A stretch of 64,000 bases of DNA from Citricoccus sp. CH26A. GTDB taxonomy: Bacteria; Actinomycetota; Actinomycetes; Actinomycetales; Micrococcaceae. The DNA lies in assembly GCF_000224415.1 (NCBI RefSeq), contig NZ_AFXQ01000012.1:1-64000 (forward strand). Direction: 5' to 3'. This document shows, piece after piece, positions 1-64,000 of the stretch. Each line of letters opens with the position of its first letter. The stretch's first letter is position 1. The notes below the pieces were generated by a model. It did not search any database and was not told the DNA's origin. It worked only from the letters and a program-made list of their open reading frames with translations. A program made the position numbers and the translations under genes.

Positions 1-1560
1 CCGGCCGGCGCCGCGGGAGCCCTGACCGGACTGGTGCTGGCCGGAGGCGTCCCGACGGGCCTGGCCCTGGCCGGAGCGGCCCGAGGCCGGGGACTCGGTG
101 CCCGACTGGCCCGCACGCTGGCCGGACGCCTGGCCACCGCGGGTGCGGCCGGCGTCGTTCCCGGCGGTGCGGCCACCCTGGCCGCCGCGACCACGGCCAC
201 CCCGGGAGCCACCGGAACGCTGGCCGGCGGACTGACCGCGACCGCCGCCCTGATGGCCCTGTCCTGACTGCCCGGACTGGGCGGTGGGGGTGGACACCGC
301 GAGCAGCTTCTCCAGCTCGGCCTGCTCCAGGAAGGTCCGCGGGCCGGGGGCCAGCTGGTCCAGCAGGGGCTCGGAGGCGCCGTCGGCGTGGACGGTGGGG
401 GTGATCTTCGCGGCCCGCATCAGGGAGCGGACCTCGTTGCGCTGTTCATGTCCGGCCAGGGTGATCACGGTGCCGGCCTGTCCGGCGCGCGCGGTGCGGC
501 CCGAGCGGTGCAGGTAGGCCTTGTGCTCCGTGGGCGGGTCGGAGTGGATCACCAGGGCCACGTCGTCCACGTGGATGCCGCGGGCGGCGATGTCCGTGGC
601 GACCAGCGTTCCCGCGGTGCCGTTGTGGAAGGCGTCCAGGTTGCGGGTACGGGCGTTCTGGGAGAGGTTGCCGTGCAGTTCCAGGGCGGAGACACCGCGC
701 TGGCGCAGCTGCTTGGCGGCCTTCTTGGCGCCGTACTTGGTGCGGGTGAACACGATGGTCCGGCCCGGGGCGGCACAGAGGTTGGCCAGGGTGGACAGCT
801 TGGCATCCCCGTCCACGGCCACCACGTGGTGGTCCATCCGCGCCACGGGGGAGACCGCGGAGTCGGCCTCGTGGACCACCGGGTTCTTGAGGTACTTCTT
901 GACCAGCACGCCCACCCCGTCGTCCAGGGTGGCGGAGAACAGCATCTTCTGGGCCGGTGCGGGGACCTTGTCCAGGATCTTGCGGACCATCGGCAGGAAG
1001 CCCATGTCCGCCATGTGGTCCGCCTCGTCGATGATGAGGACCTCGACGCCGGACAGGTCCACGTGGCCCTGTCCCATCAGGTCCAGCAGGCGGCCGGGGC
1101 AGGCCACCAGGACGTCGACGCCGCGCTGCAGCGCCTTGACCTGCGGGTTCTGGCCGACGCCACCGAAGATGGTCAGCGAGGACAGGCCGGTGTGCGCGCC
1201 GAGGGGTTCGAAGGACTCCGCGAGCTGGAGGGCCAGCTCGCGGGTGGGGGCCAGCACGAGGGACCGCGGGCGGCGGGCCTGGGCCGGGCGGCCGCCGTCG
1301 AGGCGGGCCGCCAGCGGCAGCAGGAACGCGTAGGACTTGCCGGAACCGGTCCGGCCGCGGCCGAGCACATCCCGGCCGGTGAGGGAGTCCGGCAGCGTGG
1401 CTGCCTGGATGGGGGTGGGGGTGGTGATGCCCTGCGGGGCCAGCGCGGCGGCCAGGCCGGCGGGCAGGCCCAGCTCGGTGAAGCCGCCGGCGGCGGCGTC
1501 CGAGGAGGAGGGCACGGTGGAGGTACCGCCGGTCACGGCGGCATGCTGAAGAGAAGTCAC
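1..1560 (-). CDS. DEAD-box RNA helicase (partial, C-terminus beyond window)
   Basis: ATP-dependent RNA helicase that remodels structured RNA in ribosome assembly or RNA turnover in the cytoplasm. The frame is open from a GTG at 1560 to the left edge, giving 520 visible residues without a stop. Seen in order: Q motif (about 28-52, TPTPIQ), Walker A motif I (GRTGSGKS, about 69-76), DEAD motif II (178-181), SAT motif III (209-211) and motif VI HRSGRTARAG (351-360), so both RecA-like lobes are complete. From about residue 435 the chain becomes a Gly/Gln/Arg/Ser-rich low-complexity tail, as in many actinobacterial family members, where it is thought to bind RNA. An in-frame GTG lies further upstream; the start at 1560 leaves a short N-terminus before the Q motif. 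Which of the several helicase paralogues it is cannot be told. Confidence 0.9.
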   Translation of the reverse strand, partial: MTSLQHAAVTGGTSTVPSSSDAAAGGFTELGLPAGLAAALAPQGITTPTPIQAATLPDSLTGRDVLGRGRTGSGKSYAFLLPLAARLDGGRPAQARRPRSLVLAPTRELALQLAESFEPLGAHTGLSSLTIFGGVGQNPQVKALQRGVDVLVACPGRLLDLMGQGHVDLSGVEVLIIDEADHMADMGFLPMVRKILDKVPAPAQKMLFSATLDDGVGVLVKKYLKNPVVHEADSAVSPVARMDHHVVAVDGDAKLSTLANLCAAPGRTIVFTRTKYGAKKAAKQLRQRGVSALELHGNLSQNARTRNLDAFHNGTAGTLVATDIAARGIHVDDVALVIHSDPPTEHKAYLHRSGRTARAGQAGTVITLAGHEQRNEVRSLMRAAKITPTVHADGASEPLLDQLAPGPRTFLEQAELEKLLAVSTPTAQSGQSGQGHQGGGRGQSAGQRSGGSRGGRGRGGQGGRTAGNDAGRTRGGQASGQRAGQSGTESPASGRSGQGQARRDASGQHQSGQGSRGAGR

Positions 1561-1749
1561 GAAGTTGAGATCCGTCCGGGTGGAAGAAAGACCCGGCCCT
1601 GGCACGGGCGGAGCGGCATGACAGGAGCCACTCATCGCGGTGCTGGCCGGCACCGGGGAGGAAGGCTCCAGCCCGGTTGGCTGTGACCAGTCTACGGCAT
1701 CGCCGCCCGGCCGCCGTCTTCACCCACGTCAGGAGGCCGAAACGACGAA

Positions 1750-1764
1750 CCCCCAGCGCGGGGG
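1750..1764 (-). terminator. C5/G5 hairpin downstream of FMN reductase
   Basis: On the minus strand a CCCCC/GGGGG stem with a five-base loop is followed by TTCGTCGTTT, a T-enriched tail unusual in this GC-rich DNA. It lies about 70 nt past the FMN reductase stop and before the helicase gene, so it probably ends the reductase transcript. The rest of 1561-1831 shows no gene. Confidence 0.5.
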
Positions 1765-1831
1765 AGCGGCCGGGGGTCCGGGGAACGAGAGCACCCTGGG
1801 TGAGGGGTCCCGGGTGAGACGGTGCGTGGGA

Positions 1832-2386
1832 TCAGGCGGAGACGCGGGCGTTGGCGTCCACGTGGGCGACCAGCGCGTCGACGAAGCCCTGCAGGATCGG
1901 CAGGAGGGTCTCGTCCTGGATCTCACCGGTCTCGGCGATGGCACCCTCGCGGGCCTGGATGAAGGACTCCGGCTGGCCCATCGTCTTCATGTCCAGGTGG
2001 GCCAGGATGTTGCGCAGGTGCTGCTGGGCCATCGCGGTCCCGGTGCCACCGGGGGAGGTGCCGATCACGGCGGCGGGCACGCCGCCCCACACAGCCTGGC
2101 CCCACGGGCGGGCGCCCCACTCGATGGCGTTCTTCAGTGCGGCCGGGATGGAGCGGGAGTACTCCGGGGTGACGAACAGGATGGCGTCGGCACCGGAGAC
2201 GGTCTCCTTGAAGTCCAGGGCCGCGGCCGGGTAGTCGGCGTCGAAGTCCCAGTTGTACAGCGGAAGGTCGCCGATGCCGATCTCGAAGAACTCCACGCCC
2301 TCCGGGGCCAGGGTGCTCAGGGCCCTGGCCAGGCGACGGTTGATGGAGTTCTGGGCCAGGGAGCCGACGATGTAGCCGATGCGCAT
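1832..2386 (-). CDS. NADPH-dependent FMN reductase family protein
   Basis: Flavodoxin-fold oxidoreductase (184 residues, normal for the family) that uses NAD(P)H and FMN to reduce quinones, azo dyes or chromate-like acceptors in the cytoplasm. The FMN phosphate loop GSLAQNSINRRLA is at residues 8-20 and the family signature PEYSRSIP at 74-81 followed by LKNAIEW at 84-90. The start ATG follows a GGAAGGAC-type ribosome binding site. A near-perfect 32-bp inverted repeat lies 31-62 nt upstream, suggesting repression by a MarR- or TetR-like regulator responding to quinones or oxidants, but no regulator gene is adjacent. The exact substrate cannot be assigned; a ChrR/YieF-like quinone reductase is the best description. 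Confidence 0.85.
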   Translation of the reverse strand: MRIGYIVGSLAQNSINRRLARALSTLAPEGVEFFEIGIGDLPLYNWDFDADYPAAALDFKETVSGADAILFVTPEYSRSIPAALKNAIEWGARPWGQAVWGGVPAAVIGTSPGGTGTAMAQQHLRNILAHLDMKTMGQPESFIQAREGAIAETGEIQDETLLPILQGFVDALVAHVDANARVSA

Positions 2387-2416
2387 GGGGTGTCCTTCCA
2401 GACGGTCGAGGCAATG

Positions 2417-2448
2417 GATCGAGTCATTGAAATTTCAACGACTCGATC
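2417..2448. promoter_or_regulatory. 32-bp near-perfect inverted repeat (candidate operator)
   Basis: Two 16-bp arms (left arm GATCGAGTCATTGAAA) meet with no spacer around TTGAAATTTCAA; only one position (A at 2426) breaks the symmetry. It is AT-rich in a GC-rich neighbourhood, sits between the rmuC stop and the FMN reductase start, and has no T tract, so it resembles a dimeric repressor operator more than a terminator. The binding protein is unknown. Confidence 0.7.
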
Positions 2449-2472
2449 ATGCCAACCAGCCCTCGCGCCGGA

Positions 2473-3786
2473 CTATTCCGGCCGCGTCCCCGTCGCGGTG
2501 GTGATGTCCCTCACGGCGCCGTACCCGGTGGCGGCACTCGCGTCCGCGCCGGAGGCGTGGTCCGCCAGGAAGTCCTCGTCCAGGAGCTCGGCCGCCGAGA
2601 GCACCCGGGGCGTGGCCTCGACCGGCTTCAGCGGCGCCGGCCCCTCGCCCAGGGTGGGGTCCAGGTCACCGATCCGGCGGGCGGAGGGCAGCACCCGGGA
2701 CTCCAGCGTGCCGACCATCGCGTTGTACTTCTCCACCGCGGAGCGCAGCGAGCCGCCGAGCTTGGACACGTGCCCGCCCAGGGTGCCGAGGCGCTGGTAC
2801 AGCTGCCGGGAGGCCTCGAACAGGGATCGGGCGTTCTCGGTCAGGGTCTCCTGCCGCCAGGCGTAGGCCACGGACTTCAGCGCCGCCAGCAGGGACACCG
2901 GTGCCACCAGGGCGACGTTGCGTGAGAACGCGTGGTCCAGCAGTGCCGGATCGGCCTCGAGGGCGGAGGCCAGGAAGGACTCCGCGGGCAGGAAGCACAC
3001 CACCAGTTCGGGAGAGTGCTCCAGTCCCTGCCAGTACTCCTTGGCGGACAGGGCATCCACGTGGGCCCGCACGGCCCGGGCGTGGGACCGCTGCAGGTCC
3101 CGGCGCCGTCCGGCGGCCTCCGCCGACGGATCACCGGCCAGCTCCTCGGCCTCCAGGACCGCGGCGAGCGGGGCCTTGGCGTCGATGGCCAGAGACTTGC
3201 CCCCGGGCAGCCGCACGACCAGGTCCGGGCGGAGCACCTGGTCCTCGTCCCCGCGCAGCACCTGCTGCTCGGCGAAGTCGGTGTGGGCCAGCATGCCGGC
3301 GGCCTCCACCACCCGGCGCAGCTGGACCTCGCCCCAGTGCCCGCGGGCCGACGTGGACTTCAGGGTGGCCACGAGCGACCTGGTGTTCACCAGCAGGGCC
3401 GTGTCCGTCTCGGCGGCGGTCTTGAGCTGCTCGGAGAGCTGGCCGTACTGCTCCACACGGTCCCGCTCCAGCATGCCGACCTGCCGCTGCAGTGTCTCCA
3501 GCCGCTGGCCGACCGGGGCCAGGGCGGTGAGGACCCTCGACTCGACCTCGGCCCGGTCCCGGTCCGCCGTGCGCTCGGCGGTGAGCACCCGGCTCTCGGC
3601 CTCCGCCGCGGCGAGCGCCGCCTGGACCTCGGCGAGCTCGCCGCGCAGGTGCTCGGACTCCTCCCGGTACGCCTGTGCCCCGTCCCGTCCGTGGCGGGTC
3701 GTGAACCAGGCGCCGAACACGGCGCCCACCACCAGCCCGGCCACCACGCAGACGAGCGCCACCACCAACACCACAGAAGTCTCCAT
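2473..3786 (-). CDS. rmuC: DNA recombination protein RmuC homologue
   Basis: RmuC proteins limit inversion and rearrangement at short inverted repeats and carry a PD-(D/E)XK-like nuclease domain. The 437-residue protein begins with one membrane segment (about residues 4-26), then a long Ala/Glu/Arg-rich coiled coil (about 38-140), then the RmuC domain beginning near the GHWGEVQLRRVVEAAGM motif and ending with a proline-rich tail. This order and length fit the family. The ATG at 3786 places the membrane helix right at the N-terminus. It is flanked by unrelated genes and probably transcribed alone. Confidence 0.9.
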   Translation of the reverse strand: METSVVLVVALVCVVAGLVVGAVFGAWFTTRHGRDGAQAYREESEHLRGELAEVQAALAAAEAESRVLTAERTADRDRAEVESRVLTALAPVGQRLETLQRQVGMLERDRVEQYGQLSEQLKTAAETDTALLVNTRSLVATLKSTSARGHWGEVQLRRVVEAAGMLAHTDFAEQQVLRGDEDQVLRPDLVVRLPGGKSLAIDAKAPLAAVLEAEELAGDPSAEAAGRRRDLQRSHARAVRAHVDALSAKEYWQGLEHSPELVVCFLPAESFLASALEADPALLDHAFSRNVALVAPVSLLAALKSVAYAWRQETLTENARSLFEASRQLYQRLGTLGGHVSKLGGSLRSAVEKYNAMVGTLESRVLPSARRIGDLDPTLGEGPAPLKPVEATPRVLSAAELLDEDFLADHASGADASAATGYGAVRDITTATGTRPE

Positions 3787-3881
3787 GTCCCCACCGTGCC
3801 AGAGGCGGTGGACAGGTTAGGTGAGCATCGCCGTCGTGACGGCGTACCGGGTCCGCCCACCGGGTGGTCCGCCCGGGCGCC

Positions 3882-4634
3882 TCAGGCCCCCAGCAACTGG
3901 ACGGCGCCGCGCACCAGCGTGCCGGCGGCCCCCAGGACGACGACGCCCACGGCGAGCCGACGGGCCCCTGTCGTGGAGAAGCGGCGCGACAGCGCGCCGC
4001 CCAGGAGCACGCCGACTGGCACGGCGGCCATGACGGCGAGCATGAGGGGCCAGGAGGACAGGTCCGCGTCCGGGACGGACCCGAGCAGGGCCTTGACGAT
4101 GATGGAGACCAGGCCGAGGGTCAGGAAGATCGGCTGCAGCGTCGCGGCGAACCCGCGCTGGCCCCACGCCGTCACCCGTGCGTACGCCAGGAACGCCGGC
4201 GAGGCGACGCCGACGGCGGTGTTGAGGAAGCCGCCCAGGACGCCTGCGGCCAGCCCGGCCGGACGCGCCGGGACCTCGGGCAGCCGGGGGATCAGGGTCG
4301 TGCCGCCCACCGAGACGAGCAGGACCGCCCCCATGATCAGCTCCAGCCAGCCCGGTCCCGCCTCGCGCACCAGCACCGCCGCGGGCACCGCACCCAGGAC
4401 GACGACGGGGGCGATGCGCGCGTACCGCCTCCAGTCGACCTCGGAGCGGACGGCCAGGGTCATCAGCGCCGCCGAGACGACCGCGGTGGCATTGGTGAGC
4501 AGCACGCCCTGGGCCGGCCCGATGAGCAGGACCAGTGCCGGGGAGACGACGAGCCCCACGCCCATCCCGCTCGTGCGCTGCAGCACGCAGCCCAGCAGGA
4601 CGGCGGCGACGGCGAGCACGATCCCGAACTCCAT
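3882..4634 (-). CDS. TauE/SafE family (DUF81) membrane exporter
   Basis: A 250-residue polytopic membrane protein of the TauE/SafE family, whose members move sulfite, sulfoacetate or other small organic anions. About eight hydrophobic segments are visible, with the family's N-terminal repeat (start, then VLAVAAVLLGCVLQRTSGMG). The ATG at 4634 is chosen because it precedes the first membrane helix directly; an ATG further upstream would add 55 polar residues unlike the family. It is divergent from the DASS transporter gene, and the shared 154-bp region holds two inverted repeats, so the two anion transporters may be co-regulated. Substrate unknown. Confidence 0.8.
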   Translation of the reverse strand: MEFGIVLAVAAVLLGCVLQRTSGMGVGLVVSPALVLLIGPAQGVLLTNATAVVSAALMTLAVRSEVDWRRYARIAPVVVLGAVPAAVLVREAGPGWLELIMGAVLLVSVGGTTLIPRLPEVPARPAGLAAGVLGGFLNTAVGVASPAFLAYARVTAWGQRGFAATLQPIFLTLGLVSIIVKALLGSVPDADLSSWPLMLAVMAAVPVGVLLGGALSRRFSTTGARRLAVGVVVLGAAGTLVRGAVQLLGA

Positions 4635-4712
4635 CGGCACGCGTCCACCCGTCCCCTCGGCCCGCCCGGGCTCCCTCGTCCGACCCCCGCCACGCCGTTG
4701 CCGGCCGCCGGG

Positions 4713-4754
4713 CGGGCCATCGGCATGGCCCGGATCACACGTTAGTGTGTCCGG
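4713..4754. promoter_or_regulatory. two adjacent inverted repeats and -10 box in divergent TauE/DASS promoter region
   Basis: A perfect repeat CGGGCCAT-CGGC-ATGGCCCG occupies 4713-4732. Overlapping its end, 4730-4754 is an imperfect repeat (CCGGATCACAC, GTTA, GTGTGTCCGG, one bulged T). TAGTGT at 4743-4748 is a plausible -10 box for the DASS gene, giving a leader of about 34 nt with a ribosome binding site at 4771-4779. An operator over the -10 would let a repressor shut off the transporter. The regulator is not in the window. Confidence 0.5.
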
Positions 4755-4788
4755 ACAGCACACCGGGACGAGGAGAGGGCATCGCACC

Positions 4789-6390
4789 ATGTCGAACACG
4801 ACGGGGCAGCAGGACGGCCGGGCCGGGCAGGCTCCTGTCGGGGACGACGGCGGCCGGGAGGTCGACCAGAAGTCACCGGGTGAGCGGGCGCCGGCGGAGG
4901 CGCGGAGCCTGAACCTGCGGCGGTGGATCGGCCTCGCGGCGGGCCTGGTGCTGGCCGGGATCGTCTTCCTCGCCCTCCCGCAGGACCTGGCCTACAACGC
5001 CCGACTCACCGCGGCCGTCGCCGTCCTGATGGCCGTGTGGTGGATGACCGAGGCGATCCCGATCCCGGCCACCGCCCTGGTCCCGCTCATCGCCTTCCCC
5101 ACCCTGGGGCAGGACATCGGCGTCGACGACGTGGGCGCCTCCTACGGGAACAACATCATCTTCCTGTTCATGGGCGGGTTCATCATCGCCCTGGCCATGC
5201 AACGGTGGAACCTGCACCGCCGGATCGCGCTCGTGACCGTCCGGGCGATGGGCACCAAGCCCGGCGGCGTGGTGGCCGGGTTCATGATCGCCACGGGCTT
5301 CCTGTCCATGTGGGTGTCCAACACCGCCACGGCAGTGATGATGATCCCCATCGGCGTCTCCGTCCTGACCCTCGTGGTGGCGAAGGACTCCTCCAACCCG
5401 GTGGAGGCGGGATCGGACCCGGCGTCCACGGAGGTCAAGGACGCCGTGATCGCCTCGAACTTCGGCACCGCCCTGATGCTCGGGATCGCCTACGCGGCCT
5501 CCGTGGGGTCCCTCGGGACGTTGATCGGCACCCCGCCCAACGCGCTGCTGGCCGGTTACATGGCCCAGGCCCACGGGGTGGAGATCGGCTTCGGGCAGTG
5601 GATGCTCGTGGGTGTCCCGCTGTCCCTGGTGATGATGGTGATCGTCTGGTTCCTGCTGACGCGGGTGCTGTTCAAGGCCGAGATCACCGAGATCCCGGGC
5701 GGCCGGGAACTGATCACGGACGAGCTGTCCAAGCTGGGCCGCATGTCCTCCGGGGAGATCCGTGTCCTGGTGGTCTTCGTCCTGGCGGCGGCGTCCTGGA
5801 TCATCGTCCCGCTGGCCTTCGACGGGCTCATCAGCGACGCGGGCATCGCCCTGCTCGCCGCACTGCTGCTGTTCCTGCTGCCGGCCGGGGCCGCCCGGGG
5901 CGTGCGGTTGCTGGACTGGGAGTCCGCCGTCAGGCTGCCGTGGGGCGTGCTGCTGCTGTTCGGCGGTGGCCTGGCGCTCTCGGCGCAGTTCAGCGCCTCC
6001 GGCCTGGCCGACTGGATCGGCGAGCAGGTCTCCGGCCTCGGCGGACTCCCGGTGTGGCTGCTCGTGGCCGTGATGGCCACGGCCATCCTGTTCCTGACGG
6101 AGATCACCTCGAACACCGCCACCGCCGCCACGTTCCTGCCCGTCGCCGGAGGCGTCGCCGTCGGCGTGGGGGTCGACCCGCTGCTGCTGTGCATCCCCGT
6201 GGCCCTGGCCGCCACGTGCGCCTTCATGCTGCCGGTGGCCACCCCGCCCAACGCCATCGCCTTCGGCTCCGGGTACGTGACGATCGGGCAGATGATCAAG
6301 GGCGGCCTGTACCTGAACCTCATTGGCATGGTCCTCATCACCCTGACCACGCTCACCCTCGGGGTGTGGGCCTTCGGGCTCGTGTTCTGA
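4789..6390 (+). CDS. DASS (SLC13) family sodium/anion symporter
   Basis: Inner-membrane secondary transporter of the divalent anion:sodium symporter family, importing dicarboxylates, citrate, sulfate or phosphate with Na+. The 533-residue protein has a polar N-terminal tail of about 45 residues followed by 11 or more hydrophobic segments. Both diagnostic SNT repeats are visible (SNTATAVMM near residue 176 and SNTATAATF near 441), plus GTPPNALL and ATPPNAIAF loops that bind the substrate carboxylates in this family. The ATG at 4789 follows AGGAGAGGG at 4771-4779. It reads away from the TauE gene through a region with two inverted repeats. TCA-cycle dicarboxylate uptake is the likeliest role, by family only. 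Confidence 0.88.
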   Translation: MSNTTGQQDGRAGQAPVGDDGGREVDQKSPGERAPAEARSLNLRRWIGLAAGLVLAGIVFLALPQDLAYNARLTAAVAVLMAVWWMTEAIPIPATALVPLIAFPTLGQDIGVDDVGASYGNNIIFLFMGGFIIALAMQRWNLHRRIALVTVRAMGTKPGGVVAGFMIATGFLSMWVSNTATAVMMIPIGVSVLTLVVAKDSSNPVEAGSDPASTEVKDAVIASNFGTALMLGIAYAASVGSLGTLIGTPPNALLAGYMAQAHGVEIGFGQWMLVGVPLSLVMMVIVWFLLTRVLFKAEITEIPGGRELITDELSKLGRMSSGEIRVLVVFVLAAASWIIVPLAFDGLISDAGIALLAALLLFLLPAGAARGVRLLDWESAVRLPWGVLLLFGGGLALSAQFSASGLADWIGEQVSGLGGLPVWLLVAVMATAILFLTEITSNTATAATFLPVAGGVAVGVGVDPLLLCIPVALAATCAFMLPVATPPNAIAFGSGYVTIGQMIKGGLYLNLIGMVLITLTTLTLGVWAFGLVF

Positions 6391-6446
6391 CGCTTCGGGG
6401 GTCCTGACGGGTGTGAGCGCCACGGCCGCCCCGCCCGCGGGACGGG

Positions 6447-7142
6447 CTACAGCCAGCCGTTGTCCCGCGCGGACAGCGCCGCCTCGGTGCGGTTGGCGGT
6501 GTGGGTCTTGCCGATCGCGGCGGACAGGTGGTTGCGCACGGTGCCGGGGGAGAGGAACAGCGCCGCGGCGATCTGCCGCACGCTCGAGCCGTCCAACGCG
6601 GCCCGCAGCACCTCGCGCTCGCGCTCGGTCAGCGGGTTCGTCCCGGACACCAGTGTCTCCTCGGCCAGGGACGGGTCGACCACGCGCCGGCCCGCGTGGA
6701 CGGCCCGCACCGCCTCGGCCAGTTGGTCCGCGGGGGTGTCCTTGACCACGAAACCGCTCGCCCCGGCCTCCAGGGCCCGGCGCAGGTACCCGGGCCGGCC
6801 GAAGGTTGTGACGATCAGCGAACGGCAGCCCGTCCCGCCGGCCGCGATCGCCCGCGCCGCCTCGATCCCGTCCAGTCCGGGCATGTCGATGTCAAGCAGG
6901 GCCACGTCGATCCGCTGCTGGGCCACGGTGGCGGCCAGCGTGGAGCCGTCACCGGCCTGGGCCACCACCTCGAGGTCGGCCTCCATGGACAGCAGCGCGG
7001 CCAGCGCCCCGCGGACCAGGGCCTGGTCGTCGGCCAGTAACAGCCGGATCGTCCCGACGCCGGCCCCGTCGGTCCCCCTCGGGGGTCCGCCGCCCTTACC
7101 GGTCACGGGCCCGGGCCCCGCCCCGGTATCAGCACTGGTCAC
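6447..7142 (-). CDS. NarL/LuxR-family response regulator
   Basis: DNA-binding response regulator of 231 residues. After a Gly/Pro-rich 31-residue N-terminus the receiver domain shows the acidic pair ADD (37-39), the phosphoacceptor Asp at about 84 (LLDIDMPGLDG) and the conserved Lys in VVKDTP; a GerE/LuxR helix-turn-helix fills the C-terminus (LTEREREVLRAALDG). The GTG at 7142 overlaps the kinase stop (GTGA), indicating coupled translation with its cognate kinase. It is the last gene of an ATPase-permease-kinase-regulator operon and probably autoregulates it through the repeat at 10275-10290. No nearer start codon is available, so the unusual N-terminus may be real. Confidence 0.88.
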   Translation of the reverse strand: MTSADTGAGPGPVTGKGGGPPRGTDGAGVGTIRLLLADDQALVRGALAALLSMEADLEVVAQAGDGSTLAATVAQQRIDVALLDIDMPGLDGIEAARAIAAGGTGCRSLIVTTFGRPGYLRRALEAGASGFVVKDTPADQLAEAVRAVHAGRRVVDPSLAEETLVSGTNPLTEREREVLRAALDGSSVRQIAAALFLSPGTVRNHLSAAIGKTHTANRTEAALSARDNGWL

Positions 7143-8368
7143 AGGTGGACCTCCAGGGTCGTCCCGGGCCGGTCCCGGCCCGGATCCGTCTCGCTCAGCG
7201 TCAGGGTGCCACCCGCCTGGGCGACGCGATGACTCATCCCGCGCAGGCCGTGACCCGGGGAGGCCACCGCCGTCGGGCCCTGGGAGAGCCCGCTGGCACC
7301 GCCGGGACGATGTGACGGTGTACCCAGGCCCACGCCGTCGTCGGCGACCGTGAGCCGGTCCGCGGTGATGCTGACCGTGCAGCGCCCGGCACCCGAGTGG
7401 CGGATGACGTTGGTGACGGCCTCGCGCAGGCACCAGGCGAACAGCTCCCGGTGGTCCGCGGGCAGGCCGGACACGGAGGCGGCATCGGGCAACCGGGCCG
7501 GGATGCCGGCGGCGTCGAAGGCGGTGCGTGCCGCGGCGAGTTGGGCGCCCAGGTCCGGGGTGTGCAGGCCGCCCACGGCGTGGCGGACCTCGGCCAGTGA
7601 CCTGCGGGACAGTCCCAGGACCTCGTCGAGTTCGGTCTTGGCCCGCTCCGGGTCGGCGTCCAGCAGCCTGCGGGCCAGCTCCGTCTTGAGCGTGATGACC
7701 GTCAGGGAATGCCCCAGCACGTCGTGGACGTCGCGGCCCACCTGCTCGCGTTGACGGGACAGGGCCAGCGCCTGCTGCAGTGCCTGGGTGCGGGCCTCGC
7801 GTTCCTGGGCGAAGCGCATGGTGACGATGATGACCAAGGTCAGTGCCAGGGGCGCGATCAACCAGAAGGAATCCTCGGGGCCGGCGAACCACAGGGCCGC
7901 CGTCACGCTGACCGCGGTAATGGCCAGGGCGGCCGGGATGCCGACCCGCATGGGGTGCGGGAAGACCCAGACCGCCAGGACGAAGGGCAGGCAGTTCAAG
8001 GCCGTGAGGCCGGCCGCGGGCAACGAGGCGACCACGCACAGGACCAGGGCCACGGTGACGCCCAGGGTGTTGGCCCACAGTGACAGGGCCCGGACCGGCC
8101 AGGGGTACAGGAAACTGCCGAGGTAGATGACCACGAAGACCGCCAGGGCGGCCATGCCGAGCACCTTCAGTTCCGGGGCGGCGGAACCGCTGAGGATGGA
8201 GAACGCCGGGATGGCCAGGAAGACGAGCCAGACGCCGGAGAAGATCAGCACCTGAACGCGCTCCCCGTCCGGAAGCGGCGCGGCGGGCCACTCGTGGAGG
8301 GGTTCCCGCACTGCGGCTGGTGTTCCCGTGACGGTCAGTGGCGGGTCGTCGGCCACTACGGCAGCCAC
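7139..8368 (-). CDS. DesK-type sensor histidine kinase
   Basis: Membrane sensor kinase, 409 residues. Several hydrophobic segments (about residues 40-190) form the sensor, followed by a HisKA_3 dimerisation domain with the phosphorylated His at 215 (RDVHDVLGHS) and a HATPase_c domain with N box REAVTNVIRH and G boxes ADDGVGLG and GHGLRGM. This architecture is that of kinases sensing membrane state or membrane-active compounds. The ATG at 8368 lies 4 nt past the permease stop, and the stop overlaps the response-regulator start. The operon resembles the Bacillus linearmycin-resistance type, in which the exporter and its two-component system are encoded together; the inducer here is unknown. Confidence 0.88.
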   Translation of the reverse strand: MAAVVADDPPLTVTGTPAAVREPLHEWPAAPLPDGERVQVLIFSGVWLVFLAIPAFSILSGSAAPELKVLGMAALAVFVVIYLGSFLYPWPVRALSLWANTLGVTVALVLCVVASLPAAGLTALNCLPFVLAVWVFPHPMRVGIPAALAITAVSVTAALWFAGPEDSFWLIAPLALTLVIIVTMRFAQEREARTQALQQALALSRQREQVGRDVHDVLGHSLTVITLKTELARRLLDADPERAKTELDEVLGLSRRSLAEVRHAVGGLHTPDLGAQLAAARTAFDAAGIPARLPDAASVSGLPADHRELFAWCLREAVTNVIRHSGAGRCTVSITADRLTVADDGVGLGTPSHRPGGASGLSQGPTAVASPGHGLRGMSHRVAQAGGTLTLSETDPGRDRPGTTLEVHL

Positions 8369-8372
8369 CGGT

Positions 8373-9214
8373 TCAGGCCCGCCGGGTCGAGCGGCGGGAG
8401 GCCACCCGGCAGATCGCGGCGAAGATGACGGTCCATGCCACTACGTTTAGCACGATCGCCCACAGGGGGTCGCTGACGTCCGTCTCACCCGAGACGGAGA
8501 TGACGGTCCCCTCCAGTTGCGGCCAGCGGGTCAGCGCCGTGATGCCGTACACCGGCGTGAACCGGGCGATGTCCAACAGCGTGCCGGTCAGCGGGATGAA
8601 GAGGTTGCCGAAGAACGCCAGGACCACGAGCAGTCCCGAGGCCGCGGAGACGGCCGCCTCGGAGCGGAACAGCAGGGCGGCGCCCAGGCCGTAGAGCGCG
8701 AACGGGATGGAACCGAGCAGGGCCAGCCCGCCAGAGGCGAACCACATCCACGGCTGGTCGAAGGCGGCACCGGTGAGTGCGCCGGCGGTGAAGACCACGA
8801 TGATCGGCAGCACGGCCATGCCCAGGGCCACCAGCACCTTGCCCGTCATGTACCCGGATCCGGTCAGGCCGGTGAGGCCGAGCTGGCGGCCCCAACCCTG
8901 CTGGCGCTCCAGGGCGGCGGAGCCGGCGATGGCGCTGGTGGCCATGGTGGCCCCGTACACGGTCATGGCGGTCATGTTGTAGGCGGAGACGGTCCCGTGG
9001 CCGACCGGGGACCCGCTGTAGCTGGCCAGCGCTCCGAACATCAGGTACAGCACGGTGGGCAGCACCACGATGAAAAACGTTGACTCGATCATCCGGACGT
9101 TGCGAAGGTACTCCCAGGCGGCGAAGGAGGCGACGATCCGCGCCGGGGACTTCTGGCGGCCCGGGAGCCGCGGCGCAGGGCCGTCTAGGGTGGTGGGGGA
9201 TGGATCGGTGGTGG

Positions 9215-9218
<4 letters not shown>
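8373..9218 (-). CDS. ABC-2 type exporter permease
   Basis: Membrane subunit of an ABC-2 family exporter, 281 residues with six hydrophobic segments and the family layout (SFAAWEYLRNVRMIEST before the first helix, a conserved GWGRQLGLTGL amphipathic region after the second). It would pair with the ATPase encoded immediately upstream, whose stop overlaps this ATG by ATGA. Placed in one operon with a kinase and regulator, it probably extrudes a lipophilic or membrane-active antimicrobial. Substrate is inferred from operon type only. Confidence 0.85.
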
Positions 9219-10216
<998 letters not shown>

Positions 10217-10274
10217 GGCACCCAGTCTGGTGAGCGGAGGACGCCGCAGGAACTGCCGGGCGTCACGCCTCGGG

Positions 10275-10290
10275 CATGACATCCGTCATG
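10275..10290. promoter_or_regulatory. 16-bp inverted repeat CATGAC-N4-GTCATG upstream of exporter operon
   Basis: Perfect 6-bp arms separated by ATCC, 59 nt upstream of the ATPase start. NarL/LuxR-family regulators commonly bind such ATGAC-N4-GTCAT dyads, and the operon encodes one, so this is a candidate autoregulatory site. Inference from position and symmetry. Confidence 0.5.
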
Positions 10291-10314
10291 GTCACCGAGC
10301 GCGCGGCCCCGGAC

Positions 10315-10887
10315 TCAGGGGCGAAGGACGTTCTCCCCGTTGGCATAGAGCTGCGGGGCGCCGATCGGCTCCGCCTGTCCCGGCTCGGTGCCCTCGGCGA
10401 CCGCGGCGGCCGCCGGGGAGTAGAGCTGGATGACGGTGGCCGAGCGGTCCTCCTCGTCGTCGAAGGCCTCCAGCACGAAGGCGTCATGCGGTTCGCCGTT
10501 GACCTCGAGGCGGGCATCGAACACGGACACGGCCAGGTGCGGGCGCGGGCTCAGCTGGGCGATCTGCGCGCGCATCTGCGCCTCGTCCGCCCCGGGCAGA
10601 CGCCACATGCCCTTCTGCTCCTCGTCCACGTAACCGAGCAGGAACGGCGCCACGTCGGCGCCCTCGGAGGCGAACTCCAGGGCCTGCTCGATCGCCAGGA
10701 ACACCAGGGGCGAGATGCGCTCGGAGGGCGGTTGCGGCTGGCCCTCGGGCAGGGCGGTGCCGGCGGGCACCAGGCCGGGATTCGCCGTCGTGCCCGGAGC
10801 CTCCTGCGGGTCCTGCGGGACCGCGGCCCCGGGGATGGCGGCGGGGTCGGTGGACGGGGACGGGGTCTGCTCTGGCTGCTCAGTCAC
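10315..10887 (-). CDS. conserved hypothetical protein
   Basis: A 190-residue soluble, acidic protein with no recognised catalytic motif. Residues 1-65 are a Pro/Thr/Ala-rich, disordered-looking tail; the folded part starts at ISPLVFLAIEQALEFASEG and ends at YANGENVLRP. No signal peptide or membrane helix is seen. The GTG at 10887 has a GAGGA-type site just before it and fits the composition. It is divergent from ychF with a 129-bp gap. I do not recognise its family. Confidence 0.65.
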   Translation of the reverse strand: MTEQPEQTPSPSTDPAAIPGAAVPQDPQEAPGTTANPGLVPAGTALPEGQPQPPSERISPLVFLAIEQALEFASEGADVAPFLLGYVDEEQKGMWRLPGADEAQMRAQIAQLSPRPHLAVSVFDARLEVNGEPHDAFVLEAFDDEEDRSATVIQLYSPAAAAVAEGTEPGQAEPIGAPQLYANGENVLRP

Positions 10888-11016
10888 GTCCTCGACGCTA
10901 TCGGTGTCCGGAGGCGAAGGACAACCACCCCCGGGCGGCCCCCGCATGCCCCTGCCGTACACCCCTGCCAGACGCCCTGCCGGGCGCCGCCCCGCGCGCC
11001 GGTAGGATGGACCACC

Positions 11017-12111
11017 GTGGCTCTTACTATCGGAATCGTCGGCCTGCCCAACGTGGGCAAGTCCACCCTCTTCAATGCCCTGACCCGTCAGACCGTGCTC
11101 GCGGCGAACTACCCGTTCGCCACGATCGAGCCGAACGTCGGCGTGGTGAACCTCCCGGACGAGCGGCTCGAGACGCTGGCCGGGATCTTCGGTTCGCAGA
11201 AGATCCTGCCGGCCACCGTGTCCTTCGTGGACATCGCCGGCATCGTCAAGGGCGCCTCCGAGGGCGAGGGGCTCGGCAACCAGTTCTTGGCCAACATCCG
11301 CGAGGCCGAGGCGATCGCCCAGGTGGTGCGCGCCTTCGACGACCCGGACGTGGTGCACGTGGACGGGAAGATCAACCCCGCCTCGGACATGGAGACCATC
11401 AACACCGAGCTGATCCTCGCCGACCTGCAGACCGTGGAGAAGGCCATCCCGCGCGTCGAGAAGGAGGTCAAGGGCAAGAAGCGCGACGCCGCCGAGCTCG
11501 AGGCCCTGCAGTCCGCCCTGGCCGTGCTCGAGCGGGGGGAGACGATCTACGCCGCCGTGCAGGGCAAGGCCAAGGACGCCCCCGAGACGGAGTGGCTGCG
11601 CGAGGTCAGCCTGCTGACCGCCAAGCCGTTCATCTACGTGTTCAACTGCGACGAGGGCGTGCTCGGCGATGAGGCGAGGCAGCAGGAGCTGCGCGACCTC
11701 GTGTCCCCGGCCGACGCCGTGTTCCTGGACGCCAAGCTCGAGGCCGACCTCGTGGAGCTCTCCGAGGAGGAGGCCCGCGAGATGCTCGAGCTCAACGGCC
11801 AGGACGAGTCCGGGCTGGACCAGCTGGCCCGCACCGGCTTCCACACCCTGGGGCTGCAGACCTACCTGACCGCCGGGCCCAAGGAGGCCCGCGCCTGGAC
11901 CATCAAGAAGGGCGACACCGCCCCCAAGGCCGCCGGCGTCATCCACACCGACTTCGAGCGCGGCTTCATCAAGGCCGAGATCGTGTCCTTCGAGGACCTC
12001 GTGGCCGCCGGCTCCATGGCCGAGGCCAAGGCCGCCGGCAAGGTCCGCATGGAGGGTAAGGAGTACGTCATGCAGGACGGCGACGTGGTGGAGTTCCGCT
12101 TCAATGTCTGA
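11017..12111 (+). CDS. ychF: redox-regulated ATPase YchF (Obg-like)
   Basis: Universally conserved P-loop ATPase of the TRAFAC class that binds ribosomes and influences oxidative-stress responses. The 364 residues match the family length: G1 GLPNVGKST near the N-terminus, G3 [20 protein letters not shown], a NCDEG element where most GTPases have NKxD (typical of YchF, which prefers ATP), a coiled-coil insertion, and the C-terminal TGS domain ([21 protein letters not shown]) ending in FRFNV. The GTG at 11017 gives the canonical N-terminus; a TAGGAT -10 box at 11003-11008 ends 8 nt upstream, so the mRNA is probably leaderless. It overlaps yjdM by 8 bp. Confidence 0.96.
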
Positions 12112-12472
12112 CGCGCTCCCGCCCTGCCCCGAGTGCGGTGAGGCCTATGCCTACGAGCAGGGCCCGCTGCTGGTGTGCCCGATGTGCGGGCACGAGTGGG
12201 CTGCCGACGACGGCACCGCCGGTGAGGCTCCCGAGCATACGCCGGCCGGGATCAGGGATGCGGTCGGGAACCCCCTGGCCGACGGTGACACCGTGACCAT
12301 CGCGAAGGACCTCAAGGTCAAGGGCGGTGGCGGCGGAGTCGTGAAGGTCGGCACGAAGGTGCGCGGGATCCGCCTCATCACCGACGGCGTGGGTGACCAT
12401 GACATCGACGCCACGGTGCCCGGCTTCGGGCGGATCCAGCTGAAGTCGAGCGTCGTCAAGAAGGTCCTCTGA
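12104..12472 (+). CDS. yjdM: zinc-ribbon protein YjdM/PhnA family
   Basis: Small cytoplasmic protein of the PhnA/YjdM family (122 residues). The N-terminus holds a zinc ribbon (CPECGEAY and CPMCGHEW, four Cys), followed by a small beta domain (DGDTVTIAKDLKVKGGGG) and a C-terminus ending LKSSVVKKVL, as in the family. The old name, alkylphosphonate utilisation protein, is not supported by function. The ATG overlaps the ychF stop by 8 bp, so the two are probably co-translated. Its role in the cell is unclear. Confidence 0.88.
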   Translation: MSDALPPCPECGEAYAYEQGPLLVCPMCGHEWAADDGTAGEAPEHTPAGIRDAVGNPLADGDTVTIAKDLKVKGGGGGVVKVGTKVRGIRLITDGVGDHDIDATVPGFGRIQLKSSVVKKVL

Positions 12473-12494
12473 CCTGCTCGGACAGGAGCGAACG

Positions 12495-14156
12495 ATGACC
12501 GCGACACTGGTGGCCGCCGGACTGGCGGGTGGCTACGGCCACCGCACCCTCTTCGACGGGCTGGACCTGACGGTGGCGCCCGGGGACGTGGTCGGGGTGG
12601 TCGGCGCGAACGGCGCCGGCAAGTCGACGCTGCTCTCGCTGCTCGCCGGCGTCCACGCCCCGCAGGCAGGGTCCGTGTCCCTCTCTCCCGCCGATGCGTT
12701 CGTCGGCTGGCTGCCGCAGGAGCACGAACGGGTCGCCGGCGAGACCGTGGCCGGCTACATCTCCCGTCGGACCGGGTGCGCGCAGGCGACCCGGGAGATG
12801 GACGCGGCGGCCGAGGCACTCGCCGACCCGGTGGACGCCGAGGCCGCGAACGACGCCTATGCGTCCGCGCTGGACCGCTGGCTGGCCAGCGGCGCCGCCG
12901 ATCTCGACGAGAGGCTTCCGGCCGTGCTCGCGGAGCTCGGATTCGACCTCGACGGCGTCCCGGTCGAGGAGGCGCTGATGACCTCGCTCTCGGGAGGCCA
13001 GGCGGCTCGCGTGGGACTGGCGGCGCTGCTCCTCTCGCGTTTCGACATCGTGCTGCTGGATGAACCCACCAACGACCTCGACCTCGACGGCCTCGAGCGG
13101 CTCGAGGACTTCGTCCGTGGCCTGCGCGGCGGCGTCGTGCTGGTCAGCCACGACCGGGAGTTCCTCGCGCGCTGCGTGACACGGGTGCTGGAACTCGACC
13201 TGGCACAGGGGTCGAACCGCGTGTACGGCGGCGGCTATGACGCGTACCTGGAGGAACGGGCGACGATCCGCCGGCAGCTGAGGGAACGCTACGACGAGTT
13301 CGCCGGACAGAAGGCCGACCTCGTCGCCCGCGCCAGGACCCAGCGGGAGTGGTCCAGCCAGGGCGTGCGCAATGCGATGCGCAAGGCGCCGGACAGCGAC
13401 AAGCTCAGGCGCAAGGCCTCGACCGAGTCCAGTGAGAAGCAGGCCCAGAAGGTGCGGCAGATGGAGAGCCGGATCGCGCGGCTCGAGGAGGTGGAGGAGC
13501 CGCGCAAGGAATGGCGGCTCGAGTTCAGCATCGGCACGGCACCGCGCTCGAGCTCGGTGGTCTCGACGCTCAGCGCGGCGGTGTTCCGGCACGGGCCGTT
13601 CACGCTCGGACCGGTGTCCCTCCAGGTGAACGCGGGGGAGCGCATCGGCATCACGGGCCCGAACGGGGCCGGCAAGTCGACGTTGCTCCGGGGGCTACTC
13701 GGCCGGCACCTGCCGGACGAGGGAGCCGCCACCCTCGGAACCAGCGTGCAGATCGGGGAGGTCGACCAGGCACGTTCCCTCCTGGCGGGGACCCGGCCGC
13801 TCGCCGGGGCGTTCGAGTCGCTCGTCCCGGAGCTGGCGACGGGCGAGGTCCGAACGCTGCTGGCCAAGTTCGGGCTCCGCGCGGACCACGTGAACCGTCC
13901 CGTGGACGAGCTCTCCCCGGGGGAGCGCACGCGTGCCGGGCTGGCCCTGCTGCAGTCGCGCGGGGTCAACCTCCTGGTCCTCGACGAGCCCACGAACCAC
14001 CTGGACCTGGAGGCCATCGAGCAATTGGAGCAGGCCCTCGAGTCCTACGACGGGGCGCTGCTGCTGGTGACGCACGACCGCAGGATGCTTGCGACCGTGC
14101 GCACGGACCGGTGGTGGGACGTCGAGGCGGGCCAGGTCACCGAGCGGCGGCGCTGA
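12495..14156 (+). CDS. ABC-F family ATPase (ribosome-associated)
   Basis: Soluble protein with two fused nucleotide-binding domains and no membrane segments, the ABC-F architecture; members bind the ribosomal E site as translation factors or antibiotic-protection proteins. NBD1 has Walker A GANGAGKS (37-44), LSGGQ and LLDEPTNDLD (near 187). A charged helical linker of about 85 residues (about 255-345) separates it from NBD2 (GPNGAGKS, LSPGERTRAG, LVLDEPTNHLD). The 553 residues are typical. It follows yjdM by 22 bp. The linker and lack of a long C-terminal coiled coil fit antibiotic-resistance ABC-Fs, but a housekeeping role cannot be excluded. Confidence 0.85.
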   Translation: MTATLVAAGLAGGYGHRTLFDGLDLTVAPGDVVGVVGANGAGKSTLLSLLAGVHAPQAGSVSLSPADAFVGWLPQEHERVAGETVAGYISRRTGCAQATREMDAAAEALADPVDAEAANDAYASALDRWLASGAADLDERLPAVLAELGFDLDGVPVEEALMTSLSGGQAARVGLAALLLSRFDIVLLDEPTNDLDLDGLERLEDFVRGLRGGVVLVSHDREFLARCVTRVLELDLAQGSNRVYGGGYDAYLEERATIRRQLRERYDEFAGQKADLVARARTQREWSSQGVRNAMRKAPDSDKLRRKASTESSEKQAQKVRQMESRIARLEEVEEPRKEWRLEFSIGTAPRSSSVVSTLSAAVFRHGPFTLGPVSLQVNAGERIGITGPNGAGKSTLLRGLLGRHLPDEGAATLGTSVQIGEVDQARSLLAGTRPLAGAFESLVPELATGEVRTLLAKFGLRADHVNRPVDELSPGERTRAGLALLQSRGVNLLVLDEPTNHLDLEAIEQLEQALESYDGALLLVTHDRRMLATVRTDRWWDVEAGQVTERRR

Positions 14157-14171
14157 GGGCGTCTCAGCCCT

Positions 14172-14193
14172 GCGACGTGGCCCCCACGTGCGC
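14172..14193. terminator. hairpin between convergent ABC-F and arfB genes
   Basis: ACGTGG-CCC-CCACGT stem extended by GCG/CGC across a bulge. A weaker AGGGC/GCCCT stem at 14156-14171 lies directly before it. Both sit just after the ABC-F stop, with arfB converging from the right. No clear T tract. Confidence 0.45.
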
Positions 14194-14275
14194 GCTGGAG
14201 GGTCGCAGGCACCGGGGCACGGTCGTTGCCCGGCCGGAGGCGGGCCGCCACGGTGCTGCCGTCACCGCCGGGGCC

Positions 14276-14716
14276 TCAGTCGTGGCGCGGACGCCGACGG
14301 TTCTGCTTGACCTCGGACCGCCTGCCCTTCGCCTCCAGCCGTCGACGCTGTGAGCCACGCGTGGGCCGGGTCGATCGTCGCGGGACCGGCGGGACGACCG
14401 CCTCGCGCAGGAGTCCGGCGAGGCGCTGCCTCGCGGCCGCGCGGTTCCGTCGTTGCGAGCGGTGCTCGGAGGCGGTGATGGTGAGCACCGACCCGGAGAG
14501 CCGCTCGGCGAGCCGGTCGAGGGCCCGGGCGCGCTGGGTGTCGCTCAGCGCCGTCGTCGTCCGCAGGTCGAGGCTGAGCTGCACGCGGGAGTCAGCGGTG
14601 TTGACGCCCTGGCCACCGGGACCGGAGGACCGGGAGAACTGCTCCACCAGTTCTGCCTCCGGCACCGTGAGGCCACGGGGTGCTCCGGGGCCCGGGGGCA
14701 CGTGCAGGTCATCCAC
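14276..14716 (-). CDS. arfB: alternative ribosome-rescue peptidyl-tRNA hydrolase ArfB
   Basis: Codon-independent release factor that hydrolyses peptidyl-tRNA on ribosomes stalled without a stop codon. The 146-residue protein has the release-factor core with the catalytic GGQ (SSGPGGQGVN), then a basic C-terminal tail (RRRLEAKGRR, KQNRRR) that in ArfB enters the empty mRNA channel. The GTG at 14716 gives the usual start (DDLHVPPGP); CACACT six nt upstream may serve as a -10, giving a leaderless mRNA. Convergent with the ABC-F gene. Confidence 0.93.
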   Translation of the reverse strand: MDDLHVPPGPGAPRGLTVPEAELVEQFSRSSGPGGQGVNTADSRVQLSLDLRTTTALSDTQRARALDRLAERLSGSVLTITASEHRSQRRNRAAARQRLAGLLREAVVPPVPRRSTRPTRGSQRRRLEAKGRRSEVKQNRRRPRHD

Positions 14717-14837
14717 CCGACCAGTGTGCCCCACTGCGGCGGATGGCACCGAGCCCGGCCGCCCCGCCAGCGCGTGAACGGGCTTTCGTCAACCGCCATC
14801 CCTGGTGCCCCGGTGCCGTGACCTGCACAATCACTGG

Positions 14838-15317
14838 ATGGAGAACCCACGGATCCCCCCGCCCCTCCTGGCACTGGCCGCCGCCGCACTGCAGCGCATC
14901 CTGCCGGCCGGCGCGACAGCAGGACCGCTACGGCGGGCGGCCGCCCAGACGGTCGCGGCCGCCTCCGCCGCCACGATGATCGGGGCGTCGGCCCAGTTCC
15001 TGGTGTACCGGACGACGGTCGACCCCCGGGAACCGGGGCGGGCCTCCACCCTGGTGACCAGCGGGCCCAACGTGGTCACCCGGAACCCGATGTACCTCGG
15101 CATGGCCGGGCTCCTGGCCGCCCACGCCATCCGGCGGGGCAGCTGGGCCGCGTGGGTCCCGGTGGCGGCCTTCGTCCTGCTGATGGACCGCACCCAGATC
15201 CCCGCGGAGGAGCGGGCGCTGCGCGAACGATTCGGCGCCGCGTACGAGGACTACTGTGCCGCCGTGCCCCGGTGGCTGGACCGGCGCTCCGCCGCCCGCC
15301 TGCAGGAGGGGCCGTGA
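14838..15317 (+). CDS. isoprenylcysteine carboxyl methyltransferase-like membrane protein
   Basis: A 159-residue membrane protein of the ICMT/PEMT methyltransferase superfamily, which methylates lipids or small hydrophobic molecules with S-adenosylmethionine. Family motifs are visible: a TSGPNVVTRNPMYLGM stretch and RTQIPAEERALRERFGAAYEDY near the C-terminus, with several hydrophobic segments between. The ATG at 14838 is preferred over one 33 bp upstream because CACAAT at 14826-14831 could be a -10 box for a leaderless mRNA. Substrate unknown. Confidence 0.8.
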   Translation: MENPRIPPPLLALAAAALQRILPAGATAGPLRRAAAQTVAAASAATMIGASAQFLVYRTTVDPREPGRASTLVTSGPNVVTRNPMYLGMAGLLAAHAIRRGSWAAWVPVAAFVLLMDRTQIPAEERALRERFGAAYEDYCAAVPRWLDRRSAARLQEGP

Positions 15318-15329
15318 CCGAGGTCCGCC

Positions 15330-15353
15330 GGCCCGCGGGGGAGCCCGTGGGCC
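15330..15353. terminator. 10-bp stem hairpin between ICMT-like gene and dodecin
   Basis: GGCCCGCGGG-GGAG-CCCGTGGGCC, one G-U pair, 12 nt after the methyltransferase stop and convergent to the dodecin gene. Stable GC stem without a T tract, the usual form in this DNA. Confidence 0.55.
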
Positions 15354-15388
15354 GTCAGGATGCCGTGTGAGGAGAGCTCCCGCGCGGC

Positions 15389-15598
15389 TCAGCCCTCGTG
15401 CCGGAAGCCCAGCTTGATGGTCACCTGCCAGTCGGCGATCCGCTCGTCCTCGACATGACCCCGGATGGACTGGACCTCGAACCAGTCCAGGTTCCGCAAC
15501 GTCTTCGCCGCCTCCGTGACGGCGTTGGTGACCGCGGCGTCGACGCCGTCGGGAGACGTCCCGACGATCTCGGTGACGTTGTACACGTTGTTGGCCAT
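15389..15598 (-). CDS. dodecin (flavin-sequestering protein)
   Basis: Dodecins are small dodecameric proteins that store FMN or riboflavin and quench flavin photochemistry. The 69-residue protein matches the family from the first residues (NNVYNVTEIVGTSPDG) through the flavin-stacking Trp region (LDWFEVQSIRGHVEDE) to WQVTIKLGFR. The ATG at 15598 with GGAGGACACC just upstream is the start; an upstream ATG would add 32 residues not found in dodecins. Divergent from the PAP2-like gene. Confidence 0.95.
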   Translation of the reverse strand: MANNVYNVTEIVGTSPDGVDAAVTNAVTEAAKTLRNLDWFEVQSIRGHVEDERIADWQVTIKLGFRHEG

Positions 15599-15743
15599 GG
15601 TGTCCTCCGGTGGGTCGGCCCGGGCCGGTGCGCCCGGGGGTCGTGCTGGCCACCGTAACGGAGGCTGCCCCGCCGCGGCCAGACCCCGTGCCACGCACGG
15701 CGGTGGCCCCTCAGCCTCCTAGACTGGCCGGGGAGGGGTCACG

Positions 15744-16391
15744 ATGACAGGAACGATGCACGACCTGACGAGGCACGACGGCAGCGGACGCGTGTCCGGT
15801 GCGCGCCGGCTGGACCGACTGGCCACGGTTCTGACGGAGGTGGCGAGCCCCTTCGTCCTGATCGCCGTGGTCCTCGTGGTGGTGGCCGTGCACACCGATC
15901 CCCACTGGGCGCGCAGCGCGCTGCTCACGGTCGTGCCGATCGCCGTCGTGCCGCAGGCCATCTCCCTCGTGATGACGCACCGGAAGGTGGTCACGGACAA
16001 GTTCATCGTCCACCGGACCCAACGGCATCTGTTCTACGCCCTGGCCCTCGGGTCCATCCTCCTGGGGGCGGCCCTGGCCTTCCTCGTGCCCACCGGAGCG
16101 GTGATGCGGGCCGTGGTGGTCCTGGCCGTGGGCACCCTGCTGGTCGTGATGGCCTTGAACACCCGCATCAAGGTCAGTGTCCATGCCCTCATCGGCGCGC
16201 TGACCGCAGTGGTCGTCCCCGCAGTCGCCGGGGCCTGGGCCCTGCTCGCCGTCCTCGTCCCGCTCTGGTTCGGCGTCAGCTGGTCCCGGGTGCGACTGGC
16301 CCGGCACGAGCCCGCCGAGGTGGTGCTCGGCTCGATCGTCGGGATCGTCGTGGGACTGGCCTTCTGCGGATGGACCGGCGTGGCCGGCTGA
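15744..16391 (+). CDS. PAP2-superfamily-like membrane protein
   Basis: A 215-residue polytopic membrane protein related to PAP2 lipid phosphatases, which remove phosphate from lipid phosphates such as phosphatidate or undecaprenyl diphosphate. The visible motifs are KFIVHRTQRH (first, degenerate), KVSVHALIGAL (second, with the catalytic His) and SWSRVRLARHEPAEVVLG (third, S-R...H...E in place of the usual final Asp). The first motif lacks the standard KxxxxxxRP form, so activity is uncertain. Start ATG follows GGGGAGGGG; TAGACT upstream is a possible -10. Confidence 0.7.
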   Translation: MTGTMHDLTRHDGSGRVSGARRLDRLATVLTEVASPFVLIAVVLVVVAVHTDPHWARSALLTVVPIAVVPQAISLVMTHRKVVTDKFIVHRTQRHLFYALALGSILLGAALAFLVPTGAVMRAVVVLAVGTLLVVMALNTRIKVSVHALIGALTAVVVPAVAGAWALLAVLVPLWFGVSWSRVRLARHEPAEVVLGSIVGIVVGLAFCGWTGVAG

Positions 16392-16416
16392 GCGAGCGAG
16401 CGGGCGGGCGGCCCGG

Positions 16417-17565
16417 TCAGCCCGCGGTCTGGAGCCCCTGCACCGCCACCACGGCGTCCCGCACGGCGCTCGCCGCCAGGTCGGCGTCCTGCTCCGCGGA
16501 GGCAGGACCGAAGGTGAACCGCACCGCGGTCATGGCCAGTCCCGCCGGGACGCCCAGCGCCGTGAGCACGTGGGACGGCTCGTCCGAGCCCGCCGCGCAG
16601 GCGGACCCGGAGGAGCAGACGACCCCGCGCCGTTCCAGTTCCAGCAGCACGGCCTCCCCGTGCGTGCCGGCGAACACGAACGACGCCGTCCCCGGCAGAC
16701 GCCGCTGCGGATCCCCGGTCAGCCGCGCGCTGGGCACCTCGCGCAGCACCTGCTCGACGAACCGGTCCCGCAGGGCGCGCACCCGGGGCCCCACGCCGGC
16801 CCGCTCGGCCTCGGTGGCCGCCAGGGCGGTGGCCAGGGCCACGGCGCCGGCCACGTTCTCGGTGCCGCTGCGCCGGCCGCGCTCCTGGCCGCCGCCGTGC
16901 ACGAGGGGTTCCAGGGCCAGCCGGCTGCGGGCCCACAGGACGCCGACCCCCTTGGGGGCCCCGACCTTGTGCCCGGACAGGCTCAGGGCGTCCACGCCCA
17001 GGCGCCCCACGTCCAGGTCCAGCCAGCCGGCCGCCTGCACCGCGTCCGTGTGGAACGGCACCCGGTGCTCCCGTGCCACCGCCGCCAGCTCGGGTATGGG
17101 CTGGACGGTGCCGATCTCGTTGTTGGCGTACTGCACGGAGACCAGCGCCGTGTCCGGACGGATGAGCCCCGCGAGCTCCGCCGGGGAGACGAGACCGTGC
17201 TCGTCCGGGGTGAGGTGATCGGCGGTGAATCCGTGCGCGCGGACCAGGTAGTCCACCGAGGCCAGCACCGCCTCGTGCTCCAGCGGCGTGGTGATGAGGT
17301 GCCGGCCGCGCGGCGCACCCAGGGCGATGCCCTTGACGGCCAGGTTGTCCGCCTCGGTGCCGCTGCCGGTGAACACGACGCCGGCCGCGCGCCCGCCCAG
17401 CACCGTGGCCACGGACCGCCGGGCGGCCTCGAGCCCGGCCGCGGCGGACTCGCCCAGGCCGTGGTGGCTGGAGGGATTGCCGAAGTCCCCGGTCAGGTAC
17501 GGCCACATCGCCTCCAGCGCCTCGCGCCGCACGGGGGAGGTGGCGGCATGGTCGAGGTAGATCAC
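16417..17565 (-). CDS. NifS/IscS-like cysteine desulfurase
   Basis: PLP-dependent enzyme that takes sulfur from cysteine and passes it on as a persulfide, here probably to build the NadA [4Fe-4S] cluster. The 382 residues show the N-terminal YLDHAATSP, NNEIGTVQP, the PLP Lys in SLSGHKVGAPKGVG and the active-site Cys in VVCSSGSACAAGS. It is the last gene of the nrtR-nadA-nadC operon, its ATG overlapping the nadC stop (ATGA). This linkage of a dedicated desulfurase to nadA is common in Actinobacteria and Bacillus. Confidence 0.9.
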   Translation of the reverse strand: MIYLDHAATSPVRREALEAMWPYLTGDFGNPSSHHGLGESAAAGLEAARRSVATVLGGRAAGVVFTGSGTEADNLAVKGIALGAPRGRHLITTPLEHEAVLASVDYLVRAHGFTADHLTPDEHGLVSPAELAGLIRPDTALVSVQYANNEIGTVQPIPELAAVAREHRVPFHTDAVQAAGWLDLDVGRLGVDALSLSGHKVGAPKGVGVLWARSRLALEPLVHGGGQERGRRSGTENVAGAVALATALAATEAERAGVGPRVRALRDRFVEQVLREVPSARLTGDPQRRLPGTASFVFAGTHGEAVLLELERRGVVCSSGSACAAGSDEPSHVLTALGVPAGLAMTAVRFTFGPASAEQDADLAASAVRDAVVAVQGLQTAG

Positions 17566-18428
17566 GTCCCCACGTCCAGCCCGAGGTCCAGTGAGCGCAC
17601 GCTGTGCGTCAACGCCCCCACGGAGATCACGTCCACGCCCGTGGCGGCGATGTCGGCGACCGTGTCCAGGCTGACGCCGCCGCTGGCCTCCACGATGGCC
17701 CGGTCGCCGATGATCGCCACGCCCTCGCGCAACTCGTCCAGGGTGAAGTTGTCCAGCATGATCGTGTCCACCCCGGCGGCGAGCACGTCCGGGATCTGGT
17801 CCAGCCGATCGACCTCGACCTCCAGGTGTGCCGTGTGGGGGAGCAGGTGCCGGGCCCGCACCAGCGCCTCGGTCAGGCTGACCCCGGCACCGGCCAGGAA
17901 CGCCAGGTGGTTGTCCTTGGCCATGACCGCGTCCGAGAGGGAGTGCCGGTGATTGTGGCCGCCGCCGTCGCGCACCGCCTGGCGCTCCAGGACGCGCAGG
18001 CCCGGGGTGGTCTTGCGGGTGTCCACGATCCGCGCGGGGGTGGCCGCCACCGCGGCCACGTAGCGCGAGGTCTCGGTGGCGATGCCGGACATCCGCTGGA
18101 CGAAGTTCAGGCCGATCCGCTCGCCGCGCAGGATCGCGCGCGCCGGACCGCTGACCTCGGCCAGCACGGTGCCGGCCTCGAACGCCGCCCCGTCCTGGAC
18201 CCAGGTGCTCACGGACAGCTCCGGGTCCACGAGCCGGAAGGCGGCCGTGAACGCCGCCGTGCCGCTCAGCACGCCGGGCTCACGGGCCACCAGTCGCGCG
18301 GTCCCCGTGGCCGAGGCCGGCACCAGCACCTCCGAGGTGAGATCGCCCCAGGGGGCATCCTCCTCGAGGGCCGCGGCGACGATCCGCTCGACCTGGACGC
18401 GCCCGACCGGCTGGGACCAGGCGCTCAT
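17562..18428 (-). CDS. nadC: nicotinate-nucleotide diphosphorylase (carboxylating)
   Basis: Quinolinate phosphoribosyltransferase: converts quinolinate and PRPP to nicotinate mononucleotide, CO2 and PPi in de novo NAD synthesis. The 288-residue protein contains EDAPWGDLTSEVL, GERIGLNFVQRMSGIAT, the substrate-binding DTRKTTPGLRVLE(R)QAV and GGGHNHR, and the C-terminal barrel motifs IMLDNF and EASGGV. The ATG at 18428 overlaps the nadA stop by ATGA and the stop overlaps the desulfurase start, so translation is coupled along the operon. Confidence 0.95.
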   Translation of the reverse strand: MSAWSQPVGRVQVERIVAAALEEDAPWGDLTSEVLVPASATGTARLVAREPGVLSGTAAFTAAFRLVDPELSVSTWVQDGAAFEAGTVLAEVSGPARAILRGERIGLNFVQRMSGIATETSRYVAAVAATPARIVDTRKTTPGLRVLERQAVRDGGGHNHRHSLSDAVMAKDNHLAFLAGAGVSLTEALVRARHLLPHTAHLEVEVDRLDQIPDVLAAGVDTIMLDNFTLDELREGVAIIGDRAIVEASGGVSLDTVADIAATGVDVISVGALTHSVRSLDLGLDVGT

Positions 18429-19867
18429 CGCGTCACCCCCGTGGCCGGTCCCGCGGGTGAGGCGTCCGCACCGGCCGCGGCCCCGCCCGCGTCCGGACCG
18501 GCCGGCGTCGGGACCGGACGGGCGGCGGGGGCGACGGTGAGCATCCGCTCCAGGGCGACCCGCGCCGGGTCCGCGACGTCGGCGGGCACCTGGATGCGGT
18601 TGACCACCTCGCCGGCGACGAGCGACTCGAGCACCCAGGCGAGGTAGCCGGGGTGGATGCGGTACATGGTGGAGCAGGGGCAGATCACCGGGTCCAGGCA
18701 GAAGATGGTGTGCTGCGGGTACTGCGCGGCCAGGCGCTGGACGAGGTTGATCTCGGTGCCGATCGCGAAGGTGGAGCCGTCCGGGGCGGCCTGGATGGCC
18801 TTGACGATGAAGTCCGTGGAACCGGCGGAGTCCGCGGCGTCGACCACCGGCATCGGGCACTCGGGGTGCACGACCACGTGGACGTCCGGGTGCTCGGCGC
18901 GGGCCCGCGCGATCTGGTCCACGGTGAAGCGCTTGTGCACCGAGCAGAAACCGTGCCACAGGAGGACCTTCGCCTGCTGCAGCTCCTCCTCGGTGTTGCC
19001 GCCCAGCGGCTTGCGCGGGTTCCACAGCGGCATCCGGTCCAGGCCGATGCCCATGGCCTTGGCGGTGTTGCGGCCCAGGTGCTGGTCCGGGAAGAACAGC
19101 ACGCGCTGGCCGCGCTCGAAGGCCCACTCCAGGACGGAGGAGGCGTTGGAGGAGGTGCAGACGATCCCGCCGTGCTCACCCACGAAGCCCTTCAGGGCGG
19201 CCGAGCTGTTCATGTAGGTGACCGGGATGACCGGGGCGCGGCCCGTCTCGTCCGGCGCGGTGCCGTACACCTCCTCGAGCTGCTCCCAGCAGTCGGCCAC
19301 GGAGTCCAGGTCGGCCATGTCCGCCATCGAGCAGCCAGCGGCGAGGTTCGGCAGGATGACCGCCTGGTCCTCGGTGGAGAGCAGGTCCGCGGTCTCGGCC
19401 ATGAAGTGCACGCCGCAGAAGACGATGGCCTCGGCCTCCGGACGGGTCCTGGCGGCCTTGGCGAGCTGGAAGGAGTCGCCCACGAAGTCCGCGTGGGCCA
19501 CCACCTCGTCGCGCTGGTAGAAGTGGCCGAGCACCACGACCCTCTCGCCCAGGGTCTCCTTGGCCGCGCGGATCCGCTCGTGCAGCTCGTCGTCGGAGGC
19601 GCGCTGGTACTGCTCCGGGAGCGCACCCTGCCGGGGTGCACCGGCGGGGATCGCGTCCTGCTGCGAGGCACCCGGTCCGTACCCGGGGGTGCCGGCGTCG
19701 AAGGTCCAGGGCCCGGCCGTCAGGTCCGGGGAGCAGGAGGAGCCGCGCGTGGAGCCGGTGGCGATGAGGTCCAGCGCGCGGTGCACGGAGGCGCCGGCGC
19801 GCGGGGACAGGCCGGGGCCGGAGGGGGCCGGCGGAGTGACGGCGGGGGAGTCGGCGGTGGTGGTCAC
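18425..19867 (-). CDS. nadA: quinolinate synthase
   Basis: [4Fe-4S] enzyme condensing iminoaspartate with dihydroxyacetone phosphate to quinolinate. The 480-residue protein is of the long actinobacterial type: a variable N-terminal 100 residues, then VVVLGHFYQRDEV, the first cluster Cys in LAAGCSMADMA, VVHPECPMPVV, and the C-terminal Cys region CLDPVICPCSTMYRIHPGYLAWVLE. The C-terminal 40 residues are Ala/Pro-rich. GTG at 19867 overlaps the nrtR stop (GTGA). nadB, which normally lies between nadA and nadC and makes the iminoaspartate, is absent here. Confidence 0.95.
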   Translation of the reverse strand: MTTTADSPAVTPPAPSGPGLSPRAGASVHRALDLIATGSTRGSSCSPDLTAGPWTFDAGTPGYGPGASQQDAIPAGAPRQGALPEQYQRASDDELHERIRAAKETLGERVVVLGHFYQRDEVVAHADFVGDSFQLAKAARTRPEAEAIVFCGVHFMAETADLLSTEDQAVILPNLAAGCSMADMADLDSVADCWEQLEEVYGTAPDETGRAPVIPVTYMNSSAALKGFVGEHGGIVCTSSNASSVLEWAFERGQRVLFFPDQHLGRNTAKAMGIGLDRMPLWNPRKPLGGNTEEELQQAKVLLWHGFCSVHKRFTVDQIARARAEHPDVHVVVHPECPMPVVDAADSAGSTDFIVKAIQAAPDGSTFAIGTEINLVQRLAAQYPQHTIFCLDPVICPCSTMYRIHPGYLAWVLESLVAGEVVNRIQVPADVADPARVALERMLTVAPAARPVPTPAGPDAGGAAAGADASPAGPATGVTR

Positions 19868-20559
19868 GAGAGGGTCCTTGTCTGCTGGGTGGGGATGGGG
19901 TCGGTGCCGCCCGGGGTGAACTGCCGGTAGCGGTAGAGCCGGGGCGGCCGGTGCGGGGTGCCCGCCAGGCGCTCGCCGGTCTCGACGATGTCGGCCGAGG
20001 CGGTGATGGAGCGGCGGAAGTTCGCCGGGTCCAGGGGCTGGCCCCGGACGGCCTCGTGGACCGACCGGAGCTGTGCCAGGGTGAAGGTCTCACCCAGGAA
20101 GGTGTGCGCGATCCGCGCGTACTCGACCTTGGTGCGCAGCCGCTGCAGCGCGTAGTCCACGATCGCGTTGTGGTCGAAGGCCAGGGCCGGGAGGTCATCG
20201 GCCGGGAACCACTGGACGTTGTTCCCCACTGCGGCGTCGGTCACCTCGTCCGAGCGCACCAGGGCCCAGTAGACGACGGAGATGACGCGGCCGGTGGGGG
20301 AGCGGTCCAGGGCGCCGAAGGTGTACAGCTGCTCGAGGTAACTGGGGCGCAGGCCGGTGGTCTCGGCCAGGGTCCGGGCGGCGGCGTCCTCGAGCGGTTC
20401 GGCGTCCGGCAGCCAGCCGCCGGGCAGGGCCCACTGGTCCAGGTGGGGCTCCCGGGTGCGGCGCACGAAGGGGGTCCACAGGGCCGGTGGGTCCCCGGCC
20501 TCGGAACGCAGCGCGAAGATGACGGTGGACACCGCCAACCGGGCTGTGTGCTGATCCAC
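19864..20559 (-). CDS. nrtR: NrtR-like Nudix transcriptional regulator of NAD synthesis
   Basis: Repressor with an N-terminal Nudix-like effector domain and a C-terminal winged helix, controlling NAD biosynthesis genes in response to ADP-ribose-type ligands. The 231 residues show the Nudix part (WALPGGWLPDAEPLEDAAARTLAETTGL, here a degenerate Nudix box) and the C-terminal DNA-binding region (FTLAQLRSVHEAVRGQPLDPANFRR). GTG at 20559 is chosen because GGGAG precedes it and because the upstream start candidates would place the perfect inverted repeat 20578-20602 inside the gene. First gene of the nad operon, presumably autoregulated. Confidence 0.85.
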   Translation of the reverse strand: MDQHTARLAVSTVIFALRSEAGDPPALWTPFVRRTREPHLDQWALPGGWLPDAEPLEDAAARTLAETTGLRPSYLEQLYTFGALDRSPTGRVISVVYWALVRSDEVTDAAVGNNVQWFPADDLPALAFDHNAIVDYALQRLRTKVEYARIAHTFLGETFTLAQLRSVHEAVRGQPLDPANFRRSITASADIVETGERLAGTPHRPPRLYRYRQFTPGGTDPIPTQQTRTLS

Positions 20560-20577
20560 CCTGACTCCCGTCCTCTC

Positions 20578-20602
20578 ACTTAGGGTCTGGATGACCCTAA
20601 GT
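20578..20602. promoter_or_regulatory. 25-bp inverted repeat, candidate NrtR operator
   Basis: Perfect 10-bp arms ACTTAGGGTC and GACCCTAAGT around TGGAT, 18 nt upstream of the nrtR GTG. A second weaker dyad, TGACTG-N12-CAGTCA, follows within 40 nt. NrtR regulators typically bind palindromes in front of their own nad operons, so this is the expected position. Confidence 0.7.
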
Positions 20603-20766
20603 TGACTGAGATCCATCTTACAGTCAGCGTGACCTGAAGGGGAGAGTGTTGCGGACGGCCCGGGCGAGCACGCCCGGGCTCGGCGCCGCGGGTCCCAGGA
20701 CCTGCGCCCTGGCATGGAGCGGCAGTAGGGTGGGGCATCCGGTCACGCCCCCCCACGGAGGAAGCA

Positions 20767-22224
20767 ATGACGCCGAAGAATCCCGCCGACCGCGTGAACA
20801 TCCGCGTGATCGGCATCTGCATCGCCGCCGCCTTGGGTGGCTTCCTGTTCGGCTTCGACACCGCGGTGATCAACGGTGCCGTCGACGCCCTCGAGTCGGG
20901 CTTCGCACTCGGCCCCGGGCTGACCGGTTTCGTCGTGTCCTCGGCCCTCATCGGCTGCGCCCTGGGCGCCTGGTTCGCCGGTCCCGTCGCCAACCGCTTC
21001 GGCCGGGTCCGGGTCATGCTGCTGGCGGCGGCGCTCTTCCTGGTCTCGGCGCTCGGCTCCGGACTGGCCTTCGACGTGTGGAGCCTGATCATCTGGAGGG
21101 TCGTGGGCGGCCTGGGCGTGGGCGCGGCCTCGGTGATCGCCCCGGCCTACATCGCCGAGGTGAGCCCGGCCGGCGTCCGGGGCAGGCTGGGCTCCCTGCA
21201 GCAGCTGGCCATCGTGACCGGCATCTTCGTGGCGCTGCTGTCCGACGCCCTCTTCGCGAACCTGGCCGGAGGCGCGGCCGAGACGCTGTGGTGGGGACTG
21301 GAGGCCTGGCGCTGGATGTTCATGGCCGAGGCCGTGCCGGCACTGCTCTACGGGGTGTTCGCGTTCCGCCTGCCCGAGTCGCCCCGGTACCTGGTCGCCC
21401 GCGGGGACCTCGACCGTGCGGCCCAGGTCCTGTACGACTTCACCGGCATCGAACGGGTCAACCTCAAGATCCAGCAGATCAAGGACACGCTGGAGTCCGA
21501 GCGGCGGGAGTCCCTGCGCGACCTGCGCGGACCGGCGATGGGCCTGAAGCCGATCGTGTGGATCGGCATCGTGCTGTCCGTGTTCCAGCAGTTCGTCGGC
21601 ATCAACGTGATCTTCTACTACTCGACCACGCTGTGGCGCTCCGTGGGCTTCGGGGAGTCCGACGCCCTGACGATCACGGTGATCACGTCGGTGACGAACA
21701 TCCTGGTGACGATCGTGGCCATCCTGCTCGTGGACCGGGTGGGGCGGCGCCCCATGCTGCTCGTCGGGTCCCTGGGCATGGCGGCCTCACTGGGCCTGAT
21801 GGCGGTGGCCTTCTCCTTCGCGCAGGTCGTCCAGGCCGCCGACGGCACCACGGCCGCCGAGCTGGGCCAGCCGTGGTCCACGGTCGCCCTGATCTCGGCC
21901 AACGCCTTCGTGGTCTTCTTCGGTGCCACGTGGGGGCCCCTGGTGTGGGTCCTGCTGGGGGAGATGTTCCCGAACCGGATTCGTGCCGGGGCGCTCGCCG
22001 TGGCCGCGGCGGCTCAGTGGGCCGCGAACTTCGCGGTGTCCACCACCTTCCCGTGGCTGGCCGAGATCGGGCTGACCGTGGCCTACGGGCTCTATGCGGT
22101 GATGGCGGTGCTGTCCTTCCTCTTCGTCTGGCGCTTCGTCCCGGAGACGAAGGGCCGCGAGCTCGAGGACATGCAGGACACCGGTGCCGTCCGGAAGCCC
22201 CGCAGGAGCACGCCCGCGCGGTGA
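20767..22224 (+). CDS. MFS sugar porter
   Basis: Inner-membrane proton/sugar symporter of the major facilitator superfamily, sugar porter family. The 485-residue protein has 12 hydrophobic segments and family signatures: GFLFGFDTAVING in helix 1, NRFGRVR and DRVGRRP in the two loops, RVVGGLGVGAASVIAPAYIAE, PESPRYLVARG, QQFVGINVIFYYS in helix 7 and VPETKGRELEDM at the C-terminus. ATG follows GGAGGAAGCA. It is divergent from the nad operon and followed by a hairpin terminator. Hexose, pentose or inositol are possible substrates; none is favoured by context. Confidence 0.92.
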   Translation: MTPKNPADRVNIRVIGICIAAALGGFLFGFDTAVINGAVDALESGFALGPGLTGFVVSSALIGCALGAWFAGPVANRFGRVRVMLLAAALFLVSALGSGLAFDVWSLIIWRVVGGLGVGAASVIAPAYIAEVSPAGVRGRLGSLQQLAIVTGIFVALLSDALFANLAGGAAETLWWGLEAWRWMFMAEAVPALLYGVFAFRLPESPRYLVARGDLDRAAQVLYDFTGIERVNLKIQQIKDTLESERRESLRDLRGPAMGLKPIVWIGIVLSVFQQFVGINVIFYYSTTLWRSVGFGESDALTITVITSVTNILVTIVAILLVDRVGRRPMLLVGSLGMAASLGLMAVAFSFAQVVQAADGTTAAELGQPWSTVALISANAFVVFFGATWGPLVWVLLGEMFPNRIRAGALAVAAAAQWAANFAVSTTFPWLAEIGLTVAYGLYAVMAVLSFLFVWRFVPETKGRELEDMQDTGAVRKPRRSTPAR

Positions 22225-22229
22225 TGACC

Positions 22230-22251
22230 CGGCCGCGATTTCGCGCGGCCG
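22230..22251 (+). terminator. 8-bp stem terminator after sugar porter
   Basis: CGGCCGCG, loop ATTTCG, CGCGGCCG, five nt after the MFS stop. It insulates the riboswitch-controlled unit downstream. Confidence 0.6.
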
Positions 22252-22291
22252 TGTGATGTGCATTACAGTAGTCTCCCGGAATCAGCCACTG

Positions 22292-22500
22292 AGCGGTCCG
22301 GGAGAGATCCCGCACCACCCAAGATGCGCGACGCCGAAGGAGCAAGCCCTCCCCGGGAATCTCTCAGGCCCCCGTACCGGATCGCTGGGCACCTCTGGAA
22401 AGCGTCGCCACACCCACGCGCGACCACCGACGGGGCAAGCGGCCGACCGGCTCCCGGCCGGCACGACGCGAAACTCTCAGGTCCATGGACAGAGCGGGGA
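22292..22500 (+). ncRNA. tandem glycine riboswitch (gcvT element)
   Basis: Two glycine aptamers in series. Aptamer 1 is closed by P1 arms AGCGGTCCGG (22292-22301) and CCGGATCGCT (22377-22386, one G-U pair) and holds the conserved core GCCGAAGGAGCAA and GAATCTCTCAGGC. Aptamer 2 is closed by CTCTG (22393-22397) and CAGAG (22490-22494) with ACCGACGGGGCAAG and GAAACTCTCAGGT. These conserved blocks are those of the glycine riboswitch family. Only 45 nt separate aptamer 2 from the permease ATG, with a small GGGAC/GTCCC hairpin and the ribosome binding site GAGGAGA (22534-22540) between. Glycine would control this transporter; turn-on is usual for the class but not shown here. Confidence 0.9.
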
Positions 22501-22544
22501 GGACACGAGGGGACCACCGTCCCACGTCCACCTGAGGAGAACCC

Positions 22545-23900
22545 ATGGAACCCAGCCGCCCCACCGGGCCCGTCGCCGTCGGGACCGAGGCCGGACCAGC
22601 CGGCCACGCCCCCGCCGCAGCCCCGACCCTCGAGAGGCCGGCACCCGGTCGTCCGGACGGCGCGGCCGCCGCGCCGGGCTGGAACCGCTTCGACTCGAGC
22701 TGGACGATCGGACTGTTCGGCACGGCCGTGGGCGCCGGCGTCCTGTTCCTGCCGATCAACGCCGGCCTGGGCGGGATGTGGCCGTTGATCATCGCCACGC
22801 TGATCATCGGGCCGATGACCTACTTCTCCCACCGGGCGCTGTCCCGCATGGTGGTCGCCTCACCCCGGGCCGACCGTGACATCACCGGCGTGGTGCGGGA
22901 CTACTTCGGCGAGGGCGCCGGCCGCCTGGTCACCATCCTGTACTTCCTGGCGATCTTCCCGATCGTGCTCATCTACGGCGTCGGCATCACCAACACCGTG
23001 GACAGCCTCATGGTCAACCAGCTGGGCATGGGCCCGTGGCCGCGCTGGCTGCTCTCCGGGGTGCTCGTGCTGCTGATGTCCGCCGTGATGGTGGCGGGCC
23101 AGCGCGTCATGCTGATCGTCACCCAGTGGCTGGTCTACCCGCTGATCGCGGTCCTGTTCTCCGTCACCCTGCTGCTCATCCCGTCCTGGTCCTTCGAGGG
23201 CTTCGGGGCCGTACCCGCCGCCGGTGACTTCGCGATGTCCCTGTGGCTGATGATCCCCGTGCTGGTCTTCGCGTTCAACCATTCCCCGGCGATCTCGCAG
23301 TTCTCCGTGTCCCTGCGCCAGCGTTACGGCGCCGGTTCGGTGCAGAAGGCCTCCTCCGTCCTGCGCGTCACCTCCATCCTGCTGGTGGTCTTCACCATGG
23401 GCTTCGTCTGGTCCTGCGTGCTGGCCCTCGGCCCGGAGGGGCTGCAGGCCGCCAAGGACGCCAACCTGCCGGTGCTCTCGCACCTGGCCAACGTCATGGG
23501 CCTGCCGATCATCGCCTGGCTCGGACCGGCGGTGGCCGTCACGGCCATCGGCTCGTCCTTCTTCGGCCACTGGCTCGGGGCGTTCGAGGGCGCCCAGGGC
23601 ATCATGCGCGGCATGGTGGACCCGCAGTCCCGTCGCTTCTCCGACCGCGGACTGCGGATCGGGATCAGCGTGTTCCTCATCGCCAGCACCTGGATCGCCG
23701 GGGTGCTCAACCCGAGCATCCTGGGACTCATCGAATCGCTGGCCGGTCCGGTCATCGCGGCCGTGCTCTACCTGATGCCGATGTACGCCATCCGGAAGGT
23801 CCCCGCCCTGGCGCCGTTCCGGGGCGCGATCTCGAACGTCTTCGTGGTCATCGCCGGCATCGTGGCGGTCGGGGGCATCCTGCTCAGCCTGCTCGGCTGA
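22545..23900 (+). CDS. serine/threonine-type amino acid permease (HAAAP/SdaC family)
   Basis: Inner-membrane amino acid transporter of 451 residues with 11 hydrophobic segments after a 45-residue Pro/Ala-rich tail. Helix 1 carries WTIGLFGTAVGAGVLFLPINAG, the substrate/ion-binding region of the hydroxy/aromatic amino acid permease family, and FNHSPAISQFSVSLRQRYG is characteristic of SdaC/YhjV-like serine permeases. It stands alone behind a tandem glycine riboswitch, which argues for a link to glycine-serine metabolism: serine, threonine or glycine movement across the membrane. Direction and exact substrate are inferred. Confidence 0.85.
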   Translation: MEPSRPTGPVAVGTEAGPAGHAPAAAPTLERPAPGRPDGAAAAPGWNRFDSSWTIGLFGTAVGAGVLFLPINAGLGGMWPLIIATLIIGPMTYFSHRALSRMVVASPRADRDITGVVRDYFGEGAGRLVTILYFLAIFPIVLIYGVGITNTVDSLMVNQLGMGPWPRWLLSGVLVLLMSAVMVAGQRVMLIVTQWLVYPLIAVLFSVTLLLIPSWSFEGFGAVPAAGDFAMSLWLMIPVLVFAFNHSPAISQFSVSLRQRYGAGSVQKASSVLRVTSILLVVFTMGFVWSCVLALGPEGLQAAKDANLPVLSHLANVMGLPIIAWLGPAVAVTAIGSSFFGHWLGAFEGAQGIMRGMVDPQSRRFSDRGLRIGISVFLIASTWIAGVLNPSILGLIESLAGPVIAAVLYLMPMYAIRKVPALAPFRGAISNVFVVIAGIVAVGGILLSLLG

Positions 23901-23903
23901 CCG

Positions 23904-23922
23904 GGCCCGCCGCCGTCGGGCC
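23904..23922 (+). terminator. short hairpin after permease gene
   Basis: GGCCCG, seven-base loop, CGGGCC, four nt after the permease stop. Modest stability, no T tract. Confidence 0.35.
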
Positions 23923-24032
23923 ATCGGCGATGCCACCGTGCTGCGGGTGAGTGGACCCGCACTCCGGCTACACTCTTCGGGGCGCGGATGCGCCATCACA
24001 CCGCCCGCGCCACCGAAGAGGTCGTCTCCGCT

Positions 24033-25367
24033 GTGCTGTTGAATCCCGTCGTCGTGTCCGTGCTCGTGCTCGCCGCGCTGAGCCTGGCCCGCGTGAACGT
24101 CATCGTCGCCCTGCTCATCGCCACGCTCGTCGCGGGCCTGCTCGCGGGGCTGACCCCCGACGAGACGGTGACCATCCTCGTCGACGGGCTCGGCGGCCAG
24201 GGGGAGACCGCCCTGAGCTACATCCTGCTCGGCATCCTCTCGGTCATGGTGGCCCGCTCCGGGATCACCGGGAAGCTGATCCGCCGGATCCTGCCGCTGA
24301 TCTCCGGCCGGCGGGCGATGACCCTCTTCGGGATCGCCGGACTCGCCTGCCTGTCGCAGAACATCGTCCCGGTCCACATCGCCTTCATCCCGATCCTCAT
24401 CCCGCCGCTGCTGAGCGTCTTCAACCGGATGAGGATGGACCGCCGGGCCGTCGCCACGGCACTGACCTTCGGCCTGAAGGCCCCCTACATGCTGATCCCG
24501 CTGGGGTTCGGCCTGATCTTCCAGAACATCATCCTGGACGAGATGGCCAAGTTCGGCATGGACGTCGAGCTCGGGCAGATCTCCCTGGCCATGGCGATCC
24601 CGGTCGCCAGCATGCTCATCGGCCTGGTCATCGCGATCCTCTTCAGCTACCGCCGCGCGCGGGAGTACCGGGACGCGGCACCCGACCTCACCGCCTTCGC
24701 GTTCGGTCCCTCGCACGACGGTGCGGAGGGCCCGGGCCATGACGCGGGCTGGACGCGCCAGCACGTCGTCGTGCTGATCGGGCTCGCGATCACCCTCGTG
24801 CTGCAGATCGCGTTCGGCTCGCTCGTCATCGCCGCGCTCGGCGGCATCCTCGTGATCTTCGTCTTCCGCGGCGAGCGTTGGCGCACCTCCGACGAACTCG
24901 CCCACGGCGGCGTGACGATGATGGGCACGATCGCCTTCATCATGCTGGTGGCCTCGGGTTACTCGTCCGTGCTGTCCGAGACGGGGGCCGTGGACGAGCT
25001 GGTGACGTCCGCGACCGGCTGGATCGGGGACAGCAGGCTGCTGGCGGCGGTGGTCATGATGGTCGTCGGCCTGCTGGTGACCATGGGCATCGGCTCGTCC
25101 TTCGGCACCGTCCCGATCCTGGCGGCGATCTTCGTGCCGCTGTGCGCCGCCGTCGGGTTCAGCCCGCTGGCCACCGCCGCGCTGGTGGGGGCGGCCGGAG
25201 CTATCGGCGACGCCGGCTCGCCCGCCTCGGACAGCACCCTCGGCCCCACCTCGGGGCTGAACGTGGACGGACAGCACCACCACATCTGGGACACCTGCGT
25301 GCCCACGTTCCTGCACTTCAACATCCCGCTGTTCTTCGGCGGGATCATCGCCGCCCTGGTCCTGTAG
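24033..25367 (+). CDS. Na+/H+ antiporter family protein
   Basis: Polytopic inner-membrane antiporter of 444 residues with about 11 hydrophobic segments. It starts LLNPVVVSVLVLAALSLARVNV, the N-terminal block of the Na_H_antiport_2 family, and continues with conserved SQNIVPVHIAFIPILIPP, GIGSSFGTVPILAAIFVPL and GDAGSPASDSTLGPTSGL, the NhaC-superfamily transport motifs. GTG at 24033 is preferred over ATG at 23988 because GAAGAGG precedes it and the family begins there; TACACT at 23969-23974 is a possible -10. Role: pH and sodium homeostasis, though some relatives exchange organic anions or amino acids. Confidence 0.85.
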   Translation: MLLNPVVVSVLVLAALSLARVNVIVALLIATLVAGLLAGLTPDETVTILVDGLGGQGETALSYILLGILSVMVARSGITGKLIRRILPLISGRRAMTLFGIAGLACLSQNIVPVHIAFIPILIPPLLSVFNRMRMDRRAVATALTFGLKAPYMLIPLGFGLIFQNIILDEMAKFGMDVELGQISLAMAIPVASMLIGLVIAILFSYRRAREYRDAAPDLTAFAFGPSHDGAEGPGHDAGWTRQHVVVLIGLAITLVLQIAFGSLVIAALGGILVIFVFRGERWRTSDELAHGGVTMMGTIAFIMLVASGYSSVLSETGAVDELVTSATGWIGDSRLLAAVVMMVVGLLVTMGIGSSFGTVPILAAIFVPLCAAVGFSPLATAALVGAAGAIGDAGSPASDSTLGPTSGLNVDGQHHHIWDTCVPTFLHFNIPLFFGGIIAALVL

Positions 25368-25415
25368 GGGCCCGGGCCGGCGCACCGCGGGGACTGTCCG
25401 CGCGGGGACGGTGGG

Positions 25416-25434
25416 CGCCGACGAACGGTCGGCG
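25416..25434. terminator. 7-bp stem hairpin between antiporter and acylphosphatase
   Basis: CGCCGAC-GAACG-GTCGGCG lies about 50 nt after the antiporter stop and 100 nt past the acylphosphatase stop, between convergent genes. It may serve either strand. Confidence 0.5.
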
Positions 25435-25534
25435 AGCGGCCGGTAGAGCATCCGTCCGCATCCAGGGGACGCGTCCGTGCGGGGCCGCAGGGGGCGATGT
25501 CCTCCGGGCCATGACGGACGGCGGGCGGGGGGCG

Positions 25535-25810
25535 TCAGCGCACCTCGAAGTGCCCGGGGAGGTCGGACGGTGGCCCCTGCAGGCGGTCGACGCGTACCGC
25601 CTCGACCACCGCGGCACCGGGTCCGGACCGGCACCAGTCGACCATGTCCTCCACCGCCGCCGCGGGACCGGTGAAGAGCGCCTCGACCCGGCCGTCGTCG
25701 AGGTTGCGGACCCAGCCGGTCACCCCCGCCGACGCCGCGGCCCGCCGGCAGGTGGCGCGGAAGCCCACGCCCTGGACGGTGCCGGACACCAGCACGTGTA
25801 CCGCCTCCAT
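25535..25810 (-). CDS. acyP: acylphosphatase
   Basis: Small ferredoxin-like fold enzyme that hydrolyses acyl phosphates such as carbamoyl or 1,3-bisphosphoglycerate phosphates. The 91-residue protein shows the signature [18 protein letters not shown] with the catalytic Arg, and the second motif [17 protein letters not shown] with the catalytic Asn. ATG at 25810 follows GGAGGACGC. Divergent from the penicillin-binding protein gene, separated by 194 bp that include a CGTGAG-CCGA-CTCACG dyad at 25925-25940. Confidence 0.93.
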
Positions 25811-26004
25811 GCGTCCTCCCGCGACCTCGGCGCTCCTGTCGGGGTCCAGCCTACGAAGGGGACCGGGCCCGGTGCGAGGGGTGCGGTGTCCGCGGTGGTC
25901 CACGTCCTCGGGGGCAGTCATCACCGTGAGCCGACTCACGCACCACCAGCGCGCTCTGGGCTCGTGGCCAGCCGGCGGTCAGGATCGGTTGAGAGGGTCT
26001 TCGG

Positions 26005-28143
26005 ATGCGTTCTGTCCGCTCCGCACTGTCCACTACCACCGGGAAGGTCCTGGGTTTCCTCGGCGCCAGCGTCCTGGCCGGGATCCTCGTGGCCGGGCTG
26101 GCCCTGCCCCTGGCCGCGACCGGCGGCGCCACCGTCGCCACCGGTTCCGAGCTGCTCGACGAGTTCCCCGCCGAGCTGCGCGAGGAGCCGATCAGCGTTC
26201 CGTCCCGGGTGCTGGCCTCGGACGGCTCCGAGCTGGCCACGTTCTACGCGGAGAACCGCAAGCCGGTGGGCCTGGACGAGATCAGCCCGCACATGCAGGA
26301 GGCGATCGTCGCGATCGAGGACGAGCGGTTCTACGAGCACGGCGGCGTGGACCCGCAGGGGATCGGCCGTGCGCTCGTGAACAACGCCTCCACGGACTCC
26401 GAGCAGGGAGCCTCGACCATCACCCAGCAGTACGTCAACAACATGCTCATCAACGCGGACATGCTCAGCGGCAAGGAGAAGCTGACGATCTCCGGGACCA
26501 AGACGTACATGGACAAGCTGCGCGAGATGAAGCTGGCCGTCTCGGTGGAGCAGGAGATGACGAAGGACCAGATCCTCGAGGGCTACCTGAACATCGTGCT
26601 GCTCGGTGGCCGCACCTACGGGGTGGAGGCCGCGGCGCAGTACTACTGGGGCGTGCCGGCCTCCGAGCTGACGATCGCCCAGTCGGCCACCCTCGCCGGG
26701 CTCGTGAAGTCCCCGAACGGCTACAACCCGCAGACCCGTCCGGACGCCGCCGTGGAACGGCGCAACGTGGTGCTGGACTCGATGCTGGCCCAGGGCTTCA
26801 TCACGGACGCCGAACACGCCGAGGCCACGGCCAGCGAACTGGGCCTGGACGTCCACCCCGAGCAGGCCGGCTGCATCGCCTCCTCCGCCGCCCCGTACTT
26901 CTGTGACTTCGTCCAGCACGAGATCCGCTCCAACGAGGCCTTCGGGCCGGATCCGGAGTCCCGGGAGCAGTTGCTGCACCGCGGGGGGCTCGAGATCACG
27001 ACCACCCTGGACCCGACGCTGCAGCAGCAGGCCCAGGCCTCGGTCGAGGAGACCGTCCCGGCCTCGGACGCCTCGGGCGCCGGGTCCGCACTCGTCTCGG
27101 TCGAGCCGGGCACCGGCAACATCCGGGCGATGGCCCAGAACACGCGGTACTCACCCGAGGAGGGCCGGGGCAACACCGTGCTGAACTTCAACGTGGACGC
27201 CGCCCAGGGCGGGGGCAATGGCTTCCAGGGCGGGTCCTCGCTCAAGCCCTACGTGGCCGCGGCGTGGCTGGAGGACGGCCGGTCCATGGCGGACGTCGTG
27301 GACGCCTCCCAGGACCACTGGCGCCAGGGCGAGCAGTTCCGCGCCTCCTGCCAGCCCGGCGGATCGGTGTCCATCCCGGACGAGGGCGGGTGGAAGGTCA
27401 ACAACGTCATCGACGACATGAAGCGCCCGATGACGGCCGACTTCGGCCTGTACTGGTCCATCAACACCGTCATGGTGAACATGGCCCAGGAACTGGACCT
27501 GTGTGACATCACCGACGTGGCCACCCGGCTCGGCGTGCACCGCGCGGACGACGGCCGGCCGCTCAACCCGGGCAACCCGTCCTTCATCCTCGGTTCGGAG
27601 GAGTTCGCCCCCATGACCCAGGCCGCGGCCTACGCCGCCTTCGCGGACGACGGCCGGTACTGCCGTCCCCGCGCGATCGAGTCCGTCACGGACTCGACCG
27701 GCAAGCGGTACGACGTCGGCGGCCCAGACTGCCAGCAGGCGCTCGATCCCGAGGTGGTGGCCCAGCTGAACGAGACGCTGACCCAGATCGGCCGGCGCAA
27801 CGCGGAGGAGGCCGGCGTGGACCCGGGGGTGCCGATGGGCGGCAAGACCGGCACCAACAATTCCCAGTCCTCCACCTGGTACATCGGCTACACGTCCGGG
27901 CTGTCCACGGCCAGCTGGGTGGGGCGGTACACGGACCTGGAGACCCTTGCCGGGACACGGGTCAACGGGCAGGAGCACGAGCACTTCTGGGGCAGCACCC
28001 TGGCCGGGCCGCAGTGGATGGACTTCATGGAACAGGCGTCCGGCAGCGTCGAGGCCGAGTCGTTCCGCACCCCGACGGACTCCCCGTTCCAGGACCCCGG
28101 CGCCACCGAGCGCTACCGGATGGGCGGGAACGGGACCGGCTGA
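26005..28143 (+). CDS. class A penicillin-binding protein (transglycosylase/transpeptidase)
   Basis: Bifunctional peptidoglycan synthase: polymerises lipid II and crosslinks stem peptides outside the membrane. The 712-residue protein has a short cytoplasmic tail, one membrane anchor (about 17-40), a GT51 domain with catalytic Glu near 105 (EDERFYEHGGVDPQG) and GASTITQQYVNN, and a transpeptidase domain with SSLK (catalytic Ser411, Lys414), SIN (485-487) and KTGT (614-617). All key residues are present. The C-terminus is a short Gly/Pro tail without PASTA domains. ATG follows GAGAGGG. Which of the several actinobacterial class A PBPs it is cannot be told. Confidence 0.93.
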   Translation: MRSVRSALSTTTGKVLGFLGASVLAGILVAGLALPLAATGGATVATGSELLDEFPAELREEPISVPSRVLASDGSELATFYAENRKPVGLDEISPHMQEAIVAIEDERFYEHGGVDPQGIGRALVNNASTDSEQGASTITQQYVNNMLINADMLSGKEKLTISGTKTYMDKLREMKLAVSVEQEMTKDQILEGYLNIVLLGGRTYGVEAAAQYYWGVPASELTIAQSATLAGLVKSPNGYNPQTRPDAAVERRNVVLDSMLAQGFITDAEHAEATASELGLDVHPEQAGCIASSAAPYFCDFVQHEIRSNEAFGPDPESREQLLHRGGLEITTTLDPTLQQQAQASVEETVPASDASGAGSALVSVEPGTGNIRAMAQNTRYSPEEGRGNTVLNFNVDAAQGGGNGFQGGSSLKPYVAAAWLEDGRSMADVVDASQDHWRQGEQFRASCQPGGSVSIPDEGGWKVNNVIDDMKRPMTADFGLYWSINTVMVNMAQELDLCDITDVATRLGVHRADDGRPLNPGNPSFILGSEEFAPMTQAAAYAAFADDGRYCRPRAIESVTDSTGKRYDVGGPDCQQALDPEVVAQLNETLTQIGRRNAEEAGVDPGVPMGGKTGTNNSQSSTWYIGYTSGLSTASWVGRYTDLETLAGTRVNGQEHEHFWGSTLAGPQWMDFMEQASGSVEAESFRTPTDSPFQDPGATERYRMGGNGTG

Positions 28144-28157
28144 CTAGCATCGGGACC

Positions 28158-29234
28158 ATGGGCACCGTGACGAGACCTGCGCGGCGCCCGCCCCTGTCCT
28201 CCTCGCTGCGCCGGTTCACGCCCGAGCGGCTCTCCCCGGGATACTTCGCCTTCGTGATGGGCACGGGCATCCTGTCCATTGGTGCGGCGCAACGGGGCTG
28301 GGACCGGTTCTCGGCCGCGCTGATCGTGCTGGCCGCCGTCGGGTACGCCGTGCTGGTGGTGCTCAACGGCTGGCGGCTGCTGGCATACCGCGGTGCCTAC
28401 GCGGCCGACTTCCACGACTCCGCGAGGGCGTTCCTCGTGTTCACCTTCGTGGCGGCCACGGACGTGCTGGCCGTGTCGCTGGCCGGCATCGGCATCATCG
28501 GACCCGCCGCGGCGCTGCTCGTGGTCGGGTCGGTGAGCTGGCTGCTGCTGGGTTATGCCGTGCCGTGGGCCGCGGTGCTGGGCCGGTCCGAGCGGCCGGT
28601 GACCGCCGCCGCCAACGGCACCTGGTTCATCTGGGTGGTCGCCGCGCAGTCGGTGGCCGTGGTGGCGGCGACCCTGGAACCCGAGCTGGCGGAGGTGCGC
28701 CAGGGGCTGGCCATGCTGGCCGTCTTCGCCTGGTCGGTCGGTCTGGTGCTGTACGTGGCCGTGGCCATCCTGGTGGTCTACCGGATGCTGGCCTACCCGT
28801 TGGAGCCCGAGCAGTTCCAGCCGCCCTACTGGGTCTCGATGGGCGCGATCGCCATCACCATCGTGGCCGGGGCGAGGATCGTGGAGATGGAGAGCACCCC
28901 CATGGTGGACGCCGTCCGCGGGCTCGTGGCCGGGGCCGCGGTCGTGCTCTGGTGCTTCGCCACGTGGCTGATCCCGGTGCTCTTCGCCGCCGGTGTCTGG
29001 CGGCATGTGCTGAAGAGGGTCCCCCTGCGATACACCCCGACCCTGTGGAGCATCGTCTTCCCGCTGGGTATGTACGCCGTGGCCGGGATGTACCTGGGCC
29101 GGGCGGACCAGCTGCCGATCGTGGCCCGGATCGGGGAACTGTGGGTCTGGGTGGCGCTGGCGGCCTGGATGGCCACGACGCTGGCCATGATCGGGTCCTG
29201 GGTCCGCGTCATCCACCGCGAGGTCGCGCGGTGA
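28158..29234 (+). CDS. TDT family (TehA/SLAC1-like) transporter
   Basis: Ten-helix membrane channel or transporter of the tellurite-resistance/dicarboxylate transporter family, moving small anions or malate. The 358 residues begin with a basic tail, then RLSPGYFAFVMGTGILSIGA, the family's first helix, and further helices with the family's spacing (TWFIWVVAAQSVAV; WSIVFPLGMYAVAGMYL). ATG at 28158 is chosen because TAGCAT at 28145-28150 lies 7 nt upstream, fitting a leaderless transcript. Its stop overlaps the thymidine kinase GTG (GTGA). No tellurite-related gene is nearby. Confidence 0.83.
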   Translation: MGTVTRPARRPPLSSSLRRFTPERLSPGYFAFVMGTGILSIGAAQRGWDRFSAALIVLAAVGYAVLVVLNGWRLLAYRGAYAADFHDSARAFLVFTFVAATDVLAVSLAGIGIIGPAAALLVVGSVSWLLLGYAVPWAAVLGRSERPVTAAANGTWFIWVVAAQSVAVVAATLEPELAEVRQGLAMLAVFAWSVGLVLYVAVAILVVYRMLAYPLEPEQFQPPYWVSMGAIAITIVAGARIVEMESTPMVDAVRGLVAGAAVVLWCFATWLIPVLFAAGVWRHVLKRVPLRYTPTLWSIVFPLGMYAVAGMYLGRADQLPIVARIGELWVWVALAAWMATTLAMIGSWVRVIHREVAR

Positions 29235-29836
29235 CCGGGCTGCGGGGCAGCGGACCGCGCGCCATCGCGAGAGAGCGGGCCGGCGAACTGCAGGTGATCG
29301 CCGGGCCGATGTTCGCCGGCAAGTCCGAGGAACTGATGCGCCGGGTCCGCCGTGCCTGGCTGGCCGGGCTCTCCGTGGAGGTGGTCAACCACGCCCTGGA
29401 CGTGCGCCACGGCTCGCGGGACGTGGCCTCCCACGCCGGGCAGCGCATCCCGGCCCGGTCCGTGCCCGACGCCGCCGGGCTGGCCGGTCTCGTGGCCGGC
29501 CAGGACCTGGACCTGCTGGCGATCGACGAGGCCCAGTTCTTCGGCTCCGACCTGGTCCCGGTGGTCACGCGGCTGGCCGGGGAGGGGCTCACGGTCGTGG
29601 TCTCCGGGCTGTGCGTGACCTTCGACGGCCTGCCGTTCGAACCGCTGCCGGCACTCATGGCCCTGGCGGAGGAGGTGGTCAAGCTGACCGCCGTCTGCTC
29701 GGTGTGCGGCCGGGACGCCGCCTTCCACGTGCGGGTCGTCCCCAGCGGGACGCCGTCGAGGGCCGGCGGGGCCGCCCGGGCCGAGCACGTGGGCGGCACG
29801 GAGACGTACCAGGCGCGGTGCCGCGCCCACGCCTGA
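29231..29836 (+). CDS. tdk: thymidine kinase
   Basis: Salvage enzyme phosphorylating thymidine with ATP. The 201-residue protein has the P-loop GPMFAGKSEELMRRVRRA, the Walker B-like LLAIDEAQFF with catalytic Glu, the SGLCVTFDGLPFEPLP lid region, and zinc ligands CSVCGRDA and CRAH at the lasso. GTG at 29231 overlaps the upstream transporter stop by GTGA and leaves an 18-residue extension before the first beta strand. Convergent with the DNA polymerase gene 15 bp away. Confidence 0.93.
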   Translation: MTGLRGSGPRAIARERAGELQVIAGPMFAGKSEELMRRVRRAWLAGLSVEVVNHALDVRHGSRDVASHAGQRIPARSVPDAAGLAGLVAGQDLDLLAIDEAQFFGSDLVPVVTRLAGEGLTVVVSGLCVTFDGLPFEPLPALMALAEEVVKLTAVCSVCGRDAAFHVRVVPSGTPSRAGGAARAEHVGGTETYQARCRAHA

Positions 29837-29851
29837 CCCGGGCGAGCCGTC

Positions 29852-31702
29852 CTAACCCGCCTCGGCGTAGGACTCCACCGCGGCGACCGTGAGCGGGAAC
29901 TCCACCGGTGCCGCCCCGAACAGCAGCCGGCCGGCGGTCGCGGCCGCCTCGGTGACGATCTGTCCGACGGCGGGGGCCTCCTCGGCGGGCCCGTGCAGCA
30001 CCACCTCGTCATGGACGAAGAACACCAGCCGGGTTCGCAGCCCCCGCTTATGGTCCCGGTGGCCCGCGCGCAACCGGCGCCGGATCTCACCCATCCAGCA
30101 CAGGGCCCACTCGGCCGCCGTGCCCTGGACCACGAAGTTGCGGGTGAACCGGCCGGCCGCCGCGCGCATCGACCGGGACCGGGACTCGGCCTCGGCCGTG
30201 CCGACGTCCCGGACCCCGGCCAGCCAGTCCGGCCCCACCGCCGGGGAGGTCCGGCCCAGCCAGGTGGCCACCTGGCCGCCCTCCTCGCCGCGGCGCGCGG
30301 CCCGCTCGAGCAGCCCGATGGCCTCGGGGTACAGGCGGCGCAGGTGCGGCATCAGCACGGCCGAGTCACCCGTCGTGGCCCCGTACATGGCACCGAGCAG
30401 CGCGATCTTCGCCCGGGTCCGGTCACCGATCCCGGACCCGGTCTGCCGGCCCTGCTCCGCCACCGCCAGGTACAGGTCGTGCCCGCCGCCGGCGGCCGCC
30501 AGGGCCCGGTCCTGTGACATGGCCGCCAGGATGCGCGGTTCCACCTGGGAGGCATCGGCCACGGTGAGCAGCCATCCCGGGTCCGCCCGCACGGCATCCC
30601 GTACGGCCGCGGGGACCTGCATGGCCCCGCCGCCGTGGGCGGCCCAGCGCCCGGTCACCACCCCGCCCACCGCGTACGCGGCGTGGAAGCGGCCGTCCCG
30701 GACCCACTCGTCCAGCCAGTGCCAGCCGTTGGCCGTCCACAACCGGTACAGGTGCTTGTACTCCAGCACGGGTGCCACCAGCTCCGCGCGGCGCGGCGAG
30801 TCCGCACCGCCGCCACGGGCCCATTCCTTCAGTTCCCAGGCCCGGGTGGAGGACACCCGCACCCCGGCCGCCGTGAGTCCCCGCAGCAGGTCCTGGGGAG
30901 AATCGGGATTGAGGCCGGGGACGCCGAGGCCCGCGGCGATGCGCTGGGCCAGCTCCTGCAGCAGCCGCGGCCGTTCGCCCTCCCGGGGGCGGGGCCCGAG
31001 CCGGCGCCGGAGCATCTCCTCGTGGACGTCCCGGCGCCAGGGCAGTCCCTCCTGCAGCATCTCCGCCGCGACCAGCGCACCCTGGGACTCCGCGGCCAGC
31101 AACAGCATCAGGCGCTGCGGATGCCGGGCACCGGCGACGGCGGCCAGCTGGGTGGCCAGTTCCCGCGCCAGCTCGGTGGCCCCGGGGCTGCCGTCCCGTC
31201 CGGCACCCGCGGCCGGCAGGTCGAAGAACGCCTCCTGGTCCGGCGGCCCCGGCCGCGGGGCCTGACCGTAGGGTTCCGGGTCCCGGACGGGCACGACGGC
31301 GGCGGGGGAGTACCGCACGCCGGTCGCCTCGAGCGTGGCCGCACCGAGGAGGATGCGCTGGGCGAGGCCGAGGTCCCAGCACCGGCCGAGTTCGATGCCG
31401 GCCCGCAACAGCGGCGGGTAGTCGGTGGCCACGGAGGCGAACACCCAGCGGATGGACGCGGGGTCCGTCCCGAGGCGCTCCGGCAGCGCCCGGACGAGGC
31501 CGGGCAGCTGGTCCGGGCCGGCCGTGGGTCCCCGTGCGATCCGGTCACCGTCGACCAGGACGGCCTCCCACGATCCCGGGGTGCCGGAACCGCTGCGTGC
31601 CGGTACCGGGGCGGACCGGGCGGACGACCCGGCAGGCGGTGCCGACGACCCGGCGGACGGGCCCGCCGAGGCCGCGGCGGCCGGACCGAGGACGATGTGC
31701 AT
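29852..31702 (-). CDS. family A DNA polymerase (3'-5' exonuclease-like/polymerase)
   Basis: A PolA-related polymerase of 616 residues lacking the 5' nuclease domain, of the type that accompanies full-length PolA in actinobacteria and probably acts in repair. The polymerase palm carries motif A (VADASQVEPRILAAMSQD), the O-helix region DRTRAKIALLGAMYGATTGD and motif C FFVHDEVVLHG with catalytic Asp. The N-terminal third should be the exonuclease-like fold but clear exonuclease acidic motifs are not evident, and an Ala/Pro/Ser-rich stretch (about 10-45) interrupts it; proofreading is doubtful. ATG at 31702 is used, four codons after a GTG-type alternative. Confidence 0.85.
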   Translation of the reverse strand: MHIVLGPAAAASAGPSAGSSAPPAGSSARSAPVPARSGSGTPGSWEAVLVDGDRIARGPTAGPDQLPGLVRALPERLGTDPASIRWVFASVATDYPPLLRAGIELGRCWDLGLAQRILLGAATLEATGVRYSPAAVVPVRDPEPYGQAPRPGPPDQEAFFDLPAAGAGRDGSPGATELARELATQLAAVAGARHPQRLMLLLAAESQGALVAAEMLQEGLPWRRDVHEEMLRRRLGPRPREGERPRLLQELAQRIAAGLGVPGLNPDSPQDLLRGLTAAGVRVSSTRAWELKEWARGGGADSPRRAELVAPVLEYKHLYRLWTANGWHWLDEWVRDGRFHAAYAVGGVVTGRWAAHGGGAMQVPAAVRDAVRADPGWLLTVADASQVEPRILAAMSQDRALAAAGGGHDLYLAVAEQGRQTGSGIGDRTRAKIALLGAMYGATTGDSAVLMPHLRRLYPEAIGLLERAARRGEEGGQVATWLGRTSPAVGPDWLAGVRDVGTAEAESRSRSMRAAAGRFTRNFVVQGTAAEWALCWMGEIRRRLRAGHRDHKRGLRTRLVFFVHDEVVLHGPAEEAPAVGQIVTEAAATAGRLLFGAAPVEFPLTVAAVESYAEAG

Positions 31703-31762
31703 GCCCCCAGTCAACCGGACGCCGCGACCGCGCCGGTACTTTCGCCCTGCCCCCGGCTGGGA

Positions 31763-31768
31763 TAGGTT
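31763..31768 (+). promoter_or_regulatory. -10 box of fdhA, leaderless start
   Basis: TAGGTT ends 6 nt before the fdhA ATG at 31775, so transcription should start at or next to the A of ATG. The -35 region at the usual spacing (31740-31745, TTTCGC) is weak, as is common for such promoters. Confidence 0.5.
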
Positions 31769-31774
31769 GGTCCC

Positions 31775-34700
31775 ATGGCACGGTTCAGCTTCCTGGAATG
31801 GCCGGTCATCCGGCAGTTCCGCACGGACGACTCCTCCGGTCGAAGCTCTGCCGTGACCTCTCCGACCACGCGGGCCATCGCCCCGCGCACCACCACCGCG
31901 GACCGCTCCGTGCAGAGCGTGTGCCCGTACTGCGCGGTGGGCTGCGGGCAGAAGGTCTTCGTCACGGACGAGAGGGTCGTGCAGATCGAGGGGGACCCGG
32001 ACTCACCGATCTCCCGCGGTCGGCTGTGCCCCAAGGGGTCGGCGAGCGAACAGCTCGTCAACGCCTCCAACCGCCAGACGAAGGTCCTCTACCGGGCGCC
32101 GCGGGCCACCGAGTGGCAGGAGATGGACCTCGAGACCGCCACCGAGATGGTGGTGGACCGGTTCCTGGCGTCCCGCCGCAACGGCTGGCAGGACCTGGAC
32201 GAGCAGGGCCGCCGGCTGGCCCGCACCATGGGGATCGCCTCCCTGGGCGGGGCCACGCTGGACAATGAGGAGAACTACCTCATCAAGAAGCTGTTCACGG
32301 CGGCCGGCGCGATCCAGATCGAGAACCAGGCCCGTATTTGACACTCCGCCACGGTTCCCGGTCTGGGGACCTCCTTCGGGCGCGGCGGCGCCACCCAATC
32401 GCTGCAGGACATGGCCAACGCTGACTGCATTGTCATCCAGGGCTCGAACATGGCCGAGGCCCACCCCGTGGGCTTCCAGTGGGTGACCGAGGCCAAGGCG
32501 CGCGGTGCCAAGGTCTTCCACGTGGACCCGCGCTTCTCGCGCACCTCGGCGGTGGCGGACAAGCACGTGCCGATCCGTGCCGGTTCGGACATCGTGCTGC
32601 TGGGCGCGCTGATCAACTACGTCCTGACCCACGAGAAGTGGTTCAGGGAGTACGTGGTGGCCTACACGAACGCCGCGACGATCGTGAACGAGGACTTCCG
32701 GGACGCCGAGGACCTGGACGGGCTGTTCTCCGGGTACGACGAGGAGTCCGGCGGCTACGACATGGAGTCCTGGGCCTACGAGCCGGAGCCCGGCAGCGGT
32801 TCCGGGGGCACCGGCGTCGGGGACGGGACCGCGGGGGACAGCGCCCGGGAGGACGGGGCGGAGGCCTCCACGGAGGCGGCCGGCCAGCAGTACGGTTCCG
32901 GTGGCCCGGACGTCGAGACGCACGTGCCGCGCCGGGACGAGACGCTGCAGCACCCGCGCACCGTGTTCCAGATCCTGAAGCGCCACTACGCGCGCTACAC
33001 CCCGGAGATGGTGCGGGACGCCTGCGGGATCCCGGTGGCGGACTTCGAGGAGCTGGCCCGGACGATCACGGAGAACTCCGGCCGCGAGCGCACCACCTGC
33101 TTCGCCTATGCCGTGGGCTGGACGCAGCACACGGTCGGCGCCCAGTACATCCGCACGGCCACCATCCTGCAGCTGCTGCTGGGGAACATGGGACGCCCGG
33201 GCGGGGGCATCATGGCCCTGCGCGGCCACGCGTCCATCCAGGGCTGCACGGACATCCCCACCCTGTTCAACCTGCTGCCCGGGTACCTGCCGATGCCCAC
33301 CGTGGAGAAGCAGGACCTGGGTACCTACCTGGACTCGATCGCCTCCAAGAAGCAGAAGGGCTACTGGGCCGAGGCGGACGCCTACACCGTCAGCCTGCTC
33401 AAGGCCTGGTGGGGGGATGCCGCCCACGCGGGCAACGACTACGCCTACGACTACATCCCCCGCCTCACCGGTCCCCACGGCACCTACCAGACCGTGGAGG
33501 GGATGATCGCCGGGGACGTCGAGGGCTACTTCCTGCTCGGGCAGAACCCGGCGGTCGGCTCCGCCAACGGCCGCATGCAGCGGATGGGCATGTCCCACCT
33601 GAAGTGGCTCGTGGTCCGGGACTTCCAGCTCATCGAGTCCGCCACCTGGTGGAAGGACGGTCCGGAGATCGCCACCGGCGAGCTGCGCACCGAGGACATC
33701 GAGACCGAGGTGTTCTTCTTCCCGGCCGCCAACCACGTGGAGAAGGCCGGCACCTTCACCCAGACCCAGCGTCTGGTGCAGTGGCGCCACCAGGCCGTGG
33801 CCCCGCCGGGTGACGCCCAGTCCGAGCTGCAGTTCTTCCACGAGCTCGGCAAGCGGATCCGGGCCCGGCTGGCGGACTCCACCGACCCCCGCGACCGCCC
33901 GCTGCTGGACCTGACCTGGGACTACCCGGAGGACGAGCACGGGGAGCCCGACGGCGAGGCCATCCTGCAGGAGATCAACGGCCACCAGCTCACCGGGCCC
34001 GACGCCGGCACGCTGCTCTCCAGCTACACCCAGTTGAAGGCGGACGGTTCCACGGCCGGTGGCTGCTGGATCTACACCGGCGTCTTCGCGGACGGGATCA
34101 ACCACGCCGCCGACCGCACTCCGGGCGGTGGCGACGGTCCCCAGACCGAGGAATGGGGCTGGGCCTGGCCCTCGAACCGGCGGATCCTGTACAACCGGGC
34201 CTCGGCGGACCCGCAGGGCCGGCCCTGGAGCGAGCGCAAGAAGCTCGTCTGGTGGGATGAGGACCAGGGCAAGTGGGTCGGCAACGACATCCCGGACTTC
34301 CCCGTGGACCGTGCGCCCGGCAGCACCCCGGACCCCTCATTGGGCGGTGCGGCCGCGCTGGCCGGGGACGACCCGTTCATCATGCAGGCCGACGGCAAGG
34401 GCTGGCTCTTCGCGCCCAAGGGGATGGTCGACGGTCCGCTGCCGACCCACTACGAGGCGCAGGAGTCCCCGGTGCGCAACCCGCTGTACCGGCAGCAGCA
34501 CAACCCCACCCGGGTCACCCTGCCCCGCAAGGACAACCTCAGCGCGCCCGAACCGGGCGCCCCGGGGTCGGACGTGTACCCCTTCGTGTTCACCACGTAC
34601 CGGCTGACCGAGCACCACACCGCCGGCGGGATGAGCCGGTGGCTGCCGTACCTGGCCGAGCTGCAGCCCGAGATGTTCTGCGAGGTCTCCCCGGAACTGG

Positions 34701-35155
34701 CCGCCAAGCGCGGGCTGGAACCCTACGGCTGGGCCACGCTGATCTCCCCGCGGGCGGCCATCGAGGCGAAGGTCCTGGTCACCGAGCGGATGAGGCCGCT
34801 GCGGGTGGGCGGACAGACGGTCCACCAGATCGGACTGCCCTACCACTGGGGCGTCGGCAACGACGCGGTCGTCACGGGTGACTCCGCCAATGACCTGCTG
34901 GGCATCACCCTGGACCCGAACGTGCTCATCCAGGGCTCCAAGGTCGGCGCCGTGGACATCCGGCCGGGACGGCGACCCCAGGGCAGGCAGCTGTTGCAGC
35001 TGGTGGAGGACTACCAGCGCAGGGCGCACCTGACCGTGGAGTCGGGCAACGAGGGCGTCACCGGCAGCCACGAGGAGGCCGGCGCCGAGGAGGCCACTGA
35101 CCGGTCCGAGCGGCTGGACCACGAATCGACGGACCAGCCAGGAGCCGAGGAGTAG
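31775..35155 (+). CDS. fdhA: formate dehydrogenase alpha subunit, selenocysteine at codon 189 (TGA)
   Basis: Molybdopterin (bis-MGD) enzyme oxidising formate to CO2; its electrons pass to the iron-sulfur subunit encoded next. The 1126-residue product is obtained only if TGA at 32339-32341 is read as selenocysteine: upstream the chain ends IENQARI, downstream it resumes HSATVPGL in the same frame, exactly the Sec-His position of FDH-N/FDH-O/FDH-H. A [4Fe-4S] site is formed by Cys50, 53, 57 and 85 (CPYCAVGC, GRLCPKG). Further molybdopterin motifs follow (GRPGGGIMALRGHASIQG; FLLGQNPAVGSANGRMQR). A Gly/Ser/Glu-rich insert lies near residues 330-385 and the C-terminus is acidic. No twin-arginine signal is evident, so it is probably cytoplasmic-facing. 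Gene predictors will split it in two. Confidence 0.95.
32353..32371 (+). promoter_or_regulatory. bacterial SECIS hairpin within fdhA
   Basis: Stem GGTTCCC/GGGGACC (7 bp, one G-U) closes a five-base loop GGTCT. Eleven nt separate the TGA from the stem, and the loop G's lie 19 nt after it. Escherichia coli fdhF uses the same GGUCU loop and spacing to bind the SelB winged-helix domain. This identifies the TGA as a selenocysteine codon independently of homology. Confidence 0.9.
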
Positions 35156-36349
35156 ATGCAGCGACTGACCGCACCGGACGCGGCCGCCGTGGGGGACAAC
35201 CCCACGGCGGACGCCCACTACGAGCACCCCCACGCCCGCAAGGGCTTCTTCACGGACACCTCGATCTGCATCGGCTGCAAGGCCTGCGAGGTGGCCTGCA
35301 AGGAGTGGAACCGCAACCCGGCGGACTCGGACTACGAGCTGTCCAACTCCTCCTTCGACAACTCCGAGGGCCTCAGCGCGGACACCTGGCGCCACGTCGC
35401 CTTCATCGAGCAGGACCGCGGCCGCATCGAGGCGGCCCGCGAGTCCGGGCGCGCACTCGTGAGCCTGGGCATGCCCCGGATCCGTCCCGCCGACGTGCCC
35501 ACCACCGCGGGGGAGGCGATCACCACCGCCGTCACCGGGGGGATGACCGGCCCGCTCTCGGAGGTGGCCGGGCGACCGCCGGCGGGCCTTCCCCCCGCCC
35601 CTGACCTCGGGGAACTCGACGTGCTGTCCTCGCTGGGCGGCGGGCCCACCCGGCCCGAGGACGCGGGTGCCGTGGACACGACCCCGCCGGACACCCCCGA
35701 GTTCCGCTGGCTGATGTCCTCGGACGTCTGCAAGCACTGCACCAACGCCGGCTGCCTGGACGTGTGCCCCACCGGGGCGCTGTTCCGCACCGAGCACGGC
35801 ACGGTGGTGGTCCAGGACGATGTCTGCAACGGCTGCGGCACGTGCGTGGCCGGCTGCCCGTTCGGGGTCATCGAGCGGCGCAAGGACGGCATCGCCCAGC
35901 CGAAGACGGAGCGCTCCGCGGCCCCGGTCACGCCCACCGGGCCCGGGAAACCGGAGAAGGCCCGCAACGTCGGCGTGGCCCAGAAGTGCACGCTCTGCTA
36001 TGACCGGCTCGTCGACGACCAGACCCCGGCCTGCGCCCAGGCCTGCCCGACGACGTCCATCAAGTACGGCGAACGCGAGGACCTGGTGAGCGGGGCCCGG
36101 GAGCGGGTGGCCCGGCTCCACGCCGAGGGGCGCACCGAGGCCCGGCTCTACGGGGCCAACCCGAACGACGGCGTCGGCGGGACCGGGTCGGTGTTCCTGC
36201 TGCTGGACGAGCCGGAGGTCTACGGCCTGCCGCCGGACCCCCGCGTGCCGACCGCCGACCTGCCCCGCATGTACGCCCGCGCCGGGCTCGCCATGGCCGG
36301 GATGGCCGCGGCCTCCGCGCTCGCGTTCGTGCTGGGAGGACGCCAGTGA
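35156..36349 (+). CDS. fdhB: formate dehydrogenase iron-sulfur (beta) subunit
   Basis: Electron-transfer subunit of 397 residues with four ferredoxin-type [4Fe-4S] clusters: CIGCKACEVAC (about 38-48), CKHCTNAGCLDVCP (near 192-205), CNGCGTCVAGCP, and CTLCYDRL...CAQACP. A C-terminal hydrophobic segment (AGLAMAGMAAASALAFVLGG) anchors it in the membrane, as in FdnH. Between the first and second clusters is a Pro/Gly-rich insertion of about 90 residues (about 90-185) not expected in the E. coli protein. ATG follows the fdhA TAG with no gap, and the stop overlaps the next GTG (GTGA). It should relay electrons from FdhA to the NrfD-type subunit and quinone. Confidence 0.93.
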   Translation: MQRLTAPDAAAVGDNPTADAHYEHPHARKGFFTDTSICIGCKACEVACKEWNRNPADSDYELSNSSFDNSEGLSADTWRHVAFIEQDRGRIEAARESGRALVSLGMPRIRPADVPTTAGEAITTAVTGGMTGPLSEVAGRPPAGLPPAPDLGELDVLSSLGGGPTRPEDAGAVDTTPPDTPEFRWLMSSDVCKHCTNAGCLDVCPTGALFRTEHGTVVVQDDVCNGCGTCVAGCPFGVIERRKDGIAQPKTERSAAPVTPTGPGKPEKARNVGVAQKCTLCYDRLVDDQTPACAQACPTTSIKYGEREDLVSGARERVARLHAEGRTEARLYGANPNDGVGGTGSVFLLLDEPEVYGLPPDPRVPTADLPRMYARAGLAMAGMAAASALAFVLGGRQ

Positions 36350-37573
36350 CCACCTCCGAGTTCGACCGTTACCGCCCGCCGGAGGAGCCCCGGCGCCGGC
36401 GCCGCAGGGACCGGGACTCGCCCGCCGCGGGCCGAGAGGCGTCGGCGTATGCCGTGGGCACGGCGACGGGCGCCGGCGTGCCCACCGCACCGGCCGGCGC
36501 CGCCCCCGGTGCGGGCAGGCGCCGCGGGGACTGGCCCCGGCCGGCAGCGACGGTGCGCGCGAGATGGCCATGGTGCCGGAACCCGAGTTCGCCCCGCCGA
36601 CGGTTACTACGGCCGCCCCGTGGTCAAGGCGCCGCCGTGGGACGAGCGGGTCGCGCTGTACCTGGTCTGCGGCGGGATCGCCGGCGGGTCAGCCCTGCTG
36701 GCGTTCGGCGCCCAGCTCACCGGCCGCGACGCGCTGCGGCGCAACGCGCGGCTGACCGCCCTCGGCACGGCCAGCGTCGGGGCCCTCGCCCTGGTGGCGG
36801 ACCTGGGCCGGCCCGAGCGGTTCCTCAACATGCTGCGCACCATCAAGCCGACCTCCCCCATGAGCCTGGGGTCGTGGATCCTGGCCGGGTTCAGCACCGG
36901 TGCCGGCCTGGCCGCCGTCGCGGACCTGGACCGGATGACCGGTGAGGTGCTGCCGCTGGGCCCGCTGCGGTCCGTGCTGCGCGCGTTCGAGGCGCCGGCC
37001 GGTGCCCTGGCCGCCCTGCTCGGCGCGCCGCTGGCCGGTTACACCGCCGTGCTGCTCTCGGACACCGCGATGCCCACGTGGAACGCCGCGAAGGACGACC
37101 TGCCGTTCGTGTTCGTCTCCTCCGCGTCACTGGCCTCGGGCGGGATGGCCATGATCACGACGCCGACCGCCCAGGCCGGACCGGCCCGCGCCCTCGCGCT
37201 GGCCGGGGTGGCCGGTGACCTGGTCGCCGCCCAGGCCATGGAGCGCAGGATGGACCCCGTGGCCGCCGAACCCCTGCACCAGGGCCGCCCCGGGTGGCTG
37301 ATGCGATGGAGCGAACGGTTGGCGATCGTCGGCGGCATCGGCACGGTCGCCGCGGGGGTGACCGCGCGGACCGCCCCTCGGGCCAGTCGCTGGGTCGCCG
37401 CAGCCTCGGGGGCGGCACTCGTCACGGCGTCGGCGTTCACCCGGTTCGGGGTGTTCTATGCCGGCAAGGACTCCGCCATGGACCCCCGCTACACGATCGA
37501 ACCGCAGAAGCGCCGGCTGGAGGCGCGCCGCCGCGCCGGCATCACGCACGACTCCATCACCACCGCGGGCTGA
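36346..37573 (+). CDS. fdhC: NrfD-type membrane subunit of formate dehydrogenase, frameshifted near the N-terminus
   Basis: Polytopic membrane protein of the NrfD/PsrC family, expected to pass formate electrons to quinone. The body (from DGYYGRPVVKAPPW at about 36600 to the stop at 37573) is intact, with about eight hydrophobic segments. The N-terminus is not in the same frame: GTG at 36346 (overlapping the fdhB stop) encodes TSEFDRYRPPEEP plus an Arg-rich tail in frame 1, then GSDGAREMAMVPEPEF reads in frame 3 (36543-36590), then the body in frame 2. Two single-base deletions, in 36500-36545 and 36588-36602, would explain this. An ATG at 36449 in the body frame would give a 374-residue protein with an unrelated basic N-terminus. 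Either sequence errors or a damaged gene. Confidence 0.75.
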
Positions 37574-37587
37574 ACCGGCAGGTCATC

Positions 37588-38667
37588 TCACCGCACGCGG
37601 ATGCCGCTGCCGGCCACCGTCTCGCCGATCACCGGGTAACCCGGCACCTCCCCAACGACCAGCAGCCCGCCGGAGGTCTGGGCGTCGGCGAGCAGCAGCA
37701 GGTCCTCCTCGGACACGGGGGCGTCCGCGCTCACGTGCGGGCGCACCCAGCCCAGGTTGCGGCGGGTGCCGCCGGAGACGAAGCCGTCGCGCAGGGCCTC
37801 GGCGGCGCCCTCCACGAGCGGCACCGCGGTCCGGTCGATGACCGCGCCCACCCCCGAGGCCCGCATCATCTTGTGCAGGTGGCCCAGCAGCCCGAACCCC
37901 GTGACGTCGGTGGCGGCGCGCGCCCCGGAGGCCAGGGCCGCGTCCGCGGCGTCCCGGTTCAGGGCGGTCATGGACGCGATGGCCGCGGTGAAGACCTCGC
38001 CGGTCTGCTTGTGCCGGTTGTTCAGCAGCCCGACCCCGATCGGCTTGGTCAGCGTGATCGGCAGCCCCGCCTCGGCGGCGTCGTTGCGCAGCAACCGGTC
38101 CGGACGGGCCACCCCGGTGACGGCCATCCCGTACTTGGGCTCCGGGTCGTCGATGGAGTGCCCGCCGATGACCGGGCACTCGGCCTCGGTGGCCACGGCC
38201 AGGCCGCCGCGCAGCATCTCGCTCATCAGCTCCATCGGCAGCGCCGACCGCGGCCAGCCCACCAGGTTCAGCGCGACGACGGGCGTGCCGCCCATCGCAT
38301 AGATGTCTGAGAGGGCGTTCGCGGCCGCGATCCGGCCGAAGTCATAGGCGTCGTCCACCATGGGGGTGAAGAAGTCCGCCGTGGACAGCACGGCCAGGTC
38401 CTCCCGCAGCAGCACGGCCGCGGCGTCGTCACCGTCGTCCAGGCCGACGAGCACCTCCGCCGCGCCCGGGGTCTGCCGGCCGACCAGCCCCCGCACGGCG
38501 TCCTCCAGCTCACCCGGCGGGATCTTGCAGGCACACCCGCCACCGCTGGCGTACCCGGTCAGCCGGACCGCGGCGGACGTCGTCGGCCTCGTGCCGTCCT
38601 CGCCCCGGGCAACGGCGGTGTGGGTGGTGGGGGTCTCGGTCGTCGTGCCCGGCGCGGTGGTCTCCAT
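37588..38667 (-). CDS. selD: selenophosphate synthase
   Basis: Makes selenophosphate from selenide and ATP, the selenium donor for SelA. The 359-residue protein has the Gly-rich active-site loop YASGGGCACKIPP with Cys (not Sec) at the catalytic position, DDAAAVLL and LSTADFFTPMVDDAYDFGRIAAANALSDIYAMGG metal-binding segments, GGHSIDDPEPKYGMAVTG and DVTGFGLLGHL. ATG at 38667 is chosen because TACAGT (minus strand, 38679-38674) lies 6 nt upstream; a longer reading would run through the divergent tRNA-Sec gene. Convergent with fdhC, 14 bp apart. Confidence 0.95.
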   Translation of the reverse strand: METTAPGTTTETPTTHTAVARGEDGTRPTTSAAVRLTGYASGGGCACKIPPGELEDAVRGLVGRQTPGAAEVLVGLDDGDDAAAVLLREDLAVLSTADFFTPMVDDAYDFGRIAAANALSDIYAMGGTPVVALNLVGWPRSALPMELMSEMLRGGLAVATEAECPVIGGHSIDDPEPKYGMAVTGVARPDRLLRNDAAEAGLPITLTKPIGVGLLNNRHKQTGEVFTAAIASMTALNRDAADAALASGARAATDVTGFGLLGHLHKMMRASGVGAVIDRTAVPLVEGAAEALRDGFVSGGTRRNLGWVRPHVSADAPVSEEDLLLLADAQTSGGLLVVGEVPGYPVIGETVAGSGIRVR

Positions 38668-38673
38668 GCGGCC

Positions 38674-38699
38674 ACTGTAGCCACGCCCGGTGGTAGTTT
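38674..38699. promoter_or_regulatory. compact divergent promoters of selD and tRNA-Sec
   Basis: Only 39 bp separate the selD ATG from the first tRNA base. On the minus strand TACAGT ends 6 nt before the selD ATG; on the plus strand TAGTTT (38694-38699) ends 7 nt before the tRNA. The two -10 boxes are 14 bp apart, so the polymerases probably exclude one another. Confidence 0.45.
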
Positions 38700-38706
38700 C
38701 GACCAT

Positions 38707-38801
38707 GGAGGCGTCCGGGTCCTGGTGGGCCCCCCGGTCTTCAAAACCGGTGAGGCCGGGCATCCCGGCCTGGCGGGTTCGATTCCCGTCCGCCTCCGCC
38801 A
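38707..38801 (+). tRNA. selC: tRNA-Sec (anticodon UCA)
   Basis: A 95-nt gene with every hallmark of bacterial tRNA-Sec. Acceptor GGAGGCG/CGCCTCC (38707-38713 with 38791-38797), discriminator G and encoded CCA. Six-bp D stem GGGTCC/GGGCCC with a four-base loop. Anticodon stem CCGGT/ACCGG with loop CTTCAAA, anticodon TCA at 38741-38743. Long variable arm of 8 bp (AGGCCGGG-CAT-CCCGGCCT). T arm GGCGGG-TTCGATT-CCCGTC, so acceptor plus T stem total 13 bp. It lies between selD and selA and decodes the fdhA TGA. Confidence 0.97.
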
Positions 38802-38852
38802 ACCACGGTGCCTGCCCCCGCAGCGCACCCGCCCGCCTGCCCGAGGAGGACC

Positions 38853-40193
38853 GTGACCGAGCAGCGCCTCGCGCAGGACCCCCGCCGCAGGATCCCGCGC
38901 ACCGATGACCTGCTGGCCCTGCCCGAGGTCGCGGCCGCCCGGTCCCGGCTCAGCGAGGCGGTGCTGCGGGAGACGGTGCGGCGGGCGCAGGACCGGGCCC
39001 GGTCCGGTCAGATCGCCCCCGACGACGTCGCCCCCGCCCTGGTGGCCGACCTCGCCGCCCGCTCGGCCACCAGCCTGCGTCCGGTGCTCAACGCCACCGG
39101 GGTGGTGGTCCACACCAATCTGGGCCGGGCACCGCTGTCCGAGGCCGCCGTCCAGGCGCTGGTGACCGCCGGCGGCTACGTGGACGTGGAGCTGGACCTC
39201 GCCTCCGGGGTGCGGTCCCGGCGGGGCGCCGGAACGCGGGAGGCGCTGCTGGCCGCGCTGCCGGAGGCCGAGGACGCCCTGGTCGTCAACAACGGGGCGG
39301 CCGCGCTCGTGCTGGCCACCACCGCCCTGGGCGCGGGTCGAGAGGTCATCGTCAGCCGCGGGGAGTTCGTGGAGATCGGCGCCGGCTTCCGGTTGTCGGA
39401 CCTGATCGCATCCACGGGCGCGCGGCTGCGCGAGGTCGGCACCACCAACCGGACGCACCTCGCCGACTACGCCGACGCGGTCGGCCCGGACACCGGTTGC
39501 CTGCTCAAGGTCCACCCGTCCAACTTCCGCGTCAGCGGATTCACCGCCGCCGTGCCGGTCGCCGGGCTCAGGGACCTGGCCCTCGAGCGGGGTGTGCCGC
39601 TCGTGGTGGACGTCGGCTCCGGGCTGCTGCGCCACGACCCGGCGTTGCCGCAGGAACCGGACCTGGCCTCGGCCCTCGCCGACGGCGCGGACGTCGTCAT
39701 CGCCAGCGGGGACAAGCTGCTGGGCGGCCCGCAGGCCGGACTGCTGCTGGGCCGTGCGGAGGTCATCCAGCGCCTGGCCCGGCACCCGCTCGCCCGGGCC
39801 GTCCGCGCGGACAAGCTCTCCCTGGCCGCCCTGGAGGCCACGCTCGTCGGGGGTCCTGCTCCGGTGGCCCGGTCCCTGCACGCCGACCCGGGACGGCTGC
39901 TCGAACGGACCGAGACGCTGGCCCGGGACCTGGCGCGGGGCGGTGCCGCGACGGTCGTCCCGCACGACGGACGCGTCGGCGGCGGGGGAGCGCCCGGGGT
40001 CCCACTGCCCGGCTGGGCCGTGCGGCTGCCCGAGGCGGTCGCCCCGTTGCTGCGCGCCGGGGATCCCGCGGTGCTTCCGCGCGTGCACGACGGCGCGTGC
40101 CTGGTGGACCTGCGCTGCGTCCCCGAGTCACGCGACGAGGCGCTCACCGCCGCGGTGCGCTCGGCCCTGGACGCGCTCGGCGGGGACTCCTGA
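38853..40193 (+). CDS. selA: L-seryl-tRNA(Sec) selenium transferase
   Basis: PLP enzyme converting Ser-tRNA-Sec to Sec-tRNA-Sec with selenophosphate; a large cytoplasmic homo-oligomer. The 446-residue protein shows the N-terminal tRNA-binding helices (RRRIPRTDDLLALPEV), VLNATGVVVHTNLGRAPLSEAA, VNNGAAALVLATTAL, KVHPSNFRVSGFT and the PLP Lys in SGDKLLGGPQAGLLLG. GTG at 38853 is preceded by GAGGAGGA (38843-38850); an ATG 45 bp upstream would lie almost against the tRNA. selB follows after one base. Confidence 0.96.
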   Translation: MTEQRLAQDPRRRIPRTDDLLALPEVAAARSRLSEAVLRETVRRAQDRARSGQIAPDDVAPALVADLAARSATSLRPVLNATGVVVHTNLGRAPLSEAAVQALVTAGGYVDVELDLASGVRSRRGAGTREALLAALPEAEDALVVNNGAAALVLATTALGAGREVIVSRGEFVEIGAGFRLSDLIASTGARLREVGTTNRTHLADYADAVGPDTGCLLKVHPSNFRVSGFTAAVPVAGLRDLALERGVPLVVDVGSGLLRHDPALPQEPDLASALADGADVVIASGDKLLGGPQAGLLLGRAEVIQRLARHPLARAVRADKLSLAALEATLVGGPAPVARSLHADPGRLLERTETLARDLARGGAATVVPHDGRVGGGGAPGVPLPGWAVRLPEAVAPLLRAGDPAVLPRVHDGACLVDLRCVPESRDEALTAAVRSALDALGGDS

Positions 40194-40194
40194 G

Positions 40195-42002
40195 ATGTAC
40201 GTCGTCGCCACTGCCGGGCACGTCGACCACGGCAAGTCCACCCTCGTCCGGGCCCTGACCGGGATGGAACCGGACCGCTGGGCGGAGGAGAGGCGCCGGG
40301 GGCTGACCATCGACCTGGGCTTCGCCTGGACCGCACTGCCGTCCGGCCGCGAGGTCGCCTTCGTGGACGTCCCGGGCCACGAGAGGTTCCTGGCGAACAT
40401 GCTCGCCGGGCTCGGACCGGCACCGGTGGCCTGCCTCGTGGTGGCCGCGGACGAGGGGTGGAAACCGCAGTCCGGGGACCACCGCGATGCCATCGCGGCC
40501 CTGGGGATCGAGCACGGCCTCATCGTCATCACTCGCGCCGACCTCGTCGCCCAGGACGGCCCGGACGCGGCGGGCGCACGGATCCGCGCCGTGCTGGACC
40601 GGGTCCGCGCCGAGCTCGCGGGGACCGGGCTCGCCGGGGCACCCGCCGTCGTGGTGTCCGCGGCGACCGGCGCCGGACTCGAGGACCTGCGCCGGGCCCT
40701 CGACGACGTGCTGGCCGCCACCGGCGCCCCGGACGCCACCGGGCGGGTCCGGTTGTGGGTGGACCGGTCCTTCACGGTCAAGGGGGCCGGCGCCGTGGTC
40801 ACCGGCACCCTGGCGGCCGGGACGCTGGCCGCCGGTGACCGGTTGGAGCTGCTCGGCGCGGGACCACCGCGCGACGTCTCCGTCCGCGCGCTGCACAGCC
40901 GCAACGCCCCCCACGAGTCCATCGGGCCGGTCAGCCGGGTGGCGGTGAACCTGCGCGGGGTGGACGCCGAGGCCGTCCACCGGGGGGACGCCCTGGTCAC
41001 GCCCGGGGCCTGGCCGCTGGCCGCCGTCGTGGACGTCCGCCGGACCACCGGGGACAGCCTCGTCGAGGCCCCCGCGGAGCTGCTGGTGCACGTCGGCACC
41101 GCCACGGTCCCCGTCCACGTGCGCCCCTTCGACGACGCCCACGCCCGGCTGACGCTCCAGCGGCCCCTGCCGCTGGTGCCCGGTGACCGGCTGGTGCTGC
41201 GCGATCCGGGGGCCCGGACGATCCTGGGCGGGGTGCGGGTGCTGGACGTGGACCCCCCGGCGCTCACCCGCCGGGGGACGGCACGCGACGCGCCGCGACC
41301 CTGGCGGCCATGCCCGACGGCGGGGATCCCCTCGGAGAGATCGCCCGCCGGGGCGCGGTGCGGGCCGAGGACCTGGACCGGCTCGGGCTGACGGTGCCGG
41401 CGGACGCCGCGGGGGTCCGGCGGCTGGGGCAGTGGTGGGTCCACGAGCCCGTCCTGACCGGTTGGTGCGAACGCGTGCGCGCCGCCGTGATCGGGCTGGC
41501 CGAACGGGACCCGCTGGCCCCCGGGGTGAGCCGCGGCGCCGCGCTGGACCTGGTGGCCGTGCCGGACCCGGTCCTGCTGGACGCCGTGGCGGCCGAGGCC
41601 GGGCTCGTGCACGAGGCCGGGTACCTCGTCCTGCCGGGGGCGCACCGGGGACTCGGCGCCGCCGAGCACGCCGTGGCCGCGGTCGAGGACCGGCTGGCAC
41701 TGGACCCGTTCAGCGCCCCGGAGGGTGACGAGCTGACGGCACTGCGGCTGGGGGCCCGAGAACTGGCCGCGGCGGAACGTCTCGGCCGCCTGCTGCGGCT
41801 GGACGGGTCCGTGGTGCTGCTGCCCACGGCTCCGGCCCTGGCGATGCGCGAACTGGCCCGGCTGGACCAGCCCTTCACCACCAGCCAGGCCCGCCGGGCC
41901 CTGGGCACCACCCGGCGGGTGGCGATCCCGTTGCTGGAGTTGCTCGACGCCCGTGGCTGGACCCGTCGGCTGGACGCCGGGCACCGCGAGGTGGTGCGCT
42001 GA
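40195..42002 (+). CDS. selB: selenocysteine-specific elongation factor SelB, frameshifted in a G run
   Basis: GTPase delivering Sec-tRNA-Sec to ribosomes paused at a SECIS-marked UGA. The EF-Tu-like part is intact: G1 GHVDHGKS, DVPGHERFL, TRAD as G4, then the beta-barrel domains (VDRSFTVKGAGAVVTGTL). The first frame stops at 41391, but the C-terminal winged-helix region that binds SECIS continues in another frame (GTRRAATLAAMPDGG through to the stop at 42002). Reading one extra G in the five-G run 41273-41277 joins VLDVDPPALTRRG to DGTRRAATLAAM without a seam, giving 602 residues, normal for SelB. Either a missed base in a homopolymer or a mutation that would abolish selenocysteine insertion. 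Confidence 0.9.
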
Positions 42003-42008
42003 CCGCGG

Positions 42009-42030
42009 CACCCACCGTCGCCGGCGGGTG
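42009..42030. terminator. hairpin after selB
   Basis: CACCC and GGGTG close an inner CCG-TCGC-CGG across one A/C mismatch, 7 nt after the selB stop and convergent to the lipoprotein gene. Confidence 0.4.
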
Positions 42031-42059
42031 ACTCCCGCACGGATCCCGATGCCACGGTG

Positions 42060-42557
42060 CTAGGGCAGGTCCTCGTCGGCCACCTCGAGGTGTTCCACGG
42101 TCCGGTTCCCGACCGGGGTCTCGGTCGTCACCACGATGGAGGCGGTCCGGCCCACCAGGGCGCAGTTCTCCGGTGCACCGGGCACCAGGCCGACGATCGT
42201 GGCCACCCGGATGCCGGAGTCGTCCTCTTCGACGGCGGTGCGCGATCCGTAGCAGTCGGGCGTCCCGGTGGGGAAGTGGAAGCGCAGTTCCCGCTCCGAG
42301 ACGACCTCGTAGTCCGTCCACTCCACGACCTGCTGGCCGGTCAGGTCGTCCCGGGGCTCGTCGTCCACGACGGCGTCCCCGGTGGTGTCCTGCGTGGGGG
42401 CCGAATGGGCGGTGGAGCTGCCGCTCACCTCACTGCCACCGCTCTCGGCCCCGCCGCCCGGATCCTGGCGGGCACAGCCGGCCCCCGCAGCCGTCAGCAG
42501 GGCCACCCCGGCCAGGACGGCCACGAGGCGGTATCCGCCGTGGGAGATCGGTCTCAC
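42060..42557 (-). CDS. putative lipoprotein, unknown function
   Basis: A 165-residue exported lipoprotein: basic start, hydrophobic core LVAVLAGVALLTAAGAG and lipobox Cys at about 28 (AGAGC). A Gly/Ser/Thr-rich linker of about 40 residues leads to a small domain with two Cys (TPDCYGSRT and ENCALVG) that may form a disulfide. No family recognised. Its ATG overlaps the stop of the secreted protease gene upstream by ATGA, so they are co-translated; it could anchor, modulate or protect against the protease, but this is inference from linkage. Confidence 0.75.
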   Translation of the reverse strand: MRPISHGGYRLVAVLAGVALLTAAGAGCARQDPGGGAESGGSEVSGSSTAHSAPTQDTTGDAVVDDEPRDDLTGQQVVEWTDYEVVSERELRFHFPTGTPDCYGSRTAVEEDDSGIRVATIVGLVPGAPENCALVGRTASIVVTTETPVGNRTVEHLEVADEDLP

Positions 42558-43723
42558 GGGGTCTCACCACTCCCGTCGTCCTCAGCGGCGGCGTACAGCT
42601 CCTCGACGCGTTCATCGAAGTAGGGGCCACTGATGTAGGCCGTGCTGTTCGAGGGACCGAACGACGTCACGCTGCGCACGTAGCCCTGGCCGGTCGAGTC
42701 GTCGTACTCAGCCAGCCACGGGCCACCGGAGGAGCCCGGGCCGAAGTCGCAGCCGCTGATCGAGGGGAAGAGGAAGGTCTCGACCTGCTGGGTGACGGTC
42801 GTTCCCGTGCACGTCCACATCCGCTCGCCGGCGTCCAGGTTGACGGGATAGCCGAAGACGGACGCGTCGAACTCCCGGCTGCCACCGGTCGCCAGACCGT
42901 GGCCCCCCACGGCGTCGGCCACGGTCTCGCCGTCCTCGTTGTCCTGGGTGGTCACGAGGGCCACGTCGGAACTGAAGCCCTGGCCGCTCGCGCCATAGGT
43001 GATCCACTCGTCGAAGGCCCTGAACGATGCCGCGGCGAACGTTCCCTCGGTCCCCGGGCCGTGATCGTACCCGGGGGCGAACACCCAGTTCGCGTGCCAG
43101 GTCTCGCCCGGCCCGCCGTGCACACAGTGGCCGGCCGTGATCACGAGACGCTTCGAGGCGCTGTTGACCGCGGACCCGGAGCAGACGTAGTCCCGTCCGT
43201 CCTGCTGGTTGCGGAAGAAGACCTTGCCGTTGGTGGGGGAGTCGCCCGCCTCCACGCGGGAGGACTCGGCGCTGCTCTGAGCCCGCGCCCCGGCCGGGTC
43301 ATCGGCGGGGTCGTCGGCGGGGGGAGCCGGCTCGGCGATGATCGTGGGCGGGTCGGACTCGTCCGTGGGGGAGGGGGACGCATCCACGGAGGCGGAAGAG
43401 GCCCGCGCGCCGGGCTCCTGACCGGTGCCCTGGCCTTCCGGTTCGTCGGCCGGGATGGCCCTCTCCATGCGCTCGGCCGTCCAGTACTCCGTCACGGCCT
43501 CGGCGTCGTCCACGGCGGCCCCAGGGTCCCGGGACCCTGCGGTGGGCGCGAGACCCGTCAGGTCGTCCGTGACCGGCGCGGCGGTGACGGTCGTCGTCGT
43601 CGCCTCCCGGCCCGGCAGCCCGTCCCCGTCGGCGTACGCCGGCACCGAGGACGTGACCAGGGCGGCGGCCGCCAGTGCTGCGGTGGGGAGGAACCACCAT
43701 CTCCGTGGGTTCGCGTGGTCCAT
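42554..43723 (-). CDS. secreted trypsin-like serine protease
   Basis: Exported S1-type endopeptidase of 389 residues. A Sec signal peptide (WWFLPTAALAAAALVTSSVPAYA, about 9-31 from MDHANPRR) is followed by a Thr/Asp/Pro-rich region of about 120 residues, then the catalytic domain with His in LVITAGHCVHGG, Asp in SSDVALVTT and Ser in GPGSSGGPWLAEY; two disulfides are likely (SGSAV after CS, and WTC...GCDF). ATG at 43723 is chosen for the proper signal peptide. V8/glutamyl-endopeptidase relatives are possible. First gene of a two-gene unit with the lipoprotein. Confidence 0.87.
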   Translation of the reverse strand: MDHANPRRWWFLPTAALAAAALVTSSVPAYADGDGLPGREATTTTVTAAPVTDDLTGLAPTAGSRDPGAAVDDAEAVTEYWTAERMERAIPADEPEGQGTGQEPGARASSASVDASPSPTDESDPPTIIAEPAPPADDPADDPAGARAQSSAESSRVEAGDSPTNGKVFFRNQQDGRDYVCSGSAVNSASKRLVITAGHCVHGGPGETWHANWVFAPGYDHGPGTEGTFAAASFRAFDEWITYGASGQGFSSDVALVTTQDNEDGETVADAVGGHGLATGGSREFDASVFGYPVNLDAGERMWTCTGTTVTQQVETFLFPSISGCDFGPGSSGGPWLAEYDDSTGQGYVRSVTSFGPSNSTAYISGPYFDERVEELYAAAEDDGSGETP

Positions 43724-43986
43724 GGGTCCATCCCTCGGTCGGTCTGCGGATCCGGCCACACCTCGTCAGCGGGCAACCGGACAGCCGCGGTCTGGGGTCA
43801 CCAGAGCGTCGGTGGCTCACATGATTGGACGCGGCCCGGACAGAAGTCAAGGTTCCGGCGGTCCACCGTCGTCCGGGTCGGCGTGCGCCCCTGTACCGGC
43901 GGGACCTGCGCGGCGGACGAGGAGGACCGTGGCGGCGCGGGCGGTGACCGGTGACGGGCGGGGAACCGGCTGATACCGTCGCCGCC

Positions 43987-45153
43987 ATGATCGGGTCTGC
44001 CGTGATCTGCGGGGCCGGCATCGCCGGGCTGTCCCTGGCCCACGAACTGGTGCGCCACGGCTGGGAGGTCACCCTGGTGGAGCGCGCGCCGGGACTCCGC
44101 GAACAGGGGTACATGATGGACTTCTTCGGGCCGGGGTACGAGGCCGCGGAACGGATGGGACTGCTGGGCCGGCTTCGGGAACTGAGCCATGACGTCGACG
44201 CCCTGGCCTATGTGGACGAGCGGGGACGCACCCGCGCCTCGGTGGGGTACGCCCGTCTGGCGCGTGCCCTGGACGGCCGACTGCTGAGCATCATGCGGCC
44301 GGACCTGGAACGGGCACTGCGGGAGGCGATCGGTGACGCCGCGGAGTTCCGCTACCGGGACACCGTCCGGGAGGTCACGGACCGGGGCGACGGGGTGAGG
44401 GTGGCGTTGGCCGGCGGATCGGTCCGGGACGCTGAGCTGCTCGTCGGCGCCGACGGGATCCACTCCCAGGTCCGCCGTCACCTGTGGGGTGCCGAGGAGC
44501 AGTTCATCCGGTACCTGGGGCTGCACACGGCGGCCTACACCTTCAGCGACCGGCAGGTGCACGCCGCGCTGGCCGGCCGGTTCGTCATGACGGACACGGT
44601 CGACCGGACCCTCGGCCTGTACGGCCTGGACGGGGACCGCGTGGCGGCGTTCATGACCCACGCCAGTGCCGACCCGGACCTGCCGGCGGGCCGGCGGGCG
44701 GTGCTGCGGGACAGGTACGCCGGCTTGGGCTGGGTGGCCGCGCGGGCCCTGGACCGCTGTCCGCCGGGGGAGGAGGTCTACTATGACCAGGTCGCGCAGG
44801 TGGAGGTGCCCGACTGGCGGTGCGGGAACGTGGTCCTGCTCGGAGACGCCTGCCAGGCGGTCTCACTGCTCGCCGGGCAGGGGGCCTCGCTGGCCGTCGC
44901 CGGCGCCTGCGTCCTGGCCGATCACCTCGTCACCGCACCCTCGGTCCCCACGGCGCTGCGCGGGTACCAGGAGCACTGGCGCCCCGTCGTCACCGCCGCC
45001 CAGCGGGCCGGCCGCCGGGGCGCCGAGTGGTTCCTGCCGCGATCCGAGGCCGCCCGTCGCAGGCGCCTGCTGATGCTGCACCTGATGGCCCTGCCGGTCG
45101 TCAGCCGGCTGATCGCCCGGGGTGTCACGGGCCGGACGTCATCAGCACGGTGA
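43987..45153 (+). CDS. FAD-dependent aromatic-type monooxygenase
   Basis: Group A flavin monooxygenase of 388 residues related to p-hydroxybenzoate hydroxylase. GAGIAGLSLAHELVRHGWEVTLVER near the N-terminus is the FAD Rossmann motif (GxGxxG); RPDLERALREAIG, the DG motif LLVGADGIHSQVRRHL and the GD motif VVLLGDACQAVSLLAGQGASLAVAGA complete the FAD site. The C-terminus is basic. ATG at 43987 is preceded by TACCGT 7 nt upstream (43974-43979), suggesting a leaderless mRNA. Substrate unknown; TetX-like and UbiH-like proteins share this fold. Confidence 0.85.
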   Translation: MIGSAVICGAGIAGLSLAHELVRHGWEVTLVERAPGLREQGYMMDFFGPGYEAAERMGLLGRLRELSHDVDALAYVDERGRTRASVGYARLARALDGRLLSIMRPDLERALREAIGDAAEFRYRDTVREVTDRGDGVRVALAGGSVRDAELLVGADGIHSQVRRHLWGAEEQFIRYLGLHTAAYTFSDRQVHAALAGRFVMTDTVDRTLGLYGLDGDRVAAFMTHASADPDLPAGRRAVLRDRYAGLGWVAARALDRCPPGEEVYYDQVAQVEVPDWRCGNVVLLGDACQAVSLLAGQGASLAVAGACVLADHLVTAPSVPTALRGYQEHWRPVVTAAQRAGRRGAEWFLPRSEAARRRRLLMLHLMALPVVSRLIARGVTGRTSSAR

Positions 45154-45178
45154 CCGGGGGTTGGCGCGGTGACCCGGC

Positions 45179-45874
45179 TCAGCCCAGCGCGCGCACCGGT
45201 TCCGACCCGGAGAGCGACTCCAGGGCGGTGAGTCCCATGGCCAGTGCCCGGGCCTCGTCCGTGAACAGGTGGCCGTGCACGCGGGACGCCGCCAGGGCCA
45301 GTGCCGCCGGCCGCTCCAGGCCGAACCAGCCCATGATGGTGTCCAGTCCCGAGGGGGTCACCCGCCAGGTCTTGTCCGCGTCCTTGACGATCGAGTCCTC
45401 GATGGACAGGGACTCCTTGCGGCTGTCGTGACCGTCGATGATCTCCAGGATGCGCTCGATGCGCTCACCGGGGTGACCCACCTCCGTCAGGATCTCGCCG
45501 GCGATCCGGGCGCCCTCCCGCTCGTGCAGCAGCACCAGGTCCGGTCTCCCGCCGCCCGGGGCGATCGCCTCCAGCACCTCGTCCTCCGGGACCCGGGACC
45601 AGCCGACGTCGTGCAGCAGGATGGCCGGGAGCACCACGTCGGCGTCCGCCTCCGGGTGGAACTCGAGCAACGCGGCCGCGATCCCGAAGGCGTAGAGCGA
45701 ATGCCGGTCGTTCCCGCGCACGCGCAGGTGGGGCGCGGCCAGGTCCCAGATCCGCCGCTGGGACTCGTCGAGGTCGGGCAGTCCGCGCAGGCTGGCGCGG
45801 TCGGGCAGGAACGCCGAGACGTCGCGTCCCAGCTGGTTGGCGGCGGTGCGTGTCTGCGGGCTCATGACTGCCAT
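45179..45874 (-). CDS. HD domain phosphohydrolase-like protein
   Basis: A 231-residue cytoplasmic protein with an HD domain: His in HSLYAFGIAAALLEF, the HD pair in AILLHDVGWSRVPEDEVLEA and a distal DGHDSRKES and KDADK, which together form the metal site of HD phosphohydrolases. Substrate unknown. ATG at 45874 or 45865 are equally possible starts. Convergent with the monooxygenase gene and downstream of the VWA protein gene on the opposite arrangement (tail of VWA gene overlaps none). Confidence 0.75.
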   Translation of the reverse strand: MAVMSPQTRTAANQLGRDVSAFLPDRASLRGLPDLDESQRRIWDLAAPHLRVRGNDRHSLYAFGIAAALLEFHPEADADVVLPAILLHDVGWSRVPEDEVLEAIAPGGGRPDLVLLHEREGARIAGEILTEVGHPGERIERILEIIDGHDSRKESLSIEDSIVKDADKTWRVTPSGLDTIMGWFGLERPAALALAASRVHGHLFTDEARALAMGLTALESLSGSEPVRALG

Positions 45875-45932
45875 GCTGGGCGAGCGGACCGTCGCCGTCC
45901 AGCCCGGTGTCCCGCTGGACGGAAGGGCGCGG

Positions 45933-47939
45933 TCAGTCCCAGTCCAGGTCACCGAAGGAGGAGGGGAACCGCGGGCGTCGGCTGCGCAGGAATTCCCCGA
46001 CGACGGCCGCCCCCAGGTCCTCCGGGTCCGGCGCCACCACGCGACCGCCCACCCGGCGGGCCATGGCGGCCAGGAAACGCTCCAGCCCCGGGTCGTCGCC
46101 CAGCCGGAAGAAGGTGATCTCCGCCCCGTTCCGGCCCACCCGGTCCAGTTCGGCCACCGTGGCGCGCAGGGTCTCCGGCTCTGGCGGGTAGGAGAACCAG
46201 GATTCCCCGTGGGCCATCAGGCGGGCGGTGGGCTCCCCGTCGGTCACCACGAGCAGCACGGGCTGCCGGGTGGGGTGCTTCCGGAAGAACGCACTGGCCA
46301 GCAACAGTCCGTGGTGCAGGTTGGTGCCCTGCTCCCGCAGCGGGGGCAGGGCCGTGAGCTCGTCGACCGTGACGGTCTGGGCGTAGCGGCCGAAGTTCAC
46401 CAGTTGCAGCGCGTCCCCGCGGAACCGGGTGGAGACCAGGTGGTGCAGGGCCAGCGCGGTGCGCTTCATGGGGACCCAGCGGCCCTCGGCCGCCATGGAG
46501 AACGAGGTGTCCACCAGCAGCACCACGGCCGCCTGGGTGCGGTCCTCGGTCTCCTGGACCTCCACGTCCTGGACCTGGAGCCGCAGCCCCGACGCCGGAT
46601 CCGCGCCCTCGGCGGCCGTTCGGCCGATCGCGTTGGTCACCGTGCGCGTGACGTCCCACGGCTCGGCGTCCCCGAACTGCCAGGGCCTGCTGGATCCGGT
46701 CAGTTCCCCGGCGGCCCCGGCATGGCGGGTGTCCCGCTGGCCCTGGCGGCCCGAGAGCCGGCCCGCGGCGTCCTTCAGCAGGGACTGCCCCAGCCGGCGC
46801 ATGGCCCGCGGTGAGAGCCGCAGGTCCCCGTCGGTGCCTCGTCGCAGCAGGCCGGAGTCGCGCAGGGCCTTCTCCAGGGCGGCCAGTGTCCGGGCGGAGG
46901 CCGCGGCGTCATCACCCAGGTGGCGGTCGAGCGCGTCGACGTCGAGGTCGGACAGGGTCGAGCCCGCATAGGACTGGGAGAGCTGCTCGGCCAGCTCGTC
47001 GAGCTCGGCGAGGTCCTGGAGCACGCCGGTGCCGTCGCCCAGTCCCAGGCCCTGGCCCCCGTCGAAGGACTCCGAGCCGGACCAGTCCTCGCCGGGGCGC
47101 AGGCCCTGCAGGTTGGCGTCCAGCCGGCTGAGCTGGTCCATCAGCTCGGGGGAGCCGAAGGCCTGGGCGGACAGGGCCATGAGCTCCTCCCGTTGCTCCC
47201 GCGTCATGGACCGCAGCATGCGCTGGGCGGCGGCCGAGCGCTTGGCCAGGGCGTCGATCAGCTCGTCGATGTCCTGGGGGTCCTCCGGGAACTGGTCGCC
47301 GTGCCGGGCCATGAAGTCCTCGAAGTCCTGCGGGGTGTCCTCGCCGCGCGCGTGCTTGGCCAGCAGCTCGTTGAGGTCGCGCAGCATCTCGGTGATGGCG
47401 GCCCGGTCCTCGTCCGTGGCGTTCTGCAGGGCGTCCTTCATCCCGGCGAAGCGCGCCTCCAGCATCTCCCGGCCCAGCAGGTCCTTGATCTGCTCGTAGC
47501 GTTCACGGGCCGTGGAGGACTGCCAGTCGTAGGAGGACAGCTCGGTGACGGCGGCCGCGGTGGAGGCGGGAAGGTTCTGCAGTTGCATCTCCCGGAAGGA
47601 CCGGTCCGTCTCCTCCAACCGGATGTCCCGGGCCAGTTGCTTGCGCTCCTCGAGCACCGCCTCGTCCAGCAGGCGCCTCACCTCCTGGAGCGTGCCGTCC
47701 AGGCGGTGCCGGCCGAGCAGGTCCTTGCGGCGCTGGGCCACCCGGCCGGCCAGGTCGTCCAGTCCGGTCATCGTCCGGGAGCCCCGGCGCAGGTACTCGC
47801 GCAGGGCCCGCTCGGGGGAGTATCCGGCCATGACGTCCTCGGCCACGGCGTCCAGGGCCTCGGCCAGGTCGACCGGGGGCGCGAGCGGATCGGGGCCGCC
47901 GGCATAGCGGCCGTAGCGTGATGACCTGCCGTGGCGCAT
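45933..47939 (-). CDS. VWA domain protein paired with AAA+ ATPase
   Basis: A 668-residue soluble protein, long and charged in its N-terminal two thirds (helical, many Glu/Gln/Leu, Gly/Asp-rich linkers), with a C-terminal von Willebrand A domain. The MIDAS motif is visible as LVDTSFSMAA, with a second Thr/Asp in VVTDGEP. It is encoded 9 bp after an AAA+ ATPase of the MoxR/magnesium-chelatase type; such pairs act as chaperone-like complexes that insert metals or activate enzymes. ATG at 47939. The client is unknown. Its stop lies 59 bp from the HD gene start. Confidence 0.85.
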   Translation of the reverse strand: MRHGRSSRYGRYAGGPDPLAPPVDLAEALDAVAEDVMAGYSPERALREYLRRGSRTMTGLDDLAGRVAQRRKDLLGRHRLDGTLQEVRRLLDEAVLEERKQLARDIRLEETDRSFREMQLQNLPASTAAAVTELSSYDWQSSTARERYEQIKDLLGREMLEARFAGMKDALQNATDEDRAAITEMLRDLNELLAKHARGEDTPQDFEDFMARHGDQFPEDPQDIDELIDALAKRSAAAQRMLRSMTREQREELMALSAQAFGSPELMDQLSRLDANLQGLRPGEDWSGSESFDGGQGLGLGDGTGVLQDLAELDELAEQLSQSYAGSTLSDLDVDALDRHLGDDAAASARTLAALEKALRDSGLLRRGTDGDLRLSPRAMRRLGQSLLKDAAGRLSGRQGQRDTRHAGAAGELTGSSRPWQFGDAEPWDVTRTVTNAIGRTAAEGADPASGLRLQVQDVEVQETEDRTQAAVVLLVDTSFSMAAEGRWVPMKRTALALHHLVSTRFRGDALQLVNFGRYAQTVTVDELTALPPLREQGTNLHHGLLLASAFFRKHPTRQPVLLVVTDGEPTARLMAHGESWFSYPPEPETLRATVAELDRVGRNGAEITFFRLGDDPGLERFLAAMARRVGGRVVAPDPEDLGAAVVGEFLRSRRPRFPSSFGDLDWD

Positions 47940-47948
47940 GGTGTCTCC

Positions 47949-49382
47949 TCAGCCGTAGACGGTCTGCCCGTCCCCGGACTCCTTGGACAGCTCCCGGGCC
48001 AGGAACAACCCCTCCAGGGCGAGCTCGATGGCCCCGGCGCGGTGGCCCGGGCTGGACGCGCCGTTGGCCCCGGCCCGGGCCGCGATCTCGTCGTACAGTC
48101 CCGGGTCCTCCAGTTCCGGCAGCTCGGCGAGGAACTCCTCGGCGGTGACCCGCTCCCCGGTGGTGATGGTGCGGTGCCCGTCGAAGGCGTCCACGAGCGG
48201 GGTCAGGTCAAGTCCCGCGAAGTGCTCGCGCACCGCCTGCGCGGTGGCCGTGCGCAGCAGGTGCTCGAGGATCTCGTCCTCGCGGCCCTCCTCACCGGAC
48301 TCGAACTCGATCTTGCCCCCGAGCACGTCGACCGCCGCCTCGATGTCCACCAGCCGGGCGACCGCCTCGTCGGCGCCGGCCGGGCCGTCCTCGCCACGAC
48401 CACCGGTGCCACCGCGCACCGTGGCCCGGTGGCGGGCCGCCGCCGCGATCGTCTCGGCCCCGGCGATCGCGAACCGCGCCGAGACGCCCGAGGACTGGTT
48501 GACCGCCGAGGAGGACCGCAGGGCGCGGGTGAACCGGGCCAGGATCTCCAGCAGCACGTCCGGGACCTCGGCCGTGAGGTGGGCCTCCTGCCGGATGACG
48601 GCGATCTCATCGGACAGCTCGAGCGGGTAGTGGGTGCGGATCTCCGCCCCGAAGCGGTCCTTGAGCGGGGTGATGATCCGGCCGCGGTTGGTGTAGTCCT
48701 CCGGGTTGGCCGAGGCCACCACCAGCACGTCCAGCGGCAGGCGCAGCACGTAACCGCGGACCTGGATGTCCCGCTCCTCCATGACGTTCAGCAGCGCCAC
48801 CTGGATCCGCTCGGCCAGGTCCGGCAGCTCGTTCAGGGCCACGATCCCGCGGTTGGCGCGGGGCACCAGTCCGTAGTGGATGGTCTCCGGGTCGCCCAGG
48901 CGCCGTCCCTCCGCCACCCGCATCGGGTCCACGTCCCCGATGAGGTCGGCCACCGAGGTGTCCGGGGTGGAGAGCTTCTCCACGTACCGCTCGGAGCGGT
49001 GCCGCCAGGCCACCGGGAGCCGGTCCCCGTCGGTGGCGGCGCGCGTGATCGACTCGGCCGTGATCGGTGCGTAGGGGTGCTCGTTGAGCTCGGAGCCGGC
49101 GATCACGGGCGACCACTCGTCCAGCAGCCCGCTCAGGGTGCGCAGCAACCGGGTCTTGCCCTGCCCGCGCTCGCCGAGCAGGACGACGTCGTGCCCGGCG
49201 ATCAGCGCACGCTCCAGCTGGGGGATGACCGTGGTCCCGAAGCCGTGCAGTCCGGGCCAGGGGTCCACGCCCGCGGCCAGGGCGGCCAGCAGGTTCTCGC
49301 GAATCTCCTCGCGCAGGGTCCGCATGCGGTGCCCGGAGGCGCGCAGCTCGGCCAGGGTGCTGATCTCGGGACGGGTACTCAC
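47949..49382 (-). CDS. AAA+ ATPase, magnesium-chelatase/MoxR-like
   Basis: ATPase partner of the VWA protein, 477 residues. Walker A is VVLLGERGQGKTRLLRTL, Walker B GIVALNELPDL (N-E instead of D-E), the sensor-1 region is VVASANPEDYTNRGRIITPLKDRFG, typical of ChlI/sporulation-type AAA+ proteins, and the C-terminus is an acidic helical domain. GTG at 49382 follows GAGGA by 5 nt. The stop is 9 bp before the VWA start, so both probably form one transcript and one complex. Confidence 0.87.
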   Translation of the reverse strand: MSTRPEISTLAELRASGHRMRTLREEIRENLLAALAAGVDPWPGLHGFGTTVIPQLERALIAGHDVVLLGERGQGKTRLLRTLSGLLDEWSPVIAGSELNEHPYAPITAESITRAATDGDRLPVAWRHRSERYVEKLSTPDTSVADLIGDVDPMRVAEGRRLGDPETIHYGLVPRANRGIVALNELPDLAERIQVALLNVMEERDIQVRGYVLRLPLDVLVVASANPEDYTNRGRIITPLKDRFGAEIRTHYPLELSDEIAVIRQEAHLTAEVPDVLLEILARFTRALRSSSAVNQSSGVSARFAIAGAETIAAAARHRATVRGGTGGRGEDGPAGADEAVARLVDIEAAVDVLGGKIEFESGEEGREDEILEHLLRTATAQAVREHFAGLDLTPLVDAFDGHRTITTGERVTAEEFLAELPELEDPGLYDEIAARAGANGASSPGHRAGAIELALEGLFLARELSKESGDGQTVYG

Positions 49383-49458
49383 GGTCCTCACGCTAGTCCC
49401 GCGTCCCGGACGCGTCGAGGGGTGTCCCGGGGCCCGGGCGCGTCCTAGGCTGGCCGTG

Positions 49459-50109
49459 ATGGACCAGGACAGCCAGACCCCCCAGCCCCCCACCCTGCTG
49501 TTGCTGGTGCGGCACGGACAGACGCCCACCACCGGACAGGTGCTGCCGGGCCGTGCCCCGGGACTGCACCTGTCCGAGGCCGGCCGGGACCAGGCCGACC
49601 GGGTGGCCGGGCGACTGGCCGCCCTGCCGGTCACCGCGGTGTACTCCTCACCCCTGGAACGCACCCTGCAGACCGCGGTCCCGACGGCGGAGCGCACCGG
49701 GGTGCCGGTCGTCACCGAGGCGGGGCTCATCGAGGGGGAGTTCGGGGACTGGACCGGCCGGTCGCTGGCCGAGCTGGCACGGCTGCCGGAGTGGCACACC
49801 GTCCAGCACGAACCGGAGGCGTTCCGCTTCCCGAACGGGGAGAGCTTCGTGGAGATCCGGGACCGGATGGCCCACACCCTGGTGCGGTTGCGGCGGGCCC
49901 ATCCGGGCGGGACGGTCGTGTGCTTCTCCCACGCGGACCCCATCCGGGTGGCCGTGTCCGACGCCCTGGGCACTCCGCTGAACCGCTTCCAGCGCCTGAG
50001 CGTGGGCCCGTGCTCCGTCTCGGCCATCGCCTACCGGGACGGTGAGGACCCGGTGGTGCTGACCGTGAACTCCACGCAGGACTCGCTGGCCGAGCTCCGG
50101 GCGTCCTAG
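49459..50109 (+). CDS. histidine phosphatase family protein (MSMEG_4193 type)
   Basis: Phosphoglycerate-mutase-like phosphatase of 216 residues. The RHG motif LLVRHGQTPTTGQVLPGRAPG, the YSSPLERTLQTA segment, the acid Glu in IEGEFGDWTGR and the distal His in VVCFSHADPIRVAV complete the active site. This subgroup (TIGR03848) is normally adjacent to SCO1664-family genes, as here. ATG at 49459 is 7 nt after TAGGCT, so probably leaderless. Substrate unknown. Confidence 0.87.
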   Translation: MDQDSQTPQPPTLLLLVRHGQTPTTGQVLPGRAPGLHLSEAGRDQADRVAGRLAALPVTAVYSSPLERTLQTAVPTAERTGVPVVTEAGLIEGEFGDWTGRSLAELARLPEWHTVQHEPEAFRFPNGESFVEIRDRMAHTLVRLRRAHPGGTVVCFSHADPIRVAVSDALGTPLNRFQRLSVGPCSVSAIAYRDGEDPVVLTVNSTQDSLAELRAS

Positions 50110-50118
50110 GTCCCCGCC

Positions 50119-50901
50119 GTGTCCGCCGACGTGTCCCCCGATCCCGCGGGAGCACCGCGCGTCCCGGACGTGGACCTGCTGCGGCGCGGGGAGATCGAGC
50201 TGCTGGGCCGGATGGTGAACAGCAGCAACGAGACCTTCCTCGCAGAACTCACCCTCGGGGAGGTGCAGCACTGGGCGATCTACAAGCCCGAGCTCGGTGA
50301 ACGGCCGCTGCGGGACTTCCCGCCCGGGCTGCACCGCCGGGAGAGCGCCGCCTTCCTGCTCAGCGAGGCGCTCGGCTGGGGTCTCGTGCCGCCCACGGTC
50401 GTGCGCGAGGAGGCCCCCTTCGGCGTCGGGTCGCTGCAGTTGTTCATCGAGCACGACCCGGACCGGCACTACTTCGTCCTGCTGGACGGCGCCGCGGACG
50501 CGGTGGCGCTCGCGGGACCGGCCGGCCCCGAGGACCCCCTCGCCGTGGTCGACCAGTTGCGCCGGCTGGCCCTGTTCGACCTCGTGGCCAACAACGCGGA
50601 CCGCAAGGCCGGGCACGTGCTCGCCGGGACGGACGGGCGCCTGTGGGGGATCGACCACGGACTGTGCTTCGCCGCCGCGTACAAGCTGCGCACGGTGATG
50701 TGGGACTTCGCCGGTGAGGAGATCGACCCCGGTCTGGTGGCCGACGTCGCCCCGCTCGCCGAGGAGGTGCCCGGGGAACTGGCGGACCTGCTCCACTGGC
50801 GTGAGGCCGATGCCCTGCAGGCGCGGGTCCGTCAGCTGCTCACCGCACCGCGGTTCCCGCAGGACCCGAGCGGGATGCGCTTCCCCTGGCCGCTCATCTG
50901 A
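50119..50901 (+). CDS. SCO1664 family protein (PI3/4-kinase-like fold)
   Basis: A 260-residue protein of the SCO1664 family (TIGR03843), distantly like phosphatidylinositol kinases. Recognisable are NETFLAEL, the ATP-contacting Lys in WAIYKPELGERPLRDFP, the catalytic-loop-like LVANNADRKAGHVL and the metal-binding GIDHGLCF. GTG at 50119 is 9 nt after the phosphatase stop. The usual third member of this neighbourhood, a DUF3090 protein, is missing. Function unknown. Confidence 0.85.
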   Translation: MSADVSPDPAGAPRVPDVDLLRRGEIELLGRMVNSSNETFLAELTLGEVQHWAIYKPELGERPLRDFPPGLHRRESAAFLLSEALGWGLVPPTVVREEAPFGVGSLQLFIEHDPDRHYFVLLDGAADAVALAGPAGPEDPLAVVDQLRRLALFDLVANNADRKAGHVLAGTDGRLWGIDHGLCFAAAYKLRTVMWDFAGEEIDPGLVADVAPLAEEVPGELADLLHWREADALQARVRQLLTAPRFPQDPSGMRFPWPLI

Positions 50902-51708
50902 TCAGAGCCTGACCTCCACGTCCGCGTCCTTCTTCAGCTCCTCCATGCGCTGCATGATGGCCTCGTTCTGCTTCTGTGAGGTGACCTGCTGCTCGAGCTG
51001 CGGCTTGGCCTCCTCGAAGGACGGGGTCTTGGCGGAGGGGCTGGCCCCGCTTTCGCCCTCCTGACCGCCGTCCTGACCGCCGCCCTGTTGCTGGGAGGCC
51101 ACGGCCTGGTCGTAGAGGGCCTTCAGTTCCTTCTCGGTGGGCTTCGGGACGTCGATCTCCTCGATGGCGGCCGTCATGAGCACCTGCTTCCGGGCATCGG
51201 AACGGACCTGGTCCTCGGCGAAGCCCCGTTCCTCGTAGGCCGCCATGAGCTCGTCGACGGAGCCGAGCTGCTGGGACTTCGCGGTCTCCTCCAGCAGGGC
51301 GTCGACGTCCTCGTCCGTGGCCTCGTGCCCGCCGGCCTCGGCGTCCTGGACCAGCAGCTCGCTGCCCACCATGGAGTCCAGGGTCTGCTTCTTCAACGCG
51401 TCCTGGTCGAGTTCCTGGCCGGACATCTGCGCCTGCAGGGCCAGCTGCTGGAACTGGGACTCGTAGACACCCGAGAAGTCCTTCCCGGAGATCTCTTCAC
51501 CGTTGACGGTGGCGACGACGTTCGGGACGCCCTTCAGATCGGGCTCCGGCATGGCCTCCTGACCGTTCTCGGGTGCGGCCTGGCTCGCACTGGCCGCCTC
51601 GGTGGAGGCCGTGCCGGCGGTGGTGGGTTCGGCATCCGCGCTGCCACAGGCCCCGAGGGCGAGGAGCGAGCCGACGAGTGCGACGCTGGTGAGCAGTTTC
51701 CTCCGCAT
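50902..51708 (-). CDS. SurA N-terminal-domain lipoprotein
   Basis: Exported lipoprotein of 268 residues: signal peptide ending in lipobox LLALGAC, a short Thr/Ala-rich linker, then a SurA-like chaperone domain (VVATVNGEEISGKDFSGVYESQFQQLAL ... SMVGSELLVQDAEAGG). A Gln/Gly-rich stretch and a helical acidic C-terminus follow. No rotamase domain is apparent, so it is probably a chaperone for exported proteins rather than a prolyl isomerase. ATG at 51708 follows GGAAAC. Abuts the SCO1664-family stop tail to tail. Confidence 0.82.
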   Translation of the reverse strand: MRRKLLTSVALVGSLLALGACGSADAEPTTAGTASTEAASASQAAPENGQEAMPEPDLKGVPNVVATVNGEEISGKDFSGVYESQFQQLALQAQMSGQELDQDALKKQTLDSMVGSELLVQDAEAGGHEATDEDVDALLEETAKSQQLGSVDELMAAYEERGFAEDQVRSDARKQVLMTAAIEEIDVPKPTEKELKALYDQAVASQQQGGGQDGGQEGESGASPSAKTPSFEEAKPQLEQQVTSQKQNEAIMQRMEELKKDADVEVRL

Positions 51709-51856
51709 GAGGATGACCGTCCTTTCTGGAGATGGCCCGGGCACCGTAGCAAGCCACGCTGGGCGTCGCAGTCAGGAAGCGGTCAGCACGCGCACAGACT
51801 CGGGTGACTCCGGCCGGGCCGGCAAGGGTTGACGCCGCGGAGGCCACGCCTTAACG

Positions 51857-51874
51857 TACAACCATCCGGTTGTA
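51857..51874. promoter_or_regulatory. 18-bp inverted repeat, candidate ArsR-type operator
   Basis: Perfect 7-bp arms TACAACC-ATCC-GGTTGTA, 29 nt upstream of the ArsR-family GTG. The position fits autoregulation. A -10 box may overlap its right arm (TGTATAT, 51872 onward). Confidence 0.65.
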
Positions 51875-51902
51875 TATCTGACCGGCACACCAGGAGGCCA
51901 CG

Positions 51903-52283
51903 GTGGGCGATGACACGTCACTGACGCTGAGCGACGACGAGGTGGACCGGATCTTCCGGGCGCTCGCCGATGCGACGCGGAGGGACATCGTCCGGCGGAC
52001 CCTCACGGAGGAGATCACCGTCTCCGCCCTTGCCGCCGCGTACGAGATGTCGTTCGCGGCCGTCCAGAAGCACGTCTCCGTCCTCGAATCGGCGGGACTC
52101 GTGCACAAGAACCGACACGGCCGCGAACGCCTCGTCCGCGGCAACCCCGACACCCTGCGCAAGGCCCAGCTCCTGCTGGATCAGTACGAGGAGCTCTGGC
52201 GCCGGCGGATCGACCGCCTGGACGCGCTGCTGGCCGGTGACCCGGCCGGTGGGCCGCCCGCGGACCCGGCGGCCCCCGCCTGA
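51903..52283 (+). CDS. ArsR-family transcriptional regulator
   Basis: Winged-helix repressor of 126 residues. The helix-turn-helix core is RALADATRRDIVRRTL ... SALAAAYEMSFAAVQKHVSVLESAGLV, followed by the wing KNRHGRERLVRGN. Cys metal ligands are absent, so it is of the non-metal subgroup usually paired with SRPBCC (AHSA1) genes. GTG at 51903 follows AGGAGG. The SRPBCC gene starts 33 nt downstream; a palindrome upstream is the likely operator. Confidence 0.87.
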   Translation: MGDDTSLTLSDDEVDRIFRALADATRRDIVRRTLTEEITVSALAAAYEMSFAAVQKHVSVLESAGLVHKNRHGRERLVRGNPDTLRKAQLLLDQYEELWRRRIDRLDALLAGDPAGGPPADPAAPA

Positions 52284-52315
52284 CCCCGGCCTCGCCCCGA
52301 CTGGAAGGCACCGAC

Positions 52316-53289
52316 ATGCCTGTCATCGACGTCACCAAGGATCCCAGTGCCCTGACCATGACCATCGTGGCCGAGTTCCCCGTCCCCGTCCGCCGGCTCT
52401 GGGACGCCTACGCGGACCCGCGCCAGCTGGAGCGGTTCTGGGGCCCGGTCGACTGGCCGGCCACCTTCACCCGGCACGACCTCTACCCCGGCGGGGAGTC
52501 GCACTACGTCATGACCGGCCCGGACGGGCAGCAGGCCGGTGGGTACTTCGAGTACCTGGCGGTGGACCCCGGCCGCTCCTTCGAGGTGCTGGACGGCTTC
52601 CGCGCCGAGGACGGGTCGAAGGACCGGCAGATGCCGACCATGCGCATGGTCTTCACCTTCGAGGAGACGGACGCCGGCTCCCGGGTGACCACCACCACCC
52701 ACTTCGACTCGTCCGAGCAGCTCGAGCAGCTGCTGGGGATGGGCATGGAGGAGGGCACCCTGTCCGCCATGGGCCAGATGGACTCCGTCCTGGCCGACCG
52801 GCGGTCCTTCGCCGCGGGACAGCCGGTGCGCACCCAGCTGATCGGGGAGGACCGGGCACGGCTCAGCCGGGTCGTCCACGGCTCCAAGGACCGGGTCTGG
52901 CGTGCCCACCACGACCCGGAGCTGCTCACGCGGTGGCAACTGGGTCCTGACGGCTGGTCCATGCCGGTCTGCGAGGTCGGCACCGCAGTCGGGGACACCT
53001 ACCGGTACGAGTGGGAACAGGAGGGAGGGGGAACCGGTTCGGCTTCACGGGTGAGGTCCTGGAGATCGAGGCCCCGCACCGCGTGGTCACCACGGAGTCG
53101 ATGACCGGCCAGGACGGCCCGCCAGTGGTCAACGAGCTCACCCTCACCGAGGTCGAGGGCGGCACCCTGCTGTCCCTGCTCATGACCTTCCCCGAGGGTG
53201 CGCGCGAGACCGTCCTGGGCACCGGCATGGCCGACGGCATGGAGGCCAGTTACGCCCGGCTCGAGTCGGAGGTCCTCACCGCCGCCTGA
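52316..53289 (+). CDS. SRPBCC (AHSA1-like) double-domain protein, frameshifted
   Basis: Two tandem START/AHSA1 ligand-binding domains: residues 1-165 (VAEFPVPVRRLWDAYADPRQLERFWGP ... TTTTHFDSSEQLEQLLGMGMEEG) and a second one starting SRVVHGSKDRVWRAHHDPELLTRWQLGPDGW. The second domain is cut: after YRYEWEQEGG the frame ends at 53104 in unrelated sequence, while NRFGFTGEVLEIEAPHRVV continues in the next frame to 53289. One extra G in the run 53027-53031 restores a 324-residue protein. The partner of the ArsR regulator; ligand unknown, often lipophilic. ATG at 52316. Confidence 0.82.
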
Positions 53290-53308
53290 GCTCACCTAGG
53301 CTCAAGCT

Positions 53309-54118
53309 GTGGCTGACATCCAGACGACTTCCCTGCACACCACCGCCATCGGCGACCACGGTGACCGCGTGGTCTTCCTGCACGGCCTGTTCGGGCGCGG
53401 CAAGAACTTCACCCGGATCGCCAAGGACCTGGCGCCGGACTACCGGAGCCTGCTGGTGGACCTGCCCAATCACGGGCAGTCCGACTGGACGGACACGGTG
53501 GACTACCGGCAGATGGCGGACTCCCTGGCGCAGACCCTGCGCGAGGGCTTCGCCGCGCAGGGCCCGGTCGCCGTCGTCGGGCACTCGATGGGAGGCAAGG
53601 TGGCGATGGTGCTGGCACTGCGCCACCCGGACCTGGTCTCCCGGCTGGTCGTGGTGGACATCGCGCCCACCCAGGCCGGGGGCGCCGAGGGCGAGTTCGC
53701 CCACCTGCTGGACAGCCTGGCCGCCGTGGACCTGTCCGCGCTCCAGCGGCGGTCGGACGCGGACGAGGCCCTCAGGGAACCCATCCCGTGGGACACCACC
53801 CGGTTGTTCCTGCTCCAGAACCTGCGCAGCGGACGGGACGGCTTCCACTGGGAGCCGAACCTGGAGCTGCTGAGGTCCAGCCTGGACGCGATCGGCGGCT
53901 TCCCGGACACCGGGGACGCGGCCTACGACGGGCCGGTGCTCTGGGTGGCCGGCGGCCGGTCGGACTACGTCCGGGACGAGTACGCCCCCATCATGCGCGG
54001 GTTGTTCCCCAGGACCCACCGGGTGACCATCCGCGAGGCCGGCCACTGGGTGCACTCGCAGGAGCCGGAGAAGTTCGTCGAGGTGCTGCGCGGGTTCCTC
54101 CAGCACACCGGGGCCTGA
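53309..54118 (+). CDS. alpha/beta hydrolase (YbfF-like esterase)
   Basis: Cytoplasmic hydrolase of 269 residues. The oxyanion region VVFLHGLFGRGKNF, LLVDLPNHGQSDW, the nucleophile elbow VVGHSMGGKVAM, the acid in VLWVAGGRSDYV and the catalytic His in EAGHWVHSQEPEKF form a complete triad. Resembles YbfF-type acyl-ester hydrolases. GTG at 53309 lies 6 nt after TAGGCT (53297-53302), so a leaderless transcript is likely. Substrate unknown. Confidence 0.87.
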   Translation: MADIQTTSLHTTAIGDHGDRVVFLHGLFGRGKNFTRIAKDLAPDYRSLLVDLPNHGQSDWTDTVDYRQMADSLAQTLREGFAAQGPVAVVGHSMGGKVAMVLALRHPDLVSRLVVVDIAPTQAGGAEGEFAHLLDSLAAVDLSALQRRSDADEALREPIPWDTTRLFLLQNLRSGRDGFHWEPNLELLRSSLDAIGGFPDTGDAAYDGPVLWVAGGRSDYVRDEYAPIMRGLFPRTHRVTIREAGHWVHSQEPEKFVEVLRGFLQHTGA

Positions 54119-54131
54119 TTCCGGCTCGCCA

Positions 54132-54148
54132 CGGAGAGCGGCTCTCCG
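54132..54148 (+). terminator. 17-bp palindromic hairpin after hydrolase
   Basis: CGGAGAGC-G-GCTCTCCG, 14 nt past the hydrolase stop. As a hairpin it has a 6-bp stem and GCGGC loop. The rest of 54119-54359 shows no gene. Confidence 0.45.
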
Positions 54149-54359
54149 CGATCGACTGCCCCGACGCCGTCTGGCTGGACACACCCGTGGCGCTGCACGG
54201 CGAGCACCTGACGCCACCGGCCTTCCCCCGGTGAGTCGCTCACGCCCGGGCCGTTGCACCCCGTGCCCCAGGTCCCGGCAGGGGCGGCCTAACGTGTCCG
54301 TGCCCGGTCCTACGGTGGTCTCGTCCCACGGAAAGACCACTCACCCACCCGAGGTCGTC

Positions 54360-54707
54360 ATGACCACCCCTACGACCACCCCGACCCCCCTGCTGACCGC
54401 CGACTACCGCACCGCCGAGGCGTTCACCAGCTGCGGGGCCAGCTATGACACGCTGGCCGCCGTGGCCACCCGCCTGGCCATCCTGGCCATCGAGGACACC
54501 CTGAACGACCCCAGCGAGGAACGCACCACCGAGCGCATCACCCTCGTCGAGCACCTCATGCGGTTCGCCAACGCCCACGGGTCCACACGGCCGGCCGCGG
54601 CCGTCCGGCAGGCCATGGCCAGCATGCTGTATGCCATCGGGCAGCCGGGCACGCCGGTGCTGTCCATCCTGGAGGAACTGCACATCGCCACCTCGCACAC
54701 CCAGTGA
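54360..54707 (+). CDS. hypothetical protein
   Basis: A 115-residue soluble protein, mostly helical by composition: a Thr/Pro-rich start, then YRTAEAFTSCGASYDTLAAVATRLAI, NDPSEERTTERITLVEHLMRF and a helical end. No motif, signal peptide or membrane segment. ATG at 54360 follows GAGGTC. Codon use looks like its neighbours. I do not recognise it. Confidence 0.6.
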   Translation: MTTPTTTPTPLLTADYRTAEAFTSCGASYDTLAAVATRLAILAIEDTLNDPSEERTTERITLVEHLMRFANAHGSTRPAAAVRQAMASMLYAIGQPGTPVLSILEELHIATSHTQ

Positions 54708-54754
54708 GGCCGGTGGGACGGAATAGCCGCCCCCGATCCATGGTTGCGCCCGGT

Positions 54755-55684
54755 ATGCGAGCAATGACGTATTCCCAGTACGGAGACAACGGTGTCCTGG
54801 AGATGACCGACCTGCCCCGGCCCAAGGTGGGCCCCGGTCAGGTCCTGATCCGGATCAGGCGGTCCTCGGTCAACCCGGTGGACTGGAAGGTGATGTCCGG
54901 TGGCCTGGACACGATGATGGACGCCCATTTCCCGGTGGTGCCCGGCTGGGACGTGGCGGGCGTCGTCGAGGAGGTGGGGCCCGACACCCCGGAGTTCAGC
55001 CCGGGCCAGCGGGTCGCGGCCTACGCCCGCAAGATGGTCGTCTCTGGGGGCACCTTCGCCGAGTACGTGACCGTCCCGGCCGAGTTCGCCGCCATCATCC
55101 CCGAGGCCGTGACGGACGACGTGGCCGGGGCGCTGCCCCTCACCGGGCTGACCGCGCGCCGTTCCGTCGACGCGCTGGCCCCCACGGCCGATGACACCGT
55201 GCTGATCCACGCGGCCTCCGGCGGGGTCGGGTACCTGGCCTGCCAGCTGGCGGTGGCCACCGGCGCCCGCGTGATCGGTACCGCCTCCGAGGCCAACTTC
55301 CCGAAGCTGGAGGCCCTGGGCGTGGTCCCGGTCAGGTACGGCGAGGGGCTCCTTGAGCGCGTGCGCGAACTGGCCCCGGACGGCGTCCAGGCGGTCGCCG
55401 ACTTCTCCGGCGCCGAGGGGGTCCTGGAGACGACCCTGGCGGTGCTGCGCGACGGCGGCCGGCACGTGTCCATCGCCGACCCGGCCGTGGAGGACCACGG
55501 CGGGCGCTGGCTGTGGGTGCGCCCCGACGGCGACGGTCTCGCGGACCTGCTGGCGCGGGTGGAGCGGGGAGAGCTGACCCTGGACATCGACCGGGTCCTG
55601 CCCCTGGCCGAGGTCGCGGAGGGCTTCCGACTCAGCCAGTCCGGCGAGGCCCGGGGCAAGATCGTGATCGACGTCGAGCGCTGA
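54755..55684 (+). CDS. NADP-dependent zinc-free alcohol dehydrogenase/quinone oxidoreductase
   Basis: Medium-chain dehydrogenase/reductase of about 309 residues, quinone oxidoreductase branch. The catalytic-domain segment SSVNPVDWKVMSGG, HFPVVPGWDVAGVVEEVG and the nucleotide-binding HAASGGVGYLACQLAVATGA (AxxGxxG) are present; zinc-binding Cys/His are not, as expected of this branch. The C-terminus LPLAEVAEGFRLSQSGEARGKIVIDV is the family's typical end. ATG at 54755 or 54764 are alternative starts. Followed by a very strong hairpin. Confidence 0.87.
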   Translation: MRAMTYSQYGDNGVLEMTDLPRPKVGPGQVLIRIRRSSVNPVDWKVMSGGLDTMMDAHFPVVPGWDVAGVVEEVGPDTPEFSPGQRVAAYARKMVVSGGTFAEYVTVPAEFAAIIPEAVTDDVAGALPLTGLTARRSVDALAPTADDTVLIHAASGGVGYLACQLAVATGARVIGTASEANFPKLEALGVVPVRYGEGLLERVRELAPDGVQAVADFSGAEGVLETTLAVLRDGGRHVSIADPAVEDHGGRWLWVRPDGDGLADLLARVERGELTLDIDRVLPLAEVAEGFRLSQSGEARGKIVIDVER

Positions 55685-55685
55685 A

Positions 55686-55726
55686 CCGCCGGCCGGCGCC
55701 CGCGAGAGCGCGGGGCCGGCCGGCGG
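55686..55726. terminator. 18-bp stem bidirectional terminator
   Basis: Perfect 11-bp arms CCGCCGGCCGG and CCGGCCGGCGG extend inward through C-G and CCCGCG/CGCGGG across a single bulged G to an AGAG loop. It begins right after the oxidoreductase stop and ends 14 nt before the convergent PNPOx-like stop, so it probably serves both. Confidence 0.7.
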
Positions 55727-55740
55727 TCGCGGTCACCGGT

Positions 55741-56220
55741 TCAGAGCTGGACGGTGGGGTTGTCACCGGGCCGGGCCGGCTGCCCCGTGACCTTGCCCCG
55801 CACCATCTCGAACGCCGTGGCCGCCAGCCCGGGGGAGTCCCAGTACTCGGCGGTGTCCGGCTCGACCCTCAGGAGCACGACCTGCGGGTCCTCCGGTGAG
55901 GCGTCGCCGTAGAACGACTCGGTCGCCTTGCTCCAGTACTCCTTCTGGCGCTCGACGTCCCGCACCACCGTGGCCGTGCCGGACACGGAGGCCCAGAAGC
56001 CCTTCTCCGCCACGGTCACGTTCACGGCCTGGCCGCCGGTCGTCTCCGCGATCTTGGGGCTCGTCAGCCGGGTCAGGAACCACAGGGCATGGTCGTCGTC
56101 GACCTCCTGCAGGGCCATGGGGCGGCTGTGGATCCGCCCCTCGTGCGTGGTGGTCAGCATGCATACGCTGGTGTCCGCCAGCTTCTCCAGCAGGGTCTTG
56201 ACGGGATCCTTCGTGCTCAT
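55741..56220 (-). CDS. pyridoxamine 5'-phosphate oxidase-like (general stress) protein
   Basis: A 159-residue split-barrel flavoprotein of the general stress protein 26 type. The flavin-binding barrel is seen as TSVCMLTTTHEGRIHSRPMALQEVDDDHALWFLTR, and the C-terminus has the WSKATESFYGDASPEDPQVVLLRVEPDTAEYWD block usual in this group. ATG at 56220 follows AGGAGAGCCC. Ligand may be FMN or F420-like cofactors; function unproven. Divergent from the SDR-DUF2867 gene. Confidence 0.85.
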   Translation of the reverse strand: MSTKDPVKTLLEKLADTSVCMLTTTHEGRIHSRPMALQEVDDDHALWFLTRLTSPKIAETTGGQAVNVTVAEKGFWASVSGTATVVRDVERQKEYWSKATESFYGDASPEDPQVVLLRVEPDTAEYWDSPGLAATAFEMVRGKVTGQPARPGDNPTVQL

Positions 56221-56363
56221 GGGCTCTCCTTCGGTTGCGGTGTCCCTGCAGTCCAGCAGACGGGCACGGGGCTTGAACAGTGGCACGCCCGTGCCGGGAC
56301 CGGACGACCGGCGCGCCCGCGCCACCGGTACCGCCATCGCAGGGCTGCGGCTAGCGTGGGTCC

Positions 56364-57977
56364 ATGAGCCAGCACGCCGAGCAGCGACCCGCCTCCTCCG
56401 ACCCCGCCGACCAGGACCTCCCCGACTCACCCCTCGGCCTGTCCCTGCCGGACGGCGCGGGGCGCCGGGTGCTCGTCACCGGTGCCACCGGGTACGTGGG
56501 AGGGCGCCTGGTCCCGGAACTGCTCGCCGCCGGGTTCACCGTGCGGGCCACGGCCCGGCACCTGGACGACCTGGCCTCGCGGGACTGGTACGACGCCGTC
56601 GAACGGGCCGAGGCCGACCTGCAGGAACCCGACCAGGTCCGCGAGGCCATGCGGGACGTGCACACCGTGCTGTACCTCGTCCACTCCATGGGCAGGGGCG
56701 ATGACTTCATCGACCGTGAACGGCTCATCGCCGAGACGGTGGCGCAGGCCGCGGCCGACGCCGGCGTCCAGCAGGTCGTCTTCCTCGGCGGCCTGCACCC
56801 GGACAAGCCCCTGGAGGACCTCTCCGACCACATGCGCTCGCGAGAGCAGGTCTCCCGGATCCTGCTCGCGGGCACCGTCCCGGCCCTGGTGTTCGAGGCC
56901 GGGGTCATCATCGGCTCCGGGTCCGTGTCCTTCGAGATGATCCGCCACCTCACGGAGCGGCTGCCGGTGATGCCCGGCCCGAAGTGGCTGGACAACCGGA
57001 TCGAGCCGATCGCCATCCGGGACGTGCTCTACTACCTCGCCCACGCCTGCGCCCTGACCGCGCCGGTCAATCGCGCCTTCGACATCGGCTGCGGGACGAG
57101 CCAGCCGTTCAAGACGATGATGTCCGACTACGCGGAGGTGGCCGGGCTGTCCAAGCGCACCATCTTCGCCACGCGGCTGCCGGCGCCGCGGCTCTCCGGG
57201 TTCTGGATCGGCATGGTCACCCCCATCCCGCGGGGCATCGCGATGCCCCTGGCAGCGTCCATGGCGGAGGACGCGGTCACCGAGGAGCACGACATCGCGG
57301 CCCTGATCCCCGACCCGCCCGGCGGTCTCACGCCCTACCGCGAGGCCTGCCGGCGCGCCATCGCCCGCCAGCTCGCCGGGGACGTCCCGGCCACGTGGGA
57401 CGACGACGTCCTGGCCGTGCGGGACCCCGCCGAACCGCTGCCCTCCGATCCGGAGTGGGCCGGCCACACGGTGTTCACCGATGTCCGCCAGCGCGACGGC
57501 GAGGCCTCACCCCACGCGGTCTGGCGCGCCATCGAGGCGATCGGGGGGACCACCGGGTGGTACTCGACGCCCGTGCTGTGGCGGATCCGCGGGGTGATGG
57601 ACCAGGTGCTGGGCGGCTACGGGATGGCCCGCGGCCGGCGGGACCCGGGCCAGCTGAAGGTCAACGACCACGTGGACTGGTGGCGCGTGGAGGCGATCGA
57701 GCCGGGCCGGCTGCTGACGCTGCGGGCCGAGATGAAGACGGGTGGACGGGCCTGGCTGCAGCTGGGCGTCGAGGCGCGGGAGAGCGGTGGGTCGAGGTAC
57801 CGCCAGCGCGCCGTGTTCATCCCGCAGGGGATCCTGGGACGGCTCTACTGGCGGGCCATCCTGCCGTTCCACGCGCTCGTCTTCCCGGCCATGGCGAGGA
57901 ACATCCTGGCCGCCGCCCAGGAGATGGACGATCAGAGCATGACGCCGCGGTCCAGGGCGGTCGAGGTGGCCGCGTAG
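56364..57977 (+). CDS. NAD(P)H-binding SDR protein with C-terminal DUF2867 domain
   Basis: A 537-residue fusion: an atypical short-chain dehydrogenase (NAD(P)-binding VLVTGATGYVGGRLVPELLA near 36-55, FLGGLHPD, MPGPKWLDNRIEPI) and, from about residue 365, a DUF2867 domain (VTDVRQRDG; WWRVEAIEPGRLLTLRAEMK; LYWRAILPFHALVFPAMARN). This fusion is widespread and uncharacterised; the C-terminal part resembles START-like lipid-binding folds. ATG at 56364 lies 7 nt after TAGCGT, likely leaderless. The last 46 bp overlap the convergent patatin gene. Confidence 0.85.
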   Translation: MSQHAEQRPASSDPADQDLPDSPLGLSLPDGAGRRVLVTGATGYVGGRLVPELLAAGFTVRATARHLDDLASRDWYDAVERAEADLQEPDQVREAMRDVHTVLYLVHSMGRGDDFIDRERLIAETVAQAAADAGVQQVVFLGGLHPDKPLEDLSDHMRSREQVSRILLAGTVPALVFEAGVIIGSGSVSFEMIRHLTERLPVMPGPKWLDNRIEPIAIRDVLYYLAHACALTAPVNRAFDIGCGTSQPFKTMMSDYAEVAGLSKRTIFATRLPAPRLSGFWIGMVTPIPRGIAMPLAASMAEDAVTEEHDIAALIPDPPGGLTPYREACRRAIARQLAGDVPATWDDDVLAVRDPAEPLPSDPEWAGHTVFTDVRQRDGEASPHAVWRAIEAIGGTTGWYSTPVLWRIRGVMDQVLGGYGMARGRRDPGQLKVNDHVDWWRVEAIEPGRLLTLRAEMKTGGRAWLQLGVEARESGGSRYRQRAVFIPQGILGRLYWRAILPFHALVFPAMARNILAAAQEMDDQSMTPRSRAVEVAA

Positions 57978-58771
57978 GCCAGCTCGGCCCGCTCCACGGT
58001 GTGCTCGAGGGAGACCATGGACTTCAGCCCGCGCACGTTCGGGCGGCCGCCGGTGGGCAGGACGTGGACGGTGACGCCGTCCGGGACGTGCTCCAGCGCG
58101 TGCGTGAAGCTGTGGCGGCGGGAGATGGCCAGGGAGACCCGCAGGGTGTCGAGCATCGACGTCGGGACGGTGAGCTCCCGGTCCAGCTGGCCCGCCTGCA
58201 GCACGTAGATGGTGGTGGCGCCGCGGCGCACCGCCTGGCCGAGGGGCACCGAGGCGACCAGGCCGCCGTCGAGGTAGTGCTCACCGGCGATCTGCGTGGG
58301 AGGCAGGAGGCCGGGCACCGTGGAGGAGGCGACGACGGCCGGCACCAGCAGGCCGGAGTGGAACGCCTGCTCGCAGGCGCGTTCGATCGAGGTGGCGACC
58401 GTGATGAAGGGCAGCTCGAGGTGCTCGATCCGGGCGTCGTTGGGGAAGTGCATGCTGACCAGGTCCCAGAGCGGCTGCGCGGAGAGGGTGTGGGTCCGGC
58501 CCCGCAGCACCCGTCCGGCCTGGCTGAGCCAGGACTGGCCGTAGATGGCGCGCGCCTCGTCGGTCTGCCACATCTCGAGGAGTTCGTGCGCCACGTCGGG
58601 GTGGGGGTTGCGGGCGACGACGGCGCCGTTGAGGGCCCCGACCGAGGTCCCCACGATCATGTCCGGGGTGATGTCCCGCTCCAGCAGGGCCCGCAGCTGT
58701 CCCACGTGCACGGCACCGCGTACGCCACCGCCGGCCAGCACGAAGGCCGTCACCGGTCTGTTGGTCTCCAC
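57932..58771 (-). CDS. patatin-like phospholipase
   Basis: Ser-Asp dyad lipid acyl hydrolase of 279 residues. The oxyanion GGGVRGAVHVGQL, nucleophile GTSVGALNGA and catalytic Asp in HYLDGGLVASVPLGQA are all present. No signal peptide or membrane anchor. ATG at 58771. Tail-to-tail overlap of 46 bp with the SDR gene, so both C-termini are read from the same DNA. Substrates probably membrane phospholipids or triacylglycerols, by family. Confidence 0.9.
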   Translation of the reverse strand: METNRPVTAFVLAGGGVRGAVHVGQLRALLERDITPDMIVGTSVGALNGAVVARNPHPDVAHELLEMWQTDEARAIYGQSWLSQAGRVLRGRTHTLSAQPLWDLVSMHFPNDARIEHLELPFITVATSIERACEQAFHSGLLVPAVVASSTVPGLLPPTQIAGEHYLDGGLVASVPLGQAVRRGATTIYVLQAGQLDRELTVPTSMLDTLRVSLAISRRHSFTHALEHVPDGVTVHVLPTGGRPNVRGLKSMVSLEHTVERAELAYAATSTALDRGVML

Positions 58772-58840
58772 GCCGCCATGGTAGACCGCCCACGCGAGGC
58801 GGCGTCACCGTTGGTGGCTGGACGGCGTCCACGGGGTGAA

Positions 58841-58857
58841 CGGCCCGTGCCGGGCCG
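58841..58857 (-). terminator. 7-bp stem terminator after mph-like gene
   Basis: CGGCCCG-TGC-CGGGCCG, 36 nt past the phosphotransferase stop on the minus strand, between two minus-strand genes. No T tract. Confidence 0.5.
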
Positions 58858-58893
58858 ACCGGGCGGTCCGTGGCCAGGGTCCGCCCTGCCGGG

Positions 58894-59802
58894 TCAGCCC
58901 GCGGGGTTCAACTGTGCCGCGGCGGCCTGGCGGTGCTCCTCAGTGCCGGTGTCCAGGGCGAAGACGCCGTAGGCGACGGGGCTGGCGGAGATCAGCTCGG
59001 CGCAGTGCTCGGCCAGCCGCGGCCACACCCGGCCACCGCGTTCCGTGTAGCGCTGGAGCGTCACGGCGAAGGCCTGCGGTGGGGCCGAGGCGTGATGGAA
59101 GGCGAAGTCCCGGGCGGGGTCGTCCACGGCCGCCGTCGTCCAGTCCAGGACCGCCGTGATGCGCTCGTCCACCACGAGCGTGTGCGCGGGGTAGACCTCC
59201 CCGTGGGTGAGGACCGACCACTGCGGCCAGTAGCTGTCCTCGCCCAGCCAGGCGCCCCACCGGTCCCGGAGGCCCGGTGCCACCTCGAACTCGGCGACGA
59301 CCCGGTCGATGTCCGTCCGCCACGCCTGGCGCACCTCGGCCGGGCTCCGGGTCCGCACCCCGGCGCCGGCGGCCTCGGCCGGGTCGATGCCGTGCAGTTC
59401 GGCCAGGAAGTCCCCGAGGGACCGGGCGTAGCGCAACGAGGCCGTGTCCAGGTGCCAGACCGGGGTGCCGTCGTCGTCGAGGGTCAGCCCGGGCTCGCCG
59501 CTCAGCAGCGGATAGGCGATCAGGTCCGGTCTGCTGATCCGCCAGTCCGGGACGGCCGGGGTCAGGTGAGGGGCCACCAGGCGCAGGGTCAGGGCCTCGT
59601 CCCGGGCCCGGGCGGTGGCGTCCGGGCGGCGGGGGATCCGCAACACCCAGTCCTGGCCGGCGGTGTCCCGGGCGATCGCCACGCGGAAGTCGAGGCCCAT
59701 CTCGTTGACCCGGATCGGGCCGTCGTCGAGGGTCAGCCCGGCCGAGGCCGCCAGGGTACGGATCGCGGTCCCGGTCATCTCCGAGGGGTCATCGGTGGCC
59801 AT
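58894..59802 (-). CDS. macrolide 2'-phosphotransferase family protein (Mph-like)
   Basis: Kinase-fold protein of 302 residues closely following the Mph(A) layout: VNEMGLDFRVAIA, VLRIPRRP with the ATP Lys/Arg region, AVPDWRISRPDLIAYPLL, YWPQWSVLTHGEVYPAH, VLDWTTAAVDDPARDFAFH and GGRVWPRLAEHCAELI ... FALDTGTEEHRQAAAAQL. Mph enzymes inactivate macrolides by phosphorylating the 2'-OH of desosamine with GTP. The catalytic-loop motif reads HGE where Mph and APH enzymes have HGD, so the general base Asp is Glu here; activity may be altered or lost. ATG at 59802. Single-gene transcript with its own hairpin. Confidence 0.83.
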   Translation of the reverse strand: MATDDPSEMTGTAIRTLAASAGLTLDDGPIRVNEMGLDFRVAIARDTAGQDWVLRIPRRPDATARARDEALTLRLVAPHLTPAVPDWRISRPDLIAYPLLSGEPGLTLDDDGTPVWHLDTASLRYARSLGDFLAELHGIDPAEAAGAGVRTRSPAEVRQAWRTDIDRVVAEFEVAPGLRDRWGAWLGEDSYWPQWSVLTHGEVYPAHTLVVDERITAVLDWTTAAVDDPARDFAFHHASAPPQAFAVTLQRYTERGGRVWPRLAEHCAELISASPVAYGVFALDTGTEEHRQAAAAQLNPAG

Positions 59803-59969
59803 CGGCACAGTCTAGGACCATCCTCCTCCGTCGTGCTGCGCAGGATCGGAGATGCGCCGCCGGGCCGGCGGCAGGGAAGCTGGAGCCACCCATTCCGAGG
59901 GCTGACGCGGCGGTCCACCCAGAACCGGCCCGGCCCCGACCGGCACCCGCCGAGCACAGGAGCATGATC

Positions 59970-60404
59970 ATGAGCAAGAACCTGGCCACCTACATCTCGC
60001 TGCCTGGGACCACCGCGGAGGCCTTCGAGCACTGGCACGAGGTCTTCGGGGGCGAGCTGGAGATCATGCGCTACGGGGACATGCCGGCCATGGAGGGCAT
60101 GCCCTTCACGCCGGACCCGCAGTCCGTGGCGCACGTCACCCTGAGCCTGCCCGGTGGCGAGCTCGCCGGCGGTGACGTCATGGACGAGAAGGAGTACCCG
60201 CTGCGGGACACCGCGTACTCACTGCTCTACACGCTGGAGAGCACCCAGGAGGCCGAGTCGGTCATCGAGCGGCTCGTGGACGGCGGCGGCTCGGTGGGCA
60301 TGCCCTTCGAACCGGCCCCGTGGGGTGGCTGGTACGGACAGGTCTTCGACCGCTACGGGGTGATGTGGGCGTTCAGCGTGGACGGTGAGACGCCCCAGGC
60401 CTGA
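59970..60404 (+). CDS. VOC family (PhnB-like) protein
   Basis: Vicinal-oxygen-chelate fold protein of 144 residues, PhnB/3-demethylubiquinone-methyltransferase-like subgroup. It starts KNLATYISLPGTTAEAFEHWHEVFGG, with HVTLSLPGGELAGGDVM in the middle and WGGWYGQVFDRYGVMWAFSV at the end, the two beta-alpha repeats of the family. Metal ligands are not clear. ATG at 59970 is 7 nt after AGGAG; the ATG at 59964 would be too close. Function unknown. Confidence 0.83.
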   Translation: MSKNLATYISLPGTTAEAFEHWHEVFGGELEIMRYGDMPAMEGMPFTPDPQSVAHVTLSLPGGELAGGDVMDEKEYPLRDTAYSLLYTLESTQEAESVIERLVDGGGSVGMPFEPAPWGGWYGQVFDRYGVMWAFSVDGETPQA

Positions 60405-60459
60405 ACCCATCACGGGTCCCGGGGCCGTCCCGTCCTCAGTGCGAGAGTCCGGACTGGCC

Positions 60460-61524
60460 TCAGTGCGAGGGACCGTCGGCCCCTCCGGCGCCGGGTCGCG
60501 GGTCCCGGTCGGCGGGACGGTGGCCGGCGAGCGCGGCACGGAGGTCACCCTCCTCGTGGTCGACCGTGCCCTCGCCGGTGGCGGTGCCCTTGCCGAAGGG
60601 CAGGACCTTGAGCAGCGGGTGCAGGATCGCCATGACCACCAGGCCCCAGGCCAGGCCGAGGATGGCCGAGCAGATCGTGTTCACCAGCCAGGCCAGGAAC
60701 CCGCCGACCGCGGGAAGGCCCGCGAACGGGGACTCCAGCACGTGGACCAGGTCGTAGGGTGCGTGCCAGCCGAGGTCGTAGGCGCCCTGGAGCATGATGT
60801 GGCCACCGACCCAGAGCATGGCGATGGTGCCGATGAAGGTGATGAAACCGAGGACGGCCGGCATGCCCTGGACCAGCAACCTCCCGAACCGCTGGGTGCC
60901 GGCAGAGTCCTTGGTGGTCAGGTGCAGGCCGATGTCGTCCATCTTGACGATCAGCCCCACCGCGCCGTAGACGATCACGGTGATGGCGATCGCCACGACC
61001 ACCAGGATCAGGGCGCGGACCCACAGGGACTCGTCGGCCACCTCGTTCATGGAGATGACCATGATCTCGCAGGACAGGATGAAGTCGGTGGTGATGGCAC
61101 CCTTGATCACCTTGTCCTCGGCCGCGGGCCCCCGCTCGACGGCCGGGGTCTCCTCGGGGCCGTGGTGACCGCGCACCTTGTGCCAGACCTTCTCCGCGCC
61201 CTCGTAGCAGAGGTAGGTCCCGCCCAGCATGAGGATGAACGGGATGAGCCAGGGGATGAAGGCACTGATCAGCAGCAGGGCGGGCAGGATGACCAGCAGC
61301 TTGTTGCGCAGCGAGCCCCAGAAGATCTTCTTGATCATGGGCAGCTCGCGGGACGGGTCCGCCCCGGAGACGTACTGCGGGGTGACCGCGGCGTCGTCGA
61401 TCACGACGCCCGCGGCCTTCGTGCCGGCCTTGGCGGCGCCGGCCGCGACGTCGTCCAGGGAGGCGGCCGCGATGCGGGCCAGTGCCGCGACGTCGTCCAG
61501 CAGGGCGACGAGGCCCCCGCTCAC
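60460..61524 (-). CDS. DUF808 (YedI-type) inner-membrane protein
   Basis: A 354-residue membrane protein of the DUF808 family. It begins SGGLVALLDDVAALARIAAASLDDVAAGAAKAGTKAAGVVIDDAAVTPQYV, the family's signature N-terminus, followed by about seven hydrophobic segments and a charged C-terminal tail. GTG at 61524. Some relatives are linked to DNA-damage or acid tolerance, but function is unproven. Convergent with the VOC gene; a short CCTCAGTGCGAG repeat around its stop occurs twice within 25 bp. Confidence 0.88.
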   Translation of the reverse strand: MSGGLVALLDDVAALARIAAASLDDVAAGAAKAGTKAAGVVIDDAAVTPQYVSGADPSRELPMIKKIFWGSLRNKLLVILPALLLISAFIPWLIPFILMLGGTYLCYEGAEKVWHKVRGHHGPEETPAVERGPAAEDKVIKGAITTDFILSCEIMVISMNEVADESLWVRALILVVVAIAITVIVYGAVGLIVKMDDIGLHLTTKDSAGTQRFGRLLVQGMPAVLGFITFIGTIAMLWVGGHIMLQGAYDLGWHAPYDLVHVLESPFAGLPAVGGFLAWLVNTICSAILGLAWGLVVMAILHPLLKVLPFGKGTATGEGTVDHEEGDLRAALAGHRPADRDPRPGAGGADGPSH

Positions 61525-61701
61525 CGGGTGCCCCCGTCCTGTGAGGACTGGCCGGGCCGGCGGTCATGGACACGGGTCTCGCTCGTGATCGGCATGTCCC
61601 GAGCATACGACGGCGGCCGTCCAGGCGGGTGCGGAACGGTGATCCCCCCGCCGGGTCCGGTCCTCCCGCCGGGCGCGGCCGGCCCCCACGGCCGGAGCGG
61701 C

Positions 61702-62661
61702 TCAGACGTCGCGGCGGATGAGCTCCTCCAGCGGGGTGGGGGAGAGCAGGTAGGGCGCGACCTCGAGCACGGTGAACGCACCGGTCCTGCCCTCGGCCCG
61801 CAGGCGGGCGGCGGCCCGCCCGTAGGCCACCTGGGAGGCGGCGGTGAAGTCGGGGTTGCTGCCGAGCTCGAGGGCGAACTCGATCGAGCTGCGGGACCCG
61901 CCGAGGTCCCCGGAGGTGATGACGTGCCCGCCGTGCGGCATGCCCCGGTGGTCGCGCTCGAACTCCTCCTCGGTGATGAAGTTCACGGTGGTCCGGTACG
62001 GGGCGAAGTAGTCCGGCATGGTGGTGATGGCCTCGGTGATCGCCGCGTGGTCGGCCTCGTCGGCCACCACGTAGCACTCCCGTACGTGCGCGGAGGCGCC
62101 GGTGATCTCGGCGCCCCGGCCGGCCTTGGCCTCCTCGATCGCCTCCTGGCTGGGGATCGTGTACTGCACCGCGCGCTGGACGCCGGGCACGCGCCGGACG
62201 GCGTCCGAATGGCCCTGGGACAGTCCCTTGCCCCAGAAGGTGTTCTGCTGGGCGTCCGGGAACAGCGCATCGGCCAGGGTCCGGTTCAGCGAGAACAGTC
62301 CGGGATCCCAGCCCGTGGAGACCATCGCCACGTGACCGCCCGCGCGGGAGGCGGCGTCCATGGCCCGGTAGTGGTCCGGGACGAGCTTGTGGTTGTCATA
62401 GGTGTCCACCGTGGTGAAGTGCCGTGCGTAAGCGGTGGCCTGCTCGGGGATGTCCGTGGCGCTGCCCAGGCACAGGAACAGCACGTCGACCGCGTCCGCG
62501 TGCTCGGCGGCACTGGCCGCCGGCAGGACCGGGGTGTCCGTGTCCAGGCCGCTGCGCCGGGAGAAGATCCCGACCAGGTCCATGTCCGGCTGGAGCCGCA
62601 CGAGCTTCTCCACGCTCCGGCCGAGGTTGCCGTACCCGACGATGGCGGCCCTGATGGTCAT
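61702..62661 (-). CDS. ddh: meso-diaminopimelate D-dehydrogenase
   Basis: NADPH enzyme making meso-diaminopimelate from tetrahydrodipicolinate and ammonia in one step, bypassing the succinylase route of lysine/peptidoglycan precursor synthesis. The 319 residues align end to end with the Corynebacterium glutamicum enzyme as I recall it: AAIVGYGNLGRSVEKLV, DLVGIFSRR, FLCLGSATDIPEQA, TVDTYDNH, STGWDPGLFSLNR, WGKGLSQGHSDAVRRVPGV, TMPDYFAPY, GMPHGGHVITSGD, NPDFTASQ-type AASQVAYGRAA and VLEVAPYLLSP. ATG at 62661 follows AAAGAGGA. Stand-alone gene, not next to other dap genes here. Confidence 0.95.
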   Translation of the reverse strand: MTIRAAIVGYGNLGRSVEKLVRLQPDMDLVGIFSRRSGLDTDTPVLPAASAAEHADAVDVLFLCLGSATDIPEQATAYARHFTTVDTYDNHKLVPDHYRAMDAASRAGGHVAMVSTGWDPGLFSLNRTLADALFPDAQQNTFWGKGLSQGHSDAVRRVPGVQRAVQYTIPSQEAIEEAKAGRGAEITGASAHVRECYVVADEADHAAITEAITTMPDYFAPYRTTVNFITEEEFERDHRGMPHGGHVITSGDLGGSRSSIEFALELGSNPDFTAASQVAYGRAAARLRAEGRTGAFTVLEVAPYLLSPTPLEELIRRDV

Positions 62662-62969
62662 GTGCTGTCCTCTTTCCACGATGTGCTGCGGTTGCGGTGC
62701 TGCGTCCGTTCCGACCGACCCGGCCGGGGACCGCGGCGCCGGCGATCCCCGACATCCTAGGCCGCGGGTGACGCCGCCGCGGGCGAGGGACCGTCTCGTC
62801 GTCTCGCGTGACGGGGCCTTGCTAGACTGGGGCCACGGCGCCGTCGAGGCCGTCCGGGTCGGGGGTGTCCCCCGTCGACCGGGGACGGGACCTGTGCGCC
62901 GAGCATCCGATTCCATGGACGCGAAACCGGCAGAGGACTTCCCATGGACAGAACCATGGAGGAGTACCC
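62662..62969. other. 308-bp divergent intergenic region between ddh and PACE gene
   Basis: No gene seen. TAGACT at 62823-62828 is a plausible -10 box reading toward the PACE gene, leaving a leader of about 135 nt that contains a GTCCCC-N8-GGGGAC hairpin near 62868-62887. The ddh side holds its ribosome binding site and a GC-rich stretch without clear signals. Confidence 0.4.
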
Positions 62970-63554
62970 ATGCCCGCGAGCCCACGCCCCGATATGCCTG
63001 TCGACGCCGCCGAGGCGCCCGGTGACGCACCCGGCGCCGCACCCGCCGAGACGCCCGGTGGCCGGGCCCGCCGGCACACCGGCGAGGTGCCCGCGGCCCC
63101 GGGCGGCCGTCCCGCCCTCGTCGGCCGGCGCGTCTTCTCGTCGCCGATGCGGCGCCGGGTGGCCTATGCCGTGGTCTTCGAGGCCCTGGCGATCGTGTTC
63201 ACCACCCTGATCCTGGCCGCCCTGGGCAACCCCGCCGGTTCCAGCGCCGTCGTCGGGGTGGTGTCCTCGGTCGTCGCCCTGCTGTGGAACATGTTGTTCA
63301 ACACCCTGTTCGAGTGGTGGGAGCGGCGCTCGGGGCACACCGGCAGGCCCCTGTGGATGCGCCTGCTGCACACGTTCCTGTTCGAGGCCGGGCTCGTGGT
63401 GGTCCTCGTGCCGGCGGTGGCGCTGATCCTGCAGGTCGGCCTCTGGGAGGCGTTCCTCTACGAACTGGCGCTGATCATCTTCTTCCTGATCTACAACGCC
63501 GTCTACGCCTGGTGCTTCGACCGCGTCTTCGGCCTGCCCGACTCCGCGCAGTAG
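62970..63554 (+). CDS. PACE-type (BTP domain) efflux transporter
   Basis: A 194-residue membrane protein whose last 130 residues form two tandem bacterial transmembrane pair domains: four helices with FEALAIVFTTLILAALG, VALLWNMLFNTLFEWWE, FEAGLVVVLVPAVALIL and YNAVYAWCFDRVFGLP. The conserved RR(V)AY start, W-N-M-x-F-N and Y-N-x-x-Y-x-W-x-F-D motifs are those of AceI-like chlorhexidine/biocide efflux proteins. The first 60 residues are a Pro/Ala/Gly-rich tail. ATG at 62970 follows GGAGGAG. Family best known from Proteobacteria. Confidence 0.83.
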   Translation: MPASPRPDMPVDAAEAPGDAPGAAPAETPGGRARRHTGEVPAAPGGRPALVGRRVFSSPMRRRVAYAVVFEALAIVFTTLILAALGNPAGSSAVVGVVSSVVALLWNMLFNTLFEWWERRSGHTGRPLWMRLLHTFLFEAGLVVVLVPAVALILQVGLWEAFLYELALIIFFLIYNAVYAWCFDRVFGLPDSAQ

Positions 63555-63575
63555 CCCGGTGCGGGGCACCGGGCT
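63553..63575. terminator. 10-bp stem hairpin over PACE stop codon
   Basis: AGCCCGGTGC-GGG-GCACCGGGCT, perfect arms, beginning inside the PACE TAG stop. The convergent patatin gene ends 13 nt beyond, so it can act on both strands. Confidence 0.65.
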
Positions 63576-63587
63576 GCCGCGGCCATC

Positions 63588-64000
63588 TCAAGCGTCGACG
63601 GCCGGCAGGCCCAGGAAGTCCCGGATCGCGGGGATCTCGCGGCGTGCCTGGGCCAGCCCCGCCTCGTGGGAGGCGCGCAGCCTGGCCACGTTCCGCTCCC
63701 CGTTCGAGACCGGCATCCGCTCCGGGACGAAGAGGTAGGCCTTGCCCTGGCGCTCGAGGTCGAAGAGCCGCTCCCGGGTCTGGTTGTACCGCGTCCATCG
63801 CGTGAGCAGCGCCTCGGCGATCGCGGGGTGCCTGCGGAAGTAGCGCAGGTAGAACCGGGGGAAGCGTTCGGGCCCCTTCACGTAGTCCCGCTCGCGGGTG
63901 AGCACCGCCAGGAATCGCTGGTGCCCGGCCTCCTCGGCCGCCGACACCGGGATGCCGCCGTCCGGTCCCAGCGCGCCGTCCACGTAGGTCCGGCCGTCCA
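63588..64000 (-). CDS. patatin-like phospholipase family protein (partial, N-terminus beyond window)
   Basis: Only the C-terminal 137 codons are inside the window; the frame continues through the right edge. The visible start is DGRTYVDGALGPDGGIPVSAA, whose DG(A) matches the catalytic Asp motif of patatins of the YjjU type, followed by LAVLTRERDYVKGPERFPRFYLRYFRRHPAIAEAL and a C-terminal helical region ending in FLGLPAVDA, as in that group. A GTG at 63983 would make a short ORF but is an internal codon. The nucleophile region is off the window. Confidence 0.75.
   Translation of the reverse strand, partial: DGRTYVDGALGPDGGIPVSAAEEAGHQRFLAVLTRERDYVKGPERFPRFYLRYFRRHPAIAEALLTRWTRYNQTRERLFDLERQGKAYLFVPERMPVSNGERNVARLRASHEAGLAQARREIPAIRDFLGLPAVDA

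Follow-up and report, generated by a model that had tools for sequence, protein, structure and literature searches.

Four genes and a client are needed for the decoding of UGA as selenocysteine (Sec), and the uneven distribution of this trait has long been puzzling. The 64,000-nucleotide stretch of the Citricoccus sp. CH26A genome analysed here (the window; contig NZ_AFXQ01000012.1) contains such a set together with its formate dehydrogenase (FDH) client, and raises the question of whether the cassette is a mobile unit, as a preliminary description had suggested, or a vertically inherited part of the chromosome. Judging from sequence comparisons, it is very probably a standard actinobacterial Sec-FDH cassette, vertical in its genus and mobile elsewhere, whose frame breaks would be assembly errors.

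Composition of the cassette

The cassette occupied positions 31775-42002, where fdhA with a recoded TGA, fdhB, an NrfD-type subunit, selD, tRNA-Sec, selA and selB were all confirmed (Table 1). Gene orientation suggested three transcription units (fdhA-fdhB-nrfD forward, selD backward and tRNA-Sec-selA-selB forward); a scan of 31500-42300 for promoters and terminators found nothing. SelD scored 381.3 bits against a curated cut-off of 125, and its GCACK motif presumably denotes the Cys form. The mechanically called reading frame extended selD through the tRNA to 38802, and the true start probably lies near the end given in Table 1. The first part of SelB alone reached 262.5 bits (cut-off 242.25).

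Table 1. Features of the selenocysteine cassette and one flanking gene, in window positions.
Feature	Position	Strand	Remarks
nadA (flanking gene)	18425-19867		
fdhA, Sec formate dehydrogenase alpha subunit	31775..35155	+	1126 aa, U = residue 189
In-frame TGA, read as selenocysteine	32339..32341	+	in fdhA
SECIS-like hairpin	32353..32371	+	7-pair stem, loop GGUCU; starts at 12th base after TGA
fdhB, ferredoxin-like iron-sulphur subunit	35156..36349	+	C-terminal hydrophobic stretch (by eye)
nrfD-type membrane anchor	36346..37573	+	three frames in assembly, changes between about 36468 and 36593
selD, selenide water dikinase	37588..38667	-	GCACK motif
tRNA-Sec (selC), anticodon TCA	38707..38801	+	RF01852 79.6 bits, gathering 47
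selA, selenocysteine synthase	38808..40193	+	TIGR00474 416.7 bits, cut-off 267.9
selB, Sec elongation factor	about 40195..42002	+	frame change near 41274-41325

With its TGA read as U, fdhA formed a single frame in which residue 189 was the sole U. The whole protein fitted the actinobacterial FDH model of NCBIfam (NF041513, formate_DH_Act; 1925 bits, cut-off 1400), from which no difference was found, and exactly one TGA fell within the FdhA match in all seven genomes of the genus having a full FdhA. Folding of the hairpin as a single sequence gave no signal over shuffles (z 0.03 to 0.33), and the hairpin was judged instead by comparison across homologues. A complete seven-pair stem was present in 20 of the 21 distinct Sec sequences compared and absent from all 10 Cys sequences. 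Likewise, a GTT valine codon in the stem was present in 21/21 Sec and 0/10 Cys sequences, and is the only GTT among the 68 valine codons of the window's fdhA. On these counts, the pattern of hairpin and stem GTT in Sec versus Cys sequences is not a matter of chance. Covariation was weak (27 of 500 shuffles scored equally well) because most stem pairs are invariant.

Concerning the class of the enzyme, whole FdhA with U passed the FDH-N alpha model TIGR01553 (920.1, cut-off 814.2), a score for which the whole protein was needed, since FdhA cut at the TGA fell below the cut-off. The fdhB product, in contrast, remained far under the FDH-N beta model TIGR01582 (158.4, cut-off 334.7). An assignment to formate dehydrogenase N (FdnGHI) was rejected, the beta subunit alone failing its cut-off; other differences from FdnGHI are the NrfD-type anchor and the lack of a twin-arginine start in FdhA as viewed by eye.

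The functions of the respective families suggest how the cassette would work. SelD would provide selenophosphate, SelA would convert Ser-tRNA-Sec into Sec-tRNA-Sec, and SelB, on the hairpin after the UGA, would deliver the latter. The predicted product is a membrane-anchored molybdenum FDH, through which electrons would pass from formate to the quinone pool. FDH maturation requires FdhD, and fdhD was found on another contig of the same genome; FdhD encoded there would take part in maturation, and the designation of the cassette as self-contained was overstated.

Frame changes in nrfD and selB

In the draft assembly, frame changes interrupt both nrfD and selB. The coding sequence of nrfD opens in the frame of its start, runs near 36528 in another and has its membrane part (36593-37573) in yet another. 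Should these breaks be real, the Sec system would be dead in CH26A. These changes are most likely assembly errors (indels). The alternative, that nrfD and selB are genuine recent pseudogenes of a strain losing the Sec trait, is improbable, although two genes of one system are affected while relatives are intact: nrfD and selB are each a single frame in G003 and G007, as is selB of G006 in the part present. Frameshifted selB also has a precedent in some Yersinia strains (PMC1273633), and the dN/dS of selB against G001 was 0.34 behind the break and 0.25 before it. However, this ratio was not raised behind the break when measured against closer relatives, being 0.18 for G006 (0.24 before) and 0.23 for G003 (0.25 before). 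Moreover, at least two further genes of the same contig change frame (52316-53286 and 64695-66388), and the pseudogene reading requires two changes in nrfD.

Clients of the Sec machinery

The cassette had been described as the whole decoding pathway with its one visible client, and this was borne out by a hairpin model trained on fdhA only: when the 3585 candidate places in the CH26A genome were narrowed to the best 150 and these were scored, fdhA was the sole match (next E 4.7). It seems quite improbable, even more so than pseudogenization, that the machinery also serves selenoproteins elsewhere in the genome. The fdhA-based training of the model and its scoring on that subset of places leave some room for such proteins, but selA is accompanied by FdhA in every family genome having it, and SelD itself appears to be of the Cys form. 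A second use of SelD was rejected, as the genome gave no match to a tRNA selenouridine synthase.

Inheritance within the genus

FdhA was present in seven of eight genomes of the genus, the maps of which were colinear and placed the cassette in one chromosomal neighbourhood. Two addresses about 10 kb apart were observed there, three species having the one that differs from the window's, and Kocuria carries the cassette at a third address of the same neighbourhood. The concatenated cassette tree and the FdhA tree agreed with rpoB inside the genus; SelA alone left the genus unresolved in a 16-genome tree. In larger trees, the five rows of the genus formed one starred clade for both SelA (94 rows; 96) and FdhA (70 rows; 100). 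Synonymous divergence of the cassette was that of its surroundings: dS between CH26A and G003 was 0.24-0.42 in pieces of the cassette, compared with 0.22-0.40 in the flanks, and the corresponding ranges between CH26A and G001 were 0.53-0.77 and 0.52-0.76. A common position and matching trees in close relatives, named beforehand as the signs of vertical descent, were thus largely found in the genus, the exception being the three species with the other address.

The edges of the cassette were equally unremarkable. Repeats around it were limited to pairs of 19-38 nt with 68-95% identity, with no long end repeats; GC content was 0.70-0.78 inside and 0.70-0.76 elsewhere in the window; and inspection of the flanking ORFs by eye revealed no recognisable integrase or transposase. 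The locus lacks the edge repeats or odd composition and the sporadic presence among close relatives that are expected of genomic islands. Flanking genes were polA-like, nadA (for which a reading as NAPRT was rejected), SCO1664-type, DcuC-like, esterase-like, a sugar transporter, and VWA and AAA chelatase-like genes, others being named by eye.

Outside the genus, the trees disagreed. G004, G008, G020 and G018 were nearest to the genus for rpoB, whereas the cassette tree joined the genus to genomes of the Kocuria and Arthrobacter types and G018 to G041 and G046; the case for descent beyond the genus consequently depends on Kocuria having the cassette in the same neighbourhood. This conflict, the patchiness of selA in the family, its absence from the rpoB neighbours G004 and G020, the mixed copy of G008 (SelA grouping with Brevibacterium, FdhA with Leucobacter, selA-selB block inverted) and the existence of plasmid copies could all be invoked for a recent horizontal acquisition by this strain or species, but such an event is very hard to reconcile with the presence of FdhA in nearly the whole genus and in one neighbourhood common to it and Kocuria, with the single clade in both the SelA and FdhA trees, with cassette dS equal to flank dS, and with short, imperfect repeats and ordinary GC. 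Recent transfer into the genus as a whole was likewise disfavoured by synteny, trees and dS. Vertical inheritance inside a single chromosomal neighbourhood, together with a single local move, would account for the copies of the genus.

Distribution and movement in Actinobacteria

Patchiness, asserted in the preliminary description, was evident in the family, where selA was found in 71 of 295 genomes and 14 of 32 genera. All 71 had FdhA, and the TGA form was seen in 70, one selA genome (G148) showing just the part of FdhA behind the TGA. The five family genomes with only a Cys-form FdhA were all devoid of selA. When the 80 best named SelA loci were compared, the gene order of the cassette recurred in 44 of them, covering at least 11 families.

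A complete cassette of the same order was found on pYA7-1a (NZ_CP110115.1), a conjugative plasmid of Arthrobacter sp. YA7-1. It resembles the window in its seven genes, their order, the TGA, the hairpin and the tRNA-Sec (FdhA behind the TGA 75% and SelA 73% identical) and differs from the chromosomal window copy in being plasmid-borne beside a Tn3-family transposase gene. Its FdhA was closest to Arthrobacter-type genome copies. The cassette might be cargo of a Tn3 unit, although a search with 260 bases at the transposase side found no long inverted partner within the 31-kb stretch. A Tsukamurella plasmid carried a second complete copy of the same order.

Mycobacteriaceae copies did not form one clade in AU tests, for which groups were chosen after the trees had been seen: p-AU was 2.9e-5 for SelA, leaving out L190 (labelled Mycobacteriaceae, from a metagenome, and clustering with Corynebacterium), and 6.4e-7 for FdhA (21 rows; 0.0014 for 22 rows including L190). 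The tree hinted at several clades of Brevibacterium SelA, but the hypothesis of one clade could not be rejected (p-AU 0.099 for 5 rows, without L222). Because of the plasmid copies and the scattered Mycobacteriaceae, transfer as a unit is the conclusion drawn from these comparisons for the cassette type in Actinobacteria at large. The proposal of a mobile unit accordingly holds for the cassette type, on plasmid copies and trees, and not for the window's own copy, in view of genus synteny, trees and dS.

Large inserts in cassette loci were situated between transcription units in 16 of 17 cases, and some loci, including mosaic mycobacterial ones, combined halves of different origin. The block would thus move whole and, at some loci, as separate halves. 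A common cargo at the nrfD/selD joint was rejected, since the genes examined differed between loci. An MFS transporter and a rhodanese gene were seen at this joint in L197, with a like MFS gene in L216; elsewhere it held acyl-CoA dehydrogenase, DUF222-HNH, sulphur transporter, MgtC or RecQ genes.

Known systems and significance

Clustered arrangements of this kind have been reported. In Corynebacterium aurimucosum, the gene order of the fdnG-fdxH-sel region was termed highly conserved by its authors (PMC2830990); as in the window, FDH genes are clustered with selD, selA, selB and selC and the catalytic gene has a UGA. This species belongs to another family, and the likeness is as described by those authors; SelA of six other Corynebacterium was 57-60% identical to that of the window. 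The FDH1 cluster of Actinomycetospora chiangmaiensis (PMC7176365) similarly encodes a membrane-bound Sec FDH with SelA and SelB, and formate removal was shown to be selenium-dependent; unlike CH26A, that strain has three Sec FDHs and SelD outside the cluster. The layout of the window cassette is common in Actinobacteria and already described, and the window's own copy is ordinary.

Comparative studies have argued that the Sec trait moves only where selABC form a cluster and a selenoprotein gene, in most cases fdhA, is transferred along with them (PMC1794560), and that the genes are close neighbours in donors as well as recipients (PMC5029168). Our data can be read as those of a portable trait of two modules (fdhA-fdhB-nrfD and selD-tRNA-selA-selB, meeting at a convergent gap) that would travel intact on conjugative plasmids, enter the chromosomes of hosts already possessing fdhD across families and orders, and then swap one module or shift locally; the chances for and against this reading seem about even. 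If true, it would account for the uneven occurrence of selenocysteine among Actinobacteria. Plasmid pYA7-1a offers a concrete conjugative vehicle, probably in the window's own family, and the mosaic mycobacterial loci indicate that cassette halves can separate. With a conjugative plasmid and separable halves, the transfer of an expanded genetic code becomes directly testable.

Gene content of the cassette

The selenocysteine (Sec) cassette of Citricoccus sp. CH26A is an ordinary one and was correctly spotted. All genes named in the preliminary description were found, namely fdhA with one in-frame TGA, fdhB, a gene for an NrfD-type anchor, selD on the opposite strand, tRNA-Sec, selA and selB. 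The whole FdhA scored 1925 bits against the NCBI actinobacterial formate dehydrogenase model (cut-off 1400) and 920.1 bits against the FDH-N alpha model (cut-off 814.2). Scores exceeded the curated cut-offs for SelA and SelD and for the initial portion of SelB, and the profile score of the beta subunit was below the FDH-N beta cut-off. The genome is a draft of 3.47 Mb in 67 contigs, and the window represents bases 1-64000 of contig C56. The cassette had also been called self-contained, which does not hold since fdhD is located on a separate contig (C52); the system also requires molybdenum cofactor genes and a seryl-tRNA synthetase. fdhD was above cut-off in 24 of the 26 genomes selected for this search, including two relatives without selA (G010, G012) and all five genomes with only a cysteine (Cys) form of FdhA; it was missing in G004 and partial in G006.

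Features of contig C56 and of one congeneric contig
Feature	Position	Remarks
Tandem glycine riboswitch	22289-22494	two RF00504 aptamers, 62 and 45.1 bits
Membrane-protein gene	22545-23900	directly behind the riboswitch; transporter-like by eye
polA-like gene	29852-31714	bifunctional exonuclease/polymerase, PRK14975 type; adjoins the cassette; in 5/5 other genus genomes mapped
Sec cassette	31775-42002	
Frame shift in selB	near 41274-41325	
Gene changing frame relative to G003	52316-53286	
Gene changing frame relative to G003	64695-66388	locus L153
DNA after selB in G006	C331, 18000-21688	locus L157; ~1.7 kb extra, window has ~50 bases there

The stretches behind the TGA of the fetched FdhA loci (39 with TGA, 12 with a Cys codon) gave, with the window added, 21 Sec and 10 Cys distinct sequences of 48 bases. 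A 7-pair stem starting at the 12th base past the TGA was complete in 20 of the 21 Sec sequences and in none of the Cys sequences. The valine codon within this stem was GTT in 21/21 Sec and 0/10 Cys sequences, and among the 68 valine codons of the window's fdhA, GTT occurs solely at this position. Stem covariation was weak (a double compensating change in one sequence; equalled by 27 of 500 shuffles) because most stem pairs are invariant, and the single-sequence fold of the hairpin was not above chance. Its loop is similar to that of E. coli fdhF. In agreement with the single visible client described previously, a hairpin model scored at 150 of 3585 candidate places matched fdhA alone in this genome, the runner-up having E 4.7, although, the model being trained on fdhA, further clients may exist.

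The patchiness of Sec systems was borne out in the family, where selA was found in 71 and FdhA in 79 of 295 genomes. FdhA was present in all 71 selA genomes, 70 of them with the TGA form; in G148 it was seen just as the part behind the TGA. Eight family genomes had FdhA without selA, five with only the Cys form (G128, G171, G183, G228, G256) and three with the TGA form (G006, G027, G188). Among the latter, G006 is split into 430 contigs, two of which belong to the cassette neighbourhood and hold FdhA and a partial selB, G188 is 71% complete, and G027 is 99% complete with FdhA close to a contig end. Cys and Sec forms occurred together in seven genomes (G024, G109, G144, G196, G207, G218, G247), which provide natural pairs of one protein family in a single genome.

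Frame changes in nrfD and selB

In the assembly, nrfD is spread over three frames and selB carries a frame shift. We think that these breaks are assembly indels, because relatives are intact (both genes unbroken in G003 and G007, as is the portion of selB present in G006), because of selB dN/dS past the break (0.18 against G006 and 0.23 against G003, versus 0.24 and 0.25 ahead of it), and because at least two further genes of contig C56 change frame relative to G003. The latter changes suggest indel errors in this draft contig. The strain may also have recently lost the Sec trait, in line with a dN/dS against the more distant G001 that was higher past the selB break (0.34) than ahead of it (0.25). 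However, no such rise was seen against G006 and G003, and the other frame-shifted genes of the contig likewise argue for assembly indels.

Descent within the genus

FdhA was found in seven of the eight genus genomes. The exception, G004, gave no match for selA, FdhA or fdhD and no SelD above cut-off, and was also without both flanking genes tested (VWA protein, nadA). In gene-order maps, the neighbourhood was colinear across the remaining genus genomes, the cassette occupying either address A, between the polA-like gene and HD-VWA-AAA genes (G000, G003, G006, G007), or address B, ~10 kb from A in the same orientation, with a NUDIX and a DcuC-like gene on either side (G001, G002, G005). The rpoB tree clustered the address-A genomes (88, not starred) and the address-B genomes (99), and trees of the concatenated cassette and of FdhA agreed with it inside the genus; by SelA alone, the genus was unresolved in a 16-genome set and held together (96) in a 94-row set. 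The dS of cassette pieces equalled that of the flanks. A third address in the same neighbourhood, between an SCO1664-type gene and an esterase-like gene, was found in L167 and L177, both named Kocuria loci, and in G011, which groups with them. This pattern fits common descent with local moves, and the presence of FdhA across the genus, the colinearity, the matching trees and the dS values speak against the mobility proposed for this copy.

Descent beyond the genus has evidence against it: in the rpoB tree the nearest neighbours of the genus are G004, G008, G020 and G018, of which G004 and G020 were without selA in a search of both genomes; the copy of G008 has other affinities in the SelA and FdhA trees, and that of G018 groups with G041 and G046. 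In SelA and FdhA trees the window's copy falls beside Kocuria, and the copies of family members fall beside Arthrobacter, Tersicoccus and Nesterenkonia, which places the organism within or close to Micrococcaceae. The tRNA-selA-selB block is inverted in the cassette of G008 (L036, L143), from a genus near that of the window.

Gene order and transfer across Actinomycetota

With a SelA alignment as query, at least 588 stretches of the scanned genome collection encoded a relative. The best 80 of these were all from Actinomycetota; 44 displayed the exact order of the window, 11 had selD-tRNA-selA-selB before fdhA-fdhB-nrfD, four had the formate dehydrogenase block inverted, 11 had the Sec block without fdhA within the stretch, and 10 had other or truncated layouts. 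Among the 44 loci of standard order, gaps of at least 700 bases (measured between matched segments, so that small gaps are overestimated) occurred 10 times at nrfD/selD, six times at selD/tRNA, once at tRNA/selA and never at the three remaining joints. Since the first of these joints is a convergent gap and the second a divergent one, 16 of the 17 inserts interrupt no operon. nrfD and selD are separated by a sugar-transporter gene in the address-B genomes, by a recQ-like gene in G041, and by ~11 kb of other genes in G007 (L035, L097). By eye, the latter include a glycosyltransferase, a deacetylase, a 1098-aa repeat protein and a glycosidase-like gene.

Trees came from quick searches, supported by SH-aLRT values alone, and the groups tested were picked after the trees were viewed; FdhA trees covered 56 of the 80 loci, the other 24 having no FdhA row of sufficient length. 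Under these terms, the AU test rejected a single Mycobacteriaceae clade both for SelA (23 rows without L190, p-AU 2.9e-5) and for FdhA (21 rows without L190, p-AU 6.4e-7; 0.0014 when L190 is included). Four mycobacterial loci (L214, L218, L225, L234) paired a SelA of one lineage with an FdhA from the other lineage (p-AU 1e-4 and 1.6e-4), so that the cassette halves can also part. In these loci the formate dehydrogenase block is inverted too.

SelA matches at E 1e-30 were found in 147 of 72,556 plasmid records, three of which, 60-80% identical, were examined. Plasmid pYA7-1a (129,773 bp), from Arthrobacter sp. YA7-1, is typed as conjugative (MOBP, MPF_T), has annotated relaxase and mobC genes, and carries a complete cassette in the same order. 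Its fdhA has the TGA and, behind it, the same GTT-containing stem, and its tRNA-Sec scores 75.1 bits. A site-specific integrase lies ~3.6 kb ahead of fdhA, Tn3-family transposase and recombinase genes lie past selB, and its FdhA is closest to Arthrobacter-type genome copies. A second plasmid, from Tsukamurella tyrosinosolvens (238,675 bp), is typed as non-mobilizable and shares the gene order, TGA, hairpin and tRNA-Sec; in a Streptomyces anthocyanicus plasmid, selD, selA and selB were listed with no fdhA within the stretch. No published account of plasmid copies was recognised in a literature search covering few subscription papers. In earlier reports, the same gene cluster is described in Corynebacterium aurimucosum (PMC2830990), transfer of Sec genes is discussed (PMC1273633), also jointly with fdhA (PMC1794560), two Arthrobacter strains are listed as having received the Sec trait by transfer from other Actinobacteria (PMC5029168), and formate removal by an actinobacterium is shown to be selenium-dependent (PMC7176365). 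The idea of mobility was thus not upheld for the copy of Citricoccus sp. CH26A, whereas trees and plasmid copies support it for the cassette type.
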